Shown here in pieces: positions 1-64,000 of a stretch of 64,000 nt of DNA (positions are counted from its first letter, which is position 1; each line of letters begins with the position of its first letter). The stretch lies in the NCBI RefSeq assembly GCF_022810305.1, contig NZ_JALGQH010000004.1, forward strand, positions 248,001 to 312,000, given 5' to 3'. Position numbers and translations under genes: made by a program. The notes under the pieces are model-generated. The model had not been told where the DNA came from, did not search any database, and saw only the letters and a list, made by a program, of their open reading frames with translations. This stretch comes from Rhodococcus sp. ARC_M6. Its GTDB lineage: Bacteria; Actinomycetota; Actinomycetes; Mycobacteriales; Mycobacteriaceae.

Positions 1-181
1 CACGCACTGGTCGTCTACATGGCCGAATGTCACTAGCTGGACGGCCGGTGACCCCGATTTTCGATCAAGCACGCCATCGGGCAAGAGTTGGCGACCGATG
101 ACCCTGGTATAGCGCTCTCGCACGGAGAAACCTCGAACGTAGTAGTTGTTCGCGGATTTTCGATCGAGGTGGGAGGTGCGC
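1..181. other. Upstream region of the P-type ATPase gene, no complete gene
   Basis: No complete gene is visible. Frame 1 on the plus strand is open from the window edge to a TAG at 34-36, so the last 11 codons of an upstream gene could be present, but the short tail matches nothing I recognise. The rest should hold the promoter of the ATPase gene; a weak DosR-like box at 18-37 is listed separately. Confidence 0.4.
18..37 (+). promoter_or_regulatory. Weak DosR-like box upstream of the P-type ATPase
   Basis: The sequence CATGGCCGAATGTCACTAGC keeps the GG-C spacing and the GTCA half of the boxes at 5121-5140 and 10160-10179 but has lost the central TTTT. It ends about 145 bases before the ATPase start, further than in the other cases. 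Without the shared gene context it would not be called. Confidence 0.25.
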
Positions 182-2938
182 GTGTCCGAGACGGTTGCTG
201 ATTCGGAATCAGACGCAGTCAATCCTCGTGAATCCATGGAGCGGATGTTTCGGGATCTGAGGTCGGGGCGGCAAGGACTCGCATCGAGGGAAGCCGAACG
301 TCGATCAATCGTCCACGGATCCAACGAACTCCAGCGTCGGCGTGGCCGAGAGTGGCCAGGTCAGGTGCTTCGACAGTTGACTCATCCACTCGCACTGCTT
401 CTATGGATGGCCGCGGCGCTCGCTGTTGTCAGCGGAGCGTCTCCACTGGGTGTGGCCATTGTCTTCGTGATTCTTGTCAATGCGGTATTCGCATTTGTCC
501 AGGAACTGCACGCGGAGCAGGCGGTGGAGGCGCTGTCTGCATTCCTTCCTGCCCAGGCGACGGTGCTACGGGACCGCATCGAACAGGTGGTTGATGCACG
601 GACCCTCGTTCCGGGCGATGTCATCGTTCTCGACGAAGGTGGCCGGGTATCGGCAGATGCACGGTTGGTTTCCGGTTCCGTTCAGGTTGATCTGTCGGCA
701 CTGACCGGAGAGTCCGTACCCGTTTCCGTTTCTGCCGATGCGGGTGGTGGCACGGGCCCTCTGGTGGCAGCTCGCGACATCGTCTTCAGTGGGACAGACG
801 TGTTGGGTGGCAAGGCAATCGGATTGGTCTTTGCGACCGGTATGCGTACGGAGATCGGACGTATCGCAGCTCTGTCCGAACGGGTCGGGCGCGACGAGAG
901 CCCGCTCGAAAAGCAGGTGAAGAAAGTGGCTTGGTTGATCGCCTGCGTGGCGGTCGTGATGGGCGCCGCATTCATACCGCTCGGGAGCCTGATTGCGGGG
1001 CTGTCCTGGGGTGATTCGGTCAATTTTGCAATCGGACTACTGGTAGCCAACGTTCCGGAAGGCCTACTGCCCACTATTACGCTGGCCTTGGCAGTCGGAG
1101 TCCGAACTCTTGCCCGGAAAGGTGCTCTGGTCAAACGAATTTCGGCGGTGGAGACGCTCGGTTCCACCAGTGTGATCTGCACCGACAAGACCGGGACGCT
1201 GACCGTGAATCGTATGCGCACGATCAAAATCTGGACGCCGTCCGGAGTTCTCACCTTCGACGGAGACAAACAACCACAGCCTTCGGGATCCCTGCCGCGT
1301 CGGATGGCGCATGCCGTCACATCCTGTTGCTCTGCCGAACTACGTGATGCGACGAAGGCCGGGGAGAGCGAGGGGACCGGGGATCCCACCGAGTTGGCGA
1401 TGTTGCGCGCTGCGGACCTGATCGGCGAGCCCGTATCCGCGGCACGGAAAGACCATGACATCACCTTTCCGTTCGATCCCGAACTGCGACGGATGTCGAC
1501 GGTGGATCGAGTCGGCAGTCGGTTCGAGATCCATGCGAAGGGTGCGCCGGAAGAGATCTTGTCCCTGTGCTCCCACATTGCGGAACCCGAAGGAACTCAG
1601 CACCGCCTGACGTCCGCGGAGCGCTCCGACATCGCTGCGCTGGTGCATGACTGGGCGTGCGTGGGATTGCGACTGATCGCAGTGGCAGAGCGCTCGGTAG
1701 CCGTTGACGGTGGGGAACCGCTCGTTCGTCGAGATACCGAGCGAGAGATGACATTGCTGGGCATCGCAGCCATGATCGATCCACCGCGACCCGAGGTCAA
1801 GGATGCCGTCGCGAAATGCCATACGGCTGGAATACGAATCATCGTCGTGACAGGCGATCACGGACTCACCGCCCGCGGAATCGCAGAGAGCGTCGGAATC
1901 GGGAAACTAGGGCTGCAGGTGGTTACCGGCGCTGAACTCGAAGCTATGTCCGAGAAGGATCTCGACGCACTCCTCTATACCGACGACGAAATCATCTTCG
2001 CTCGTAGTTCGCCCGAGGACAAGCTGCGGATCACGGACGCGCTGCGCGCCGGCGGCTATGTAGTCGCCATGACGGGCGACGGCGTCAATGATGCACCCGC
2101 ACTGCGAAGATCGGATATCGGAGTGGCAATGGGCAGATCCGGTACCGACGTCGCTCGCGAGGCGGCGACTATGGTGCTGACCGATGACAATTTTGCCACC
2201 ATCGTAGAAGCAGTCCAAGCCGGACGCAGGGTGTACGACAACGTGCGGAAGTTCATCGTCTACATTTTTGCGCACGCAACACCGGAAGTGGTGCCCTTCC
2301 TCGTCTACGCGTTGTCCGGTGGTCAGATTCCACTTCCGTTGACGGTGATGCAGATCCTGGCAATAGATTTGGGTACGGAGACGTTGCCCGCGCTGGCGCT
2401 CGGCCGCGAAAGGGCGGAACCCGGGCTTATGGATCGCAGGCCGCGAAAGGCGACGCAGAACGTCGTGGACAGGGCGATGCTGATTCGATCCTGGGGGCTA
2501 CTCGGCGGGGTGTCGGCGCTGGCAGTCATGGTTCTGTTCATGGCAACGCTCGTCTCTGGCGGCTGGACCTTCGGTGCGGATGTGTCGACGGGTTCTCTCG
2601 AACACACCTGGAAGTTGGCGACGACAATGAGTTTCCTCGGAATCGTGTCGTGTCAGATCGGTACGGCAGTTGCCGCTCGCACCGAGCATGCGTCCTTGCG
2701 GCAGATCGGGCTGTTCTCGAATCGACTGTTGCTGTGGGGAATTGCATTCGAAGTCACCTTCGCCGCAGTCGTCGTGACGGTGCCGCCGATGCAGCGTGTA
2801 TTCGGGACCGTCACCCTAGAGTGGTATCAGGTTTTGTGGTTGCTGCCGTTGCCTATCCTGGTGTGGGGATGCGACGAAGTGTGGCGGTGGATGCGTCGGC
2901 GTCGATCGGAGCAGTCCCGTGCCGAGGTTCCGTCGTAG
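182..2938 (+). CDS. ctpF: Cation-transporting P-type ATPase, CtpF-like
   Basis: Membrane pump that uses ATP to export a cation, probably calcium. Visible motifs are the actuator TGES (from residue 175), the P292-EGLL membrane motif, the phosphorylated aspartate D335 in DKTGTLT, and the hinge [10 protein letters not shown] from residue 630; hydrophobic helices flank these in the P2-type order. The run [10 protein letters not shown] before the DKTGTLT site is of the SERCA/Na,K-ATPase type, as in mycobacterial CtpF, and lacks the CPC motif of heavy-metal pumps. Length (918 residues) suits the family. The GTG at 182 is chosen because GGGAGG at 171-176 precedes it by five bases; an ATG 12 codons upstream has no such site. 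CtpF belongs to the DosR regulon in M. tuberculosis and the genes that follow here are of the same kind. Ion specificity is inferred. Confidence 0.85.
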
Positions 2939-2955
2939 CCGGAGTCCAGTCGAAA

Positions 2956-4365
2956 CTACGGCTGCTCGGCAGCGCGCTGGTCGCTGGTCTCTCGTGCGCT
3001 TTTCCTTTGGGCGCTCATCAATAGCACCCTCAGCTCACTCTCCAACCATGTTGGTAGAAGATCGATTTCGGAGACAGAGTCGTAGTCGGCTGTGATTCCG
3101 AACGCTAGCTGATCGTTGTAACTGAGAATTGCGAATCCGAGTCTCAGTCGCACCGCAATGGGTACGAACGGATAGATGCTCACGATGTCTCGGCCCATCA
3201 GTCGACATTCTGAAGCCGGACCCGGGATGTCGGTGACAACCGTGACAATGCTTTGTTGTGGAACCCGCGCAGCTAGTCGAACGAACCACGCAGACGATAT
3301 GAACGGCACATACTGAGCGAGCGTCGTGACAAAGTGGCCACTGCGAGATTCTCCTCCTCGCTTGTACCGTGAGAGCCTCTTGTGAATCAACTGCAGACGG
3401 TCGACGGGATCTGGCACTTCGACAGGAAGAAACGGGAGCAGAAGCGAAACTTCGTTATGTGGTGATGTGTCATCATCCGACGTTCGAACTGACACAGGCA
3501 CAAGGCAACGTACAGCATTTTCGTCGGGTTTTTCGTTGCGGTGCAGGAGAAGTGAACGTAGGGCGCTGGTCACACAAGCCAGTGCCACGTCGTTGACGGT
3601 CACCTCGAAGGTCGAACAGATCGTTTGGACATCGTGCATTCGCATGGTGGCAGTGGTGTATCTTCGCTGGCGGCCGATCGGTCCGATCAAACTCGTGCGT
3701 GTGCTCGGGGTGAGCACATCACCAATCAAGTGCGCGAAACCCTCTGCCCGGCGCAGTACCCGGTGCGTTAAACGGAGAGGTGCTCCGAGAATGGACGCGG
3801 AAACCCCGATGACCATGTCGATCAGGGATTTCGACTGTTCCGGTGCAGTAATTCCGGCGGTAGTGGTGTGTTCGGAAATCGGCTCGGATTCTGTTGGCAT
3901 GTCGAACAACAGGTTGAACAACCGGGCACCGCTCACGCCGTCCAGTAGCGAGTGATGCACTTTCGTGAGTACTGCCCACTGGTCGTGTTCGAGGCCTTCT
4001 ATCAGCCAGCATTGCCAGAGCGGACGATCTCGATCGAGTCGTTCGGACATTATCCACGCGACAGTCTCCGAGACATCCCTCAGTTGACCCGGTGACGGAA
4101 CTGCGACCCTCATGACATGACGTGCCGGGTCGAAATTCGGATCGGGCGTCCACGTGGGTGCGGCCAGATCGACAGGAACTGTGTGAAGGAGGTCTGTGCC
4201 GTGCGGGATGAATCTTATCCGTGAGGTCAATCGTTCGAGGTACTCGCGATCGCTCGGCACTGGGCCCTCGGCAACCACCAATGCGCCGATCGCGAGACTT
4301 GCGTGCGCATCCGAGTCCTCGAGTTCGAGGAACCCGGCATCGAGCGGAGTCAACCTGTCCGACAT
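2956..4365 (-). CDS. Wax ester synthase / diacylglycerol acyltransferase (WS/DGAT), first copy
   Basis: Acyl-CoA-dependent acyltransferase making triacylglycerol or wax esters for storage lipid. The catalytic HHSLLDG motif is at residues 137-143, and the N-terminal LTPLDAGFLELED segment is typical of the family; 469 residues is the usual length. It is the last gene of a minus-strand operon ANTAR protein - DUF1876 - WS/DGAT, with 54 bases between it and the DUF1876 gene. AAGGTGAG lies just before the ATG. A 15-base tandem repeat that can fold into a hairpin sits immediately before this ribosome binding site. Mycobacterial Tgs1 is DosR-induced; the promoter box at 5121-5140 suggests the same here. 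The substrate preference between TAG and wax ester cannot be read from sequence. Confidence 0.92.
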   Translation of the reverse strand: MSDRLTPLDAGFLELEDSDAHASLAIGALVVAEGPVPSDREYLERLTSRIRFIPHGTDLLHTVPVDLAAPTWTPDPNFDPARHVMRVAVPSPGQLRDVSETVAWIMSERLDRDRPLWQCWLIEGLEHDQWAVLTKVHHSLLDGVSGARLFNLLFDMPTESEPISEHTTTAGITAPEQSKSLIDMVIGVSASILGAPLRLTHRVLRRAEGFAHLIGDVLTPSTRTSLIGPIGRQRRYTTATMRMHDVQTICSTFEVTVNDVALACVTSALRSLLLHRNEKPDENAVRCLVPVSVRTSDDDTSPHNEVSLLLPFLPVEVPDPVDRLQLIHKRLSRYKRGGESRSGHFVTTLAQYVPFISSAWFVRLAARVPQQSIVTVVTDIPGPASECRLMGRDIVSIYPFVPIAVRLRLGFAILSYNDQLAFGITADYDSVSEIDLLPTWLESELRVLLMSAQRKSARETSDQRAAEQP

Positions 4366-4379
4366 CGACTTCTCACCTT

Positions 4380-4409
4380 CTTCACACTGGCCGGCTTCAC
4401 ACTGGCCGG
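4380..4409 (-). repeat. 15-base tandem repeat forming a hairpin before WS/DGAT
   Basis: Two perfect copies of a 15-base unit (minus strand CCGGCCAGTGTGAAG) lie head to tail at 4380-4394 and 4395-4409. On the transcript CCGGC at 4409-4405 can pair with GCCGG at 4395-4391, leaving a nine-base loop, directly upstream of the WS/DGAT ribosome binding site. The operon also encodes an ANTAR (RNA-binding) protein, so a role in RNA-level control is conceivable but unproven. Confidence 0.6.
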
Positions 4410-4419
4410 GCGAAACGGG

Positions 4420-4698
4420 TCAGGACGTCAGCCGAATAGGTTCGTTTGTCATGCTCGCGAGATCTGTAGTGGTGGCTTCGATCAATTGACGGGAAAGGTC
4501 GGCGAGTGCACGCGCGACGGCGAGTTCGTCCCCGATCTCGGGTACATCGCGGTCGGACGGGTTGCAGCGTGCAAAACCTGCTCCGGCGAAGTGCGTGTCG
4601 TCCCGCGAATGTAGGCGCGCGATGGCGCGAGTTCGGTTACCGGTCTCTGAAGTGTGCTCGTCGATGGTGATGTCCACCGACCAGTGCTTCTCGTTCAT
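4420..4698 (-). CDS. DUF1876 (Rv1738-like) dormancy-associated protein
   Basis: Small protein (92 residues) of the DUF1876 family, represented in M. tuberculosis by Rv1738 and Rv2632c. The family pattern is clear: a KHWSVDITIDE beginning, a GNRTRAIARL stretch, GAGFARCNPSDRDVPEIGDELA and a helical end with RALADLSRQLIEA. Rv1738 is strongly DosR-induced and its fold has been compared with ribosome hibernation factors, so a role in stationary or hypoxic translation shut-down is plausible but not shown. The ATG at 4698 is taken because GAGGAG stands about eight bases before it; a longer frame upstream has no ribosome site and would run into the ANTAR gene. It lies 44 bases behind the ANTAR gene. 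Confidence 0.85.
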   Translation of the reverse strand: MNEKHWSVDITIDEHTSETGNRTRAIARLHSRDDTHFAGAGFARCNPSDRDVPEIGDELAVARALADLSRQLIEATTTDLASMTNEPIRLTS

Positions 4699-4742
4699 GA
4701 GTCGACTCCTCATTCTCGGTTTTTCGTGTGCGGAGCGGCGAA

Positions 4743-5012
4743 CTACGGCGCAGTCTGTACCCGGTGGACCAGTTCGACCCATTCGGTCGGCACGTAGTCC
4801 GTCGTGCCCTGGACCGCGTCGATCAATTGCCGCGCGGCCGAGACAACCGACACGTGCTGACGTTTGGCGACGTCCATCAACTCGTCGAAGGCTTGGCGCT
4901 GGTTGTATCCACGGCCGGTGGCCAAGATCCCTCGGGCCGTCGTCACCACGTCGCTTCCACTGGATCTTGTTGTATCTATCGAGGAATGGATCGGGTCGTG
5001 ATTCGGAAACAT
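4743..5012 (-). CDS. Small ANTAR-domain RNA-binding protein
   Basis: An 89-residue protein consisting almost only of an ANTAR domain: from about residue 25 it reads ARGILATGRGYNQRQAFDEL, then LMDVAKRQHVSVVSAARQL, which is the three-helix pattern of this family. ANTAR domains bind paired short hairpins in mRNA and prevent termination. Usual ANTAR proteins carry a GAF, PAS or receiver domain in front; here only about 20 residues precede it, so any sensing must come from elsewhere. First gene of the operon with DUF1876 and WS/DGAT; the DosR-like box at 5121-5140 lies about 110 bases upstream, inside the end of the hydrogenase protease gene. The RNA target is unknown. Confidence 0.75.
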   Translation of the reverse strand: MFPNHDPIHSSIDTTRSSGSDVVTTARGILATGRGYNQRQAFDELMDVAKRQHVSVVSAARQLIDAVQGTTDYVPTEWVELVHRVQTAP

Positions 5013-5073
5013 CTCGCTCCTGCCGACATCAACGGCCGCACGATGTCACGTGAGCCCTGGCGTCCTTCCTGTT

Positions 5074-5589
5074 TCATTCTCCGCGGATCAGGTGTCCAGG
5101 AGTAGAGGCAAAGGGAGGTATTCGATGACAAAAGTCCCTGACGTCGGCCAGGATCGCGGAGACGACAAGGGGGACGGAAGCTGCAACGGTGGGTGACAGT
5201 CCGACACCGTAGCCGGTGTCTTGCGCCTCGACCGTGTAGATCACCAGGTGGCGTGGTTGTCGGCCGAGTGCTGCAGCCAGGGCCAGCGCCTCCATGATGC
5301 CCAGTCCATGTGAGCTGGTGAGTTTTCCGAAGTTTTCTACCGACCGGTCTGTGATTCGGTGGATCTTCCCAGGATGTGCCGTACCGGCGGACGGATTCCG
5401 GACAACAGCATCGACGATGATCACCAACTCCGACCCCGCCCACGTATCCAGTAGTGTCGAAGCCTCGCCGTTCTGGATCACCACGTTCATGCCGGCCGGG
5501 TTCCTGAGTTGTATTGCTTGTGTCACAACGGGTCCGACGCCGTCGTCTTGGCGGAATTCATTCCCGGTTCCGACCACCGTGACAGTCAT
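5074..5589 (-). CDS. [NiFe] hydrogenase maturation protease
   Basis: Endopeptidase that trims the C-terminus of the hydrogenase large subunit after nickel insertion. The start [20 protein letters not shown] carries the GxGN...DDGxG signature of the HybD/HycI family; a later [11 protein letters not shown] contains the conserved histidine region. The 171 residues are of normal length. The ATG at 5589 overlaps the TGA of the large-subunit gene (ATGA), so the two are translationally coupled; an ATG 26 codons upstream would lie inside the large-subunit gene. Its substrate is very probably the HyhL encoded directly upstream, which ends in a short tail after the DPCxxCxxH motif. The last 50 or so bases hold the promoter box of the next operon. 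Confidence 0.9.
5121..5140 (-). promoter_or_regulatory. DosR-like box for the ANTAR-DUF1876-WS/DGAT operon
   Basis: On the minus strand the sequence is CAGGGACTTTTGTCATCGAA, which fits the mycobacterial DosR consensus GGGACTWWAGTCCC over GGGACTTTTGTC. It lies inside the protease gene, about 108 bases before the ANTAR start. A near copy, CAGAGCCTTTTGTCATCGAA, stands before hyhB at 10160-10179, and the next 20 bases of the two promoters are also alike (CTCCCTTTGCCTCTACTCC against ATCCTTCGCCCCTACCCC), so the match is not chance. Confidence 0.7.
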
Positions 5590-6884
5590 CCGCGGTCGAT
5601 TGTCAGGTCGAGAAAATGAGTGGCACAGGAGATGCAGGGGTCGTAGTTCCGGATGGTCCGTTCGCACAGTCCTGTCAGCTCAGTGTCTGTCAGTCTCAGG
5701 TTCGCGGAGAGGGTGCTGCGGAGGTCGTTCTCGATTGCTGCCTGGTTCTGGGAGGTGGGCGGAATGATTGTCGCGCGTAGGATTCGGCCTTCGGAATCGA
5801 GTTGGTAGCGGTGGTACAGCATGCCTCGCGGGGCTTCACTGACGCCGTACCCGGTTGCGGCACGGGGCGAGGTGTCGACGTACGGGCGATCCGGGTGTTG
5901 GTACTCGCGTATCAGGCGTAGCGCCTCGTCCACCGCGAAAACTGTTTCGACGGCACGCACCACAATGCTCTGAAACGGGTTGCGGCACACTGTTCCCAAG
6001 CCCGCCTCGGTGGCAGCTTGACGAGCGGTGTCCGACAGTTCGGCGGAGTGGAGGCTGTACCGCGCCAATGGCCCGGTGAGATAGGCATGACCGTCGAGGT
6101 GCGCGTGCAGCGCGGTCGAATAGGGAACCTGACGTTCCTCGACGTGATCGGAGAATTCCTCGGGTGTGAAAGACAATCCGGATGTGGTTGTCAACATGCC
6201 GTTTTCGATCGCGTAGCGTCCCGGCTGAGCCAGAGCTAGTGCGAGTAGTTCGGAATCTATCTGGGCATCGGGGAATTCGAAGTGAGACACCCACCGCACC
6301 GTCGCGAGAGCGTCGTCGAGCGCCGTGCGCAATTGTTCGGCGAGGGGCTCCAGTTCAGTCGGCGTCGGCGCTCGATAGAAGCCGCCGAGGCGAACGTTGA
6401 CCGGGTGAATCGATCGGCCACCGATCAATTCGAGAATCGCGTTTCCCGCCTTCTTCAAGGCGAGCCCACGTTCGACGTCGGGACGCGCGATTCGGGCGAG
6501 TTCGATGGCATCGGCGGCTCCCAGGAAATCAGGCGCATGCAGCAGGTAGATATGCAGGGTGTGACTGGCGATCCACTCGCCGCAATAGAGGAGTCGTCGC
6601 AGATCGAGAATCGGTTGGGTGAGGTGCGCGCCGCAGGCCTGCTCGATCGCGTTGCAGGCGCTGACTTGATAAGCGACAGGACAGATTCCGCAAATCCTGG
6701 AGGTGATGTCGGGAGGCTCGCGGAAATCGCGGCCCCGGAGAAATGATTCGAAGAACCGTGGGGGTTCGTAGATGTTCAACTCTGCGGCTTCGACGCGGCC
6801 GTGTCGGACAGTGAATGCCAGACGGCCTTCCCCTTCGACACGGGCGAGGGAACCCAGTGTCAGCCGGGTGGTTTCACTGTCCAT
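5586..6884 (-). CDS. hyhL: [NiFe] hydrogenase large subunit, group 3b type
   Basis: Catalytic subunit carrying the NiFe(CN)2CO centre. Both cysteine pairs that hold the metals are present: RICGIC at residues 63-68 (C65, C68) and DPCISC near the end (C417, C420) followed by ATH. The nine residues after H423 (FLDLTIDRG) are the tail removed by the maturation protease. The 432 residues match cytosolic group 3 large subunits and no membrane or Tat signal is seen. It overlaps hyhS by 11 bases and the protease gene by four, in an operon with NAD(P)-binding and iron-sulfur subunits, which indicates a soluble NAD(P)-linked bidirectional enzyme of the M. smegmatis Hyh kind. Assembly needs HypA-F, which are not in this window. 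Confidence 0.95.
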
Positions 6885-7641
6885 CTCGCCTGATCCCGTC
6901 GAACTCGGGGGAGGCGACGTTGAACGTCGAGAAGACCCGCTCGATACCCTCGTCGGTCATCCCGCAGGTTCGCAGCCACCCGGACATTGCAGTCAAATTC
7001 GGATCGGACGACGGGCCGAAGCATCCGTAGCAACCCCGCGAATGTGCGGGACACAGTGCGCCGCAGCCGGAATGGGTAACCGGCCCCAAGCAGGGTGTGC
7101 CGTCAGCGACCATGACGCAGGTGAGACCACGTCGCTTGCATTCGGCGCAGACGCTGGTGTCCGGGATGTTCGGCTTGCGTCCCACCAGGTACGACGAGAT
7201 CACCTCGAGGAGTTGCCGACGATCGATCGGGCAGCCTCGGAGTTCGAAATCGACCGGGACATGGGCGGCAATCGGTGTGGACGTAGCGAGAGTATCGATG
7301 TATTCGGGACTTGCGTAGACCACGGACATGAACTCGGAAATGTCCGCGAAGTTCCGGAGAGCCTGTATCCCACCAGAAGTCGCGCAGGCGCCGATCGTCA
7401 CCAGGTACCGGGAGTTGTCCCGGATCATGTGTATGCGTTCGACATCGGCAGCGGTGGTGATCGACCCCTCGACCAGAGAGAGGTCGTAGGGCCCACTTTC
7501 CACCGCGCTCGACATCTCGAGGAAATGCGAGATGTGAACGGCGTCGGCCAAAGTGAGTAATTCGTCCTCACAGTCGAGCAGCGTCAGCTGACATCCGTCG
7601 CAGGATGCGAACTTCCAGACCGCCAGGGTGAGTGTGCTCAT
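6874..7641 (-). CDS. hyhS: [NiFe] hydrogenase small subunit, group 3b type
   Basis: Iron-sulfur electron-transfer subunit of the hydrogenase. C14 and C17 in [15 protein letters not shown] are the first ligands of the proximal cluster; [10 protein letters not shown] and [12 protein letters not shown] supply further typical motifs. The C-terminal part has many cysteines ([11 protein letters not shown], then [18 protein letters not shown]), consistent with additional 4Fe-4S clusters. There is no twin-arginine leader, so the enzyme is cytoplasmic. The ATG at 7641 shares one base with the TGA of hyhG (TGATG), so a longer upstream frame was rejected. 255 residues. Confidence 0.94.
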
Positions 7642-8465
7642 CACAACTCCTTCACTGCGAGGAGTGGCTCGGCCACGCCGTAGTCGACTACCGGACCGTC
7701 CCGACAGAGTAGAAGTTCGCCGAGTTGGCAATGCCCGCAGAGCCCGGTCCCACACTGCATGTTCCGTTCCAGCGAGACTCGAATATTCTCGCGCTCAACG
7801 CCTTTGCCGAGCATGGTACGAGCTGACATCCGCATCATCAGCTCGGGGCCGCACAGCAGTACCGTCGTGCGTCCGGGCTCGACAACGAGGCGGTTTAGGG
7901 ACTGCGTGACAAAGCCGACATGGCCCGGCCAGTCAGGTTCCGCCACGTCGACGGATAACTCGAGGTCGACCAGGTCTCCCTGACTCCATGCGTCGAGATC
8001 GGGGCGGTACAGGAGATCGGACGGTCGGCGAGCGCCCACGCTGAGGACAACTCGACGAAATCGACCGCAGGACTGTGCCTCCAGGACTGCGGAACGTACT
8101 GCCGCCAAGCCGACGCCTCCCGCGACGACGATCAGATCGTCCTTCGCGGAATCCAGATCCCATCCCTTTCCGAAAGGTCCTCGTACACCGACTACGTCTC
8201 CGACAGAGGCATCGCGCAACGCGCGGCTGACGGCACCGACAGCCCGAACGGTATGGACCACAGTGTGATCGGCGTGAGCCGAGTCTCCACTGATCGAGAG
8301 TGGAATCTCGCCCACTCCCCGCGCATAGACCATCATGAACTGGCCGGAGCGGAACCCGGGAAACCACTGCGCCGGTGCGGCGAGGGTCAGGGTCGAGGTA
8401 TCGCTGTTCTCGTCCCGGCGGGCGACAACCTTGCACGGCGTCGGGACGAGTCGATCACGGAACAT
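7641..8465 (-). CDS. hyhG: Hydrogenase gamma subunit, FAD/NAD(P)-binding oxidoreductase
   Basis: Flavoprotein subunit that passes electrons between the hydrogenase and NAD(P)(H). It has a ferredoxin-reductase layout: an N-terminal FAD barrel ([10 protein letters not shown], then EIPLSISGD), a nucleotide-binding half beginning with [13 protein letters not shown], and a C-terminal 2Fe-2S motif [20 protein letters not shown]. It belongs to the HydG/PyrK-like family and has 274 residues. The ATG at 8465 lies 11 bases inside the preceding cyclic-nucleotide-domain gene. Together with hyhB, hyhS and hyhL it completes the four subunits of a group 3b enzyme. Preference for NADP or NAD is not evident from the sequence. 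Confidence 0.92.
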
Positions 8466-8919
8466 GTTCGCGTGAATAGAGATCGAGCAGGCGTGCGCGC
8501 GTAGCCTGCAATCGATGGAGGAGTGTGTTCGCCAGGGTCGAGTAGATCGCCCGTCCGAGATCCGGATCGTTCTCGGCGACGGACTGCAACATGGTGGCAT
8601 CGACCTCGGCTGCTGTCACGGAAGTGACCGCAGTCGCTGTCCACTGCCACTGTCGAGGTGGGCGGAACCAGGAAACGCCCAGAATCTCACCGACAGAAAG
8701 TGTTTCGACAGTTTCCTCACCGCGTCCGGGAATCCTGGTGGTGAGCGCAATCCTGCCCGACCGAAGAAACCAACACCTGTCAGCGTGTTCGCCTTCGCGG
8801 AACATCACGGTACCGGTCGCGAACTGAACCTCGTGCGAGATGGCCGCGAGTCTATGGCGTTGATCGTCGGCCAGAGCTTCGATTTCTCTCGGACAGTGCT
8901 CGCCGGCGTGATCGTTCAT
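8455..8919 (-). CDS. Stand-alone cyclic-nucleotide-binding-domain protein in the hydrogenase operon
   Basis: A 154-residue protein with the CRP-type beta-roll: IEALADDQRHRLAAISHEV, then GTVMFREGEHADRCWFLRSG, GEILGVSWFRPP and a closing helix. No DNA-binding domain follows, so it is not a CRP/FNR regulator. In the phosphate-binding cassette the usual GE(x)2GE...R-A pattern reads GEILGVSW...QWTATA, so the glutamate and arginine that contact cyclic nucleotide in CRP appear to be replaced. It may sense another ligand or act as a structural or regulatory subunit. It shares one base with hyhB (TGATG) and overlaps hyhG by 11 bases, so it is made together with the enzyme. The domain call is firm, the role is open. 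Confidence 0.75.
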   Translation of the reverse strand: MNDHAGEHCPREIEALADDQRHRLAAISHEVQFATGTVMFREGEHADRCWFLRSGRIALTTRIPGRGEETVETLSVGEILGVSWFRPPRQWQWTATAVTSVTAAEVDATMLQSVAENDPDLGRAIYSTLANTLLHRLQATRARLLDLYSREHVP

Positions 8920-10073
8920 CAGTGACCACCAGCATCGATGTCGGGTTCTACATTCAAGGCACCAGTGAGGCGGGCCGCTTCCGCCGTGATGTCGATACCC
9001 ACCGGACACCAGTCGATGCATCGACCGCAACCGACGCAGCCGGACGAGCCGAATTGGTCGTGCCAGGTGCCCAGCTTGTGAGAAATCCACTGTCGATACC
9101 GGCTCTCGCCACTGACACGCACCGCACCACCGTGCAGTTGTGAGTAGTCCAGGTCGAAACATGACGACCAGTGCTGCCAGCGCTCGACATTGTCACCCGT
9201 GAGATCGGAGACGTCCTCGGTAGTTGTGCAGAAGCACGTCGGGCACACCATCGTGCAGTTTCCGCACGTCAAGCACCGTGATGCGACATCCTCCCAGACA
9301 TCGGCGTCCCGTGCGTCGCGGAGCATGCCGCGAAGATCGACGTCGGGCATTTCGCGGCCCATATGGTGTGCTGCTTCGGCGACAGCGTGGGCTGCCTCGG
9401 CAGTTTCCTCGTCCGTCGCTTGTCTGGGACGGACCAGTGCGAGTATCCGGGATCCTTCCGCGGTGCCCACTCCGGTGACGAATCGGTGGCCGTCGTTGTC
9501 GATTCTTTCGGTCAGACACAGGTCGTACCCGGTTTTTGCCTCCGGGCCGGTATTCATCGACGCACAGAAACACACCCCGCCGGGTTCCGTGCAATTTGCT
9601 GCGATCACGAACAGATTCTCGAAAAGACTTGTCGCGGACTTTCCACCTGCGGAAAGCACTGTCTCGAGTATTCCGATCGCTGCGAGGTCGCATGCACGTA
9701 CGCCGAGAAATGCGTATTTCACCGGTTCGGTCGGCGGTGCGTGGAATGTGCCGTCCTTGGATTCGCTCCAGAGTTGTTGACGCGACGGGTGGAGGTACTG
9801 CTTCCAGGATTGCGGCCCGGCGGAGTGACCGAAGACGGCAGAATCTGCTCTCTTACTCAGTCGATACCGGCCCGGGCCGGTATCGACACCCCATCCCGCC
9901 GGCAATTGGTCACCGGACTCGAGAGTGTCCAGGACGATCGCGCTGTCGCGGACAGTCGGGCCGATGACGCGATAGCCCTCGGCACACAACACCGAGATCA
10001 GATTGTCGAGCCCGGCTCGGTCTATGACAACGTGATCGTGCGTGAGGTCGGTGGGTAATCCGGCACCGGTCAT
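8919..10073 (-). CDS. hyhB: Hydrogenase beta subunit, 4Fe-4S protein
   Basis: First gene of the hydrogenase operon; carries electrons within the complex. Two ferredoxin-like clusters are visible in the C-terminal third: [16 protein letters not shown] and [16 protein letters not shown]. The N-terminal part belongs to the HydB/4Fe-4S dicluster family seen in sulfhydrogenases and group 3b hydrogenases. The ATG at 10073 is preceded by a perfect AGGAGG four bases away; the 42 codons upstream in the same frame cover the promoter and are not translated in my reading. A DosR-like box sits 87-106 bases upstream. The gene stands divergent from the GNAT-pfkB-hydrolase operon. 384 residues. Confidence 0.9.
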
Positions 10074-10159
10074 GGATCCTCCTTGCGGGCGACATCCGTA
10101 TTCCTCCACGATCCAGCTTCGCGCATGAGCTGCCGGCGGGGTAGGGGCGAAGGATGATA

Positions 10160-10179
10160 TTCGATGACAAAAGGCTCTG
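10160..10179 (-). promoter_or_regulatory. DosR-like box between hyhB and the GNAT operon
   Basis: Minus strand CAGAGCCTTTTGTCATCGAA, sharing 18 of 20 positions with the box at 5121-5140. It is placed 87 bases before the hyhB ATG and 66 bases before the divergent GNAT ATG, so it could serve both directions. The following ATATCATCCTTCGCCCCTA region resembles the other promoter as well. Confidence 0.7.
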
Positions 10180-10244
10180 CCCACTACCGGCGATGCCACG
10201 GTTCAATCGGGAGGTATCCCTCCAGCCGAATCAGGTGATGATCG

Positions 10245-10745
10245 ATGGCCGTGACGGGCAGCGGAATCGGCACGACAACAGTTCGGTGCCTCGGAGCAAG
10301 AGACGCCGATGCGGTGCAGCGGCTGCATGCGCGCCTCGACCAGCACGATTCGTACATGCGGTGGTTCGGGCCGCAGCCGAAACAGCTCACCGCCTTTTCC
10401 GGCCAGTTATGCGAGTGCAACGATCGGCGATGCGCTCTGGGCGCGTTCATCGGCGAAGAATTGGTGGGTGTCGGAAGCTTCGCCGTGTTGGACGGGGTTT
10501 CACCGACCACCGTGGAGTTCGCCCTCGTAGTAGCGCAAGACGAGCGGTTGCACGGAATCGGTACCTTGATCTTGGATCGGCTCGAGGCTCAGGCTTACCG
10601 ATTCGGTGCGCGATGTATGGTGGCCGAGGTGATGGGGGAGAACGCACCTATGCTTCAGGTCATTCGTGAACGAGGCTGGGCACATTCACTCCGTCGTGAC
10701 GGATCCACACTTCACCTCGAGGTGAAACTACATGTGGCAGAATAG
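10245..10745 (+). CDS. GNAT acetyltransferase, Pat-like catalytic domain
   Basis: Acetyl-CoA-dependent N-acetyltransferase of the GNAT fold, 166 residues. The segment HDSYMRWFGPQPKQL near residue 35 resembles the S-x-x-Y-x-R-F-F region of Pat-type protein acetyltransferases, FALVVAQDERLHGIGTLIL is the acetyl-CoA-binding beta4-alpha3 stretch (usually Q/RxxGxG/A), and ENAPMLQVIRERGW is the closing motif. In mycobacterial Pat the GNAT domain is fused behind a cyclic-nucleotide-binding domain; here that type of domain is a separate gene in the divergent hydrogenase operon. AGGTGA six bases before the ATG supports the start. The gene overlaps pfkB by 14 bases. The substrate is unknown. Confidence 0.75.
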   Translation: MAVTGSGIGTTTVRCLGARDADAVQRLHARLDQHDSYMRWFGPQPKQLTAFSGQLCECNDRRCALGAFIGEELVGVGSFAVLDGVSPTTVEFALVVAQDERLHGIGTLILDRLEAQAYRFGARCMVAEVMGENAPMLQVIRERGWAHSLRRDGSTLHLEVKLHVAE

Positions 10746-11697
10746 CTCTCGTGTTGTGACGGTGACGATGAATCCGGCGCTCGATATCTCGACCAGTGCG
10801 CCCGCGGTGCGTGCGACAGACAAGATGCGCTGCACTGCTCCCCGTCGTGACCCTGGAGGCGGCGGATTGAACGTCGCCCGAGTTCTGCATTCGCTCGGGG
10901 AAGACGCGACAGCGGTCTTTCCATCGGGTGGACACTGCGGACGGGCGATAGCGGATCTGCTCAGTGGCGAACAGGTGCGATTTTCTGCCGAGCCGATTTC
11001 CGGCTCTACCCGCGAGAGTTTTACCGTCGACGACATCTCGACGGGTCAGCAATACCGTTTTGTACTGCCGGGGCCGACGCTGACGGATGCCGAGGTGGAT
11101 TCGTGTCTCGCACGGGTGAGCGAATTCGCAACAGGATCCCGCTTTATCGTCGTGAGTGGCAGCCTGCCACCAGGAGTCGGTTGCGATTTCTGTCAGCGGC
11201 TCGCCGACCTGCTCACCGACACCGGGGCGCAACTGGTTGTGGACACCTCCGGCGGTGCGCTGCGCGCGTTGCAGCGAGGCGTCTACCTCGTCAAACCGAG
11301 TATCCGAGAGCTCCGTGAATGGGTTGACCGGCCTCTCGAGACGAAGTCGGAACAAGCGGCTGCGGCGAGAAGCATCGTCGAACGCGGCGTGTCCGAAGTG
11401 GTGGTCGTCTCGCTCGGTGCCGACGGCGCACTAGTGGTCACGGCTGACATCTGCGAATACATCCCATCGGTGGATATTGCGTCGATCAGTGGGGTCGGCG
11501 CCGGTGACAGCATGGTTGCGGGCATCGTGTATTCGCTCGTGCACAACCGTTCGCTGGTGGAAGCGGTGCAGTTCGGTATTGCGGCGGGGGCTGCAATGCT
11601 GCAGACGCCGGGTACTGCGGCATGTAAACCTGCCGACGTCGAGATGTACTACGCACGGATACAAGAACTGCCTGACCTGGGAGTATTCCCGTCCTGA
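10732..11697 (+). CDS. pfkB: PfkB-family sugar (fructose phosphate) kinase
   Basis: ATP-dependent kinase of the ribokinase/PfkB family, 321 residues, closest in pattern to 1-phosphofructokinase/6-phosphofructokinase isozyme 2. Seen are the start TVTMNPALDIS, the glycine-rich DPGGGGLNVARVL, and the catalytic GVGAGDSMVAG with the aspartate base, all at usual positions. It overlaps the GNAT gene. M. tuberculosis pfkB (Rv2029c) lies in the DosR regulon, and the company of PEP synthase and hydrogenase here suggests carbon flow under low oxygen. Whether fructose-6-phosphate, fructose-1-phosphate or tagatose-6-phosphate is the substrate is not decidable from sequence. Confidence 0.87.
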   Translation: MWQNSSRVVTVTMNPALDISTSAPAVRATDKMRCTAPRRDPGGGGLNVARVLHSLGEDATAVFPSGGHCGRAIADLLSGEQVRFSAEPISGSTRESFTVDDISTGQQYRFVLPGPTLTDAEVDSCLARVSEFATGSRFIVVSGSLPPGVGCDFCQRLADLLTDTGAQLVVDTSGGALRALQRGVYLVKPSIRELREWVDRPLETKSEQAAAARSIVERGVSEVVVVSLGADGALVVTADICEYIPSVDIASISGVGAGDSMVAGIVYSLVHNRSLVEAVQFGIAAGAAMLQTPGTAACKPADVEMYYARIQELPDLGVFPS

Positions 11698-11826
11698 CCC
11701 GGGTCATTCCAACTCTGTGAGCCGAAAAACAGGTATGTCCCAGGTAGTTCGGCCGTCGTCTCGCGCCGGTATCTGCGAAAGGCTGTGACTCAGTCCAGTC
11801 ACTGCTATTTCGAGGAATGCCCACCT

Positions 11827-12675
11827 ATGTCAGAACACGATCTTCGCCGAGCCGGCCGCGTTGCGTGGCATCAGGTGGTTACCGGAGTCGGAACCGTGTC
11901 CTACGGTGCGGTTGGGCAGGGTCCTCCGGTGGTGTTCCTTCATGGATGGGGTTTGACTCCACGGTCCTATGATCACGCGCTGCGTCAACTGGCGACGCAT
12001 GGCAGGCGGGTATTCGCGCCGGCGCTTCCCGGATTCGGCGGTACCGCCGAACTACCACCGGGCGAGCGGAATTTTGTCGGCTACGCGCACTGGCTGGAGC
12101 GTTACCTCGATTCGGTCGGCATCCACGAGCCGGTCACCATCGTCGGGCATTCGTTCGGTGGTGGTGTCGCGATCGCGGCCGCACACGAGTTCTCGAGCCG
12201 AGTGTCGCAGCTCGTGCTGGTCAATGCAGTGGGCGGCGGTGCCTGGTCGACCGATGACAACGTTGCACGACCGATACACGAGCGACCGTTGTGGAAATGG
12301 GGCGCCGCCGCCGTCGGTGAGGCGTTCGCTGTCCGGTCGGTCCTGGGGATGACAGCGACCATTGCAGACTGCGCCATATCCAACGTTCTCGGCAATCCCG
12401 GTGCGTTCTGGCGTGTCGGCCATCTGGCGCGGACCGCTGATTTCACCGCTGAACTCGAGCAACTCGTGCTGCGGAGGGTGCCGATCGCACTGCTCTGGGG
12501 CCTCGACGATCGGATCATTCCTGCGGCCAGTTTCCAATCGATGCGATCGGTGTTGACGGATTCGCCCGTGATCACGGTTCCGGGAGCCCACAGTTGGCTG
12601 ATCGACGATCCAGAACGCTTTGGTGCGGCAATGAAAACAGCGTTCGACAAGTGCCCTCAAGAGGTACTGGCATGA
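11827..12675 (+). CDS. Alpha/beta hydrolase
   Basis: Serine hydrolase with the alpha/beta fold: FLHGWGLTPRSYD gives the oxyanion region, GHSFGGGVAIAAA contains the nucleophile serine, LWGLDDRIIP the acid and a histidine in PGAHSWLIDDP completes the triad. 282 residues, no signal peptide. The ATG at 11827 is preceded by GAGGA ten bases away; an in-frame GTG at 11785 has a poorer site. It lies 129 bases behind pfkB in the same direction and probably ends that operon. It meets the ppsA gene tail to tail. Substrate unknown; esterase or lipase-like activity is inferred from the fold. Confidence 0.8.
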   Translation: MSEHDLRRAGRVAWHQVVTGVGTVSYGAVGQGPPVVFLHGWGLTPRSYDHALRQLATHGRRVFAPALPGFGGTAELPPGERNFVGYAHWLERYLDSVGIHEPVTIVGHSFGGGVAIAAAHEFSSRVSQLVLVNAVGGGAWSTDDNVARPIHERPLWKWGAAAVGEAFAVRSVLGMTATIADCAISNVLGNPGAFWRVGHLARTADFTAELEQLVLRRVPIALLWGLDDRIIPAASFQSMRSVLTDSPVITVPGAHSWLIDDPERFGAAMKTAFDKCPQEVLA

Positions 12676-12697
12676 CGGCGGTTTCTGGGCGGCACGT

Positions 12698-14995
12698 TTA
12701 CCCGGCGCGAGCCTGACCGAGAAGAATTCGTCGCTCGGCTACCGCAATTGCGCGCCGAGTCGTATCGGCCGCATCGGGAGTGACGGAGACAGACGTGATC
12801 CCTTGTCTCACAAGGTGTTCCGCCAGTGCAGGATCCGTGGATACCGCTTGGCCGCAGAGTGAGGTAGTCATACCGGCAGCGGTGGCACGTTCGATGATCG
12901 TGTCGATGGCGTCGAGGACCGCAGGATCCATGGTGTCGAAGAGGTCCTTGCAGATCTCCGAATCTCGGTCTACGCCGAGAACCAATTGCGTGAGGTCATT
13001 GGTGCCGATGGATACTCCGTCGATTCCCATTGCCGCGTAACGGGGAATCCAATACGCCACCGAAGGTATCTCGGCCATGACCCATCGCAGCATCCGATGA
13101 TCTGACCCGAGGGGATGGGCATCCAACTGTGCCAGGCACTGGGACAGTTCCCAGCCGGTCCGAACGAACGGAATCATGAGATGCACGTTGGGGTAGCGCT
13201 TTCGGGTTTCGGCGATGACATCGAGATCGAGTGCAAACAATTCAGGTTCCCGGATGTAGCGGAAACATCCGCGGTAGCCGATCATCGGATTGTCTTCGTG
13301 TGGTTCGACTTCGCCTCCTTCGAGGTGCGCAAATTCGTTGGTACGTAGGTCAATTGCGCGATAAATAACGGGCCGTGAGCCGAACGCGGCCGCGATGCGC
13401 GAGAGAGCCGAAGACATTTCGGTTACGTACTTCTCATGCAGGCCACGCGCAATCATCGTGTGGGGATGTAGGCCTTCGAGGGCGTCCATGATCAGGAACT
13501 CCGCCCGAAGTAGACCGACACCGTCGACCTCCGTGGCGGCCACTCTTTCTGCAGCTTCCGGTGTTGCCAGGTTGACGTAGACGGATGTTGCCGTGGTCGG
13601 TCCGCGGGTCGACGCCGCCGAAGGTGCAGTTGGGGTCGTCGGTGCGCTCGTAGTGACGGCAGTCGCCGCATCCGCTTCCCTGACCGTTCCCGCGGTGCCG
13701 TCGACAGTGATCAGCATTCCGTCGACAAGATCTGTTGTTGCCGTGCGCGTTCCGACGATAACGGGTCGACCGAGCTCGCGGCCGACGATGGCGGCGTGGC
13801 ACGTGATGCCGCCGCCGTCGGTGACAATTGCGGCAGCGCGCCGGAGAACTGGCAGCCAGTCCGGTCGGGTCATCGGTGCCACGAGAATTTCACCGTCAAC
13901 GAGATTGCGGCCGTCCGCTACTGAACGTAGGACCCGTACCCTGCCGGTGGCTTTTCCCGGTCCGGCGCCCAATCCGTGCGCCAGGATCTGTGCACTCGAA
14001 CCATCTGATTGCGAGTCAGGCGGTTCTGTTTCTGCGTGCTGTCCGAGCGTAGTGATCGGGCGTGTTTGGACAAGCCACAGTTGCTCTCCGCTGTAGGCGA
14101 ATTCGAGGTCCTGAGGCCGCTGATAGTGCTCTTCTACCGCTGCAGCGAGTACCGCGAGTCGGTGGATCTGATCTTCGGTCAGGATCTGTTGTTCGCGTTG
14201 CAGCAGAGGGATTTCCGACGATTGCTCAGTACCGTCGGACAGTGTGATCGCGAAGGATTGTGAACCGATATGCACATCGAGTACCGACAAATCCGGTTTC
14301 GACACCACGTATGTGTCTGGTTCCACCTGTCCTCCCACGACCACTTCACCCAGGCCGGTCGCAGCTTCGATCACGATGCGATCCCTCGCGCCGGTGCGGG
14401 GGTCGGCCGTGAACACGACACCCGACTGGTTGGCCTCGACCATGCATTGGACAACAACTGCCAACGACGGTTCTTCGTGTACCCCTTGGAGACTGCGGTA
14501 TGTCAACGCCCGATCCGACCACAGCGATGCCCAGCACTTTCGGACCGCATCGATCAGATTCTCGTCTCCGGAGACGTTTGTGAAGCTCTCGTGAATGCCG
14601 GCATACGACGTGTCGGCCGCGTCTTCGGCCGGCGCGGACGAACGGACGGCGACGCGTGTGGTCGAAGGCCCCAGTTCACGATAAGCGTCGATAATCTCCG
14701 CGCGCATCGCGTCGGGGACGACGGCGGCGCAGACTGCGTCCTCGGTGCTGTCGGTGCGTGGCAGAGGTCCCTTTTTCAGCGTTTCTCGAAGTCCGGAAGC
14801 ATCCATTGCATCGAGATAGCCCGCAGTGTTGATCACGAATGCCGGCGGAACCGGGAATTTCGACCGAATCAACTCGCCGAGGTTGGCGGCTTTGCCGCCG
14901 ATAGTGGGTGCATCGTCGGGTCCGACGGCATCGATCGGTACAACCCACCGGTATGCGGCGACTGGATGCGTGGCGGTTGAACGACTCGTCTTCAT
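12698..14995 (-). CDS. ppsA: Phosphoenolpyruvate synthase
   Basis: Converts pyruvate, ATP and water to PEP, AMP and phosphate. Three parts are visible: an N-terminal ATP-grasp/PPDK domain beginning IGGKAANLGELI with RSSAPAEDAADTSYAG, a phosphohistidine domain with GGGITCHAAIVGRELGRPV carrying the swivelling histidine, and a C-terminal TIM barrel ending in SLCGQAVSTDPALAEHLV with the catalytic cysteine. A Thr/Ala/Pro-rich linker of about 30 residues joins the second and third parts. 765 residues is normal. The gene is divergent from the CBS-BON gene, with a weak DosR-like box between. In the M. smegmatis dormancy island a PEP synthase gene also lies near the CBS gene (as I recall it). Confidence 0.9.
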   Translation of the reverse strand: MKTSRSTATHPVAAYRWVVPIDAVGPDDAPTIGGKAANLGELIRSKFPVPPAFVINTAGYLDAMDASGLRETLKKGPLPRTDSTEDAVCAAVVPDAMRAEIIDAYRELGPSTTRVAVRSSAPAEDAADTSYAGIHESFTNVSGDENLIDAVRKCWASLWSDRALTYRSLQGVHEEPSLAVVVQCMVEANQSGVVFTADPRTGARDRIVIEAATGLGEVVVGGQVEPDTYVVSKPDLSVLDVHIGSQSFAITLSDGTEQSSEIPLLQREQQILTEDQIHRLAVLAAAVEEHYQRPQDLEFAYSGEQLWLVQTRPITTLGQHAETEPPDSQSDGSSAQILAHGLGAGPGKATGRVRVLRSVADGRNLVDGEILVAPMTRPDWLPVLRRAAAIVTDGGGITCHAAIVGRELGRPVIVGTRTATTDLVDGMLITVDGTAGTVREADAATAVTTSAPTTPTAPSAASTRGPTTATSVYVNLATPEAAERVAATEVDGVGLLRAEFLIMDALEGLHPHTMIARGLHEKYVTEMSSALSRIAAAFGSRPVIYRAIDLRTNEFAHLEGGEVEPHEDNPMIGYRGCFRYIREPELFALDLDVIAETRKRYPNVHLMIPFVRTGWELSQCLAQLDAHPLGSDHRMLRWVMAEIPSVAYWIPRYAAMGIDGVSIGTNDLTQLVLGVDRDSEICKDLFDTMDPAVLDAIDTIIERATAAGMTTSLCGQAVSTDPALAEHLVRQGITSVSVTPDAADTTRRAIAVAERRILLGQARAG

Positions 14996-15129
14996 GGGCT
15001 CTCCCGATCCGAGTGGGGCCGCTCACCGGATCGCGGCCGACAGTGTTCAGCGAACTCTGATGCGTGTCGAGTCGACAGAGGCGGAAGTCACTGCACTCGG
15101 GGTCGATTACCGGTACACGCACGGTGCCC

Positions 15130-15149
15130 ATGGCCCTTCCGTCGCGGGA
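15130..15149 (+). promoter_or_regulatory. Weak DosR-like box between ppsA and the CBS-BON gene
   Basis: The sequence ATGGCCCTTCCGTCGCGGGA aligns with the stronger boxes over GG-CC-TT--GTC. It ends 75 bases before the CBS-BON ATG and about 135 before the divergent ppsA ATG, distances similar to those of the stronger boxes. Supported mainly by position and gene content. Confidence 0.35.
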
Positions 15150-15224
15150 TAGGAGTTTGTCACGCTGGATACATCAGTCCTTCGATGTCGGCTGCCTCAA
15201 CCGGGCAGCCAAAGGAGAATCGGC

Positions 15225-15803
15225 ATGCTTGCACGACACATCATGAGTAGTCCTGTGACGACGATCGATCAGGCGACCGGTACCGACGAATGTCTACTGG
15301 TGATTTCACGGTCGGGATTTTCGGTGCTTCCCGTGATCGACGAACAGAAGCACCTTGTCGGGATCGTTTCGGAGGGTGACCTTCTCCGGAGTAGGTTTCA
15401 AGACTTGTCGCAGAATGATCAGCCCGCTTCCGGCGTCGACTCGGTCGCGGATGTCATGACCAAGCCTGTGATTGCGATGACTGCAGATGCGGAGATCAAC
15501 GCTGTCGCCTCCGCGATGCTCCGCTCCGGCTTGCGCGCGGTGCCGATCGTCCATGAGGGGGATGTCATCGGAATCGTGACGCGCCAGGACCTGATCGGGG
15601 TCTTGGCGCTGGACCCTGATCGCATTGTCGACGAAGTACGGCATCGACTTGACCTCTACGGTGGGCCGGATCTGTGGGCGGTGGAGTTTGCCGATGGAAC
15701 ACTCACTATCAGCGGTGTGTCCGAGGATGACCCACAGCGAGGAGTTGTCATTGCACTTGCATCGTCGGTGCCGGGAGTGGACGAGATACGGCTACAGCCC
15801 TGA
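15225..15803 (+). CDS. CBS-pair and BON domain protein (hypoxic response protein type)
   Basis: 192 residues: two CBS domains (about 1-60 and 75-130: FSVLPVIDEQKHLVGIVSEG and LRAVPIVHEGDVIGIVTRQD) followed by a short BON domain (LTISGVSEDDPQRGVVIALA). CBS pairs bind adenosyl compounds and BON domains bind phospholipid or other ligands. A double-CBS protein, Hrp1 (Rv2626c), is a prominent DosR-regulon member; the BON addition makes this one different. AAAGGAGAATCGGC precedes the ATG. The WS/DGAT gene follows after 31 bases, so the two probably form an operon. The ligand is unknown. Confidence 0.85.
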   Translation: MLARHIMSSPVTTIDQATGTDECLLVISRSGFSVLPVIDEQKHLVGIVSEGDLLRSRFQDLSQNDQPASGVDSVADVMTKPVIAMTADAEINAVASAMLRSGLRAVPIVHEGDVIGIVTRQDLIGVLALDPDRIVDEVRHRLDLYGGPDLWAVEFADGTLTISGVSEDDPQRGVVIALASSVPGVDEIRLQP

Positions 15804-15834
15804 GGGTGGGTGGCGACAAGGGAATCGAGTGGTG

Positions 15835-17232
15835 ATGAGCGCAGTGGACGTGCGATCGATGACGCAGACGGATCTGATGTCGTGGCGGATGGAGGAGGAT
15901 CCGATCCTTCGCTCGACAATCGTCTCAATTGTGCTGTTGGACAAGGTTCCTGACCAAGGTCGATTGGTCGATGTCATGCACCGCGCCATCGACGCGGTAC
16001 CGATGTTCAAGTGTCGAGCCGTTGCGAGTTCGTTTCCTTGGACTCCGCCTCGATGGGTGGACGATCGCGACTTCGACCTCAGTTGGCACCTGCGTCGGAT
16101 GACACTGCCGGAGCCAGGTACTTGGAACGAGGTTCTGGAATTCGCTCGCATCACCGGGATGGCCGCCTTCGACAAGGATCGTCCGCTCTGGGAGTTCACA
16201 GTGCTCGACGGACTGGCCGACGGCGCCGCGGCGCTGGTGGTCAAGGTCCATCACTCTCTGACCGACGGTGTCGGTGGAATGCAACTGACACGTGAAATCA
16301 CTGACGAGACAAGGGAAGGCATGTCAAGAGTCGGCACATCGAGTCTGTCCGCGCCGACCGCGGTGACGCCTATCGATCGTCTGACGGGCGCGAATGCTGT
16401 GGCACACTCGGTTGGGTCTGCCGCGGGGTCTGCTGTCCGAGCGGGTGCGCGTACATTGCGCCATCCTGTCGATACCGTCCGCGGCGCCGCCCGAATCCTG
16501 GGTTCGACATCACGTATGGTGCGACCGGCGACAACCACATTGTCGCCGGTGATGACTGAGCGTAGTGCGCGTCGTAGTTTCGGCGTGCTCGAACTTCCGG
16601 TTGCGGCCCTTGCCGCTGCCGCGACAGCTACACAGTGCTCGATCAACGATGCGTTCTTGGCTGCTGTTCTTCTCGGAATGGCTGAGTACCATCGACGCTG
16701 CGGTGCTGTACCGCCGGAGCTGATGGTGACCTTGCCGATAAGTTTGCGCACCGATCGAGACCCGTTGGGCGGCAACCGCATTTCGTTGGCAAGATTTGCG
16801 CTACCGCTCGATATCTCGGATCCGGATCCGCTGATGCACCGGGTCCACGCCACCGTAGAGAGCTGGCGGAATGAACCTGCAATTCCGCTTTCGCCCCACC
16901 TGGCCGCGATGCTGAATCTGCTGCCGGTTGCGGTGACGGGCAACATGCTCAAGCACATGGATTTTGTCGCCTCGGACGTGGTCGGTTCCACGACTCCGCT
17001 GTATCTTGCCGGCGCGGAGATCACCCGGCAGTGGGCGTTCAGTCCTACTCTCGGTTCAGCATTCAACGTGACGTTGATGTCGTACACCACGCATGTGTGT
17101 GTCGGAATCAACGCCGATGCGGGTGCAGTTCCCGATCTGCCGGCGCTGATCGCATCGGTTTCCGATGGATTCCGTGCAGTGTTGGCCGTAGGTCCGCCGG
17201 GAATCGACGTCGCAGTGACGGTGGCATGCTGA
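15835..17232 (+). CDS. Wax ester synthase / diacylglycerol acyltransferase (WS/DGAT), second copy
   Basis: Second acyl-CoA acyltransferase of the WS/DGAT family in this window, about 465 residues. The catalytic HHSLTDG is at residues 139-145. The C-terminal half keeps family blocks such as SLRTDRDPLGGNRIS and LYLAGAEI. Three possible starts lie in a row, GTG 15829, GTG 15832 and ATG 15835; AAGGGA at 15818-15823 is best spaced for the GTGs, so the true start may be two codons upstream. It lies 31 bases behind the CBS-BON gene. The protein is only distantly similar to the first copy by eye, so the two probably differ in substrate. It meets the ABC permease gene tail to tail with four bases between. 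Confidence 0.9.
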   Translation: MSAVDVRSMTQTDLMSWRMEEDPILRSTIVSIVLLDKVPDQGRLVDVMHRAIDAVPMFKCRAVASSFPWTPPRWVDDRDFDLSWHLRRMTLPEPGTWNEVLEFARITGMAAFDKDRPLWEFTVLDGLADGAAALVVKVHHSLTDGVGGMQLTREITDETREGMSRVGTSSLSAPTAVTPIDRLTGANAVAHSVGSAAGSAVRAGARTLRHPVDTVRGAARILGSTSRMVRPATTTLSPVMTERSARRSFGVLELPVAALAAAATATQCSINDAFLAAVLLGMAEYHRRCGAVPPELMVTLPISLRTDRDPLGGNRISLARFALPLDISDPDPLMHRVHATVESWRNEPAIPLSPHLAAMLNLLPVAVTGNMLKHMDFVASDVVGSTTPLYLAGAEITRQWAFSPTLGSAFNVTLMSYTTHVCVGINADAGAVPDLPALIASVSDGFRAVLAVGPPGIDVAVTVAC

Positions 17233-17236
17233 CTCG

Positions 17237-18874
17237 TCAGCGCAGGTCCCGCCGTCGGAAAGCGGTTAGACCTGTCGCAATCAGTGCCGCTGCGATGAGT
17301 GTCAACCACACGAGCGGCATGGCCTCGAATGGTGCGCCGGGGAGTTTCGGGGCGTGAGTGAACGGTTCGAGGTCGAGTACCCACTGGGGAAGTTGCGCGA
17401 GTGAGCCGACCATGAAGATGAAGAGGAATCCCACGAGAACTCCCCACGCGACGGGCGTGAATCTGGGGATCATCCCGAACAGCAGGACAGTGACACCGGT
17501 GAGAACCCAGACTGCCGGCAGTTGAACAACCGCAGCACCGAGCGCAGAGGGCAAAGCGCTTCCCACATCGCCGATGGCGATTCCGTAGGTCACTCCCGCC
17601 GCGACTCCGGCGACCAAGAGCGCGATCGCGGGGCCGAGCAGCGCAAACACGATGTGACTGGAAGCCCAGCGGATTCGGCTTACCGTGCCGGCTGTCACGG
17701 GTTCGAGACGCTGGGCGGTTTCTTCGGAGTACAGGCGCATCGACGCCGAGACGGTGAAGGCCGCAGCAGCTATCCCGAGCATGACAAATGCGTAGCCGAT
17801 GAACGATTTCTCGAGCGATTGAGATCCACCCATACGTATGATGATGTCGCGGATGGCCTGGCTGTCTCCGATCTGTCCGCTGACGCTCTTGGCGGCGCTG
17901 CCGATGAGTAGGCCGTAGAACCCCAGTCCGATCGTCCAGGCCGCAAGTGTGCCGCGGTGCATGCGCCACGCCAGGCCGAGAGTTCCTGTGAGACCGGCTG
18001 ATGCGACCGCCGGACCTTCTCGTTCGGCAATCAGTCCACTGCCGACGTCGCGTCGGCGCAGGAGTAAGTAGGCAACCCAGGTAAGCGCGACGGCTGTGAC
18101 GACTGTGGGTACCAGGACCCACCAACGTTCGTCGGCATAGGCGCGGATCTGCAGGGCCCAGCCCAACGGTGAGAACCATGAGAGTGTTCCCGATCCCGCG
18201 TCGCCGATGGCCCGCAGTGCGAAGGCGAGGCCGAGTACCGACATCGCGATTCCACGAGCGACTCGGGCGCTGGGACTCAGTTGCGCCGCGACGGCTGCAA
18301 CACCAGTGAAAACCAGGCCGGAACCGGCGAGTGCGGCGCCGAATGCAATGGATCCTGCGCTTGGGAGATTGTGAGTGAGAAGTGATGCAGTACAGAGGAT
18401 TCCGGTGACAATAGACGCGGTGCCGGCGACAATCAGTGCGGCAGTCAGGCTCGAGTATCGTCCGACGGAGGTGGAATCGAGAAGTTCGGTTCGGCCGTTC
18501 TCCTCTTCGGCGCGTGTATGACGAATGACCGTGAGGATCACTGCAATTGCGATCAGTGTGGAGTAGATTCCGGCCTTCCAGACTCCGACAGAGCCCAGGC
18601 TGGAGTTGAAGATCGGGCCGTACATCGCGATCTCGGCCGGACTTGCCGCGGTTGTTGCCGCGAACATGGCGAGTTGTTCTGGGGAAGTATAGATGCCGGA
18701 GATGCTGGCAACGTACAGTCCGGGCGCAGACGCGAAGATCAGAATCCACAGGGGGAGTGCAATTCGATCTCGGCGGAGGTACAAGCGCAAGAAGTGAAGG
18801 GTTCCTGTGAAATTCGAGTTCGAGACTGGCTCGTGCTCGCTGAACTGTGGGCGAGAGATCGTGGGGGTGCTCAT
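17237..18874 (-). CDS. ABC transporter permease, tetronasin-export type
   Basis: Multi-pass membrane protein of 545 residues with about 12 hydrophobic segments, arranged as two similar halves; an [19 protein letters not shown] loop after the third segment is typical of the actinobacterial tetronasin/anthracycline-type exporters (Rv1217c-like). The ATG at 18874 overlaps the TGA of the ATPase gene (ATGA), so both are translated together; a much longer frame upstream lies inside the ATPase gene and is not real. It probably exports a hydrophobic compound or lipid, with the ATPase encoded just before. The substrate is not known. Confidence 0.85.
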
Positions 18875-19800
18875 GCCTTCACCTCCTCCACTCGGTCGGG
18901 TGACGTCGACGTCGCGTCGTTGATCCCGTAGTGGCGCAGGAAGAGTTCCTCGAGAGTGGGCGGCGCACTGATGAGACTGCGAACACCGGTATCTCCGAGA
19001 ACACGGATCAGTGTTCCGAGATTCTCGCTGTCGACCTGACAATGCAGCATCGATCCATCGAGTTGGATGTCTTCCACGCCGTTGATTCGGCTGAGATCGC
19101 CAGGGTCACCAAGGAGTTCGGCTGTGATGGAGGTGCGACTGAGATGTCTCATCGACTCGAGTGTTCCGGATTCGATAGTTCGCCCCGACCGGATGATGGT
19201 GACGCGTTCGCAGAGCGCCTCCACTTCGGACAGTATGTGGCTGGACAGCAAGACCGTCACGCCGCGACTGCTGGCTTCGACGACGCACTCGCGAAAGACC
19301 TTTTCCATCAAAGGGTCCAGGCCGGAAGTCGGTTCGTCGAGGAGGAGCAGTCGGGCATTCGAGGAGAGCGCCGAGATCAGCGTGACCTTCTGGCGATTGC
19401 CCTTGGAATACGCGCGGCCCTTCTTGCGCGGATCAAGGTCGAAACGCTCGATCAGCTCTTTCTTGCGGGCGCTGTCCAACCCGCCTCGCATTCGCGCCAG
19501 GAGATCGATTGTTTCCCCACCCGACAACGACGGCCACAGTGTCACGTCGCCGGGGACATAAGCCATGTCGCGGTGCAGTTCGACGGCATCTCGCCACGGG
19601 TTGCGTCCGAAAACGGTGGCCTCGCCGCTGTCCGGATGCAGGCTGCCGAGCAAGACACGGAGTGTGGTCGATTTACCAGCACCGTTAGGCCCGAGGAATC
19701 CGTGTACCTGCCCTTCGTCGACGGTGAGTTCGAGCTCGTCCAACGCCCGAGTTCGTCCGAACGTCTTCACCAACTTGTGAACTTCGATGATCACGCTCAT
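18871..19800 (-). CDS. ABC transporter ATP-binding protein, tetronasin-export type
   Basis: ATPase of the exporter, 309 residues. Walker [10 protein letters not shown], signature [10 protein letters not shown] (a degenerate form of LSGGQ usual for this family), Walker [14 protein letters not shown] and the switch histidine in [11 protein letters not shown] are all present. A C-terminal extension of about 80 residues ends in [16 protein letters not shown], as in DrrA-like proteins. The family exports tetronasin and daunorubicin in producers; similar mycobacterial pairs (Rv1218c-Rv1217c) act in drug efflux. The promoter must lie in the 130 bases between this gene and the esterase gene. No regulator gene is adjacent. 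Confidence 0.9.
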
Positions 19801-19878
19801 TGCTACTCCTAGTTCGTGGAGTCTGTGGCAAAGCTGTGCGTACTGACTACGCTAAATGGCCGTTCACCTTTGGCACAG

Positions 19879-19896
19879 GGTTGGTGGGGGCCAACC
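19879..19896 (-). terminator. Possible terminator after the beta-lactamase-fold esterase gene
   Basis: A stem GGTTGG(T) / (G)CCAACC with a four-base loop lies about 35 bases beyond the esterase stop codon on the minus strand. There is no clear T-run, so it is a weak candidate. Confidence 0.35.
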
Positions 19897-19930
19897 GCTC
19901 ACCTTCCGTTGCTTGTTCAGCCTTGCACGT

Positions 19931-21208
19931 TCACAGTCTGCGGGCGATCGATTCCGCCTGGGCGCCCAATTTGGCCAACCTCAGGTCGGCAAACGGAGTG
20001 AGGGCACCGCCCATTCGGTTGGTCACGAATGCCACCGACAAGCAGGTCTCAGGGTCCGCGAATGCCCCGGATCCACCAAGCCCGTAGTGTCCGAAGGCCT
20101 GCAGCGACGAATTTCGGCTGGCAACAAAGGCCGAGTGATAGCCGAGTCGCCAGTTCATGCGGATTCCGAGCACATAGTCGCGCGCCGTGGTCTGTACCTC
20201 GCCCATCTGTTCCAGGGTCTCTTCACTCAGGAATCTGTTTCCTCCCACCATTCCCTGGTTGGCAAGTGCTGCGTACATTCGGGCAAGGGCGCGAGCACTG
20301 AAAACGCCGTTCCAGCCGGGCATGACGTAATCGTGGATCGAGGGATTGCGGACCAACTGGTCGAACCCCGTCGGCATGCCGGCATCCGCGATATTCCTGA
20401 GCGCAGGCAACCGGGTCAACGCGAAGGAAGCGGTGTCCCACGGAACCTTGAACTGATTGATGCGGGGGAACAACTTTGCGATGCGATGGCGTTCGTCCTC
20501 GGGCACCTGGAACCAGAATTCCGGAATTCCGAGAGGATCCGCGATCTCTGTACGGACCAGGTCGGTAAACGATGAACCAGTTGCGCGAGTTGTCAGTTCG
20601 GCGACCAGCGAACCGAATGTGACTGCGTGATAACCGGGTGTGGTGAGGCGGCGACGGTCCGGTGTGGCCAATGCGAGGGCGCCGACGATGCTGTCGTGAT
20701 CGAGCAGCGCCAATCGGCCCGGAACCAGGCCGCGTACACGATGCAACCCGGCCTGGTGGGTCAACAGTTGCCGCACCGTCACAGTTTCCTTGCCTGCACT
20801 TGCGAACTCCGGCCAATACTCGGCGACCGGTGTGTCGTAATCGATCAGCCCACGTTCCACGACACGGTGCAAAACCGTACTGGCAACACCCTTTCCGGTG
20901 GAGAAGGACACAGACACGGTGTCGGGTAGCCAGCGGGTATCCCGAGTCGACCACCCTGCCCAGATATCGACGACGGGCTCCCCGCCGAGATAGACCGCCA
21001 ATGCTCCACCGCCGCTGGAAGGGCGTTCGAAGAGGCGAAAGAATTGCCCGGCCAGCTGCCCGAACCGCGGGTCGACCAGCATGACACGTGGCGTGGAAAC
21101 AGTGGGAATCACGGCTGAAGCGTCGCGACGGACCGTCGAAACATCGCGACGGACCGTCGGTGGAAGGTCGGTCGGAAGCAACCCCTCGAACTCGGGGAGA
21201 TTCGTCAT
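19931..21208 (-). CDS. Serine hydrolase of the beta-lactamase / EstB esterase family
   Basis: 425-residue penicillin-binding-protein-like hydrolase. The SxxK motif is in SFSTGKG, the second motif in the YHAVTFG stretch where class C enzymes have YxN, and a late GHYGLGGSGAFADPE supplies the HxG-type third motif. No signal peptide; cytosolic esterase or amidohydrolase is more likely than beta-lactam hydrolysis. The N-terminus contains a short in-frame repeat (VRRDVST VRRDASA) from a 20-base DNA duplication. The ATG at 21208 has GAGAAG eight bases upstream; a GTG three codons earlier is possible. It stands alone between the ABC operon and the SHOCT gene. Confidence 0.82.
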   Translation of the reverse strand: MTNLPEFEGLLPTDLPPTVRRDVSTVRRDASAVIPTVSTPRVMLVDPRFGQLAGQFFRLFERPSSGGGALAVYLGGEPVVDIWAGWSTRDTRWLPDTVSVSFSTGKGVASTVLHRVVERGLIDYDTPVAEYWPEFASAGKETVTVRQLLTHQAGLHRVRGLVPGRLALLDHDSIVGALALATPDRRRLTTPGYHAVTFGSLVAELTTRATGSSFTDLVRTEIADPLGIPEFWFQVPEDERHRIAKLFPRINQFKVPWDTASFALTRLPALRNIADAGMPTGFDQLVRNPSIHDYVMPGWNGVFSARALARMYAALANQGMVGGNRFLSEETLEQMGEVQTTARDYVLGIRMNWRLGYHSAFVASRNSSLQAFGHYGLGGSGAFADPETCLSVAFVTNRMGGALTPFADLRLAKLGAQAESIARRL

Positions 21209-21497
21209 AATGTGCACTTCTCATTCAACCGGGGGTCGCTGATTACCACCCTGTTACTTCTCTGAAACACTCCGGAAACCGGCAGGATTCCACGGTTGGG
21301 GCTATTGGGGCAGATGGAGCAGAAGTGCCCTAAGACAAGGACTTGCGGCAGGACGGATGACACTTTTTTGCTCGTGGAAGTCGAGCAGAAAGACCCTGTG
21401 GATGTGTCGGGGAACAGCGCATCCTGAGGGAAGACGCGTGAGACGCCCCTTCGAGGGAGTGCGCACGGCCGCATGGAGAACTTGGAGGCCCGTTGTG

Positions 21498-21788
21498 ATG
21501 TACGACCATTATTCCGGTAGTTGGGGTTGGGGTTACGTACTGATGTTCGTTGGTATGGCCCTGTTCTGGGGCCTGCTGATCTTGGGGATTTTTCTGCTGA
21601 TTCGCTATGCCGGACACGGACCCGCGGAGTCTGGAAGTAGGTCGTCCGGAAGCAGTCCGTCGGCAAGTTTTCCGCCGCCGCATCACAGCGCCGAGCAACT
21701 TCTTGCTGAGCGTTACGCGCGTGGGGAGATCGACGAGGCCGAGTACAGGAGCCGCCTGACTGTTTTACGAACAGAGCCGTCCCCCTGA
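21498..21788 (+). CDS. Small membrane protein with SHOCT domain
   Basis: 96 residues: a short aromatic N-terminus, one transmembrane helix (VLMFVGMALFWGLLILGIFL), a Ser/Pro-rich linker, and a C-terminal SHOCT motif AEQLLAERYARGEIDEAEYR. SHOCT domains are oligomerisation elements found at the ends of many bacterial membrane proteins. GGAGG at 21484-21488 precedes both the ATG at 21498 and an in-frame GTG at 21495, either of which may be used. The function is unknown. It is followed after 48 bases by the ketosynthase-like operon. Confidence 0.8.
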   Translation: MYDHYSGSWGWGYVLMFVGMALFWGLLILGIFLLIRYAGHGPAESGSRSSGSSPSASFPPPHHSAEQLLAERYARGEIDEAEYRSRLTVLRTEPSP

Positions 21789-21836
21789 CTAATTCGCCGC
21801 GAATGAACTAATTCCCAGAGTGAGGAATCGAGTGAA

Positions 21837-22940
21837 ATGGTCAAACGCTGGCTGGTGACGGACGCGGAATGCGACGACACACGAGAGCCGTATCGAACGC
21901 GGGTGGCCGGGGCAGGTCGGCATTTTCCCGTCACACGACTCACGACCGAGGATTTGATGGCAACAACACGCCACGAAACTCATGTCGACCTCGAACGACT
22001 GACTGGAATCCACGAGCGTCGGGTCAGTGTGGGCGACGAGGATTCCTACACACTTGGGATTGCAGCCGCGCAGGATGCATTGCGACGGTCGGGTTGTGCC
22101 GCCGAGTCGATAAACGTGGTGATCAGCTGCAGCATCACCAAGTTTCGTGGCGGCCTCACTCAGTGGCTCGAGCCGACAATGAGTAGTGGCGTTGCGCAGG
22201 CTCTCGGGGCCGACAAGGCTATGACTTTCGATTTGTCGAATGCTTGCGCTGGGATGCTCACCGGTGTGATGGTGGCCAACAACTGGATTCGTCAGGGCTT
22301 GATCGAGCGGGCGCTGGTCGTCAGCGGTGAGTACATCTCGCAGCTCGGTCAGAATGCCGCGAAGCATATTCACAACATCATGAGCAAAGAGTTAGCTTCC
22401 CTCACCTTGGGCGATGCGGGCGCGGCGCTCGTCCTCGAACGTGCGCCCGCCGGTGCGGCGGGGATCCGGCTCGCGGGATTTACGACTGTCGCCGACTACA
22501 GCCGGTTGTGCCTGGCTTACCCGAAGGGCAATGCGCCGGGTGCTCGCATGTTCACCAATTCGCGAGCCATTCAGAAGGCCGCTATCGCCGACACTCCGTT
22601 GCTGTTGCACGAGGTACTCGACACGCTCGGGCTGTCGATCCACGACATTGACCATGTGATCACCCATCAAACTTCGGCGCGGGCAATCAAGAAGGGTATG
22701 GCGCAGATGGAGGCGTCGTTCGGCGATAGTCCGCGGCACGACGCGGTCATAACCGTCGATCGATACGGGAACACGGCTTCGACAACCCACACGGTGGCGT
22801 TGGTCGAAGAACTCGAGGCAGGCCATATCAAGCCGGGAGAGACCGTTGCGTTGATCTCTTTGGCCTCCGGGTTGGAGATCGGGGTAGTCCTGGTGGAAAT
22901 CGACGAAGAACTGGTGGCGCGCTATGGGAACGATCATTGA
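21837..22940 (+). CDS. 3-oxoacyl-ACP synthase III-like protein with intact triad
   Basis: Thiolase-fold condensing enzyme of the FabH/KAS III type, 367 residues. The three catalytic residues are in place: C137 in DLSNACAGML, H277 in THQTSARAI and N312 in YGNTAST. The N-terminal 50 residues, with a LERLTGIHERR block, also follow the family. It is not the housekeeping FabH, because it stands outside the FAS-II block and is paired with a second, degenerate KAS-III gene that starts 17 bases before its stop. This two-subunit arrangement recalls PqsB/PqsC-like heterodimers. A diiron oxygenase gene follows. The product of the operon is unknown. GAGGAA nine bases before the ATG supports the start. 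Confidence 0.82.
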   Translation: MVKRWLVTDAECDDTREPYRTRVAGAGRHFPVTRLTTEDLMATTRHETHVDLERLTGIHERRVSVGDEDSYTLGIAAAQDALRRSGCAAESINVVISCSITKFRGGLTQWLEPTMSSGVAQALGADKAMTFDLSNACAGMLTGVMVANNWIRQGLIERALVVSGEYISQLGQNAAKHIHNIMSKELASLTLGDAGAALVLERAPAGAAGIRLAGFTTVADYSRLCLAYPKGNAPGARMFTNSRAIQKAAIADTPLLLHEVLDTLGLSIHDIDHVITHQTSARAIKKGMAQMEASFGDSPRHDAVITVDRYGNTASTTHTVALVEELEAGHIKPGETVALISLASGLEIGVVLVEIDEELVARYGNDH

Positions 22941-23847
22941 GCAGCTGTACGTCACTCGGGCTGGATGGCTGAGTCGGCACAGTGCACTTCACCTTGCGGT
23001 AGCGGCGGCGAAGTCTTGCCTCGAACAGGCCGGATGCCGCCCGGACGACTTGGATCTGCTCCTGAACGCCGGCCTGTATCGTGACCGCAACCTTGGTGAG
23101 CCGGCCCTCGCTGCGCTGATCCAAGACGACATCGGGGCGCATCCGGAGGACCCGCACACCGGCGAGCACGGCACGTTCTCCTTCGATATTGCGAACGGTA
23201 CCTGTGGTGTCCTGACCGCACTGCAGATTGTCGACGGATTCCTTCGCTCTCACGTGATCGAACGTGCCCTCGTCGTTGCCAGTGATGCGGACCCGGGACA
23301 TCGGCTAAGTGAGCGGTTTCCGTTTTCGGCAGTCGGGGGAGCCGCGTTGTGTCGTTGGACCGACGATGAGTACGGGCTCGGCCCAGTGCAGTGGCTGAAT
23401 AATCTCGACGGTGGTGATTCTTTCCGGGCAACGGTCAGCCAAGCCGACAACCGAAACATTCTGCGTTTCAACGAGTCCAATTCACTCGACGACGACTACG
23501 CCGCAGCAGGCTACGAAGCAGTAGCTGCCTGTCTGAAGCAGGCGGAACTCGATCTGGCGGCGGTCGATTCCATCGTGGCCGCTCCCGCCTGCCCAGGCTT
23601 TCGTTCGGCATTGGCAACAAAGCTGGGGATACCAAGCTCAGGCGTCACCGTTGCCGAAGACGAGCACATACATACCGCTGCACTGATCGCAGGTTTGGAG
23701 AGGGACGAACCCCGACGGTCTGCGGGAACACGGATAATTCTTGTAACAGTGGGAGCCGGCGTGACAGCCGGTGCCGCTCTGTACAACGTCCCGCCGAACC
23801 ACGAAGCGCACACAGCGACAGGGCTTGACGGTGCCGGGTCGAACTAA
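22924..23847 (+). CDS. Degenerate KAS III-like partner protein
   Basis: 307 residues, thiolase fold, overlapping the preceding ketosynthase gene by 17 bases. The nucleophile position is kept (C94 in FDIANGTCGVL), but the regions where histidine and asparagine should stand read APACPGFRSAL and EDEHIHTAAL, so the His and Asn of the triad are lost. It therefore probably cannot condense by itself and may be a structural or regulatory subunit of a heterodimer with the upstream protein, or carry out an acyl transfer or hydrolysis using Cys alone. It is clearly coding: the overlap and the conserved glycine pattern VTVGAGVTAGAAL argue against decay. Confidence 0.75.
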   Translation: MGTIIEQLYVTRAGWLSRHSALHLAVAAAKSCLEQAGCRPDDLDLLLNAGLYRDRNLGEPALAALIQDDIGAHPEDPHTGEHGTFSFDIANGTCGVLTALQIVDGFLRSHVIERALVVASDADPGHRLSERFPFSAVGGAALCRWTDDEYGLGPVQWLNNLDGGDSFRATVSQADNRNILRFNESNSLDDDYAAAGYEAVAACLKQAELDLAAVDSIVAAPACPGFRSALATKLGIPSSGVTVAEDEHIHTAALIAGLERDEPRRSAGTRIILVTVGAGVTAGAALYNVPPNHEAHTATGLDGAGSN

Positions 23848-23903
23848 GTTGACTACAGGGGTTGCATGAGACGCGGTGTCACACTAAGTTTAGGCGCAAT
23901 CGA

Positions 23904-23927
23904 GTTCGTTGATCGCGATCGACGAAC
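23904..23927. promoter_or_regulatory. 24-base near-perfect palindrome upstream of the diiron oxygenase gene
   Basis: Left arm GTTCGTTGATCG (23904-23915) and right arm CGATCGACGAAC (23916-23927) are reverse complements except for one position. There is no loop, so it looks like a dimeric repressor site (TetR or similar) rather than a terminator. It lies 21 bases before the oxygenase ATG and behind the two KAS genes. No regulator gene is adjacent in the window. Confidence 0.6.
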
Positions 23928-23948
23928 AGGCGCCTTGAGGAGACACCG

Positions 23949-24941
23949 ATGGTTCGGTCAACGTCTATTGAAATGGATCAGCCTTACCGCGAGTTGCTCG
24001 CAACACTCTCCGATGGTTCCGTTCACAAGCGGTTCGATCCCTACCTCGATATTGACTGGGATTCAACGGAATTCGCGATAGACCCGAATGATCCGCGCTG
24101 GGTGCTCTCGGCGGTGTCGGATCCACTCGGCGCCACCCGTTGGTATCAGGATCAACCGCTGGAACGTCGTATCGCGATGGGAAAGTGGCGCCAGGCGAAT
24201 GTAACCAAGGTGGGCTCGGCATTCGAGAGCATCCTGATCCGCGGGATGCTGCAGTACATCATGGCACTACCCAACCAATCTCCCGAGTTTCGGTACTGCC
24301 TTCACGAGATGACCGAAGAGTGCAATCACATCCAGATGTTCCAGGAATTCGTGAATCGGGTGGACGTCGACGTGCCGGGGATGCGTCCGTTATTCCGGCG
24401 TTTGTCACCGTTTGTGGGGTTGCTTGGCGCCAAGTTCCCGGTCATCTTCTTTATTGGCATCCTTGCCGGTGAAGAGCCTATCGACCATTTTCAGAAAGAC
24501 CTTATCCGTGAAGGTAAGGATACGGTGCCGGTCATGCTGCGCACCATGGAGATTCACATTGCCGAAGAGGCGCGGCACATCTCCTTTGCTCACGATTTTC
24601 TGCGCCAGCGTGTTCCAGCGCTGAGTCCGTTCGGTCGAGCGATGACGTCCGTTGCCTTTCCCGGTGCCATGCGGTGGCTGTCCGGCGAAATAATGTCACC
24701 GCCAAAGGAATTCGCGAAGAAGTTCGACATTCCCGAGTCGGTGATAAGAGAAGCGTTCTGGAGCAGTCCGCAGTCGCGTCGAATTCTGGGTAACTACTTT
24801 GGTGAAATGCGCACGCTGGCAGACGAACTCGGATTGATGAATCCTGTGTCGAGGCGGGCGTGGAGAAAGCTGGGTATTGCCGGCGACATGGCCCGGTATC
24901 GCGGCGAACCGAGGCGCTCGGAGAAGGTGCGAGTCGCCTAG
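23949..24941 (+). CDS. AurF-like non-haem diiron oxygenase
   Basis: 330-residue helical protein with the diiron ligand pattern of the AurF (p-aminobenzoate N-oxygenase) family: E93, EECNH at 123-127, E175/E176, E201 and EEARH at 206-210. AurF-type enzymes oxidise amines to nitro compounds or hydroxylate; other family members act on acyl chains, so the reaction here is open. GAGGAG stands seven or eight bases before the ATG. It follows the KAS III-like pair by 101 bases, with a palindrome between, and is followed by a strong hairpin. The three genes together look like a small biosynthetic unit: a condensing heterodimer plus an oxygenase. Confidence 0.83.
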   Translation: MVRSTSIEMDQPYRELLATLSDGSVHKRFDPYLDIDWDSTEFAIDPNDPRWVLSAVSDPLGATRWYQDQPLERRIAMGKWRQANVTKVGSAFESILIRGMLQYIMALPNQSPEFRYCLHEMTEECNHIQMFQEFVNRVDVDVPGMRPLFRRLSPFVGLLGAKFPVIFFIGILAGEEPIDHFQKDLIREGKDTVPVMLRTMEIHIAEEARHISFAHDFLRQRVPALSPFGRAMTSVAFPGAMRWLSGEIMSPPKEFAKKFDIPESVIREAFWSSPQSRRILGNYFGEMRTLADELGLMNPVSRRAWRKLGIAGDMARYRGEPRRSEKVRVA

Positions 24942-25017
24942 GGGGACAGGTGGCGGCGCTGCAACTACGGAGATCGTGTCGCAAGCGCTGCTTGTGATGT
25001 GTCCCTTGAGCAGTCAA

Positions 25018-25037
25018 CCTGGCCCTTCAGGGCCAGG
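25018..25037 (+). terminator. Hairpin after the diiron oxygenase gene
   Basis: A perfect nine-base stem CCTGGCCCT / AGGGCCAGG with a two-base loop, about 77 bases behind the stop codon; flanking TCAAC and GTTGA extend it. There is no T-run, as is common in this phylum. Confidence 0.6.
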
Positions 25038-25151
25038 TAGTTGATAGTGATTCACCCCCGTCGCGGCCCTCGTGTTGATATCTTTCGCGTGACGCTATGC
25101 GCCACCGCACAAGGTTCGCCGATAAGGAGAACCTATACGAAGGAGCTTTCG

Positions 25152-25277
25152 ATGGGATCGATCACCAACATTATCGACGCCTTGCAACCCCAGATCCACG
25201 TCCTCCTCGGCTCGATGGACATCCTGCCCGGCATCCTGCTGATCAGCGTCGACCTCGGCAGTTTGCCCGATCTGTGA
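25152..25277 (+). CDS. Small 41-residue hydrophobic peptide, unknown
   Basis: A short open frame (begins MGSITNIIDALQPQI, ends SVDLGSLPDL) with AAGGAG six bases before the ATG. A TTGATA at 25076-25081 could be a -35 element. The peptide is rich in Leu, Ile, Asp and Gly, with no cysteine, and could be an amphipathic or membrane-associated helix. It sits between two hairpins (25018-25037 and 25331-25361), so it would be transcribed alone. I do not recognise the family. The ribosome site, isolation between terminators and hydrophobic composition speak for a real gene, but it could be noise. Confidence 0.5.
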   Translation: MGSITNIIDALQPQIHVLLGSMDILPGILLISVDLGSLPDL

Positions 25278-25330
25278 TCGGGACGGTGCAGTAGGTCCCG
25301 GTCCAGCAAGTCCTGACCCCGGATTCACCG

Positions 25331-25361
25331 AAGTGTGAGGGCCGCTCGGCCCCCACCACTT
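25331..25361 (+). terminator. Hairpin behind the small peptide gene
   Basis: Stem with core GGGCCG / CGGCCC and outer arms AAGTG / CACTT, about 55 bases behind the small gene. A smaller GGGAC/GTCCC stem at 25280-25299 precedes it. No T-run follows. Confidence 0.55.
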
Positions 25362-25513
25362 CGCGTGTCACGCGCACTGCTCGCGATTTTGTGTCAGCAA
25401 ATAGGCGCGGACCTGTCGGTCCAAATTTTCGCGGCCGGCCAGCGGCACAGCTGCAGGCATGCGCGCAGCTAAGTTTGCGACGCCGCGTCGGTGCAACGTG
25501 GGACACTGGTTCG

Positions 25514-26329
25514 GTGAGGTTGTATCGAGACACAGCGGTGGTGCTACGCCTGCATAAGCTGGGCGAAGCTGACCACATCGTCACGTTGCTCACCAACCAG
25601 TTCGGGTTGGTGCGTGCCGTGGCAAAAGGTGTCCGTAGAACCACCTCCAAGTTCGGTGCCAGGCTCGAGCCCTTTGCCCACGTCGACGTCCAACTATTGC
25701 CGGGTAGAAACCTGGACATCATCACGCAGGTACAGACGGTCGACGCTTTTGCCACCGACATCGTCGACGATTACAGCCGCTACACCACGGCATGCGCGAT
25801 CCTCGAGACTGCGGAGCGGTTGGCCGGCGAAGAACGTGCGCCGGCGCCTCAACTTCAGCGACTTACTGTCGGCGCCTTGCGGGCGATAGCCGAGCAGGGT
25901 CGTCCCGTCGAGTTTGTTCTCGATGCTTTCTTACTCCGAGCCATGGGCTACGCCGGGTGGGCGCCCGCCCTCGAAGAATGTGCCAAGTGTTCGGCTCCGG
26001 GTCCGCACCGTGCGTTCCACGTCGCGGCCGGTGGAGCAGTCTGCACGTACTGCCGACCACCAGGTTCGGCGACGCCGTCGCCCGGTGTTCTTGATCTCAT
26101 GGACGCGCTCGTACGCGGTGAATGGGAGGGGACCGACGAGGCCCCGATGTCGCTGCGAACCCAGGCCAGTGGCCTTGTCGCAGCGCATTTGCAATGGCAT
26201 CTCGAGCGGCAATTGCGCACGTTACCGCTCATCGAACGATCCAGGCCGCATGCGGCAGTCGAGGTTGCCGCGGCAGTGGGGCAGGATGGAACGCGTGATT
26301 CGACGACGCGAACCGCGCACTCTGCCTGA
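25514..26329 (+). CDS. recO: DNA repair protein RecO
   Basis: Recombination mediator of the RecF pathway, 271 residues; loads RecA with RecR. The N-terminal OB fold begins [20 protein letters not shown], as in actinobacterial RecO, and a zinc site CAKC...VCTYC lies in the C-terminal half. The GTG at 25514 is chosen because family members begin exactly here; the frame upstream has no coding character. Overlaps uppS by 44 bases. It is the first gene of the stretch whose order follows the M. tuberculosis core chromosome, so the accessory DNA ends before it. Confidence 0.94.
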
Positions 26330-27104
26330 CTCCTCCGCAGATCGGGTGATCCGGCCCCCGGACCCCCATCCCTCCGGAGCCACACCGCCGATCCTGCAAA
26401 CCGAACTGATCCCGCGCCACATCGCGCTGGTGATGGACGGCAACGGGCGCTGGGCGCAAGAACGCGGACTACCGCGAACCGCCGGTCACGAGCGCGGTGA
26501 AGCCGTCCTGATGGACTCCGTCAACGGGTGCATCGAAATGGGCGTCGAGTGGCTCTCCGCATACGCCTTCTCCACCGAGAACTGGAAGCGAAGCCCCGAC
26601 GAGGTGCGTTTCCTCATGGGCTTCAACCGTGACGTCATCCGTCGCCGACGCGATGAGATGAACGAGATGGGCGTGCGGGTCCGCTGGGCCGGCCGGAAGC
26701 CGCGGTTGTGGGCGAGCGTCATCAAGGAACTCGAAATCGCCGAAGAACTCACCAAAAACAACACGGTGATGAACCTGACGATGTGCGTCAACTACGGCGG
26801 ACGAGCCGAAATCGCCGATGCAGTCAAGGAAATCGCTCGACGCGTCGCCGCCGGACAGATTAATCCCGAAAAGATCACCGAGGCAACAGTTGCCAAGTAT
26901 CTCGACGAACCCGACATGCCCGACGTCGATTTGTTCCTGCGTCCGTCGGGGGAGCAGCGGACGTCGAACTTCTTGATCTGGCAGTCCGCTTACGCCGAAA
27001 TGGTGTACCAGGACAAGCTCTTCCCGGATTTCGACCGCCGTGACCTCTGGGCTGCGTGTGTTGAATACGCATCCCGCGACCGCCGATTCGGTGGCGTGAA
27101 ATGA
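26286..27104 (+). CDS. uppS: Isoprenyl (decaprenyl/undecaprenyl) diphosphate synthase
   Basis: cis-Prenyltransferase making the polyprenyl diphosphate carrier for cell-wall synthesis, 272 residues. It has [20 protein letters not shown] with the catalytic aspartate, [12 protein letters not shown], and [20 protein letters not shown] near the end, all diagnostic. It corresponds to Rv2361c by position behind recO. The ATG at 26286 lies inside recO; the alternative start 372 bases further upstream is a frame inside recO and was rejected. Confidence 0.94.
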
Positions 27105-27538
27105 CAGAGCGTGAAATGACAGGTGAAGACATGACCGAGACAACCGACAATGCCGCGCGATTACAAGAACGTGCTGCCGAAGCGCTGTCGCATTTTGTGA
27201 CCGTCGACGTAGCCGACGACGGCTCACTGGGTTTCCAGTACTCCGGTGCCTTGTGCTCCGTCCAGGCGATGAATCTTTCCGAAGGCCTCGATGTTTTGTC
27301 GATGACCTGTGTACTGGCGTGGGATCGCCCCGTCAGCGCTGCGCTGCATCGCAAGGTGGCCGAGCGCAATCGCACCATCCAGTTCGGTTCGATTGCCGTC
27401 TTCGCGCATGGCAGCCTGGCCGATGTGATTCTGCGCTATACCTTTCCGGCAGCCGGGTTGGCCGACGAGGCACTCACCACGATGCTGCTGTTGGCGCTCA
27501 CCGGAGCCGACACAGCCCGGCAGGGACTACTTCCTTAA
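27101..27538 (+). CDS. YbjN-like conserved protein
   Basis: 145 residues, starting in an ATGA overlap with uppS. Acidic alpha/beta protein resembling the YbjN / type III secretion chaperone-like family ([20 protein letters not shown] and [15 protein letters not shown]). In-frame ATGs at 27116 and 27131 are possible starts. It ends four bases inside the zur gene on the other strand. The function is unknown; such proteins are often small folding helpers. Confidence 0.65.
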
Positions 27539-27984
27539 AGGGCAGCAGCGCAGTCGCGGCAGGTACCGAAAATCTCGACTGTGTGACTGACGTCGGTGAA
27601 ACCGTTGTCGTCGGCGATGGTCTGTGACCACTGCTCGACGATCGGGCCCTCGACCTCCACGGTGAACCCGCAGGTGCGGCAGACCAAATGGTGGTGATGG
27701 CCGGAAGAGCAACGGCGATAAACGGATTCACCGCTGTCGGTACGCAAAACGTCGATGGTTCCGGCGTCGGAAAGGGCTTGCAGAGTTCGGTAGACGGTGG
27801 TCAGTCCGATGCCCTCACCGCGCTTACGCAGTTCGTCGTGAAGCTCCTGGGCCGACTTGAACTCGTCGATGTCGTCGAGCAGAGCGGAGATCGCGCTGCG
27901 CTGCTTGGTGGAGCGAATGCCGACGGTGGCAGAGCTGCGCTTGACTGCTGTCGGTCCGATGTTGGTCATGGTGGTGGTGATCAT
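27535..27984 (-). CDS. zur: Zinc uptake regulator Zur (Fur family)
   Basis: 149-residue Fur-family repressor. The winged helix runs through TKQRSAISALLDDIDEFKSA and IGLTTVYRTLQALSDAG; metal sites include GHHHHLVCRTCG and [10 protein letters not shown], whose CxxC pairs hold the structural zinc. The second gene of the smtB-zur operon, as Rv2358-Rv2359 in M. tuberculosis. The ATG at 27984 overlaps the smtB stop (ATGA); an alternative ATG is five codons further on. It represses zinc uptake and zinc-free ribosomal protein genes when zinc is enough. Confidence 0.93.
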   Translation of the reverse strand: MITTTMTNIGPTAVKRSSATVGIRSTKQRSAISALLDDIDEFKSAQELHDELRKRGEGIGLTTVYRTLQALSDAGTIDVLRTDSGESVYRRCSSGHHHHLVCRTCGFTVEVEGPIVEQWSQTIADDNGFTDVSHTVEIFGTCRDCAAAL

Positions 27985-28364
27985 CCTTCTTCTGCGTGAG
28001 CGACGGCATCGACGACGATGTGAGCAAGGTGGTCGTCGGCTAGTCGGTAGAGAACTTCACGGCCATGCCGCTCGCCGCGGACTACTCCGGCAGCTTTGAG
28101 GACGCGGAGATGCTGACTGATGAGCGGTTGAGTAACGCCGAGTGCGCCTACGAGTTCATGAACACAGCGCTGCGATTCCTGGAGCTGGAGCACGATGGCG
28201 ATGCGCACGGGGGCGGCGAGGGCGCGCAGGATCTCGCCTGCTGCAGCCAGGGTTTCCTTCGGGGGGACTACCGCCGGCGGGATGGCGTCGAAGGGACTGT
28301 GTGGGTGTCCGAGATCGGGATGATCCTTGGTGTTGTGGAGATCGCCGGTATCCGCAATGCTCAC
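27981..28364 (-). CDS. smtB: ArsR/SmtB-family metal-sensing repressor
   Basis: 127-residue winged-helix repressor with LRALAAPVRIAIVLQLQESQ, the recognition helix VTQPLISQHLRVLKAAGVV and a histidine-rich C-terminus (DDHLAHIVVDAVAHAEEG) that fits the alpha-5 zinc site. It is the first gene of the operon with zur and matches Rv2358, which represses zur when zinc is scarce. A likely operator lies in the 28425-28466 palindromes upstream. GGAG is seen before the ATG (TCGAAGGAGCCTCGCTGTG on the minus strand gives GGAG about nine bases away). Confidence 0.92.
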   Translation of the reverse strand: MSIADTGDLHNTKDHPDLGHPHSPFDAIPPAVVPPKETLAAAGEILRALAAPVRIAIVLQLQESQRCVHELVGALGVTQPLISQHLRVLKAAGVVRGERHGREVLYRLADDHLAHIVVDAVAHAEEG

Positions 28365-28424
28365 AGCGAGGCTCCTTCGAGGGATCTGTCACGACGTTCC
28401 GGTGTGGCCATCAGACCACACTAT

Positions 28425-28466
28425 TGCAAATCACATTCATTTTGATATGCATAAGTACGCATGTCA
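28425..28466. promoter_or_regulatory. SmtB/Zur operator region between smtB and glyS
   Basis: Two overlapping imperfect inverted repeats in an AT-rich patch: TGCAAATCA (28425-28433) with TGATATGCA (28443-28451), one mismatch, and TGATATGC (28443-28450) with GCATGTCA (28459-28466), one mismatch. The second has the 12-2-12 geometry of ArsR/SmtB operators; the first resembles Zur boxes. Both are placed 60-100 bases before the smtB start, so autoregulation is likely. Confidence 0.6.
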
Positions 28467-28562
28467 ACCGTGGCGCGAGGGCCAGTTCTGCGGCCAGTTA
28501 GTCTAGGTAGGCAAAAAGCGCAGGAAAACCGTGCATCTATTACCCAGATGGAGAGCAATCCA

Positions 28563-29954
28563 GTGGCACCGAAGTCCAAGATCGAAGCCGTCGTCAATCT
28601 CGCCAAGCGGCGGGGCCTGGTCTACCCGTGCGGTGAGATCTACGGCGGTACAAAGTCCGCATGGGACTACGGCCCATTGGGTGTCGAGCTCAAGGACAAC
28701 ATCAAGCGTCAGTGGTGGCGCAACATGGTCACCAGCCGCGAAGACGTCGTCGGCCTCGACTCCTCCGTCATCCTGCCCCGCGAGGTGTGGGTCGCTTCCG
28801 GTCACGTCGGTGTCTTCAACGACCCGCTGGTCGAGTGCCTGAACTGCCACAAGCGTCACCGTCAGGATCACCTGCAGGAGGCGTACGCGGCAAAGAAGAA
28901 GATGGACAACCCGGACGACGTCACGATGGACCTCGTCGGTTGTCCCGATTGCGGCACCATCGGTCAGTGGACCGAACCGCGTGACTTCAACATGATGCTC
29001 AAGACGCACCTCGGCCCCGTCGAGACGGAAGAGGGCATGCATTACCTGCGTCCCGAAACCGCGCAGGGCATCTTCGTGAACTTCGCAAACGTACTGACCA
29101 CGTCGCGCAAGAAGCCGCCTTTCGGCATCGGCCAGATCGGCAAGAGCTTCCGCAACGAGATCACGCCCGGCAACTTCATCTTCCGCACCCGCGAGTTCGA
29201 GCAGATGGAGATGGAATTCTTCGTCAAGCCCGGTGAAGACGACGAATGGCACCAGTACTGGATCGACTACCGCATGGACTGGTACACCGGCCTGGGCATC
29301 AACCCGGAGAACCTGCGTCTGTACAAGCATGCGCAGGAGAAGCTTTCGCACTACTCCAAGGGCACAACCGACATCGAGTACCGCTTCCACTTCCAGGGCA
29401 GCGAATGGGGCGAACTCGAAGGCATTGCCAACCGCACCGACTTCGATCTCTCGACGCACTCCAAGCACTCGGGCACGGATCTGAACTACTACGACCAGAC
29501 GACCGGCGAGCGCTACACGCCGTACGTCATCGAGCCCGCAGCCGGCCTCACCCGTTCGCTGATGGCCTTCCTGGTCGACGCGTACACCGAGGACGAGGCA
29601 CCCAACGCCAAGGGCGGCGTCGACAAGCGCACCGTGCTGCGTCTGGACCGCCGTCTGGCTCCGGTCAAGGCTGCAGTGTTGCCGCTCTCGCGTAACGCTG
29701 ACCTCACGCCGAAGGCGAAAGACCTTGCGGCGCAGCTGCGTCAGAACTGGAACGTCGAATTCGACGACGCCGGTGCTATCGGTCGTCGTTACCGTCGCCA
29801 GGACGAGATCGGTACGCCGTTCTGCATCACGGTCGACTTCGACACCCTCGAAGACCATGCCGTCACCGTGCGTGAGCGCGATTCCATGGCACAGGAACGC
29901 GTCGCACTCGATCAGGTCGAAAGCTACCTGGCAGCACGTCTGATCGGCTCCTAG
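28563..29954 (+). CDS. glyS: Glycyl-tRNA synthetase (dimeric)
   Basis: Class II synthetase charging tRNA-Gly, 463 residues, of the alpha2 type. It begins [22 protein letters not shown], has the [17 protein letters not shown] motif 1 region, zinc ligands CLNCHKRH and CPDCGTIG, motif 2 [20 protein letters not shown] and motif 3 near [13 protein letters not shown] 28563 is chosen because GGAGAG lies seven bases before it; an ATG at 28548 is possible. It is divergent from smtB. A strong hairpin follows the gene. Confidence 0.95.
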
Positions 29955-29969
29955 CCGTAGGTGTAATCC

Positions 29970-30002
29970 GGGCGGCCTTCCTCTTGCCGAGGGAGGCCGC
30001 CC
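29970..30002 (+). terminator. Terminator after glyS
   Basis: Perfect nine-base stem GGGCGGCCT / AGGCCGCCC with a 15-base loop, starting 16 bases behind the glyS stop and followed by a mixed T-rich tail. Confidence 0.8.
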
Positions 30003-30049
30003 GTTTCCGTTTCCTGGCGCGGCGGGTCGAGGTGGCGCAGGATCGAAGT

Positions 30050-30631
30050 ATGAGAAATCTGTCTGTGACCAACAGCGTGACTCTCGACGGCGTGATGCAA
30101 GCGCCCGGCGGACCCGAAGAGGACCGTCGCTGCGGCTTCGAACATGGCGGCTGGGCAGCGCCGTTCAGCGATCTGGTGATGGCCCGAAAAATGGGGGAGG
30201 GTATCGCCGCGAAATCGGATCTGCTTTTCGGGCGTCGCACCTACGAGCAGTTTGCATCGTATTGGCCGTTCCAGAACGACAATCCGTTTACCGAGGTACT
30301 CGACAACACCCGTAAGTACGTTGCGTCACGCACCTTGACGGAACCGTTGCCGTGGAAGAACTCCACCCTCCTGTACGGCGACGCGGGCGATACGGTCGCG
30401 GCTTTGAAGGAAGCTCCCGGCCCGAATGTGGTGATTCTCGGTAGTGGGGAACTGATTTCGGCGTTGGCGCGCCGCCGCCTCATCGACACCTACATACTGC
30501 TCATTCATCCGTTGGTGCTCGGGACGGGACGAAAGTTGTTTCCCGACGGGTCAGCCCTGGCTCAGTTCACCCTGACCGAAAGTGTCTCCACCACAACGGG
30601 AGTCATCATCGCGACGTATCAGCTGGTGTGA
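30050..30631 (+). CDS. Dihydrofolate-reductase-fold (RibD C-terminal) protein
   Basis: 193 residues of the RibD C-terminal/DHFR-like family (YyaP/YwjB type). Visible blocks are VTNSVTLDGVMQAPGG, DLLFGRRTYEQFASYWP and VVILGSGELISALARRRLID, giving the NADPH-binding core. Such stand-alone proteins are NADPH-dependent reductases of unknown substrate. It does not lie with riboflavin genes here. It ends 26 bases inside the MepB gene on the other strand. Confidence 0.85.
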   Translation: MRNLSVTNSVTLDGVMQAPGGPEEDRRCGFEHGGWAAPFSDLVMARKMGEGIAAKSDLLFGRRTYEQFASYWPFQNDNPFTEVLDNTRKYVASRTLTEPLPWKNSTLLYGDAGDTVAALKEAPGPNVVILGSGELISALARRRLIDTYILLIHPLVLGTGRKLFPDGSALAQFTLTESVSTTTGVIIATYQLV

Positions 30632-31028
30632 AGTGCTCGACCTGCCATTTTTGCGTTCTTGATGCTTGGGCGCTGGTAGTGGTGACCCACGGCGGGTACA
30701 CGCGGATGGCACGCTTACCGCCCACAAAATTTGTGGACACCACGCCGTGCTTCACGAGAGAGCCGACGGGAAAGATGAAGTGCCCGAACTGTTCTCCGTC
30801 GCTGACCCGTACGATGAATATCTCGACGCCGTCGCTGGTATCGAACGGGCGGATGGGCCCGGCGTCGGAACGACGCCACAGTGTCACGAACTGGCCGAGC
30901 TTGGTGGGCGTGGTTTTAGCGATTCGAAACACCGCGCTCGCCCCGTTGACTGTCAGGGTATGCGCGCCGTATTCCGCACCCTCGGGTTCAGGAACCGGTG
31001 TGGACCAAGTGCATTCGTGTGCGTTCAT
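30606..31028 (-). CDS. MepB-family protein
   Basis: 140 residues with the MepB signature at the end: RVYPPWVTTTSAQASRTQKW fits the pattern of staphylococcal MepB, the third gene of the mepRAB efflux locus. The middle has LWRRSDAGPIRPFDTSDG and VSDGEQFGHFIFP. The biochemical role of the family is not established; the fold resembles nuclease-like domains. The ATG at 31028 is chosen over an in-frame TTG two codons earlier. No MepA-type efflux gene is adjacent, so the multidrug link is not supported here. Confidence 0.75.
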   Translation of the reverse strand: MNAHECTWSTPVPEPEGAEYGAHTLTVNGASAVFRIAKTTPTKLGQFVTLWRRSDAGPIRPFDTSDGVEIFIVRVSDGEQFGHFIFPVGSLVKHGVVSTNFVGGKRAIRVYPPWVTTTSAQASRTQKWQVEHFTPADTSR

Positions 31029-31092
31029 CGACAAAAATCATTGCACACGCCACCGACAGCGCCCCGGCAAGGCGCCGCCGGTGCGGCATCGT

Positions 31093-31458
31093 TCACGCAG
31101 ACGGAACTTTATCGAGGAAGCCGAGAACGAGGGTTACCCGGCCGTCGTCGTTACGCTCGACCACATCGAAACCGTCGATCAGGGATTCGGACCCGGCCGG
31201 TCCCAGTGTCCAGCCGAATCGAGCCTGCTGATGGTGTGCATCGACGGGGCCTGCGAGCGTGAAGACCATTCCCGGAAACTGTTGCTGCACAGCATTGATC
31301 ATCGCGTCGATCTGGTCGTGGCCTGATACGTCGGCGAGGGGATCGGTGTAGCGGCCGTCGACGGTGAACAGTTGCTCGATCCGACTCTTGCGCGCGTTGG
31401 AGTCCGTCTCGTTCCACAGATCGATGTAGGCAGAGGCGATGGCGTCGAAGTCGCTCAT
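31093..31458 (-). CDS. SnoaL-like (NTF2-fold) protein
   Basis: 121 residues with the NTF2/SnoaL fold: AIASAYIDLWNETDSNAR, then TVDGRYTDPLADVSGHDQID and GFDVVERNDDGRVTLVLGFL. Such proteins are small ligand-binding or cyclase/isomerase-like enzymes; the exact role is unknown. AGGATT precedes the ATG. It is divergent from an XRE regulator gene, and the spacer holds two copies of a palindrome, so the regulator very likely controls it. Confidence 0.8.
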   Translation of the reverse strand: MSDFDAIASAYIDLWNETDSNARKSRIEQLFTVDGRYTDPLADVSGHDQIDAMINAVQQQFPGMVFTLAGPVDAHHQQARFGWTLGPAGSESLIDGFDVVERNDDGRVTLVLGFLDKVPSA

Positions 31459-31469
31459 GATTAAATCCT

Positions 31470-31548
31470 GTCTCTGAGGTGTCCGGTGTTGTTTCCGGCT
31501 GAGACAACTGTGCAGCTGGAATCAGAGCCAGTCGATTACCTCAGAGGT
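31470..31548. promoter_or_regulatory. Two copies of an ACCTCAGAGGT-type operator between the SnoaL and XRE genes
   Basis: ACCTCAGAGGT at 31538-31548 is an 11-base palindrome around one central base. GTCTCTGAGGT at 31470-31480 matches its reverse complement in nine of 11 positions. They lie about 58 bases apart between two divergent genes, one of them a helix-turn-helix regulator, a typical autoregulatory layout. Confidence 0.5.
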
Positions 31549-31586
31549 CATGGCCGGGCAGTACCGCCGGTCGATATGTTGGGTAC

Positions 31587-32363
31587 ATGACGCAGAAAGT
31601 AGATGTGGGAACGCAACTCAAAGCGTGGCGCGAGAGGCGGAGACTTACCCAGTTGGGGCTTTCGTCGGCGGCCGGCGTTTCGACGAGGCATCTGAGTTTC
31701 ATCGAAACCGGCCGATCGAAGCCCAGTAAGGACATGATCATTCATCTGTCCGAATGTCTGGATGTGCCACTACGTCAAAGAAATTCGTTGCTATTGGCCG
31801 GCGGTCATGCGCCGGCATACTCGCAGAGCGCATTGGCCGAGGCGCCGATGGCTGCGGTCAGCGATGCCATCAATCGCATTATCGACGCGCACGACCCATT
31901 TCCTGCCGTCGTGGTCGATCACCATTGGGATTTGATCGCCGGCAATCGTGCAGTCGGCATCCTGACCGAGGGGTCGGCGCCGTTTCTCCTGGAACCACCG
32001 GTGAATGTGCTGCGTCTGAGCTTGCATCCCGAGGGGATGGCGCCGCGCATTGTGAACTTGGCGCAATGGCGAACCCATGTGATTGCCAGGCTACGACGCG
32101 AAGTCGAGGTGACGGCGGACGCGCAACTGGGCGGGTTGCTCGAAGAACTACGGACCTACCCCAGCGGGGGCGAATGGCATGAAGACGAGATGAGTTCACT
32201 GCTGGTGCCGTTGCGGATTCGCGCCGGCGATACCGAACTGGCGATGTTCAGTACCACCACCGTGTTCGGTACGCCGCGCGACGTCACCTTGGCCGAGATC
32301 GCGATCGAGTCTTTCTATCCCTCGGATCCCGCGACCGCAGAGTTCTTCAGATCTGTCGGTTAG
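31587..32363 (+). CDS. XRE-family regulator with MmyB-like ligand-binding domain
   Basis: 258 residues. The N-terminal helix-turn-helix (LTQLGLSSAAGVSTRHLSFI) is followed by a MmyB-type PAS-like domain (VVVDHHWDLIAGNRAVGILT, then LRLSLHPEGMAPRIVNLAQW) and ends VFGTPRDVTLAEIAIESFYP, the family hallmark. MmyB-like proteins in actinobacteria bind fatty-acid-like ligands and control a neighbouring enzyme gene. The divergent SnoaL-like gene is the likely target. It ends three bases before the convergent ppm gene. Confidence 0.88.
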   Translation: MTQKVDVGTQLKAWRERRRLTQLGLSSAAGVSTRHLSFIETGRSKPSKDMIIHLSECLDVPLRQRNSLLLAGGHAPAYSQSALAEAPMAAVSDAINRIIDAHDPFPAVVVDHHWDLIAGNRAVGILTEGSAPFLLEPPVNVLRLSLHPEGMAPRIVNLAQWRTHVIARLRREVEVTADAQLGGLLEELRTYPSGGEWHEDEMSSLLVPLRIRAGDTELAMFSTTTVFGTPRDVTLAEIAIESFYPSDPATAEFFRSVG

Positions 32364-32365
32364 AT

Positions 32366-33103
32366 CTACCGGGACTTCTTGCCGAACTTCAGCTTCCACG
32401 GAACCAGTGCCGACTCGATCTGAACGCTCAGGCTCATCTTGGAGACACCCTCGGTGCGCTCCTCGAAACGAATCGGAGTTTCGGCGATCTTCATGCCGCG
32501 CTGCACAACTCGGTAGTTCATTTCGACCTGGAATGCGTAGCCGTTGCTCTGTACCGATTCCACGTCGATGGCACGCAAAGTCTTTGCATGCCATGCCTTG
32601 AATCCGGCAGTCGCGTCCTTGACGTGCAGTCGCAGGATCGCGTTGACGTAGAAGTTGGCCCACGCCGAAAGTGCCTTGCGGTGCCACGGCCAGTCTCCGG
32701 CCACTGCGCCGCCCTCGACGTAGCGTGACCCGAGCACGACAGCAGCGTCCGTTGTGGTGAGGATCTCGATCATCGAGGGGATTACCTCGGACGGATGCGA
32801 GAGATCGGCGTCCATCTGAATGACGATGTCCGCGTTCTCGGCGAGAGCGCGGGTCATTCCGGCGACGTAGGCGCGGCCGAGTCCGTCCTTGACGGTGCGA
32901 TGCAGAACACCTACCGGGATGGGTCCATCGATGCCCAATTTGTCCGCAACGTCACCCGTTCCATCGGGAGAGTTGTCGTCCACCACGAGGACATGCAGGT
33001 TCGGGATCTTCAACGCGGCAAGGCGATCGACGAGCTTGGGCAGGTTCTCACGCTCGTTGTACGTCGGTACAACCACGGTTATCTGCGGGGCAACGCTGTT
33101 CAT
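32366..33103 (-). CDS. ppm1: Polyprenol monophosphomannose synthase (family 2 glycosyltransferase)
   Basis: Transfers mannose from GDP-mannose to polyprenyl phosphate, making the donor for lipomannan and lipoarabinomannan synthesis. 245 residues, one GT-A domain: VVPTYNERENLPKL, the VVDDNSPDGTGDVAD strand, metal-binding QMDADLSHP, and YAFQVEMNYR near the end, as in Dpm1. There is no fused lyase or transmembrane N-acyltransferase domain like in M. tuberculosis Ppm1 (Rv2051c), so it is the catalytic D2 part alone. Confidence 0.9.
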   Translation of the reverse strand: MNSVAPQITVVVPTYNERENLPKLVDRLAALKIPNLHVLVVDDNSPDGTGDVADKLGIDGPIPVGVLHRTVKDGLGRAYVAGMTRALAENADIVIQMDADLSHPSEVIPSMIEILTTTDAAVVLGSRYVEGGAVAGDWPWHRKALSAWANFYVNAILRLHVKDATAGFKAWHAKTLRAIDVESVQSNGYAFQVEMNYRVVQRGMKIAETPIRFEERTEGVSKMSLSVQIESALVPWKLKFGKKSR

Positions 33104-33202
33104 AACACCTTCGTATGATCTGTGATCCCGACTTGCCGGATGGAGCGTACGACGAGGTCGGTCGCGAACAAAGTCAGAATTTTACTACCTCGAGTGCTGG
33201 CC

Positions 33203-35269
33203 TCAGAACCGGCCGCCGCCGCCGCCCCCGCGACTGCCCCGTCCGCCGCCCCCGCCGCCGCCGAATCCGCCGCCTCGACCGCTACTGCTCGGGCCACCGT
33301 ACGACCGCGGACCGCCGCCGCCACCGCGCAGAACACTGTTGATCAGAATTCCGCCGAGGATCGCGCCGGCAGCGTTGTTGCCGCCACCCCCGCCGCGGGG
33401 GCGCTGGCTCGCTTCCCAGGCGCTGACGTCGTTCTGAGCGGCACGCAAAGCATGTGTAGCCAGCGTGGTAGCCGCCTGCGCATGTTGCAGGGCCGTCGAC
33501 GGATCGGAGGCCTGCAACTGCTGAGCCGCTTGCAGGTGGCGCTGAGCCTCGGCGTAACGAGTACGTGCCTCGGCGCCGATCGCACCGCGACGGGTATTGA
33601 GGAAGTCGCCGGCAGCGGTGATCTGGGCCTGCGCAGCCAACATGTCCTGCGCGAGCCGCTGCTGCGCACGTTCGAGTTGCTGTTTCTGTTCCTGGGCTGC
33701 TGCGAGAAGTGCGTCCAACTGTGCGTCTGCCGCCACGACCTGGTTGAAGGCCCCGAGCGGGTCGGAGTCCTTCGACGCCTGGGCATGAGCCAGCGCTGCC
33801 TGCGCCGCGGCCTTCGCTGAGGCCAACTGCTCCCCGCCCTGGGCCAGATACGAATCCGCCGCCGTGATTCCCTGCTGCACATCTTCCATGGCGGCAGGCA
33901 AGGTTGCGATGGCATTGCGGATGTCGTCGGCCGCGTGATCCACACCGTCGAGCAGCTTGCGCGCCTGATCCAGTGCGGCTTCAGCAGTCCGAATCGCTGT
34001 GACAGCGCCGCCCTGCTTGCCGGCCGGCAAGGCGACGGCGTCGCGACCAGCCTCGATGGATTGTTCGGCAAGAGTCAACCGTTCACCGGCCATCGTCACG
34101 TTGCCGACCACCGGCGCCAGCGTCGGAGCGGGGAATTGGCTCTTGAGAGTTGTCAGGACTGCCTCGGACTCAGGCAGACGGACACTGAGTGCTACGACGC
34201 TTTGTGTCAGAGCGTCCAACCTCGCGGGCGCATTGATAAGGAGGTCACGCATTGCGTCGAACTCTTCGACCCGCGCTTCCAATTCTTGGTCGGCACGACC
34301 ACAGGAAGAAATGATGTCGATCAGCATCTGACGCCGCTGCTCCGGTGACTCCGGGATGGCGTCGTCAAGCTTCTGCCTGATCCCGAAGGCCCCGGCGAGC
34401 GTCGACCTGGCTTTGTCGAACGCCTGGGCAAAAGGTGCGACGGCGGCGTCACCGAATTCGCTCCGTGCAAGTTCGAGTTCTTCCTGGCTAGCCGAGATCG
34501 CATTGTCGGTCTCGACGAGAATCGCCTTGGCCCGGTCGTCGAGCGTCGGCAAGGGAAGTGCATTCAGTCCGGCAATGTCGTCGGGCGCGATGTGCTTGGC
34601 GGCCTCGAGGCTTGCCTTGTTGTGATCGGACTTGCGTTTGCGTGAGTACAGAACCACGCCGCCGGTTCCAACGATTACCGCACCACCGGCGATGAGGAGT
34701 GTGCTCGCGGACATGCCGCCGCTCTTGGAGTTCGCGTCACCGAGGGCGCCGGCGGTGGCGATCGCTGCGCCGGCCCAATCGCCGTCGGCGAGAGCGGGTT
34801 CCAAGGCGTCACCCGTGATGGAGTCGATGTCGGACTGTGTGATGTTCTTCAATCCCGGTGGAACATCGAGGTAGTAGGCGCGTTCCGTTGTTGCGACTGC
34901 GAGCAGTACGGCATTGTTGCGAAGAGTCGACTTGGTGGCTGTCTGCTCCGCCCAGGCCTGACCGCCCATCTCGTTGAAATCGGGAACGAATGCGACCCAC
35001 AGATCGATTTGATGGTCTTCGCTGAGTTGGTCGATTGCAGTCTGGATGTCGTTCTTCTGACCACTGTTCAACACGCCGGACGTATCGGTGATCTGGTTGG
35101 GAAGCACCAACGGCGGATCTGCCGACGCGGCCGCCGGGCTGAAAATCAGCGCGAGAATGGCGAAGAGCGCCGCGACTGCTGACATAGCGCCCCAGCGCCG
35201 AATCGGACGGAGATACGCCCGGCCGCGATCCGTCGGGGACGACTGCTCGATGTGTGCTGCGAAGGCCAT
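33203..35269 (-). CDS. Secreted/membrane TPM-domain protein with coiled coil and Gly-rich tail
   Basis: 688 residues. A signal or anchor sequence at about 30-50 (AVAALFAILALIFSPAAASA) is followed by a TPM domain (NQITDTSGVLNSGQKNDIQT, then LLAVATTERAYYLDVPPGL), one transmembrane helix at about 192-210, a long Ala/Gln-rich helical region with coiled-coil character (230-620) and a tail of Gly, Arg and Ser runs. Rv2345 of M. tuberculosis has this layout and stands beside the dgt gene as here. TPM domains have been tied to phosphatase and photosystem or respiratory assembly in other organisms; the role in actinobacteria is unknown. The helical part probably lies in the cytoplasm. Confidence 0.82.
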   Translation of the reverse strand: MAFAAHIEQSSPTDRGRAYLRPIRRWGAMSAVAALFAILALIFSPAAASADPPLVLPNQITDTSGVLNSGQKNDIQTAIDQLSEDHQIDLWVAFVPDFNEMGGQAWAEQTATKSTLRNNAVLLAVATTERAYYLDVPPGLKNITQSDIDSITGDALEPALADGDWAGAAIATAGALGDANSKSGGMSASTLLIAGGAVIVGTGGVVLYSRKRKSDHNKASLEAAKHIAPDDIAGLNALPLPTLDDRAKAILVETDNAISASQEELELARSEFGDAAVAPFAQAFDKARSTLAGAFGIRQKLDDAIPESPEQRRQMLIDIISSCGRADQELEARVEEFDAMRDLLINAPARLDALTQSVVALSVRLPESEAVLTTLKSQFPAPTLAPVVGNVTMAGERLTLAEQSIEAGRDAVALPAGKQGGAVTAIRTAEAALDQARKLLDGVDHAADDIRNAIATLPAAMEDVQQGITAADSYLAQGGEQLASAKAAAQAALAHAQASKDSDPLGAFNQVVAADAQLDALLAAAQEQKQQLERAQQRLAQDMLAAQAQITAAGDFLNTRRGAIGAEARTRYAEAQRHLQAAQQLQASDPSTALQHAQAATTLATHALRAAQNDVSAWEASQRPRGGGGGNNAAGAILGGILINSVLRGGGGGPRSYGGPSSSGRGGGFGGGGGGGRGSRGGGGGGRF

Positions 35270-35314
35270 GACGCAAATCTAACCGTTGTGGCGAGTCGGC
35301 AGCGCAGGTGACCG

Positions 35315-36031
35315 ATGCGAACTGGCACAATTGCGGGAGTGAAACCAGCTTTCGGCAACCGATCCCGCAACTCCACGTCCTCACGGGCCGGTGGCGGCTT
35401 CGGTGAGGGTTTGGCGCGATGGACCCGACGGTTCATCGTCGGGGCCATCCTCATGACGTTTGTTCTGATCGGTGGGACGGCGGCGCGGGTGTGGCAGGTT
35501 GCACGAATCGACGACACCACCCCCGCCGACGCGATTGTCGTTCTCGGGGCGGCCCAGTATTCGGGAACTCCGTCGTCGGTATTCGAAGCCAGGCTCGAGC
35601 AGGCGTACAAGCTGTACAAGCGAGGCGTCGCTCCCCAGATCATCACCGTCGGCGGCAAGCAGGAAGGTGACGAGTACACCGAAGCTGCCTCGGGCAAGAT
35701 GTATCTGAGCGACCGGGGGATACCGTCCAGCGCGATCACCGCAGTCGAAACGGGTTCCGATACCCTGCTCAGTATCGACGCCGTCAGTGCCGAAATGTCT
35801 TCACAGGGAATCAATTCCGCAGTTCTGGTCAGTGACCCCTGGCATTCGCTACGCACCCGAACGATGGCCCGCGACACCGGCCTCGAGGCCTGGACAGCTC
35901 CCACCAGGCAAGGCCCCGCTGTATTCACCCGCGAATCTCAGCTGCACGGAATCGCCCGCGAAACCGGCGCGCTGCTCTGGTACCAGCTCACACATTTCTC
36001 CGCTGACTTCCCCTACACGGCAGGGCAATAG
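35315..36031 (+). CDS. YdcF/SanA-family protein (DUF218)
   Basis: 238 residues: one transmembrane helix at about 40-60 ([20 protein letters not shown]), then the DUF218 domain with [28 protein letters not shown]-like [19 protein letters not shown] and [14 protein letters not shown]. SanA-type proteins take part in envelope barrier function. AGGTGA five bases before the ATG supports the start; a GTG at 35339 is possible. It diverges from the TPM gene with 45 bases between and is followed by dgt after 11 bases. Confidence 0.85.
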
Positions 36032-36042
36032 GAGCATCCATC

Positions 36043-37341
36043 ATGACGGCACACACCACCTACGGCGGCGGAACCTACTCCGAGCACGATCTGGAACGTC
36101 GCGTCGTCGAAACTCCGAAACGAGCGGGGCTACCGGGCTCGCAGATCGCTGCGGCGCAACACCGTTCGGACTTCTCGCGCGACCGCGCCCGCGTGCAGCA
36201 CTCCGCAGCGCTACGACGCCTCGCCGACAAGACGCAGGTCGTCGGACCTCGCGACGGCGACACCCCACGCACCCGACTCACACACTCGATGGAAGTTGCC
36301 CAGATCGGCCGCGGGATCGCCGATGGACTCGGCTGCGATCCTGACCTCGTCGACCTTGCGGGTCTGGCACACGACATCGGGCATCCGCCATACGGACACA
36401 ACGGTGAGAAGGCGCTCGACGAAGTCGCTCACAGTTGCGGCGGTTTCGAAGGCAACGCCCAGAACCTGCGCATTCTCACCCGCCTCGAACCCAAGATTCT
36501 GCGACCCGACGGGTTCAGCGCCGGCCTCAACCTCACCCGCGCGGCCCTCGACGCCGCGATCAAATATCCATGGACGAGGCCCGAACCCGGCGCCAAATTC
36601 GGTGCCTACGACGACGACGCCGACGTGTTGGCCTGGGTACGCGAAGGCGCCCCCGAGCGTCGGCAAGCACTGGAAGCGCAGGTCATGGACTGGGCAGACG
36701 ATGTCGCCTATTCAGTGCACGACGTCGAAGACGGCGTTATTGCCGGCCGTATCGACCTGCGTTCACTCGCCGACCCGATTGAACAGCGGGCTCTCGCCGA
36801 ATTGGGTGCGTCGGAGTTTCGGGGCCTCGTCGTCGATGATCTGATCGAAGCGGCGCAACGCCTGTCGGAACTGCCTGTAGTCCAAGGCGTCGGAAGCTAC
36901 GACGGGACCCTGCACAGTTCCGTCGCACTGAAGAACTTGACCAGCGAACTGGTTGGACGCTTCGCAACGGCGGCCATCGCCGAGACTCGGTTGACCAACG
37001 GGGATCGTCCGCTCACTCGCTACCAAGCAGATCTCGACGTTCCCGAAGCCGTTGCCTCCGAAGTCGCGCTCCTCAAAACCGTTGCGCTGTATTACGTCAT
37101 GTCCGACGCCGGGCACAAAGCACGCCAAGACCGTCAACGTGACCGAGTACACCGAGTCGCGGAATGGCTACTGGCAACTGCGCCGGCGGGATTGGACCCG
37201 ATCCTGGTTCCGGCCTGGGAACACGCCGACAGCGACAGCGCCCGCACCCGAGTGGTCGTGGATCAGATCGCGTCGTACACGGAAAGTCGCCTCGAGCGCG
37301 TCGACAAAGCCAGCCTCGGCGCCCAAGCAAGCTGGGGCTGA
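36043..37341 (+). CDS. dgt: Deoxyguanosinetriphosphate triphosphohydrolase-like protein
   Basis: dNTP triphosphohydrolase, 432 residues, hydrolysing dNTPs to nucleoside and triphosphate. The HD-domain motif is visible: [35 protein letters not shown] with the metal-binding H-D pair, and [17 protein letters not shown] as the last ligand. It corresponds to Rv2344c, next to the primase gene in M. tuberculosis as here (with one gene between). AGGAGC eight bases before the ATG. It probably forms an operon with ydcF. Confidence 0.93.
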
Positions 37342-37345
37342 CGCT

Positions 37346-38779
37346 TCAGCAGGTGATGAAGCTGCTCGGATCGGTCGAGCGGTCCAGCCACTTGCCGTAG
37401 GCATCGCCGTCGGCGGCCTGAACGTCGGCGCAGATCTCAGCACGTGTGGTTCCCGAGGGGCGAAAGACTGCATAGATTGCTGTGCCGGAGTCCGAAACCT
37501 GGCGCAACGACGAGCAGGACTGGTCGGTGCGCAGGTACTGCGAACCCGGAAACATGTCGAGATAACGCTGGATGTCATTCGCATACGTTGCTGGATCAGT
37601 GGCATTGGCCAGCACGACAATTCCGGAACCGTTGCACGACGGAACCGTCATCAACTCACTCAATCCGAGGTCCCCGAACCGGGCGACTGCGGCCACCGTG
37701 GTGGTGAGCGGTGCGGTGGTGGTGAGCGGTGCGGCGGTGGCTCTCGGTGTTGTTACTCGGCTTGTAGTCGGTGCTGGGGTGGTTGTAGTTGCCGGCGTGG
37801 TGGTTGTTGCCACCGCGGCAACAGCAGTCGGAGCTTCCTCGGAGGATCGCGACATCAGCCAGATCGCGGTGCCTCCGGCGGCCAGTAGGACAGCAGCCGC
37901 GGCAGCGCCGAGAATGATCGGCACTGTGCGCCGGGTTGCCGGCGCTACCGGTGGCGGCGGGGGAAGGGTGGTGAATCGAACAGGCTCGCGAGGAGGCGCC
38001 GGCGGCGGGGGTTGCATCGGGCGTGGAGCTATCGGCACCAATTGCTCCGGAGCATCGGGCATCGAGAGCGCCCGAGTCGCGTCCTGAGTGAACTCGCGAG
38101 CCGACGAATAGCGTCGGGTGGGGTCGACGGACATTCCTCGGGCGACGACTGTGTCGAAATGCCGTGGGAGCGAGCGAATAACGGAACTCGGTGGCGATTC
38201 TTCCGAAAATGTCGTTCCGGTCAGCGATTCGTTCAAGACTGCAGCCAGTGCGGTGACGTGGGCGATGTTCTCCCCGGTCGAATCGGGGATACCGAAATCA
38301 GCGAGATACACGAAATCCGTCGACGTGATGATGACGTCGTGCGGTGTGACGGTCCGATGGATGAGACCAGCCGCGCGTGCCGCATCCAATGCTTCGGCGA
38401 GTTGGGAAACGATGTGCACGGCGCGGGCAGGTTCGATTCGGCCGTTCGTGGCCAACTCGCTGCTCAGAGTGTGCCCCTCGATCAGACGCATATCCATGAA
38501 AGGGACACCGCTGACGGTCCCGGATTCGTGGACCGGGATGACGTGCGGGTCGCTCACGCCGGCGCTCGATCGGGCCGAAGCGAGAAATCGCTCGACAATT
38601 TCCGGATTGTCGGCGGCCTGCCCGTTCAGGAGTTTGAGTGCGACCACCCGACTCTTGGATGTGTCGTAAGCCTCGTAGACCTCGCTGGTACGGCCGCGGC
38701 CCAGTAGCCGGCGTAGTTCGTACACTCCGAAGTGCGTGCCCACACGGTTGTCAGGGGAGTTGTCGCCACTCTGTGTCAT
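37346..38779 (-). CDS. Transmembrane serine/threonine kinase-like protein, predicted pseudokinase
   Basis: 477 residues: kinase-like domain (about 15-250), proline-rich stretch, one transmembrane helix (PIILGAAAAAVLLAAGGTAI), a Thr/Ala-rich stalk and an outside domain with four cysteines. The glycine loop (LLGRGRTSEVYE) and the lysine K49 in VALKLL are kept, and DFG is at 161-163. But the catalytic HRDxKPxN loop reads HRTVTPHD (141-148), so the aspartate base, the lysine and the asparagine are replaced, and between DFG and the VTALAAVLNESLTG helix the activation loop and APE motif are missing. It should not phosphorylate and may act as a scaffold or sensor. Start uncertain: ATG 38779 or 38791. 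Confidence 0.8.
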   Translation of the reverse strand: MTQSGDNSPDNRVGTHFGVYELRRLLGRGRTSEVYEAYDTSKSRVVALKLLNGQAADNPEIVERFLASARSSAGVSDPHVIPVHESGTVSGVPFMDMRLIEGHTLSSELATNGRIEPARAVHIVSQLAEALDAARAAGLIHRTVTPHDVIITSTDFVYLADFGIPDSTGENIAHVTALAAVLNESLTGTTFSEESPPSSVIRSLPRHFDTVVARGMSVDPTRRYSSAREFTQDATRALSMPDAPEQLVPIAPRPMQPPPPAPPREPVRFTTLPPPPPVAPATRRTVPIILGAAAAAVLLAAGGTAIWLMSRSSEEAPTAVAAVATTTTPATTTTPAPTTSRVTTPRATAAPLTTTAPLTTTVAAVARFGDLGLSELMTVPSCNGSGIVVLANATDPATYANDIQRYLDMFPGSQYLRTDQSCSSLRQVSDSGTAIYAVFRPSGTTRAEICADVQAADGDAYGKWLDRSTDPSSFITC

Positions 38780-38862
38780 TGTCGGTCTCATCGCTCCCGT
38801 TCGGAATGAGCATTCAACATATCGTTGTCCGGCGGTATCGCCGGACCACCTAGACTGGTGGC

Positions 38863-40794
38863 GTGGCGGGCCGAATTTCTGACAGAGACATCGCGGCCAT
38901 TCGCGAACGCACACGAATCGAAGACATCGTCGGTGAGTACGTCTCGCTCAAGCGCGCTGGTGGCGATTCCATCAAAGGTCTGTGCCCGTTCCACGACGAG
39001 AAGTCCCCGTCGTTCCACGTGCGTCCCAACCACGGGCTCTACCACTGCTTCGGCTGCGGTGAGGGCGGCGACGTCTACTCGTTCCTTCAGAAGATGGATC
39101 ACATCAGTTTCGTCGAGGCCGTCGAACAGTTGGCCGACCGACTGAACTACTCGATTTCCTACGAGGGCGGCGGTCCCTCGGTTCAGCGCGATCGCGGGAC
39201 GCGGGCACGATTGATCGCAGCCAATGCGGCCGCTCAGGAGTTCTACGCTGCCAGGTTGAAGGAACCCGACGCGCAAGCTGCGCGCGATTACCTGACCGAG
39301 CGAAATTTCGACGGTGCGGCTGCCCTGCAATTCGGCTGCGGTTACGCGCCCGACGGCTGGGATATTCTTACAAAACACTTGATGGCCAAGGGATTCGAGT
39401 TCAAAGAGCTCGAAGCTGCCGGGTTGTCCAAGGAAGGTCGACGCGGCCCGATCGACCGATTCCATCGTCGTCTGCTGTGGCCTATCCGCAGTGTCGCCGG
39501 CGACGTCATCGGCTTCGGTGCGCGCAAACTATTTGACGACGACACCATGCCGGGCAAATACGTCAACACCCCGGAAACCATCCTGTACAAGAAGTCTCAG
39601 GTCCTATTCGGTCTCGATCTAGCCAAACGTGATATCGCCAAGGGCCACCAGGCGGTCGTCGTCGAGGGATACACCGATGTGATGGCGATGCATCTGGCCG
39701 GCGTCAAGACCGCCGTCGCATCCTGCGGCACCGCATTCGGTGAGGAGCATCTTGCGATGCTGCGCCGACTCCTGATGGACGACAGCTACTTTCGTGGCGA
39801 GATCATCTACACCTTCGACGGCGACGCCGCGGGACAAGCTGCTGCGATGAAGGCCTTCGAGGGCGACCAGAAGATGGCCGGGCAGACCTTTGTCGCCGTC
39901 GCCCCGGACGGAATGGATCCGTGCGATCTCCGTCTTGCATCCGGCGACGCGGCCGTCCGTGACCTTGTAGCGCGCCGCACCCCGATGTTCGAATTCGTCG
40001 TCAAATCCATCCTCACCGAACACGATCTCGAGACCGCCGAAGGTCGCGTCGAGGCCTTGCGTCGGACTGTTCCCGTCGTCGCGCAGATCAAGGAATCGAC
40101 ACTGCGAGACAGCTACGCGAACCTCCTGTGCGGGTGGGTCGGTTGGGACGATCTTCCATCCGTGCGCCGACGCGTACGTGACGAAGCTCGCAAGCGGGCA
40201 GCCATGCGTGGTTCGTCGCCCGCACCCAAGCGTCGTCAAGTTATCGCGGAACCGAGCGACGACGCTTTGGCGCTGCCGATCGGCATCTCGAGGCCTCGCC
40301 CCAACGACCCGGCGCTCTCTACCCAACGAGCCGTCTTGAAGGCGGCCCTGCAGTATCCCGGGATCGCCGGAACAGTATTCGACTCCCTGCCCGCCGAAAC
40401 GTTCACGCATCCGGCCTACGTGGCAATCAGGCAATCAATGGCCGACGTCGGAGGAACCAGCAAGGGGCTCGGCGGCGCCGAATGGATCGACGTCGTCACC
40501 AAGGGCGTCAACGACGTGACGGTTGCCTCGGTAATCTCGGAATTGGCCGTAGAACCGATGCCCTGCGACGAAGAGACCGTTCCGCGGTACATCACCGGCG
40601 TGCTCGCCCGACTGCAAGAAGCCTGGGTCGGCGAACAGGTCGCGGACCTCAAATCGAAGCTTCAACGTATCTCGCCGGCCGCAGCACCCGAGGAATACAA
40701 CTCACTGTTCGGCGACCTCGTCGCACTCGAGCAGTATCGCCGACAACTGCGTGAACAAGCTGTCGGCGATACCAGCGCCGGATTGCCCGGCTGA
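38863..40794 (+). CDS. dnaG: DNA primase
   Basis: RNA-primer synthase for replication, 643 residues. N-terminal CHC2 zinc finger (CPFHDEKSPSFHV with CFGCGEGGDVY), the RNA polymerase domain, a Toprim centre with VVVEGYTDVMAMHLAG and IYTFDGDAAGQAA, and a C-terminal DnaB-binding helical domain. The GTG at 38863 gives the usual N-terminus MAGRISDRDIAAIRERT. It corresponds to Rv2343c. The upstream spacer of 83 bases also serves the divergent pseudokinase gene. Confidence 0.96.
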   Translation: MAGRISDRDIAAIRERTRIEDIVGEYVSLKRAGGDSIKGLCPFHDEKSPSFHVRPNHGLYHCFGCGEGGDVYSFLQKMDHISFVEAVEQLADRLNYSISYEGGGPSVQRDRGTRARLIAANAAAQEFYAARLKEPDAQAARDYLTERNFDGAAALQFGCGYAPDGWDILTKHLMAKGFEFKELEAAGLSKEGRRGPIDRFHRRLLWPIRSVAGDVIGFGARKLFDDDTMPGKYVNTPETILYKKSQVLFGLDLAKRDIAKGHQAVVVEGYTDVMAMHLAGVKTAVASCGTAFGEEHLAMLRRLLMDDSYFRGEIIYTFDGDAAGQAAAMKAFEGDQKMAGQTFVAVAPDGMDPCDLRLASGDAAVRDLVARRTPMFEFVVKSILTEHDLETAEGRVEALRRTVPVVAQIKESTLRDSYANLLCGWVGWDDLPSVRRRVRDEARKRAAMRGSSPAPKRRQVIAEPSDDALALPIGISRPRPNDPALSTQRAVLKAALQYPGIAGTVFDSLPAETFTHPAYVAIRQSMADVGGTSKGLGGAEWIDVVTKGVNDVTVASVISELAVEPMPCDEETVPRYITGVLARLQEAWVGEQVADLKSKLQRISPAAAPEEYNSLFGDLVALEQYRRQLREQAVGDTSAGLPG

Positions 40795-40795
40795 G

Positions 40796-41047
40796 CTAGC
40801 GGTTCTTCTTCAACTGGTCGTGGGGGACCAGGATCGTCGTTTCCTCGTTGAGCGGCTTCATGGGCTCGAGCTTTGGCTGCGTGCTCAATGAGTCCGCCAA
40901 CTTCTGACGCGACGCGTCCAGCACCTTCTTGGTGGCCGGACTGGTCGCCACAGCCTTGGCTGCCCGGCTGATCTGTTCGTATCGTGCGCGGCCTGCCTTC
41001 GTTCCCAGGACGTACCCAGCTGCAACACCGATCAACAAACGCATCAT
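40796..41047 (-). CDS. Small conserved YtxH-like membrane-anchored protein
   Basis: 83 residues beginning with a short hydrophobic stretch (MMRLLIGVAAGYVLGTKAGR) of the YtxH/DUF4235-like kind, followed by a lysine-rich amphipathic helix and a polar tail. Its stop codon lies one base beyond the dnaG stop on the other strand. Such genes follow dnaG in several actinobacteria, but the function is unknown. An ATG one codon later is also possible. Confidence 0.7.
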   Translation of the reverse strand: MMRLLIGVAAGYVLGTKAGRARYEQISRAAKAVATSPATKKVLDASRQKLADSLSTQPKLEPMKPLNEETTILVPHDQLKKNR

Positions 41048-41113
41048 TCCTGCTTCCCTCCAGCACCGATCGTCCTGTCTCCATCCTGCCTGATGACTCG
41101 CTGGGCAGGCGAT

Positions 41114-41143
41114 TTGGTACTTCGGTCATGCGTTCGCTAGAGT
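41114..41143 (+). promoter_or_regulatory. Promoter of the first tRNA-Asn gene
   Basis: TTGGTA (41114-41119) and TAGAGT (41138-41143) are 18 bases apart and lie 40 bases before the tRNA. The same arrangement, with TTGGTA and TAATGT, precedes the second copy. Confidence 0.65.
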
Positions 41144-41183
41144 TTCTCAAGCAACGCCGGAACGGGCGTTGCAAGCAAGATAA

Positions 41184-41256
41184 TCCCCTGTAGCTCAATT
41201 GGCAGAGCTTCCGACTGTTAATCGGACGGTTACTGGTTCGAGTCCAGTCGGGGGAG
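41184..41256 (+). tRNA. tRNA-Asn (GTT), first copy
   Basis: 73 bases; acceptor TCCCCTG pairs with CGGGGGA, discriminator G. The anticodon GTT is at 41217-41219 in the loop of CCGAC/GTCGG-type stem and the T-arm holds GGTTCGAGTCC. No CCA is encoded. Identical to the second copy at 41417-41489. Confidence 0.97.
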
Positions 41257-41261
41257 CGTGT

Positions 41262-41296
41262 AACCCCCATTCGGAGTAATCCGGGTGGGGGTTTTT
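41262..41296 (+). terminator. Terminator after the first tRNA-Asn
   Basis: Stem AACCCCC / GGGGGTT with inner CGG / CCG pairing and a TTTTT run, starting six bases behind the tRNA. Confidence 0.85.
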
Positions 41297-41310
41297 CGCT
41301 TTTCTGTGTG

Positions 41311-41328
41311 TCGAACAGGCGCACGATG
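41311..41328 (+). repeat. 18-base copy of the LSm-gene 3' end between the two tRNA-Asn genes
   Basis: TCGAACAGGCGCACGATG occurs here and again at 41690-41707, where it encodes HIVRLFE near the C-terminus of the LSm-like protein. It is probably a remnant of the duplication that made the second tRNA. Confidence 0.7.
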
Positions 41329-41345
41329 GGGGCTGTAGTGCCGTA

Positions 41346-41375
41346 TTGGTACTTCGGCGATGCATTGGGTAATGT
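41346..41375 (+). promoter_or_regulatory. Promoter of the second tRNA-Asn gene
   Basis: TTGGTA (41346-41351) and TAATGT (41370-41375), spaced 18 bases. The stretch TTGGTACTTCGG is shared with the first promoter, showing that promoter and tRNA were duplicated together. Confidence 0.65.
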
Positions 41376-41416
41376 TGCTGTCAGCAACGTCGTGATCGGC
41401 GCTGTCGGCAAGATAA

Positions 41417-41489
41417 TCCCCTGTAGCTCAATTGGCAGAGCTTCCGACTGTTAATCGGACGGTTACTGGTTCGAGTCCAGTCGGGGGAG
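41417..41489 (+). tRNA. tRNA-Asn (GTT), second copy
   Basis: Identical to the copy 233 bases upstream, including nine bases before it. Anticodon GTT at 41450-41452. Confidence 0.97.
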
Positions 41490-41501
41490 CAGCAATGAAG
41501 G

Positions 41502-41540
41502 TGTCCCTGATCCGCAATCGCGGGTCGGGGACATTTTTTT
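41502..41540 (+). terminator. Terminator after the second tRNA-Asn
   Basis: Long stem TGTCCCTGATCCGC / GCGGGTCGGGGACA with small mismatches, followed by eight T residues; a classic intrinsic terminator. Confidence 0.9.
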
Positions 41541-41615
41541 TGTTGTCCGGGCTGAATTGAGGCAGGCACGAGCCGGAGTGCGAAAAGTGCTCCGCCCGTG
41601 GTGAATCGAGAGCAA

Positions 41616-41645
41616 GAAAAACCCCGACGCAGTGATGCGCCGGGG
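41616..41645 (-). terminator. Terminator of the LSm-like gene
   Basis: Minus-strand stem CCCCGGCGCA / TGCGTCGGGG followed by TTTTT, 20 bases behind the stop of the LSm-like gene. Confidence 0.85.
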
Positions 41646-41664
41646 CTTGACTTGAAAAGAGCGA

Positions 41665-41862
41665 CTACTTCGCTGCGCGGTCCGAGGGCTCGAACAGGCG
41701 CACGATGTGGGCCGGGTTGATGTAGTAGACCCCGTTGGGGGAGTGGAGGACCAACGTGTCCTCCGTGAAGTCCTGGACGGTGCCGTTGAGCTTCGCGCCA
41801 TCGGACATGATGATGCGGATAGTGGCCTTGGAGTTCTTGAATTCAGAGAGTGCAAGCTTCAT
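41665..41862 (-). CDS. 65-residue LSm/Hfq-like protein
   Basis: A very short protein with the pattern of an Sm fold. After an N-terminal helix (MKLALSEFKNS) come strands ATIRIIMSDGAKLNGTVQDF, then EDTLVLHSPNGVYYI and NPAHIVRLFE. This fits the Sm1 pattern h-x-h-x-x-G-x-x-h-x-G-x-h-x-x-F (as Hfq ...NGIKLQGQIESF) and Sm2 with YxxxxxIxxh (Hfq ...YKHAISTV). Canonical Hfq has not been described in actinobacteria, so this is a candidate RNA-binding chaperone or an unrelated small beta-barrel. AGGATC is seven bases before the ATG, and the gene has its own terminator. It stands alone among tRNA genes. Confidence 0.72.
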   Translation of the reverse strand: MKLALSEFKNSKATIRIIMSDGAKLNGTVQDFTEDTLVLHSPNGVYYINPAHIVRLFEPSDRAAK

Positions 41863-42041
41863 GTGATGATCCTGTTCCGTGGGGTGTGCTCTCCAACGGT
41901 ATCGGGTTCACGCGCCAATGCCGACCAAGTCGATATCTCGTGCACTCAGGTGAGGTGGACCAGTCACAACCTGCCCGGTTGTGATGTGCGTCGGATGGGC
42001 CGGTAACATTCGGACGCGCCGAGATGCAGTGCATTTCGGAT

Positions 42042-42115
42042 GGGGCGGTAGCTCAGTCGGTTAGAGCCGTGGACTCATAATCCATTGGTCGTGGGTTCGA
42101 GCCCCACCCGCCCCA
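42042..42115 (+). tRNA. tRNA with CAT anticodon, most likely elongator tRNA-Met
   Basis: 74 bases; acceptor GGGGCGG / CCGCCCC, discriminator A, anticodon CAT at 42075-42077, T-arm GGTTCGAGCCC. The GGCG-type initiator features are absent, so it is elongator Met; a lysidine-modified tRNA-Ile2 cannot be fully excluded. Its 3' end is a likely integration site for the decayed integrase that follows. Confidence 0.92.
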
Positions 42116-42134
42116 CAATTAGTTTGCAGTTCAG

Positions 42135-42168
42135 AGGCCCTTTCGGAGAAATCCGTGAGGGCCTTTTT
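42135..42168 (+). terminator. Terminator after tRNA-Met
   Basis: Stem AGGCCCT / AGGGCCT with inner CGGA / TCCG pairing and a TTTTT run. Confidence 0.85.
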
Positions 42169-42239
42169 GCATCTCTGCCCACATTTTGCCGCCACACCTG
42201 GAACTAAGCACGCTGCGAATCAAGCCTGGTGACGCCACT

Positions 42240-42690
42240 TCGGCCAGCGCGGCAGCATCGAATCCAGAGTCTCGTCACTGCCTTGTGTCCGAGCATCGTC
42301 GGAATGCCCCTCAGATTCGTCCCAATGGACGCCGCAGAGAGTGCCTACGGTCATCTGGTGTTATCTCCGGCACGTTCGATTTTTTGACCGCATCATCAAA
42401 CCGCTGGTGACGTGCACCTCTATTCAGGATCACACCGCCACCAAACGTAGGGCACACAAGGCCGATCGGATCCTTGCCGAGGCATGCGGCATTGATTTGA
42501 TCGGCCACGAACCGAGACGCCGACACTGAGCTTGCCTGATGATTTTCACAGGCTCCCACTTCAACTTCCCGTCAATCTCGCTACCTGTTCGACGAGCAGT
42601 CAACGGCGTTTCTCATCTCAGCGGTGAACATTGAATGGGGCCATCTCGCCCCAGCACAGTAGCCCGATCGGAACCAGTGGCGAACCTAGC
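42240..42690 (-). pseudogene. Decayed tyrosine recombinase (phage-type integrase)
   Basis: Only fragments in several frames read as an integrase, in the right order. From the 5' side on the minus strand come GLLCWGEMA (like GLRWGELxAL), a stop, LLVEQVA then EIDGKLKWEPVK in a shifted frame, then NHQASSVSASRFVADQI, LGKDPIGLVCPTFGGG and NVPEITPDDRRHS (the DLRHS box), then after a two-base shift AASIGTNLRGIPTMLGHKAV (the LGH box). The region of the catalytic tyrosine and the N-terminal domain are missing. At least two stops and three frameshifts show it is dead. It lies 125 bases behind tRNA-Met, pointing to it, as in tRNA-borne islands. Confidence 0.8.
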
Positions 42691-42707
42691 CAGTCAATGC
42701 AGAAGAG

Positions 42708-43310
42708 CTAGCTTGGACATGAGTCCACATCCTTGCCTCCCAAGCTAATGGACGACGACCAGTGCCAGTTTTGTCCTAGCGCGTCTGCTGGCGCACTAGG
42801 CAAGACTGCTGAGATCTGACCGGGGACACTAGTGTCGGGTAAGCCAGACAGGTTTTGCTGCTTGCCGGACTGGTCCGCCACAAAGTATGCAATCTGATCA
42901 CCGTCAAGAGTCTTGTATCCCAACTGTTTGACAACGGTTCCGCTTTGGTTGGCGCCCGACAGTGAAAATAGAACTGTGCCAGAGGTTGGCAACTGGCCTG
43001 AGTAGGTCCACGTCACCCGTACAGCGTCTCCGGCATAACCTCCGACGCCGAGTTCCGTCGATGTCGAAACCAGTCCCACCGGTGAAGCTGGATTCGCGTT
43101 GGAACAGGAGCTGGCATCTCCGCGCACCACAACTTTGCCTGGAAGATCCGGGGCCACGGCGACTGCAACTGGAATAGTCGAGGTTGGCTGAGTGGCCGAC
43201 TTGCCGACCGAAATTGAAGCTGTGGACGCAGTAGGCGCATCGGAACTCTCGCCACATCCAGCAAGTATTAGTGGTGCGGCCAGAATGGCAAGTGCCAGTT
43301 TTGTTTTCAC
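42708..43310 (-). CDS. Lipoprotein, unknown function
   Basis: 200 residues with a clear lipoprotein signal: MKTKLALAILAAPLILAGCG, the lipobox ending at C19. The mature part is Ser/Thr/Gly-rich with paired cysteines (SSCSNANPAS and the C-terminal DVDSCPS), suggesting a small disulfide-linked beta-domain on the outer face of the membrane. I do not recognise the family. Codon use is less GC-biased than in the neighbours, and the gene lies between the integrase remnant and a possible att remnant, so it may be island cargo. The ATG is at 43310. Confidence 0.75.
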   Translation of the reverse strand: MKTKLALAILAAPLILAGCGESSDAPTASTASISVGKSATQPTSTIPVAVAVAPDLPGKVVVRGDASSCSNANPASPVGLVSTSTELGVGGYAGDAVRVTWTYSGQLPTSGTVLFSLSGANQSGTVVKQLGYKTLDGDQIAYFVADQSGKQQNLSGLPDTSVPGQISAVLPSAPADALGQNWHWSSSISLGGKDVDSCPS

Positions 43311-43519
43311 GCCCGAATGGTCTCATGTGACCTGTAGTGCTACATCGATTAATTTAGTATTGCTGCATGTCAGTTTGGCAGCCAAGTAGCTTCTTAACGC
43401 GGCGCGGCAGCGTTCACGGTCCGGCAGAACGGCCAGAGACAACCTCGTTTTCTGGCCGGGGTATGGTCGGTGGCCAGTGTGGCTTTGGCCATTTCGGGTT
43501 CTGGGCACCAGTTCCCGAT

Positions 43520-43529
43520 CCGCCCCACA
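43520..43529. other. Possible att remnant, copy of the tRNA-Met 3' end
   Basis: CCGCCCCACA repeats the last bases of tRNA-Met (42108-42117) and is followed by a similar TT. A GGGTTC stands upstream as in the T-arm, but the part between does not align. A short match, suggestive only because the integrase remnant lies between the two copies. Confidence 0.3.
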
Positions 43530-43545
43530 TTCGCCCTGCGATTCT

Positions 43546-43580
43546 GAAGGATTTCACTCGCTCAGCGAACGAAATCCTTC
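43546..43580. terminator. Strong inverted repeat between the lipoprotein and the membrane protein genes
   Basis: Perfect ten-base arms GAAGGATTTC (43546-43555) and GAAATCCTTC (43571-43580), with CGCTCAGCG inside able to extend the fold. It lies 19 bases behind the stop of the minus-strand gene at 43599 and is probably its terminator. Confidence 0.6.
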
Positions 43581-43598
43581 ACAATCACTTCATCCCAC

Positions 43599-43802
43599 TC
43601 AGGTCGAGTAGTCGCGCAGCGTGAACACGAATCCGACTGCAATTGTCACTACCGCGGCGATGTAGACCGTGAACCGCAACCACACCGGCCCGACGTAACT
43701 GACTGTGATCGCGGCAGCCAGGGCGACGATGATCATGACCACGCCGTAGGCCGGTGTGCGTTGCGGATGTTCTCCGTGCCGATTCCCGGAAGTTCCCATC
43801 AT
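43599..43802 (-). CDS. Small membrane protein with two transmembrane helices
   Basis: 67 residues from the ATG at 43802: a short polar start, then two hydrophobic helices (VVMIIVALAAAITVSYVG and FTVYIAAVVTIAVGFVF), ending RDYST. The reading frame stays open further upstream with a plausible polar stretch, but no ribosome site is seen for either start, so the N-terminus is uncertain. It is divergent from the alcohol dehydrogenase gene. The function is unknown. Confidence 0.55.
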   Translation of the reverse strand: MMGTSGNRHGEHPQRTPAYGVVMIIVALAAAITVSYVGPVWLRFTVYIAAVVTIAVGFVFTLRDYST

Positions 43803-44035
43803 CAAAGTCTGCTCTGCGTCGGAAGGCGGGGGCAATGGCTGGAGCGAACGGTCCGAAAATCTGGTTGTCCCACTCAGTGGGTCATTCGGAAGTTGGGCGC
43901 CGCGCCGAAAGTGCAGCTCAATAGCGCGTCTGACCTGCGAATCTAAATCTTTCGTTAGAACACGTTCCAATTTCGGCCATTTGTGGCTATGGTCACAAAG
44001 AAAGATGCGGGTGTGCGAATGAAAGGTGAAGTGAC

Positions 44036-45163
44036 GTGAAGACCAAGGGTGCAATCCTGTGGGGCCTGGGCGAGAAGTGGTCCGTCGAGGAGATCGAGAT
44101 CGGCGAGCCGGTAGCCGGTGAAGTCCAGATCCGCATGGAAGCGGCCGGAATGTGCCACTCCGACCACCACATCGTCACCGGCGCAACGCCGATGGCGTCG
44201 TTCCCCGCAATGGGCGGACACGAAGGTTCCGGTGTGATCACCAAGGTCGGCGCGGAGGTCCACGGCCTCGAGGTCGGCGACCACGTCGTGCTGTCCTTCA
44301 TCCCCGCGTGTGGAACCTGTCCGGCATGTTCGGGCGGGCACCAGAATCTCTGCGACCTCGGCATGGGACTGCTCAGCGGCCAGGCGATCAGTGACGGCAC
44401 GTACCGAATCCAGGCTCGCGGCGAGAACGTGATCCCGATGTGCCTGCTCGGAACATTCTCTCCGTACATGGTTGTCAACCAGTCGTCCGTCGTGAAGATC
44501 GACAAGGACATTCCGTTCGAGGTTGCCGCGCTGGTCGGTTGCGGCGTTCCTACCGGTTGGGGATCGGCAACGCACATAGCCGACGTCAAGCCCGGTGAAG
44601 ACGTTGTCATCATGGGTGTCGGCGGCGTTGGCATCAGCGCGCTTCAGGGCGCTGTGGCCTCCGGTGCGCGCAAGATCTTCGCCATCGACCCGGTGCCGTG
44701 GAAGCGTGAGCAGGCTCTCAAGTTCGGTGCCACTCACGTCTACGAAAGTGCTGCGGCGGCAATCGAACCGATCATCAACGAAACTCACGGCCGCATGGCA
44801 CAGAAGACCATCATCACGGTCGGTGAGATGAAGGGTGAGTACGTCGAAGAAGCGATGATCCTGACCGCCAAGGCCGGCCGAGTTGTCGTCACGGCGATGG
44901 GTCACCTCGTGGATATGGACGTCAAGCTCAACCTGTTCCTGATGTCCATGCTGCAGAAGGATCTTCAGGGCAACATCTTCGGCGGCGGCAACGCTCGTCA
45001 GGACGTTCCGAACCTCCTTGCCATGTACAAGGCAGGCAAGCTCAACCTCGACGACATGATCACCCGGACGTACAGCCTCGAAGAGGTCAACGAGGGCTAC
45101 CAGGACATGCTGGACGGCAAGAACATCCGTGGCGTCATCCGTTACACCGAAGCTGACTGGTGA
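44036..45163 (+). CDS. NDMA-dependent alcohol dehydrogenase (zinc type)
   Basis: 375-residue medium-chain dehydrogenase with tightly bound NAD and nicotinoprotein character, named after the artificial electron acceptor NDMA. Zinc ligands are C39 in GMCHSDHH, the GHEGSG box and the structural CGTCPACSGGHQNLC; the nucleotide fold has VVIMGVGGVGISALQGA. The run GMGLLSGQAISDGTYRIQ is typical of the actinobacterial NDMA-dependent group (Rv3086/AdhD-like), which oxidises alcohols and aldehydes. The natural redox partner (mycofactocin) is known for this group but its genes are not in the window. Confidence 0.9.
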   Translation: MKTKGAILWGLGEKWSVEEIEIGEPVAGEVQIRMEAAGMCHSDHHIVTGATPMASFPAMGGHEGSGVITKVGAEVHGLEVGDHVVLSFIPACGTCPACSGGHQNLCDLGMGLLSGQAISDGTYRIQARGENVIPMCLLGTFSPYMVVNQSSVVKIDKDIPFEVAALVGCGVPTGWGSATHIADVKPGEDVVIMGVGGVGISALQGAVASGARKIFAIDPVPWKREQALKFGATHVYESAAAAIEPIINETHGRMAQKTIITVGEMKGEYVEEAMILTAKAGRVVVTAMGHLVDMDVKLNLFLMSMLQKDLQGNIFGGGNARQDVPNLLAMYKAGKLNLDDMITRTYSLEEVNEGYQDMLDGKNIRGVIRYTEADW

Positions 45164-45200
45164 TCAGTTAACTGAAATCAGGGGCCAGTAGTCTGATCGA

Positions 45201-46025
45201 GTGCACAGTCTTGACGTAATCGATCAGTGGCCGGTCGACCATGCGGTAGCGGTCGTCCTCTCGGGAAAGAATTCCGACGAGGGCGGCCGCTTTCCTGCGT
45301 TCCACGGCGATCAGCACCGAGTATTCCCCTTGGCGTCGGTGACAAAACCGTTGTGTGCGTACGCAATTCTTGTTGCCGTCGAAGAAGGTGCAGTCGAGCT
45401 TGATCAGCCGGCGGGTCCCGAAGGTTCCACCGTTCGCCATCTGCTGGCGCACGCGTCGGGGTTGGCTTTCGGGGAGCGGAAGGTCCAGGCGCCCGTCGCA
45501 TCGAAGCGCATCTATTCGAGTGCGGGGTTCGAGGTGCTCGCAGAGTTGATCGAGAGCGAGACGGCGATACCTTTTGCCGACTATCTGGCCGAGGCAGTCT
45601 TCGAACCGTTGCAGATGACCACGGCAGAATTAGTGGGACCGGCGGGGCACGGAGCCCAGGCGTCGGCCGAGGATCTGTCGAAGTTCGCTGCAGAGCTACT
45701 CGCTCCGACGCTGATTTCGACGCAGACGCACAAAGCGGCGACTTCGGTGCAGTTTCCTGGCCTGAACGGAATTTTGCCGGGATACGGCTCCCAGCGTCCC
45801 AACGACTGGGGTTTGGGTTTCGAGATTCGAGGTCACAAGAATCCGCACTGGACCGGTCTGGCGAATTCCGAGGCCACGTACGGTCACTTCGGTCAGTCGG
45901 GAACTTTCCTGTGGGTGGATCCGAGTATCGACCTGGCGTGCGTCGTTCTTACCGATCGACCATTCGGAGACTGGGCCAAGCCGTTATGGACCGAAGTGTC
46001 CGATCGCGTAATAGCGGGGAAATAG
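45201..46025 (+). CDS. Serine hydrolase of the beta-lactamase family
   Basis: 274 residues. SxxK is in PLASVTKPLCAYA, a YSS motif stands in RIYSSAGFEVLAEL at the YxN place, and HFGQSGTFLWVDP is the third motif. No signal peptide. It starts with GTG 45201, 37 bases behind the alcohol dehydrogenase gene. Many such genes encode D-alanyl-D-alanine-type or esterase-type enzymes; which applies here is unknown. It differs from the similar gene at 19931 in length and loops. Confidence 0.85.
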   Translation: MHSLDVIDQWPVDHAVAVVLSGKNSDEGGRFPAFHGDQHRVFPLASVTKPLCAYAILVAVEEGAVELDQPAGPEGSTVRHLLAHASGLAFGERKVQAPVASKRIYSSAGFEVLAELIESETAIPFADYLAEAVFEPLQMTTAELVGPAGHGAQASAEDLSKFAAELLAPTLISTQTHKAATSVQFPGLNGILPGYGSQRPNDWGLGFEIRGHKNPHWTGLANSEATYGHFGQSGTFLWVDPSIDLACVVLTDRPFGDWAKPLWTEVSDRVIAGK

Positions 46026-46163
46026 CAGACAAATAGGGAACAATTTTCTCTCGTTTCACTAGCGCAACATGGGCATCACAGGCACACTGTTCAATCGAGC
46101 CTGCTTCACAAACTCGGCAGAGGTCGTTGGGGAAGACGTCCCTCGTCGAAGCAGGAGGCTCGT

Positions 46164-46670
46164 GTGCAACCGAATCACCTCGCGGATCTGACGGCTGGTG
46201 TGGTCTACATCCACTCGTCACCCGCTGCGTTATGCCCGCACGTGGATTGGGCCTTGTCCGCCACGTTGGCAAGTCCTGCCAAGTTGAGGTGGACTTCTCA
46301 GCCGGCAGACAACGGACTGCTTCGTGCAACAACGGATTGGTCCGGTCCCGTCGGAACCGGTGCCAGACTGGTTGATTCGCTGCGCGTGTGGCCGATGCTC
46401 AGATTCGAGGTCACCGAGGACGCCAGCAGCGGGGTGGACGGCGAACGCTACAGCCATGTACCTGGGCTTGGGCTGTGGCGTGGGTCCACCAGTGCAAACG
46501 GTGATGTGATGGTCGGTGAGATGCGACTGAGATCCATCATGAAAGCGGGCGGCGACATCGTGGCCGAGATCGATCGCGCGATGGGCGCGCCCTGGGATGA
46601 AGAGTTGGAACCGTACCGAAGCTCCGGTGAGGGCGCAGAGGTGATGTGGCTACACCGTCGAGTGAGCTGA
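46164..46670 (+). CDS. DUF3145 protein
   Basis: 168 residues of the actinobacterial DUF3145 family, starting with GTG 46164. Conserved features are the start DLTAGVVYIHSSPAALCPHV and the end EGAEVMWLHRRVS, where the residues between contain DWALSATLASP. Family members are always short and cytosolic, and none has an assigned function that I know of. It is separated from accD6 by a strong bidirectional terminator. Confidence 0.85.
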   Translation: MQPNHLADLTAGVVYIHSSPAALCPHVDWALSATLASPAKLRWTSQPADNGLLRATTDWSGPVGTGARLVDSLRVWPMLRFEVTEDASSGVDGERYSHVPGLGLWRGSTSANGDVMVGEMRLRSIMKAGGDIVAEIDRAMGAPWDEELEPYRSSGEGAEVMWLHRRVS

Positions 46671-46676
46671 TGTGAA

Positions 46677-46716
46677 CGTGGAGGGCGGGCCGCTGATCAG
46701 CGGCCCGCCCTCCACG
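46677..46716. terminator. Bidirectional terminator between DUF3145 and accD6
   Basis: An 18-base perfect stem (arms 46677-46694 and 46699-46716, ending GGGCCGCT and AGCGGCCC) with loop GATC. It lies six bases behind the DUF3145 stop and five before the accD6 stop, so it serves both convergent genes. Confidence 0.9.
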
Positions 46717-46720
46717 TTTC

Positions 46721-48154
46721 TCACAACGGAATGTTCTTGTGGCTTCCACGTACGTTCGGTGCGGCAGCAAGAGCCGCCGTGACAATGCTGCGAGTCTTGG
46801 CGGGATCGATTTCTCGATCGACCACACCGATTTCGACGGCCCGATCCACGCCACCGGCAATGGCTTCGTGCTCGGCTGCGAGTCGATCGTGCAAGGTCTC
46901 ACGCTCGTCGTCGGGTGTGGCGGCCAGGGCACGCTTGTGCAGGATCCCCACAGCGGCCTTGGCTCCCATGACAGCAACTTCGGAATTCGGCCACGCAAAC
47001 ACGGCGGTTGCGCCGAGTGCGCGGGAATTCATCGCGATGTAAGCGCCGCCGTAGATCTTTCGGGTGACCACAGTGACGCGGGGAACTGTGGCTTCAGCGA
47101 AGGCGTGCAATAGTTTTGCGCCGCGTCGGACAACGCCTTCCCATTCCATCGACACACCCGGCAGGTAGCCCGGGACATCGACGACAACCACCAGCGGAAC
47201 TCCGAATGCGTTGCACAAGCGTACGAACCGCGCCGACTTCTCAGCACTCTCGGAATTGAGGCATCCGCCCAGACGCAGCGGATTGTTGGCGATGACGCCG
47301 ACAGTGCGGCCGGCCATCCGGCCGAATCCGGTCACGATGCTGCGTGCGTAATTACCTTGCAGCTCTTCGAAACTCGACTCACCCTCGACGTTGTCGAGTA
47401 GTTCGTGGACGATCGGGCGCACGTCGTAGGCGCGTTTCGCCGACGCCGGCATCATGGCCCGCAGATCGGAATCGCCGAGTTCGGCAGCACGCTGATCGAA
47501 CGTGCCCTGCTCACAAAGCATGGAGACGAGTCGTCGGGCACGGTGTAGAGCGTCGGACTCGTCGTGTGCGGCGATGTGTGCGACACCGGACTTCTTGGTG
47601 TGGGTGTCGGGTCCGCCGAGTGAGACCATGTCGACCTGTTCGCCGGTGACGCTGCGTACGACGTCGGGGCCGGTGACAAAAACTCGACCTTCGGGCGCCA
47701 TGATGACGACGTCGGTCAACGCCGGACCGTAGGCGGCTCCGCCGGCGGCAAAGCCCAGAACTACAGAGATTTGGGGGATCAGGCCCGACGCGCGGACCAT
47801 CGCCTCGAAAACAAGTCCGACGGCATGGAGGGCTTCGACGCCCTCGGCCAGACGGGCGCCACCGGAATGCCAGAGGCCCACGATGGGAGTCTGCTCGTCG
47901 ATGGCGGTATTGATCGCGCTGACAAGATGTTTGCATCCATCGACGCCCATAGCGCCGCCCATGACGGTGGCATCCGAGCAGTAAGCGATAGTGCGAATAC
48001 CGTCGATCATCCCGGATGCCGCGAGGACACCGGATTTGTCACGGGGGTGGAGAGGAACGGTAGTTCCCGGATCGAACAGATTCTCCAGGCGCGCAAGGGG
48101 ATCGCGTGGGTCTGTCGACGATTCGGACTTTGTCACGGGGGCCAGAATGGTCAT
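46721..48154 (-). CDS. accD6: Acyl-CoA carboxylase beta subunit AccD6
   Basis: Carboxyltransferase of the acetyl/propionyl-CoA carboxylase that supplies malonyl-CoA to FAS, 477 residues. N- and C-terminal crotonase-type domains are clear: GLWHSGGARLAEGVEAL, VLGFAAGGAAYGPALTD, VVVVDVPGYLPGVSMEWEG and TVVTRKIYGGAYIAMNSRAL. The ATG at 48154 is preceded by AGGAGG five bases away. It is the last gene of the fabD-acpM-kas-accD6 block, as Rv2247 is in M. tuberculosis, and lies 103 bases behind the KAS gene. A partner alpha subunit (AccA3) must be elsewhere. Confidence 0.94.
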   Translation of the reverse strand: MTILAPVTKSESSTDPRDPLARLENLFDPGTTVPLHPRDKSGVLAASGMIDGIRTIAYCSDATVMGGAMGVDGCKHLVSAINTAIDEQTPIVGLWHSGGARLAEGVEALHAVGLVFEAMVRASGLIPQISVVLGFAAGGAAYGPALTDVVIMAPEGRVFVTGPDVVRSVTGEQVDMVSLGGPDTHTKKSGVAHIAAHDESDALHRARRLVSMLCEQGTFDQRAAELGDSDLRAMMPASAKRAYDVRPIVHELLDNVEGESSFEELQGNYARSIVTGFGRMAGRTVGVIANNPLRLGGCLNSESAEKSARFVRLCNAFGVPLVVVVDVPGYLPGVSMEWEGVVRRGAKLLHAFAEATVPRVTVVTRKIYGGAYIAMNSRALGATAVFAWPNSEVAVMGAKAAVGILHKRALAATPDDERETLHDRLAAEHEAIAGGVDRAVEIGVVDREIDPAKTRSIVTAALAAAPNVRGSHKNIPL

Positions 48155-48257
48155 CGCGTCCTCCTTCAATTACGTGCCTTCGGGTTAATTGCCGATCGGT
48201 GTGCCCGCGGGCGACGCTGTGATCGTGGCGTCACCCGCGGACAGGTGCAACGACTGG

Positions 48258-49508
48258 CTATGCCCGGCCGAAAGCGAGCGCAACATTGTGCCCACCGAAA
48301 CCGAACGAGTTGTTCAGTGCGAAATCGAAGCTGCCGGTTCGGGCTTCGCCCTTGACGACATCGAGATCGATTTCTGGATCCTGGTTGTCGAGATTGAGCG
48401 TCGGCGGAATGATTCCGTCGCGCACAGCCAGAACCGTCAGGACAGATTCGAGAGCGCCGACAGCGCCGATCGAGTGTCCCAGCGCGGATTTCGGTCCGTA
48501 CACCGCAGCGTGATTGCCCACTGCGGAATTGATTGCCGCAGCCTCTGCGATGTCGCCGATCGGCGTCGCAGTGGCGTGAGCATTGATGTGCTTGATATCC
48601 GACTTCGTCAGACCCGCCATCTCGATCGCGCGAGTCATCGCTCGCGCCGCGCCCAGCCCTTCGGGATGTGGTGCCACGATGTGATAGCCGTCGGAAGTGA
48701 TTCCGGAGCCCAACAGGCGAGCATGAATCGTAGCTCCACGTGCCTTGGCATGTTCCTCGGTTTCGAGGATCATGAGAGCGCCGGCTTCTCCGAACACAAA
48801 ACCGTCGCGGTCCTTGTCGAAAGGACGTGAAGCCGCAGTCGGGTTCTCGTTGTTGGTGCTCATCGCGCGCATCATGGCAAAGCTCGCGATGGGCACGGCG
48901 TCGATGAAACTCTCGACACCGCCGGCCACCACCATGTCCACGTCACCCATGACCAGCATGCGGTGAGCGTGAGCGATGGCTTCGGAACCGGACGAGCAGG
49001 CGGAGACGGGAGTGATGACGCCGCCGCGAGCGCCGAGTTCGAGGCCCACTGTCGCAGCCGGTCCGTTAGGCATGACCATCTGCACCGAGAACGGGGACAC
49101 CTTTCGGTAGCCTCCGCTTCGGAGCTTGTCGACCGCGTCGATCAGCGTGTCGCCGCCGCCGAGTCCGGTGCCGATAACAACCGCGAGGCGGTCCTTGTCG
49201 ACCTCGGGACTACCGGCGTTGCTCCACGCTGTGCGGCCGAGGGTGAGCGCGAGGCGCTCGACCCAGCTCATCCGTCGGATTTCAACTCGCGAGAGGCCCT
49301 CGTCCGGTGAAACTTTGAGGTGCCCGCCGATGCGAATCGGAAGATCGAATTCTTCGATGAACGGATCGTCGAGGACTCCGATGCCGCTTTCGCCGGCGAG
49401 CAGTGCCTTCCACGTGCCATCCACATCACCAGCCACCGACGTCGAAGTCGCGAGGCTCGTGACTACGATGTCGGGAAATTTCCCCCTGCGGGTAGAAGCG
49501 GAAGTCAC
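48258..49508 (-). CDS. kasA: Beta-ketoacyl-ACP synthase II of FAS-II (KasA-like)
   Basis: Condensing enzyme elongating acyl-ACP for mycolic acid precursors, 416 residues. The triad is clear: cysteine in [14 protein letters not shown], histidine in [13 protein letters not shown] and histidine in [15 protein letters not shown]. The GTG at 49508 is taken from the KasA N-terminus; the much longer frame upstream would cover acpM and is not real. Only one KAS gene stands here, whereas M. tuberculosis has kasA and kasB, in keeping with the shorter mycolic acids of Rhodococcus-like organisms. Seven bases separate it from acpM. Confidence 0.94.
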
Positions 49509-49515
49509 GGTCGGC

Positions 49516-49791
49516 TCACTCTGCGTTCTTGGCTTCGGCGCCTTCGGCTTCGAGCTTCTGAATGTAGGCAACGATGTCGCCGACGGTGCGCAGGCCTGCA
49601 AGATCCTCATCCGGAACCTTGACGCCGTACTTGTCTTCGGTCTGGACAGCGATCTCGACCATGGACAGGGAATCAATATCGAGGTCGTCCACGAAGGACT
49701 TGTCAGCGGTGACCTCGGAAGGCTCGATACCGGTGACCTCCTCGACGATCTGGCCGAGTTCCGCGATGATTTCTTCCTGAGTGTGGGCCAC
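49516..49791 (-). CDS. acpM: Acyl carrier protein AcpM
   Basis: 91 residues. The phosphopantetheine serine is in [15 protein letters not shown]. The C-terminal tail [15 protein letters not shown] is shorter than the M. tuberculosis AcpM extension. Carries acyl chains for the FAS-II enzymes coded around it. It stands between fabD (81 bases upstream) and kasA. Confidence 0.96.
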
Positions 49792-49872
49792 TGGTGTGGC
49801 TCCCTTCTTGATCGATTGAGGTAGTGCGCCACGTTCAGCGTTAGGCAGCTGAACGTGGGTGGAGCGCTCGGA

Positions 49873-50781
49873 CTACGGCTGTCCGGGCAGTTCGGAGATA
49901 TCCTCCGGGTTCTTGAGGGCCAACGTCGGCGTGCCACGCATTTCACGCTTGGCGATACCGACGAGGGCTCCAGCAGGCGGCAACTCCACGACCAGGGTGA
50001 CTTCGGCAGACCGCAGCGATGCGGAGCAGAGTTCCCAGCGGACGGGGCGGGTTACCTGAGCAGCAAGTTTGGCAAGTGCATCGGCACCGGAGGTGACCGG
50101 CAATCCGTCCGAATTGGAGAGCAAAGTCCTTATCGGATCGGAAGGCGTGACCTTGGCGGCAGCGGCTGCGACTGCGTCCTGAGCCGGAGCCATGAACCGC
50201 GTGTGGAACGCGCCGGCGACGGGAAGCGCGCGCACCCGAGCTTTGGCGGGCGCGTTGGCCGCGAGTTCTGCCAGTGCAGTGAGAAGACCTGCTGCGACGA
50301 TCTGACCAGCGGCATTGCGGTTGGCTGCCTCCAGGCCGAGTTCCTCGATGCGTGCCAGAACTTCAGCTTCGTCGCCGCCGAGAACGGCTGACATACCCGT
50401 CGGTTCGAGGGCGCAGGCCTTGGCCATCTCGGCACCGCGAACGGCAGCGAGTGCGACGGCATCGTCAGCGGAGATGACGCCGGCGATAGCGGCTGCGGCG
50501 AGTTCGCCCACGGAGTGGCCGGCTGCGATCACATCGGAGCCGAGCAGGCCCCGTGATTCGATTTCCTCGTAGGCGAGGAGGGCAGCTGCAACGACGAGCG
50601 GCTGAGTGACCGACGTATCGGTGATCTCCTCGGCTGTTGCGGTAGTGCCGAGGCGGACGAGGTCCAAGCCCGCGGCTTTCGACCACAGTTCAAGACGGTC
50701 TTGCGCGCCGGGCAGCGTCAACCATGGGCTGAGCATGCCGGGTGTCTGAGAGCCCTGTCCTGGGGCGAGCAACGAAATCAC
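49873..50781 (-). CDS. fabD: Malonyl-CoA:ACP transacylase
   Basis: 302 residues; passes malonyl groups from CoA to AcpM. The GHSVGE nucleophile motif is at about residues 88-93, and [13 protein letters not shown] at the start and [11 protein letters not shown] later are typical. First gene of the FAS-II operon. It begins with GTG 50781. A palindrome at 50848-50866 lies 67 bases upstream and is a likely FasR site. The FasR gene follows the same direction upstream. Confidence 0.93.
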
Positions 50782-50847
50782 TTACTAAGAGAACACTGCG
50801 CGGAGCCGCCTGCGAGATGTCGGTCGCGATGAACTCTGCTGGCACGT

Positions 50848-50866
50848 TTTGTAGGTTTCCCACAAA
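50848..50866. promoter_or_regulatory. Probable FasR operator upstream of fabD
   Basis: 19-base imperfect palindrome TTTGTAGGTTTCCCACAAA: TTTGT/ACAAA outer arms with AGG/CCC next to them, one mismatch. It stands 67 bases before the fabD start, downstream of the fasR gene, where a fatty-acid-synthesis regulator would bind. No consensus was checked. Confidence 0.5.
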
Positions 50867-50923
50867 TTCCCACGTCGCGGTCCGCCATCGGAATTGGACG
50901 CCGAAGAGTTACATCCCGGTTCG

Positions 50924-52267
50924 TCACACTGTGAAGGTTGTGACCGGAGTTACCAATTTGTCCACTTTGTTGTCGATTTGCGTCAATCGGCCCACGGTAG
51001 CTGCTATACGCAATACGTATGCATCGCGCGGATTTGTAGGATCCCGACCGGTCACCTCGGTAATTCTTTTGAGTCGATACCGAACGGTATTTGGATGAAC
51101 AAACAGCTGACGTGCGCAAGTCTCAACCGCACCTCCACAGTCGAGATAGGTGTCCAAAGTGTCGGTCAAGACGGTGCCGCTCGCAGCTAAAGGCGTGACG
51201 AGATGATCCTGCAGGGCATCGACCGCGGCCTGGTCGCCCAACAGTGCGCGTTCGGGCAGTAGCTCCGTCGCAAACACGGGGCGTGGAGCACCCCGCCACC
51301 CGGCGACAGCCTTGATTCCGGCCAGCGCCTCGGACGCACTGAAATGTGCAGCGCTCAACGTCGGTGTGGTCGGGCCGATCACGACAGGTCCGTCGGCGAA
51401 GTTCTTCAACAGATCCTGAATAAATTCACTCTCTTCGGATTTACTGCTGACGTCGCCACTGACAATCATCACGAGGCGACTGCCCTGAACGACAGCGAGC
51501 ACCGCGCGACCATGAGTTGCGGCAGTGGAGTGAACATTTCCAGCGACCGATACCCGTTCATCCGGCGGCGGCGACCCGACAATGACGGTGGCAGGAGCTG
51601 TTGCGTCCCAATTGAGAGTTGCTGCTCGCGAAAGCATGTCCGAACCGGTATCGCCCCGGACAACGGCGTCGACGACCAACGCTTCCAATCGGGTATCCAG
51701 AGCGCCACGAGATTCGGCAGCGCTCGCGTACACGGTCGCAGCCGCGAATCCGAGCTCGCGGCCGTATCTCAGGACAGCTTCCGTCAAAGCAATGAGTTGC
51801 TGGTCGTTGCGGGCGAGCGCCGGCAGCCACTTCTCGAAGAATTCCATCGCGACTCGGACCATGTCGACGGTCTGCCGCAGAGTGAGGCGGCGTGCCAAAT
51901 CCTGGGGGATGACGGGAAAGGACTCGTACCCGAAGCTGATCTCCGAATCCAACTGCTTGAGCCACTCCAGGAAATTTACCACCGACGTTTGCACCAGCAA
52001 CTGAACATCGGCGCGCTGGGATGCGTCGAGACTGTCGAAGAATGGAAGTTCCTCTTCCATCACCGTCACAGCCTCGGTGGCCAGACGGCCGGAAAACTGC
52101 TTGACGCGGCGCAGCAATGCGTCCGGCAGTGGATCACGAACTTGGCGACGCTTGGACAGCGAAGCCTGCAAACCGGAAGTAGACGGACGAATTCTCCGTA
52201 CCCCGACTTCAGGCACGCCGGCTTCGGCTGCTGCGACTCCAGATTTAGGGGAATCAGGTTCGTGCAT
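50924..52267 (-). CDS. fasR: FasR-type transcriptional regulator of fatty acid synthesis (PucR/CdaR family)
   Basis: 447 residues: an N-terminal effector domain, a GGDEF-like middle part and a C-terminal PucR helix-turn-helix (LDCGGAVETCARQLFVHPNT followed by VRYRLKRITEVTGRDP). The gene lies directly before fabD, as Rv2242 in M. tuberculosis and FasR in Streptomyces, which activate the FAS-II operon and respond to acyl-CoA. The N-terminal 60 residues are rich in charged and polar residues. ATG 52267 is 97 bases behind the aceE stop. Confidence 0.85.
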   Translation of the reverse strand: MHEPDSPKSGVAAAEAGVPEVGVRRIRPSTSGLQASLSKRRQVRDPLPDALLRRVKQFSGRLATEAVTVMEEELPFFDSLDASQRADVQLLVQTSVVNFLEWLKQLDSEISFGYESFPVIPQDLARRLTLRQTVDMVRVAMEFFEKWLPALARNDQQLIALTEAVLRYGRELGFAAATVYASAAESRGALDTRLEALVVDAVVRGDTGSDMLSRAATLNWDATAPATVIVGSPPPDERVSVAGNVHSTAATHGRAVLAVVQGSRLVMIVSGDVSSKSEESEFIQDLLKNFADGPVVIGPTTPTLSAAHFSASEALAGIKAVAGWRGAPRPVFATELLPERALLGDQAAVDALQDHLVTPLAASGTVLTDTLDTYLDCGGAVETCARQLFVHPNTVRYRLKRITEVTGRDPTNPRDAYVLRIAATVGRLTQIDNKVDKLVTPVTTFTV

Positions 52268-52364
52268 GCTGCAAAACTTACGCCCATCGCTGTGGATGTC
52301 GCGAGGCTGTAGATGCCTCGAGGAAACCCGCAGCGATGGGCGCTGGTAGTTCGAGCGGTGAAAC

Positions 52365-55220
52365 TTACGCGCTACCGGTGTCCCCGGTCTGCTCGGGTGC
52401 AGCGTTCACGTCGTCGATGCGGTAACGCGCCGCAGCCTCCACGGCCTGGGTGCGATCGATCGAGCCTTCCTTCGCCAGTCCGTTCAGAACTGCGACGGTG
52501 ATGGACTCGGCATCGACATTGAAGAAACGACGAGCCGCGGTGCGTGTATCCGAGAAACCGAAGCCGTCGGTGCCGAGCGTGGTGAAGTCGCCCGGTACCC
52601 ACTGGCGGATCTGATCGGGAACTGCCCGCATCCAGTCGGATGCAGCCACAAGGGGGCCCTGCGCCGCTGACAACGCGGTGGTGACAAAGGGAACCGGTGC
52701 GTCCTCGGCCGGGTTGAGCAAAGCCTGACGCTCGCACTCGACACCCTCGCGGCGCAATTCGCCCCACGACGTGACCGACCAGATATCTGCGGAGACACCC
52801 CACTCGTCGGCCAGCATCTGCTGAGCCCGCAGACCTTCCGGCATTGCCACGCCGGAAACCAAGATCTGAGCCTTCGGACCTGCCGAGTCGGAGGTCTTGT
52901 AGAGGTAGATGCCCTTGAGCAGACCCTCGACATCCAAACCGGCAGGTTCGGCCGGCTGAACATACGGCTCGTTGTAGATGGTCAGGTAGTAGAAGATGTT
53001 CTCGCCGCCGAAACCGGCCACGCCTTCCGTACCGCCGTACATACGACGCAGACCGTCCTTGACGATGTGAGCGAGCTCGTAGGAGAACGCCGCGTCGTAG
53101 GTGACCGCTGCCGGGTTGGTCGACGCCAGGAGAAGCGAGTGACCGTCGGCGTGCTGCAAACCTTCACCGGTCAACGTGGTTCGGCCGGCTGTTGCGCCGA
53201 GAACGAATCCGCGAGCCATCTGGTCGGCAGCTGCCCACAGGCCGTCGCCGGTGCGCTGGAAACCGAACATCGAGTAGAAGATGTACAGCGGGATCATCGG
53301 CTCACCGTGCGTGGCATACGACGTGCCGACCGCGGTGAACGACGCCGTCGAACCCGCTTCGTTGATGCCCTCGTGCAGGATCTGACCGACCGAGCTTTCC
53401 TTGTAGGCAAGCATCAGGTCGGCGTCGACGGACGTGTAGAGCTGTCCGTTGCGGTTGTAGATCTTGAGCGACGGGAACCACGAGTCCATACCGAACGTGC
53501 GGGCCTCGTCGGGGATGATCGGCACGATGCGCTTGCCGATCTCCTTGTCGCGCAGCAGTTCCTTGAGGATGCGGACGATGGCCATGGTGGTGGCCACTTG
53601 CTGCTTACCCGAGCCCTTGCGGATGACGTCGTACGTCTTGTCGTCGGGCAGCTTGAGCGGAGCGGCGTCCGTATTACGGGACGGCAGGAATCCGCCCAGA
53701 GCCTTACGACGAGCCAGCATGTACTGGATTTCCGGTGAGTCGTTACCGGGGTGGTAGTACGGAGGCAGGTACGGGTCCGCTTCGAGTTGTGCGTCCGTGA
53801 TCGGCATACGGGTGGAGTCGCGGAAATCCTTGAGATCCTGCAACGTCAGCTTCTTCATCTGGTGCGTCGCATTGCGCGCCTCGAAGCCCTTGCCCAGCGT
53901 GTAGCCCTTGATGGTGTGCGCAAGGATGACCGTCGGCTGACCCTTGTGGGCCATGGCAGCGGCGTAGGCGGCGTGAACCTTGCGGTAATCGTGGCCACCG
54001 CGCTTGAGGTTCCAGATTTCCTGATCGGTCAGGTCCTTGACCAGATCCTTCGTGCGCGGATCGCGACCGAAGAAGTGATCACGAACGAACGCGCCGTCGT
54101 TGGCCTTGTACGTCTGGAAATCGCCGTCCGGTGTCACGTTCATCAGATTGACGAGCGCACCGTCCTTGTCGGCGTGCAGCAGTGAATCCCACTCGCGTCC
54201 CCAGACGACCTTGATGACATTCCAGCCGGCGCCGCGGAAGAACGACTCCAACTCCTGGATGATCTTGCCGTTACCGCGCACCGGTCCGTCGAGGCGCTGC
54301 AGGTTGCAGTTGACGACGAACGTCAGGTTGTCGAGGCCTTCGGTGGCCGCCACATGAGCGAGACCGCGTGACTCCGGCTCGTCCATCTCGCCGTCGCCGA
54401 GGAATGCCCAGACATGCTGATCGGTGGTGTCTTTGATGCCGCGATCATTCAGGTAATGGTTGTATCGCGCCTGGTAGATAGCATTCATCGGGCCCAAGCC
54501 CATGGATACCGTCGGGAACTCCCAGAAATCGGGGAGCAAACGCGGATGCGGGTACGAGGGGAGTCCGCCGCCGAAATCAGCGTGGCTCTTCTCCTGACGG
54601 AACCCGTCCATCTGCTCGGCCGGGATGCGGCCCTCGAGGAATGCGCGGGCGTAGATGCCGGGGGAGGCGTGACCCTGAATGAAGATGTGGTCGCCGCCGC
54701 CCGGGTGTTCCTTGCCGCGGAAGAAGTGGTTGAAGCCGACCTCGTACAGCGCCGCGGAGGACGCGTAAGTCGAGATGTGGCCGCCGACGCCGACGCCCGG
54801 ACGCTGCGCGCGGTGCACCATGATGGCGGCATTCCAGCGGATCATGGCGCGGTAACGACGCTCCACATCCTCGTCACCGGGGAACCAGGGCTCGTTCTCG
54901 GTGGGGATGGTGTTGACGTAGTCGGTCGATGTCAGCGCAGGCAGTGCAACATGCTTCTCGCCGGCGCGTTCGAGCATCCGCAGCATCAGATAGCGGGCGC
55001 GGGTGGGGCCGGACCGGTCCAGGAGTCCGTCGAACGACTCGAGCCATTCGGTGGTCTCGTCGGGGTCGATATCCGGAAGGTACGACGCAACGCCTTCACG
55101 GATGACGCGTACTCGGCCATCCGTTCCGGGCGTGGGATTGGGTGACGGTGACCCCGCCACTCCCGTTCCGCCGGATTCGGCGTTGGGCTGCGACGCGGGA
55201 CCCTGGATCAGGTCAGACAA
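52365..55220 (-). CDS. aceE: Pyruvate dehydrogenase E1 component (homodimeric)
   Basis: Thiamine-diphosphate enzyme that decarboxylates pyruvate and passes the acetyl group to lipoyl E2, 951 residues, of the single-chain type. The ThDP motif begins [13 protein letters not shown] and continues to [14 protein letters not shown]; other landmarks are [20 protein letters not shown] and [20 protein letters not shown]. It corresponds to Rv2241 and lies before the fasR gene, as in mycobacteria. An acidic, Gly/Pro-rich N-terminal arm of about 30 residues is present. A 329-base spacer upstream separates it from a divergent lipoprotein gene. Confidence 0.96.
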
Positions 55221-55549
55221 CGTTTGCTCCTCATTGGGTTTGGGGACGCATGGTTGGGCGTCCTCTGCAGGTGATCGAGACCTTGTTAGGCCCGATCCAC
55301 TTCCATGATGAATATGGCGCGTACCTCAATCTTTCACCATCCCGGTCGGCCCGGCACACTGTGGCCCTGGTTACCGTCGGGTAGCCTTTTTCAGTTCGGC
55401 GCCCGTCGGCGATCGTTGCCGGTGGCGACAGGGAGGGTGGGCCCTCGCGAGTTGCTGCCATTGCGGTTTGTCGGCGACAGTGTTTGTGGCGCCAGTGATT
55501 GGTGGCGCCAGTGGTTTTGGCGGCAGTGAATTTCTAGGGGAGGCGGATC
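55221..55549. other. Spacer between aceE and the lipoprotein gene
   Basis: A 329-base spacer with divergent promoters expected. The only structure I can identify is the tandem repeat at 55473-55528. Frames within it are short and lack ribosome sites. Confidence 0.6.
55473..55528 (+). repeat. 16-base tandem repeat, about 3.7 copies
   Basis: GGCGACAGTG, TGGCGCCAGTG (twice) and GGCGGCAGTG occur at 16-base steps, with TTTG or ATTG spacers. Each copy contains a TGGCGCCA palindrome core in two of four cases. It ends 21 bases before the lipoprotein start. Confidence 0.7.
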
Positions 55550-56101
55550 GTGGGACCGAAAACAAGTGAGGGCAGGGCTCGTCGTAGCGCCCTCGCCCTC
55601 GCGCTCGGAGCAGTGGCGGTGGGTTCGGTTGCGATTGTCGGCTGCTCCGGTGCTGTCGAAGGATCACCGAAGCCCAACGCGGCTCAGGCTGCCGACTATC
55701 AGGCAGAGGTGACGTCGTCGGTGGTCGCAGTCTCGTCGTCGAAGGCAGCTGCGGCTGCAGCCGACAACGCCCTCGCGATTTGCGAAGGGATGGTGGCCCG
55801 ATCGAAGGAAGACGTATCTACGTTCAACGCGTATATCGATGCCAATAACAACGATGCTTCCGACGTCAAGGCCAAAGGGCGCGCCGCGGTTTCTTCGGCC
55901 GACGAGATGGCGTCGTGGCTCGATGAGGTTGCCGGAGACCTTCCATCGGTGCTGTCCGGACTCTTCTCGGACCTTGCGGACAGCTTGAGTGAAACGGCCC
56001 GCGTCGTCGAACGTGACCACACGGCCTCTGAAATCAACTCAATCACCGATACAAATAATTCGATTCGAGATTCGATCCGCAGCGAATGTGGAGCCCTGTG
56101 A
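55550..56101 (+). CDS. Lipoprotein with helical domain, unknown function
   Basis: 183 residues starting with GTG 55550, preceded by GGGGAGG. The N-terminus has a basic region, a hydrophobic stretch (ALALALGAVAVGSVAIVG) and a lipobox cysteine at VAIVGCSG, so it is anchored to the membrane. The mature part is helical, Ala/Ser/Asp-rich, with two cysteines (LAICEGM and the C-terminal SECGAL). It matches Rv2240c by position between aceE and the DUF3052 gene. The role is unknown. Confidence 0.8.
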   Translation: MGPKTSEGRARRSALALALGAVAVGSVAIVGCSGAVEGSPKPNAAQAADYQAEVTSSVVAVSSSKAAAAAADNALAICEGMVARSKEDVSTFNAYIDANNNDASDVKAKGRAAVSSADEMASWLDEVAGDLPSVLSGLFSDLADSLSETARVVERDHTASEINSITDTNNSIRDSIRSECGAL

Positions 56102-56278
56102 CCTGCGTAAATTCGAAGGCGTAAGGTTCCGAGAGCGTCAGGAGGCGCAGATTGGCAAAAGTTTTCGGCGTGGTCGGCTTGCGCTAACGCCTCCGACCCT
56201 GTTCGCTTTCCCTAACCGAACAACAAACGTTAGGTGTGCGGGGACTCCGCACGCCATCAACAAAAGGAGGACCTCACC

Positions 56279-56704
56279 GTGGTCGCCGCGGCGGATGCCC
56301 AGAACTACGCTCAGAAACTAGGGATTACTGCCGACATGGTGGTGCAGGAACTGGGCTGGGACGAGGATACCGACGACGGCATTCGTGCCTCGGTTGAGGA
56401 AACCATCGGCGGGGAAATGCTCGACGAGGACTCGGACGAGGTCATCGATGTCGTGCTGCTGTGGTGGCGCGACGAGGACGGAGACCTTGTCGACGCCCTG
56501 ATGGATGCCATCGGTCCTCTCGCAGACGAAGGTTTTGTCTGGATTCTCACACCCAAGACAGGCCTCGACGGTCACGTCGAGCCCAGTGAGATCGCTGAAT
56601 CTGCACCTACAGCCGGTTTGACTCAGACTTCGGCCGCGAACCTCGGTGATTGGTCGGCCAGCCGACTAGTTCAACCGAAGGCTCGTCCGGCCGGCAAGCG
56701 CTGA
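56279..56704 (+). CDS. DUF3052 protein
   Basis: 141 residues, matching the actinobacterial DUF3052 family (Rv2239c). Conserved blocks are YAQKLGITADMVVQELGWDED, cut here to its first half for reading, VIDVVLLWWRDEDGDLVDAL in the middle and LTPKTGLDGHVEPSEIAE later. It is rich in acidic residues and lies in the cytosol. The GTG at 56279 is placed eight bases behind AAGGAGG. The function is unknown. Confidence 0.88.
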   Translation: MVAAADAQNYAQKLGITADMVVQELGWDEDTDDGIRASVEETIGGEMLDEDSDEVIDVVLLWWRDEDGDLVDALMDAIGPLADEGFVWILTPKTGLDGHVEPSEIAESAPTAGLTQTSAANLGDWSASRLVQPKARPAGKR

Positions 56705-56730
56705 CCAGGACTTCTTCTGTAAGCAGTAGT

Positions 56731-56762
56731 GCATCGGACGGCGCAAGCGCGGCGTCCGATGC
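56731..56762 (+). terminator. Terminator after DUF3052
   Basis: Ten-base perfect stem GCATCGGACG / CGTCCGATGC with a 12-base loop, followed by ATTTTC, 27 bases behind the DUF3052 stop. Confidence 0.7.
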
Positions 56763-56826
56763 ATTTTCAGTTTCCAGCGCATTTTCAGTTTCTGAGGCAC
56801 CGTCAGTTTCCGATGCACTGTCCAGT
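56759..56826 (+). repeat. Imperfect 20-base repeats ahead of ahpE
   Basis: Copies of GCATTTTCAGTTTC recur at about 19-20-base steps (56761, 56779, then GCACCGTCAGTTTC at 56797 and GCACTGTCCAGTT at 56815), ending just before the ahpE ribosome site. Confidence 0.6.
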
Positions 56827-56839
56827 TAAGGAATCGCTC

Positions 56840-57304
56840 ATGCCTATCGAAGTTGGTGCCCAGGCACCGGAATTCACGTTGAAGGATCAGAACAACCAGG
56901 AAGTCTCACTTTCCGACTTCCGTGGCAAGAAGAACGTTCTGCTCGTCTTCTACCCGCTGGCCTTCACCGGCACCTGCCAGGGTGAGCTCTGCAAGGTTCG
57001 TGACGAACTACCCACGTTCGAAAACGACGACACTGCAATCCTGGCCATCTCTGTCGGTGCTTCGCCGACGCACAAGATCTGGTCGGCCGAGCAGGGCTAC
57101 ACCTTCCCGTTGCTGGCTGATTTCTGGCCGCACGGTGACGTTGCGCAGAAGTACGGCGTGTTCAACGACAAGTTGGGCTTCGCGAACCGTGGAACATTTG
57201 TCATCGACAAAGACGGCATCGTCCGCTTCGCTGAGATGAATGGTCCCGGAGAGGCCCGTGACCACGGGCTTTGGGCAAACGCCATCGCTGCGTTAGAGTC
57301 TTAG
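56840..57304 (+). CDS. ahpE: Peroxiredoxin AhpE
   Basis: One-cysteine-type thiol peroxidase, 154 residues, reducing peroxides and peroxynitrite. Key piece FYPLAFTGTCQGELC holds the peroxidatic cysteine in the PxxxTxxC setting, and the N-terminus PIEVGAQAPEFTLKDQNNQE is typical. A second Cys (ELC) four residues on differs from M. tuberculosis AhpE, which has Asp there. It corresponds to Rv2238c. AAGGA seven bases before the ATG supports the start at 56840; a longer frame covers the repeats. Confidence 0.93.
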   Translation: MPIEVGAQAPEFTLKDQNNQEVSLSDFRGKKNVLLVFYPLAFTGTCQGELCKVRDELPTFENDDTAILAISVGASPTHKIWSAEQGYTFPLLADFWPHGDVAQKYGVFNDKLGFANRGTFVIDKDGIVRFAEMNGPGEARDHGLWANAIAALES

Positions 57305-57336
57305 AGCACTCCCGGTGAGGTTCTCGCCGGGAGTTC

Positions 57337-57408
57337 GGGCGTGTAGCTCAGTGGTAGAGCTCTGGTTTTACACACCAGCGGTCGGGGGTTCGAAACCCTC
57401 CGCGCCCA
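57337..57408 (+). tRNA. tRNA-Val (TAC)
   Basis: 72 bases; acceptor GGGCGTG / CGCGCCC, stem CTGGT / ACCAG with loop TTTACAC, anticodon TAC, T-arm GGTTCGAAACC. It stands 32 bases behind ahpE and is followed by a strong terminator. Confidence 0.95.
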
Positions 57409-57420
57409 CCGAAGGACGAA

Positions 57421-57457
57421 GCCCCGGCCCGCATGTACATGCGGGCCGGGGCTTTTT
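57421..57457 (+). terminator. Terminator after tRNA-Val
   Basis: A 14-base or longer perfect stem (GCCCCGGCCCGCAT / ATGCGGGCCGGGGC) with a very short loop and a TTTTT run. Confidence 0.92.
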
Positions 57458-57513
57458 CTATGCCCGATTGGCGGCAACTTCTCGCATTCTGCCCACATCA
57501 GTCTTCGCTCAAC

Positions 57514-57535
57514 GGCCCCACCAAACGGTGGGGCC
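57514..57535 (+). terminator. Second terminator-like hairpin between tRNA-Val and cobD
   Basis: Perfect stem GGCCCCACC / GGTGGGGCC with an AAAC loop, followed by TTCT. Confidence 0.65.
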
Positions 57536-57603
57536 TTCTGCAACTCGCCCGACGTCAGTCAGATCAGCTTGGCCGGGAGTCCGACCTCTCGAACCGGAAA
57601 TGC

Positions 57604-57623
57604 CACGTCCCCGCGGGGACGTG
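57604..57623. promoter_or_regulatory. 20-base perfect palindrome upstream of cobD
   Basis: CACGTCCCCGCGGGGACGTG is fully self-complementary without a loop and lies 60-80 bases before the cobD start. It is probably a protein-binding site. Confidence 0.5.
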
Positions 57624-57660
57624 TGGACGGACTGCCGTTCGACCAACGCGCTGACTCAGG

Positions 57661-57690
57661 GTGGCACTTGATAGAACTATCAAGTGCCAC
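57661..57690. promoter_or_regulatory. 30-base perfect palindrome over the cobD start
   Basis: Two 14-base arms (GTGGCACTTGATAG and CTATCAAGTGCCAC) are exact reverse complements with AA between them. The AT-rich core TTGATAG-AA-CTATCAA is typical of dimeric repressors (MarR/TetR kind). The cobD GTG at 57684 lies in its right arm, so bound protein would block initiation. Confidence 0.6.
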
Positions 57691-58685
57691 GCCCATCGAA
57701 TTGTTCTCCGTCCACTGCACGCGCAGTCGGCCTGCTACTCGGCTTTGCCGCCGACCGTTGCTTCGCGGACCCGGCACGATTTCACCCCGTCGCCGGTTTC
57801 GGGACGAGCGCTGCTGCGCTCCAGCAGGTTTTGTACCGCGACAACAAGATCGCCGGAGTTGCCCACGTCGCGGTGCTGATTTCCGGGGTTGCGGCGCTGG
57901 GCACCGTGAGCAGTCGAGTAGCGGTTCGAGCTGGGTGGCTTGCAGAGGTGGGCGTGACGGCAGCGGCAACGTGGGCCGTGCTGGGCGGGACGTCGCTCGC
58001 CCGCACCGGGAACGACATGGCGGTCCGGCTGGAGACCTCGCGTACGACTGGCGACCTCACCGCTGCGCGTGAGCTACTTCCGTCGCTGTGCGGTCGCGAT
58101 CCGTCGGTACTCGACGAGGAAGGGCTCACGAGAGCGGCACTCGAATCCGTCGCCGAGAACACCTCCGACGCCACAGTCGGCGCATTGTTCTGGGGTGCTG
58201 TCGCGGGAGTTCCGGGCCTGTTTGTCTACCGTGCTGCAAACACCCTCGACGCGATGATCGGCTATCGGTCGGAGAAGTATCGAAACTTCGGGTGGGCTGC
58301 CGCGAGGTTCGATGATCTGGTGAACATCGTGCCGGCCCGGTTGACGGGCGTCCTCACAGTCGGGTCGGCGCCGCTGGTCGGAGGTTCGTCAAGAGAGTCG
58401 CTGGAGGCGTGGAGGCGTGACGCGTCCGCGCATCCGAGTCCCAATGCCGGTGTTGCCGAAGCCAGCGCGGCAGGTGCTTTGGGGATTTCGCTCGGGGGGC
58501 GTACCCAATACGCGCATGGCGTCGAGCAACGCCCGGTACTCGGAAACGGGCCAGCCCCGACGCCGACGGATTTACGTCGGGCATCGAGGCTGTCCTCGGT
58601 GGTTCAGATCGGTGCGGCGGCAGTGTCAGCGGGCATTGCCGTAGCGATCGGCAAGTCTGGCTTCCTTCGCCGTTCGCGGTACTGA
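57684..58685 (+). CDS. cobD: Adenosylcobinamide-phosphate synthase CobD/CbiB
   Basis: Membrane enzyme attaching aminopropanol phosphate to cobyric acid in B12 synthesis, 333 residues. Typical are ARAVGLLLGFAADRCFADP at the start, LESVAENTSDATVGALFWGA, FVYRAANTLDAMIGYRSEKY and PARLTGVLTV. Several hydrophobic segments. It corresponds to Rv2236c. The GTG at 57684 lies within a 30-base palindrome and no ribosome site is seen, so the mRNA may be leaderless or the start different. It overlaps the SURF1 gene end by 60 bases on the other strand. Confidence 0.9.
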   Translation: MPRPSNCSPSTARAVGLLLGFAADRCFADPARFHPVAGFGTSAAALQQVLYRDNKIAGVAHVAVLISGVAALGTVSSRVAVRAGWLAEVGVTAAATWAVLGGTSLARTGNDMAVRLETSRTTGDLTAARELLPSLCGRDPSVLDEEGLTRAALESVAENTSDATVGALFWGAVAGVPGLFVYRAANTLDAMIGYRSEKYRNFGWAAARFDDLVNIVPARLTGVLTVGSAPLVGGSSRESLEAWRRDASAHPSPNAGVAEASAAGALGISLGGRTQYAHGVEQRPVLGNGPAPTPTDLRRASRLSSVVQIGAAAVSAGIAVAIGKSGFLRRSRY

Positions 58686-59546
58686 CACGGGCTCGGGTTT
58701 GCGGAGCCGACTGCTTCGGGCCGGTGCTGGCGTTGCTTCGGGGGTCGAGTCGTCGGGAGTTGTCCCGGCTGTCACATCGTCGGGAGTTGTCCCGGCCTCG
58801 GCCAGTGCCTTCTCCTTGCGGCGCTCACGCCATTCGGCCCGAATGAAGTAGGCGAGTCCGAGCGGCGCCATGATGCCGAACGCGAGCCACTGGAAACCGT
58901 AGGAAAGGTACGGACCGGCGTCGAGCTGGGGGAGCGGAATCGTACCCAGGCCACCCGGCTGATCGGGTTCGAGCTGGATGTACGCGTCGACGAGGTCGGT
59001 GCCGATGAACTCGCCGATCGGTCGGGCATCGATCGAGTAGACCTGTTTCGCTCCGTCTTCGACCATCGGAACTCGGCCGGGCGCTGTGCCTTCGGAGAGA
59101 CGAACACGACCGTTCAAGGTGACGGGATCGGTCGGCGGGGCCGCGATCGGAGGTGCCTCGGCGCCGTTGATCGGGCGTACATAGCCGCGATTGACCAGGA
59201 TGGTTCGGCCGTCGTCGAGGAGGAACGGTGTCAGTACCTCGTACGACGGGGCGCCCTCGATGGACTGGAGGCGGACGAGGATATCGGCATCGGGTTGGTA
59301 TGACCCGGTGGCCGTGATGTTTCGCCACTCGTCGTCGGGAGCGATGGTTCCGTCGGCAATGACCTCGCCGACGGGCACTGTCCCCGCGTTGATGGAATTG
59401 GAGATCAGATCATTGCGATGCTCGGTCGAGGTGTTCTTGCCGAGTTGCCACGGCGCCAGCACCGTGAAGCAGAGGTAAGCGAAGATGCCGACCACAGCTG
59501 CCAGTACCAACCAACCGGGCCGCAACATGAATTTGAGTCTTCGCAC
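58626..59546 (-). CDS. SURF1-family cytochrome oxidase assembly protein
   Basis: 306 residues. Transmembrane helices at both ends (WLVLAAVVGIFAYLCFTVLA after RLKFMLRPG, and FQWLAFGIMAPLGLAYFI) enclose a periplasmic domain with ILVNRGYVRP, the SURF1 pattern. It helps assembly of haem-copper oxidase. It corresponds to Rv2235. GTG 59546 is taken because M. tuberculosis SURF1 begins likewise (xRLxFxLRPGW). The C-terminal tail holds a near-exact 24-base DNA repeat coding AGTTPDD twice. The convergent cobD gene overlaps it. Confidence 0.88.
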   Translation of the reverse strand: MRRLKFMLRPGWLVLAAVVGIFAYLCFTVLAPWQLGKNTSTEHRNDLISNSINAGTVPVGEVIADGTIAPDDEWRNITATGSYQPDADILVRLQSIEGAPSYEVLTPFLLDDGRTILVNRGYVRPINGAEAPPIAAPPTDPVTLNGRVRLSEGTAPGRVPMVEDGAKQVYSIDARPIGEFIGTDLVDAYIQLEPDQPGGLGTIPLPQLDAGPYLSYGFQWLAFGIMAPLGLAYFIRAEWRERRKEKALAEAGTTPDDVTAGTTPDDSTPEATPAPARSSRLRKPEPVSVPRTAKEARLADRYGNAR

Positions 59547-59595
59547 GACTACTACGGTATCCGTTCTCGTGTGATGAGTGAATTCGCTCCGGCGA

Positions 59596-60069
59596 TTACA
59601 GCCGTTCTCGGATCCAGACCAGGATGTCGGGAATCGCCGCTTCGATCTGATCTCGGACCAATTCGAAGCCGTCGAAGTCGCCGTAGTAGGGGTCCGGCAC
59701 CGAACTCCCGTCCGCGTCGCGGTCGAAGGAACGCAGGAGGCGCCTTCGCTCGGTTGGGACGCCGAGATGCGCAAGCTCACGATCGTGGCCGGTGTCGAGG
59801 GGGATGACGAGGTCTGCCGACAGGTGGTCAGTATTTACCTGGGCTGCACTGTGGCCTGTTGGGTACAACGCTGTGCGGAGCACGATGTTGGTGCGCTCGT
59901 CAGCTTCTTTGCCGCTGTGCCAGTTCTCGATCCCGGCGCTGCTCACACGGACCCGATCGTCGAGTCCTTGGCGCTGCAGATGTCCGAGAAGGATCTTCTC
60001 CGCCATCGGCGAGCGGCAGATGTTTCCGGTGCACACAAAGGTGACGTGGAGGGCTTCAGACGCGGCCAT
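59596..60069 (-). CDS. ptpA: Low-molecular-weight protein tyrosine phosphatase PtpA
   Basis: 157 residues. The P-loop CTGNICRSP (C-x5-R-S) is at about 13-21 and the acid loop DPYYGDFDGFELVRDQIEAA is at the end. It corresponds to M. tuberculosis Rv2234, which is secreted and dephosphorylates host proteins; here a housekeeping role is more likely. It overlaps the preceding HAD gene by 14 bases and has GGAGGA before its ATG. Confidence 0.93.
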   Translation of the reverse strand: MAASEALHVTFVCTGNICRSPMAEKILLGHLQRQGLDDRVRVSSAGIENWHSGKEADERTNIVLRTALYPTGHSAAQVNTDHLSADLVIPLDTGHDRELAHLGVPTERRRLLRSFDRDADGSSVPDPYYGDFDGFELVRDQIEAAIPDILVWIRERL

Positions 60070-60739
60070 CGAGGAGTCCTCCCAATTCGGATGTCGACGC
60101 GACGGAGCAGTGAGCGCCGTGGGCTTCGGATGTGCTGCCGTAACCCCATTCGACAAACAGCGCGGGAATTCCGAACTTGGCTGCGCCGAGAACATCGTGG
60201 TCTCGATCGCCGATCATCAGGACGTCCGGGGTGCCGCCGTCGGCCGCTGCCACCGGGGTGAGTCCGAGTGAGGTCAGTGAGTGCGCAATCACATCAGGCT
60301 TGGCCCGACGGACGCCGTCGTTGCTCGCGCCGCCGATGAACTCGAAGTGCTCGGCGAGTCCGAAATGCTCGAGGATGCGGACGGCAAACCGCTCGGACTT
60401 CGATGTCGCGACGCCCAGGCGAGTCCCGTTGGCCTTGGCACGCGCAAGGACCTCGTCCATACCGTCGAATACGGAATTCTCACTCCAGCCGATGGCGTCG
60501 TAGCGCTCGATGTACGTGTTGATTGCCGTCTCTACCTCGGTATTTGTCATTCCCAGCGACCGAAATGTATCGATCATCGGTGGCCCGATGACGGCGGCCA
60601 GCATTTCCTCCGTCGGCTCCGGGTGTCCGACGGCAGCGAGGGCGTGCCGAAATCCGGCGTGAATGCCGGGCGCCGAGTCGGTGATGGTGCCGTCGAGATC
60701 GAAGAGAACTACGGGGAAGGCGTCGAGAGTTTGAGTCAC
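60056..60739 (-). CDS. HAD-family hydrolase, PtkA-like
   Basis: 227 residues. HAD motif I FDLDGTITDS, the small cap domain, motif II VATSKSE, and GDRDHDVLGA near the end, all as in phosphoglycolate phosphatases. The gene lies directly before ptpA, as Rv2232 (PtkA) does in M. tuberculosis, where this HAD protein phosphorylates PtpA. Whether this protein is a phosphatase, a tyrosine kinase or both cannot be read from sequence. It is divergent from the cobC-like gene. Confidence 0.85.
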   Translation of the reverse strand: MTQTLDAFPVVLFDLDGTITDSAPGIHAGFRHALAAVGHPEPTEEMLAAVIGPPMIDTFRSLGMTNTEVETAINTYIERYDAIGWSENSVFDGMDEVLARAKANGTRLGVATSKSERFAVRILEHFGLAEHFEFIGGASNDGVRRAKPDVIAHSLTSLGLTPVAAADGGTPDVLMIGDRDHDVLGAAKFGIPALFVEWGYGSTSEAHGAHCSVASTSELGGLLDGRV

Positions 60740-60795
60740 AGAAGGTCATTGTCCCCGACTGAGCGAGCGGTGTCCGCGCCCGTAGGCTTTGGTGC

Positions 60796-61830
60796 GTGAG
60801 TATCGGAACGGGCAACTTGGACAGTCTGCGTCATCACGGGGACGTCGACGCTGCGCCGGGTCTCCTCGATTTTGCCGTCAACGTTCAGGGTGAGGGTCCG
60901 CCGGCTTGGCTGCGGGAACGTCTTGCCGGCGAGCTGTCGACGCTCGGTTCGTACCCGTCGGCGACGGCGGAATTGCGGGCTCGAGAAACGGTTGCGGCGC
61001 GGCACGGGCGTCGCGTGGACGAGGTGTTGTTGCTGGCTGGTGGGGCTGAGGGGTTCGCGATGTTGCCGCGGCTCGGATCGGCGTTCGCTGCCTTGATTCA
61101 TCCTTCTTTCACCGAACCGGAATTGGCGTTACGGGAAGCCGGTGTGCCGGTGACGCCGGTGATTCTCGACCCTCCGTACACACTGCGAACAGCAGTTATG
61201 CCTGATGAAGCGGATCTTGTGGTGGTGGGAAACCCAACAAATCCGACCTCGGTACTGCATCCGAAAGCGGACGTCCTGGCCCTGCGTCGTCCCGGCCGGA
61301 TTCTTGTGGTTGACGAGGCCTTCGGCGACGCGATACCGGGCGAAACCGAGAGCATCGCCGACTTGTCGTTGCCGGACGTGTTGGTGTTGCGCAGTCTGAC
61401 CAAGACCTGGGCGCTGGCGGGATTGCGCTGCGGATACGCGCTCGGTGCACCCGACGTGCTCGAGAAACTGGCGCACGGACGCGCGCATTGGCCGCTGGGA
61501 AGCCTGCAAATCGAAGCAATCAGAGCGTGCTGCGAACCGTCGGCGGTGGCGGAGTCACAGACGAAGGCTGCCATCATCGCGGGTCAGCGCGCCGCACTGT
61601 GTGGAAAACTGCGTGCCATCGGTGTGGCTGTCCACGAACCGGCGGCAGCGCCCTTTGTTCTCATCGAGCTTCCCGACGGCGAAGCGATGCGGACTCACCT
61701 GCGGACTCGCGGTATCGCCGTGCGTCGGTGCGATACGTTTCCGGGACTCGGCCCGAATCACTTGAGACTCGCTGTCCGCCCGCCGCAACAGGTGTCGATA
61801 TTGATCGATGCAATGAAGGAGTTTCTGTGA
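60796..61830 (+). CDS. cobC: PLP-dependent aminotransferase-fold protein, CobC-like
   Basis: 344 residues of the fold-type I aminotransferase family. The PLP lysine is in [31 protein letters not shown] and [12 protein letters not shown] are other binding pieces. It corresponds to Rv2231c, annotated as CobC, a threonine-phosphate decarboxylase that supplies aminopropanol phosphate for cobD nearby. GTG 60796. Overlaps the next gene by four bases. Confidence 0.87.
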
Positions 61831-62957
61831 ATACGACACTTGCCGACGTCATCGCGGCCCTCGAAGCGGCCTATCCCACAGTTCTGGCTGAATCCTGGGA
61901 TTCCGTCGGACTGGTGTGCGGGGATCCGGCAGATTCCGTGAGCCGAGTCGTCTTCGCCGTCGATCCGACTGAAGCCGTGGTCGACGACGCCATTGCTTCG
62001 GGTGCCGATCTGTTGGTCGTGCATCATCCGCTGCTTCTGCGCGGGGTGGATACCGTCGGCGCGCACACGCCGAAGGGCGCACTGGTGCACAAGCTGATCA
62101 AGGCGGGATGCGCGTTGTTCTCCGCGCATACGAATGCAGATTCGGCAGATCCCGGAGTTTCCGACGCTCTCGCTGACGCTCTCGGACTGAAGGTATTGCG
62201 TCCGATCGAACCGAAACCGTCTGCGCCGCTTGACAAGTGGGTGGTGATGGTGCCGGCCGGTAACACCGCCGCTGTACGGGAAGCGCTGTTCGTGGCCGGC
62301 GCCGGCCGGATCGGTGACTACAGCAAGTGCAGTTGGACGGTGACGGGCACCGGCCAGTTCGTTCCCGGAGACGGGGCGAATCCGGCGATCGGCAGCGTCG
62401 GTGCGATCGAGGAGGTAAGCGAAGATCGTGTCGAGGTCATCGCGGCGCGAAACAAGCGCGGGGCCGTGCTCGAGGCATTGCGCACGGCGCACCCGTACGA
62501 GGAACCGGCCTTCGATGTATTCGAACTCGCCGCCTTCCCGAGTTCATTGGGTTTGGGCCGCATAGGTGAGCTTCCGCACCCCGAAACTCTGCGTGAGTTC
62601 ACCGCGCGTGTCGCCAAGGCATTGCCGTCGACGGAATGGGGCGTCCGCGCAGCGGGTGACCCCGACGCGATGGTGCGCACCGTCGCTGTCTGCGGCGGTT
62701 CCGGAGATTCGTATCTCGCGACGGTGTCGGCATTGGGCGTCGACGTGTATGTGACGTCCGACCTGCGGCATCACCCCGCCGACGAGCATCTGCGGGCTGG
62801 GGGACCGGCCTTGGTCGACGTCGCGCACTGGGCCAGCGAGTTTCCGTGGTGCGGCCAGGCAAAGTCGGTGGTCGACGCCGCCTTCGGGTCCGTTCCCGGA
62901 TGGGAGAGTCGGGTATCGACAATTCGCACGGATCCGTGGTGCCTGAGTGCGTCGTAG
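61827..62957 (+). CDS. Nif3-like dinuclear metal centre protein
   Basis: 376 residues of the Nif3/YbgI family. Metal-binding [12 protein letters not shown] and [18 protein letters not shown], and [10 protein letters not shown] plus VDVAHWASE near the end, are characteristic. A YqfO-type insertion is in the middle (about 130-230). It probably has GTP cyclohydrolase-like or nucleotide-related activity, not proven. It starts with GTG in a GTGA overlap with the CobC-like gene and corresponds to Rv2230c. Confidence 0.9.
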
Positions 62958-63050
62958 GTCGGCCCCGATCAAGGTACGGTTGCACGAACATTTCAACAGC
63001 AGTTTTCATGAGTCGTGCCGACCTCGGACATACAGCAGGAGTTACACAGC

Positions 63051-63788
63051 GTGAACGTCCAACCACAGGTGCAAGCCAAGCTTCTCGACCTCGCCGGCGT
63101 GGATGCGGAGCTCACCCGGATCGCACACCGTCGCAACGCGCTTCCCGAGCAGCAGGAAGTGGACAGTCTCGAGGCTGAACGCATCAGCCGCAAGGACGCG
63201 TCGGTTTCCGTCGAGATCCAGATTGATGACATCGATCGCGACATTCGCAAGCTCGAGGGCGAGATCGACGCAGTTCGTCAGCGTGAAGACAAAGACCGAA
63301 CTCTTTTGCAGAGCGGCAGCGTGGGCGCCAAGCAGCTCACCGAACTCGAACACGAACTGGGCAGCCTCGTCCGTCGGCAGGGAATCCTGGAAGACGAGTT
63401 GCTCGAGATCATGGAACAGCGCGAGGCGCTGCAGGCAGATCACGATCACGCCGGTGCGCAGCTTTCGCAGGCAGAAGACGAGTTGGTCGATGCGAAGCGT
63501 CGTCGCGACGATGCCGTCGCCGATCTGAACAAGGCGCAGGAGCGTTGCCTCGCGGATCGCGAACGCCTGATCGGTGAATTCCCGGCTGATTTCCTGGCCG
63601 TGTACGAGAAGCAGCGCGCTCAAGGCGGACCGGGTGCAGCGCTCCTTCAGGCTCGCCGCTGTGGTGCGTGCCGGATCGAAATCGACCGTGCCGAGATTTC
63701 GCGCATTGCAGCTGCCCCGTCCGATTCTGTTGTCCGCTGCAACGAGTGCGGCGCAATCATGGTTCGTACCAAGGAGTCCGGTCTGTGA
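63051..63788 (+). CDS. Zinc-ribbon coiled-coil protein (C4-type, Rv2229c-like)
   Basis: 245 residues: a long coiled coil (residues 10-190, QREDKDRTLLQSGSVGAKQL in the middle) and a C-terminal zinc ribbon with CGACRIEIDRAE and CNECGAIM. The family is widespread and is thought to bind nucleic acid, but its role is unknown. The GTG at 63051 has AGGAG nine bases before it. It overlaps the RNase H gene by four bases. Confidence 0.88.
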   Translation: MNVQPQVQAKLLDLAGVDAELTRIAHRRNALPEQQEVDSLEAERISRKDASVSVEIQIDDIDRDIRKLEGEIDAVRQREDKDRTLLQSGSVGAKQLTELEHELGSLVRRQGILEDELLEIMEQREALQADHDHAGAQLSQAEDELVDAKRRRDDAVADLNKAQERCLADRERLIGEFPADFLAVYEKQRAQGGPGAALLQARRCGACRIEIDRAEISRIAAAPSDSVVRCNECGAIMVRTKESGL

Positions 63789-64000
63789 GTTCGTCACAGG
63801 TCATCATCGAGGCTGATGGTGGATCGCGAGGCAATCCGGGACCCGCCGGGTACGGCGCCGTCGTTTTCGACGAGGCTCGCACTGTGCTCGCGGAGCGCAA
63901 GGAGAGCATCGGGACAGCTACCAACAATGTGGCGGAATACAGCGGACTCATCGCCGGATTGACCGCTGCGGGTGAACTCGGAGCGACCGACGTGGACGTC
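63785..64000 (+). CDS. RNase H domain protein, cut by the window end (Rv2228c-like)
   Basis: The first 72 codons are in the window. IIEADGGSRGNPGPAGYGAV is the beginning of RNase HI with its first catalytic aspartate, and ATNNVAEYSGLIAGLTAA carries the glutamate region. In actinobacteria this gene often encodes RNase H fused to a CobC-type acid phosphatase, but the rest lies outside. GTGA overlap with the preceding gene. Confidence 0.9.
   Translation, partial: MSSSQVIIEADGGSRGNPGPAGYGAVVFDEARTVLAERKESIGTATNNVAEYSGLIAGLTAAGELGATDVDV

Follow-up and report, generated by a model that had tools for sequence, protein, structure and literature searches.

Two described condensing systems are relevant to the locus analysed here. 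OleA requires a glutamate followed by a proline, both contributed by the other subunit (PMC7064751). In LstAB, the subunit LstA possesses Cys, His and Asn, Glu60 of LstB is essential, and two acyl-CoAs are condensed without decarboxylation (PMC12141560). With regard to genomic context, the Mycobacterium smegmatis island msmeg_3927-3955 comprises DosR-type genes, DevR/S, the hydrogenase Hyd3, a P-type ATPase and PEP synthase that are induced at low oxygen (PMC2799521), and wax ester synthesis has been reported to be necessary for entry into dormancy (PMC3522743). The dormancy islands of mycobacteria have already been searched intensively for functions. In passages of a review of the DosR regulon, the M. 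tuberculosis regulon blocks and genes that are named do not include a KAS III pair (PMC5309233), and a search of open-licence full texts for reports of DosR control of a KAS III gene yielded nothing relevant.

Two overlapping KAS III-like genes with complementary active-site residues

The window, i.e., the whole stretch of 64,000 nucleotides of Rhodococcus sp. ARC_M6 DNA that was analysed, contains the KAS III-like genes KAS1 and KAS2, coding for proteins of 367 and 307 amino acids, and directly downstream a gene for an AurF-family protein of 330 amino acids (Table 1). All three open reading frames described in the earlier note are present, and its account of the KAS active sites was confirmed in the translations. 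KAS1 contains Cys137, His277 and Asn312, whereas KAS2, the gene of which overlaps KAS1 by 17 bases, has kept Cys94 but lost the two other sites; the catalytic His is replaced by Pro or Ala (APACP in the window), and the position of the Asn is occupied by His250. Likewise, the statement that genes for an ACP, a thioesterase or a PKS are absent holds for the immediate neighbours. A feature that the earlier note had missed is an OleA-type Glu-Pro motif in both KAS proteins (E112-P113 in KAS1 and E59-P60 in KAS2), aligned with the region of the catalytic glutamate of OleA.

Table 1 Features of the window (positions in nucleotides)
Feature	Position	Strand	Remarks
Cation P-type ATPase of the island	146..2938	+	
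Second WS/DGAT	2956..4365	-	TIGR02946 above cut-off
NiFe hydrogenase genes (alpha, delta, gamma, beta) of the island	5586..10199	-	
PfkB-type sugar kinase of the island	10732..11697	+	
Phosphoenolpyruvate synthase of the island	12698..14995	-	
WS/DGAT acyltransferase	15625..17232	+	candidate partner in function; translation probably starts further downstream
LipL-like serine esterase	19931..21217	-	divergent neighbour; kept in erythropolis-type clade
KAS1	21837..22940	+	predicted catalytic KAS III subunit
KAS1/KAS2 overlap	22924..22940	+	conserved across Rhodococcus and Mycobacterium
KAS2	22924..23847	+	predicted KAS III-like partner subunit
Conserved upstream region of the AurF-family gene	23858..23948	+	GGGGTTGC block; TGAGACGCGGTGTCACA at 23867-23883; 24-bp inverted repeat at 23904-23927
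AurF-family diiron protein	23949..24941	+	real gene, judged not to be part of the system

KAS1 matches the Pfam family ACP_syn_III_C (3.9e-17); the corresponding Pfam match of KAS2 is weak (2.5e-4) and remains under the cut-off. The AlphaFold2 model of KAS2 shows a KAS III fold (pTM 0.87), with Z scores of up to 32 in fold matching. By HMM scores, KAS1 is equally close to the FabH and the OleA-type families and under the cut-off of both, reaching 131 bits for FabH (TIGR00747, cut-off 292) and 150 bits for OleA (NCBIfam NF006720, cut-off 285).

Conservation and distribution of the pair

KAS1 and KAS2 form a real and tightly conserved unit. Relatives of the pair were found in Rhodococcus, Hoyosella, Antrihabitans and many Mycobacterium and Mycolicibacterium species, sharing 71-98% (KAS1) and 52-97% (KAS2) sequence identity with the window proteins. 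Among 396 genomes sampled across the phylum, orthologues (E < 1e-100) were restricted to the family Mycobacteriaceae. The pair is present in 12 of 28 Rhodococcus-genus genomes and in 68 of 198 Mycobacterium-genus genomes, i.e., in about one third of the species. E112, P113, C137, H277 and N312 of KAS1 are invariant in 108 loci, and E59, P60 and C94 of KAS2 in 109 of 109 loci, H250 being found in 108; counts such as these are not independent because the loci stem from related genomes, some of them representing one genome counted twice. The gene calls in the relatives are simple ORF choices. The overlap is not due to chance, as almost every Rhodococcus and Mycobacterium locus shows the same 17 bases. 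Strict pairing, the constant overlap and a distribution of catalytic residues in which one protein keeps what the other has lost, together with the LstAB precedent, support the suggestion of the earlier note that the two proteins would act as a KAS III heterodimer. Cys94 of KAS2 is fixed, and KAS2 may therefore be catalytic in its own right.

In a phylogenetic tree, KAS1 of the window type groups with the KAS1 proteins of the Nlt-type pairs (Nlt presumably stands for nocardiolactone) with support values of 95/97, suggesting that the two-subunit split is older than the divergence of both pair types. The KAS2 side of the tree is weakly supported.

Location in a dormancy-type island

The pair is located in a DosR/DosS-type dormancy island in Rhodococcus and in about one third of Mycobacterium species. 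In the window genome, the 41 kb 5' of the pair, through KAS2, constitute one such island on a contig of 229 kb. Its first part comprises genes of universal stress proteins (USP), a trehalose-phosphatase/GH65-like gene, two Acg-family genes, and genes of a DosR-like regulator, a DosS/T-like kinase and an Rv2004c-like protein; the USP, Acg, DosR-like, DosS/T-like and Rv2004c-like genes lie directly 5' of the window. The P-type ATPase, a WS/DGAT, the NiFe hydrogenase, PfkB, PEP synthase and the other WS/DGAT follow, and then an ABC exporter, the LipL-like esterase and the KAS pair. At least one dormancy-type gene occurs in 61 of 67 long named loci, and at least two occur in 55 of the 67. A DosR-like regulator (identity of 72-79% in Rhodococcus and 79-81% in Mycobacterium) is encoded on the same contig as the pair, at a distance of 3.5-44 kb, in 10 of 10 genomes. 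The gene order seen in many mycobacteria is USP, Rv2004c-like, Acg, KAS1, KAS2, PEP synthase, WS/DGAT. A role of the pair in anti-phage defence was dismissed, as there was no PADLOC match.

A matrix was built from a variant box in the KAS1 upstream regions of relatives; a DosR-type box stands before KAS1 in 24 of 74 relatives. Because only KAS1 sites were used for training, the other gene classes provide an independent test. The matrix matched 44% of the Acg and 31% of the WS/DGAT genes, and 28% each of the USP and PEP synthase genes, the share among other genes being 8%. Altogether, a site was present at 87 dormancy-type genes, compared with a mean of 7 and a maximum of 28 in controls with permuted matrices. 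We take the box to be similar, albeit not identical, to the published DosR palindrome. The classical DosR consensus, presumably TTSGGGACTWWAGTCCCSAA, was rejected as the element preceding KAS1, its scores being approximately at shuffle level in most loci. In the window, GGGACNNNNGTCCC was not enriched (33 matches versus 56 expected). A DosR-type box before KAS1 was not found in the window or in the erythropolis-type clade, and control of KAS1 may therefore differ in this clade.

Proposed function and alternatives

Of 80 loci exceeding 18 kb, 52 contain a WS/DGAT gene, although whole genomes of 5-8 Mb contain only 9-24 WS/DGAT copies. In two cases (locus L075 of genome G028, and locus L173 of a Nocardiaceae MAG), KAS2 and a complete WS/DGAT form an in-frame fusion, and in several mycobacteria (loci L113, L114 and L119) a WS/DGAT gene is located directly 3' of KAS2. 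The adjacency is variable and absent in about one third of the loci. The association with WS/DGAT is the best clue to the destination of the product.

On balance, and by analogy with LstAB, we favour the interpretation that the pair is a dormancy-associated acyl-acyl condensing heterodimer which would feed WS/DGAT esterification. An obligate, LstAB-type heterodimer of KAS1 and KAS2 is predicted, in which an acyl-thioester would be formed on Cys137 of KAS1 with participation of His277 and Asn312, while Glu59 of KAS2 would enter the active site of KAS1 and act as the base deprotonating the second acyl chain. Two acyl-CoAs, the presumed substrates, would thus undergo a non-decarboxylative head-to-head Claisen condensation, and the beta-keto product, or a ketone or alcohol derived from it, would be esterified by WS/DGAT to yield a neutral lipid. 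The pair, presumably induced under hypoxia, would probably serve as a sink for carbon or electrons when oxygen is low.

A wider proposal is put forward only tentatively, and we would not be surprised to see it fail: an undescribed branch of the dormancy response of mycobacteria and rhodococci, in which the KAS III heterodimer would join two acyl chains head to head and pass them on to a WS/DGAT, either fused to it or encoded nearby, so that many non-tuberculous mycobacteria would form a novel kind of storage or envelope lipid at low oxygen. A condensing heterodimer that is conserved in such islands and connected with WS/DGAT through gene fusion would predict a specific, unreported lipid, and hypoxia would be linked to lipid chemistry in a species-restricted and directly testable manner.

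The top PDB match of KAS1 is FabH1 of Bacillus subtilis, PqsBC and PqsD chains are among the close fold matches of the KAS2 model, and KAS1 retains the full Cys-His-Asn triad as used by decarboxylative KAS III enzymes. These similarities would be consistent with a decarboxylative, FabH- or PqsBC-like condensation of an acyl-CoA with a malonyl donor or a special nucleophile, KAS2 having a structural role. However, the OleA-type Glu-Pro motif is fixed in both proteins, whereas the aligned segment of FabH1 lacks it, and we consider such a reaction unlikely.

The gene directly 5' of KAS1 often codes for an Acg-family FMN protein (28 of 73 loci, in many mycobacteria) rather than a WS/DGAT, and an ABC exporter is encoded nearby in the window clade, as might be expected if the pair synthesized a lipid for the envelope or for signalling, independently of WS/DGAT, and the shared neighbourhood reflected common regulation only. 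In view of the two KAS2-WS/DGAT fusions, and of the WS/DGAT genes located directly 3' in other species, this explanation appears improbable.

In Nocardia-like genomes and in some Rhodococcus, related pairs of about 34% identity lie next to genes for an AMP-ligase and a 3-beta-HSD, which raises the question of whether the window pair initiates a beta-lactone pathway of the nocardiolactone or lipstatin kind with OleC and OleD encoded elsewhere in the genome. OleC or OleD genes beside the pair were not seen in the named loci, and an OleC-type ligase (E<=1e-40) was detected in none of nine genomes containing the dormancy-type pair only, the window genome included; among the genomes searched that have a dormancy-type pair, the one exception also harbours an Nlt-type cluster. 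A beta-lactone pathway in trans was thus rejected for these genomes for lack of an OleC-type ligase, and as a general explanation of the pair it is highly unlikely.

The AurF-family neighbour

In the earlier note, KAS1, KAS2 and the AurF-family protein were combined into one possible pathway, the product of which would be an acyl compound in oxidised or N-oxygenated form, and a search for the three-gene order across actinobacteria was suggested. The arrangement proved to be nearly unique to the strain: the pair adjoins the AurF gene, in the same direction, in two genomes, namely those of the window strain and Rhodococcus sp. IEGM 1379. In the 28 Rhodococcus-genus genomes mentioned above, 10 contain an AurF orthologue (counted at an identity of at least 80%) and 5 contain both, which means that there is no association (Fisher p=0.70); either one is also found alone, and many genomes with the pair have no AurF orthologue. 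The distances between pair and AurF gene in these five genomes are approximately 0.1, approximately 0.4, 26, 426 and 717 kb, and in some genomes the two are found on separate contigs. The spacing of 26 kb belongs to a third, very close relative. An AurF gene is located near the pair in 1 of the 80 named loci and is missing from the vicinity of the other 79.

The sequence preceding the AurF gene points in the same direction. A block of the form GGGGTTGC...TG(A/G)GACGCGGTGTC...GGAGACACCGATG is found 5' of the AurF gene, and in similar form also in genomes without a neighbouring pair; in the window, it falls entirely within the 101-base gap 3' of KAS2. The AurF gene therefore belongs to the flank, and it probably has its own promoter, as judged from this conserved block. 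A promoter and terminator scan of positions 21700-25400 revealed nothing above chance. In members of the erythropolis-type clade that lack the pair at this site, the AurF gene precedes a recO-uppS-glyS block. A search of open-licence full texts for a published pathway combining an AurF-like protein with KAS enzymes returned nothing relevant. A three-gene unit, to which we give almost no credence, was rejected on the grounds of linkage, co-occurrence and the upstream block, and the AurF gene is an independent chance neighbour of the KAS pair; the case illustrates how such a neighbour can suggest a false pathway.

The AurF protein itself clearly belongs to its family (PF11583, 338 bits, cut-off 29.6). 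E93, E124, H127, E176, H203, E207 and H210 are invariant or nearly invariant residues of the ligand type, and we take them to be the diiron ligands of the AurF family. The ligand pattern given in the earlier note was largely right; it omitted H203 and listed E201, which is not invariant.

Comparison with known systems

The AurF/CmlI N-oxygenases share the AurF Pfam family and seven conserved ligand-type residues with the window protein and are among its weak structure matches, but the latter has no clear PDB sequence match and its gene lies outside the KAS unit. PqsBC of Pseudomonas aeruginosa, proposed as a model in the earlier note, is a heteromeric KAS III system; the resemblance is a generic KAS III fold match at about 16% identity, and product pathway and context differ. 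OleA of Xanthomonas campestris shares the Glu-Pro motif and, with KAS1, the Cys-His-Asn residues, and a non-decarboxylative Claisen chemistry would be expected by comparison, but OleA is a homodimer associated with oleBCD. The Nlt-type pairs have the same two-subunit layout (32-36% identity for KAS1, 29-34% for KAS2), share the Glu-Pro motif and His250 of KAS2, and their KAS1 proteins form one clade with the window type; unlike the latter, they are part of beta-lactone-like clusters with the adjoining ligase and dehydrogenase genes. With regard to its surroundings, the locus resembles the M. smegmatis hypoxia island and the mycobacterial DosR regulon in its DosR-type genes, hydrogenase, P-type ATPase and PEP synthase.

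Functionally, LstA-LstB of the lipstatin producer Streptomyces toxytricini, by which two acyl-CoAs are joined, is a better model than PqsBC in view of the retained glutamate. Both loci consist of two adjacent KAS III-like genes with Cys-His-Asn in one subunit only, and E60 of LstB would correspond to E59 of KAS2 (the OleA-117 position), a comparison by residue roles and layout rather than by direct sequence comparison. LstAB is accompanied by its beta-lactone partner genes of the OleC and OleD type, whereas the window pair, which lacks them, resides in a dormancy island and is linked, and in two cases its relatives are fused, to WS/DGAT.

The gene for the AurF-family diiron protein is immediately preceded by an almost perfect 24-bp inverted repeat, GTTCGTTGATCGCGATCGACGAAC. 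Since AurF orthologues elsewhere carry palindromes of differing sequence at the equivalent position, the repeat is suggested to be a candidate operator. A ferredoxin/pyridine-nucleotide reductase fusion adjoins AurF paralogues (52–60% identity) in several genera, and is a likely electron donor for the AurF family. In the neighbourhood of its AurF gene, and 24 kb away from the intact KAS pair, the close relative G003 contains a fragment that resembles KAS2 (49% across 47 aa, with a single stop).

Immediately 5' of KAS1, the window encodes a short SHOCT-domain protein; neighbouring strains possess a small ORF rich in Met and His at the corresponding position. In the distant actinobacterial genome G700, a sulfotransferase-family gene directly follows a KAS1–KAS2 pair at its 3' side. 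Some Mycobacterium genomes code for a protein of ~1,780 aa, in which NRPS condensation, adenylation and carrier domains are fused to tandem KAS III domains, the final one being KAS2-like.

Coordinates of features in the window and in loci of other genomes (L)
Feature	Coordinates	Strand
SHOCT-domain protein	window:21357-21788	
Inverted repeat	window:23904-23927	
KAS2-like fragment, G003	L064:6962-7105	
Reductase fusion	L092:8617-10413	
KAS1–KAS2 and sulfotransferase-family gene, G700	L217:7687-11025	
NRPS-KAS III fusion protein	L226:6839-12202	(-)
NRPS-KAS III fusion protein	L227:7270-12609	(-)
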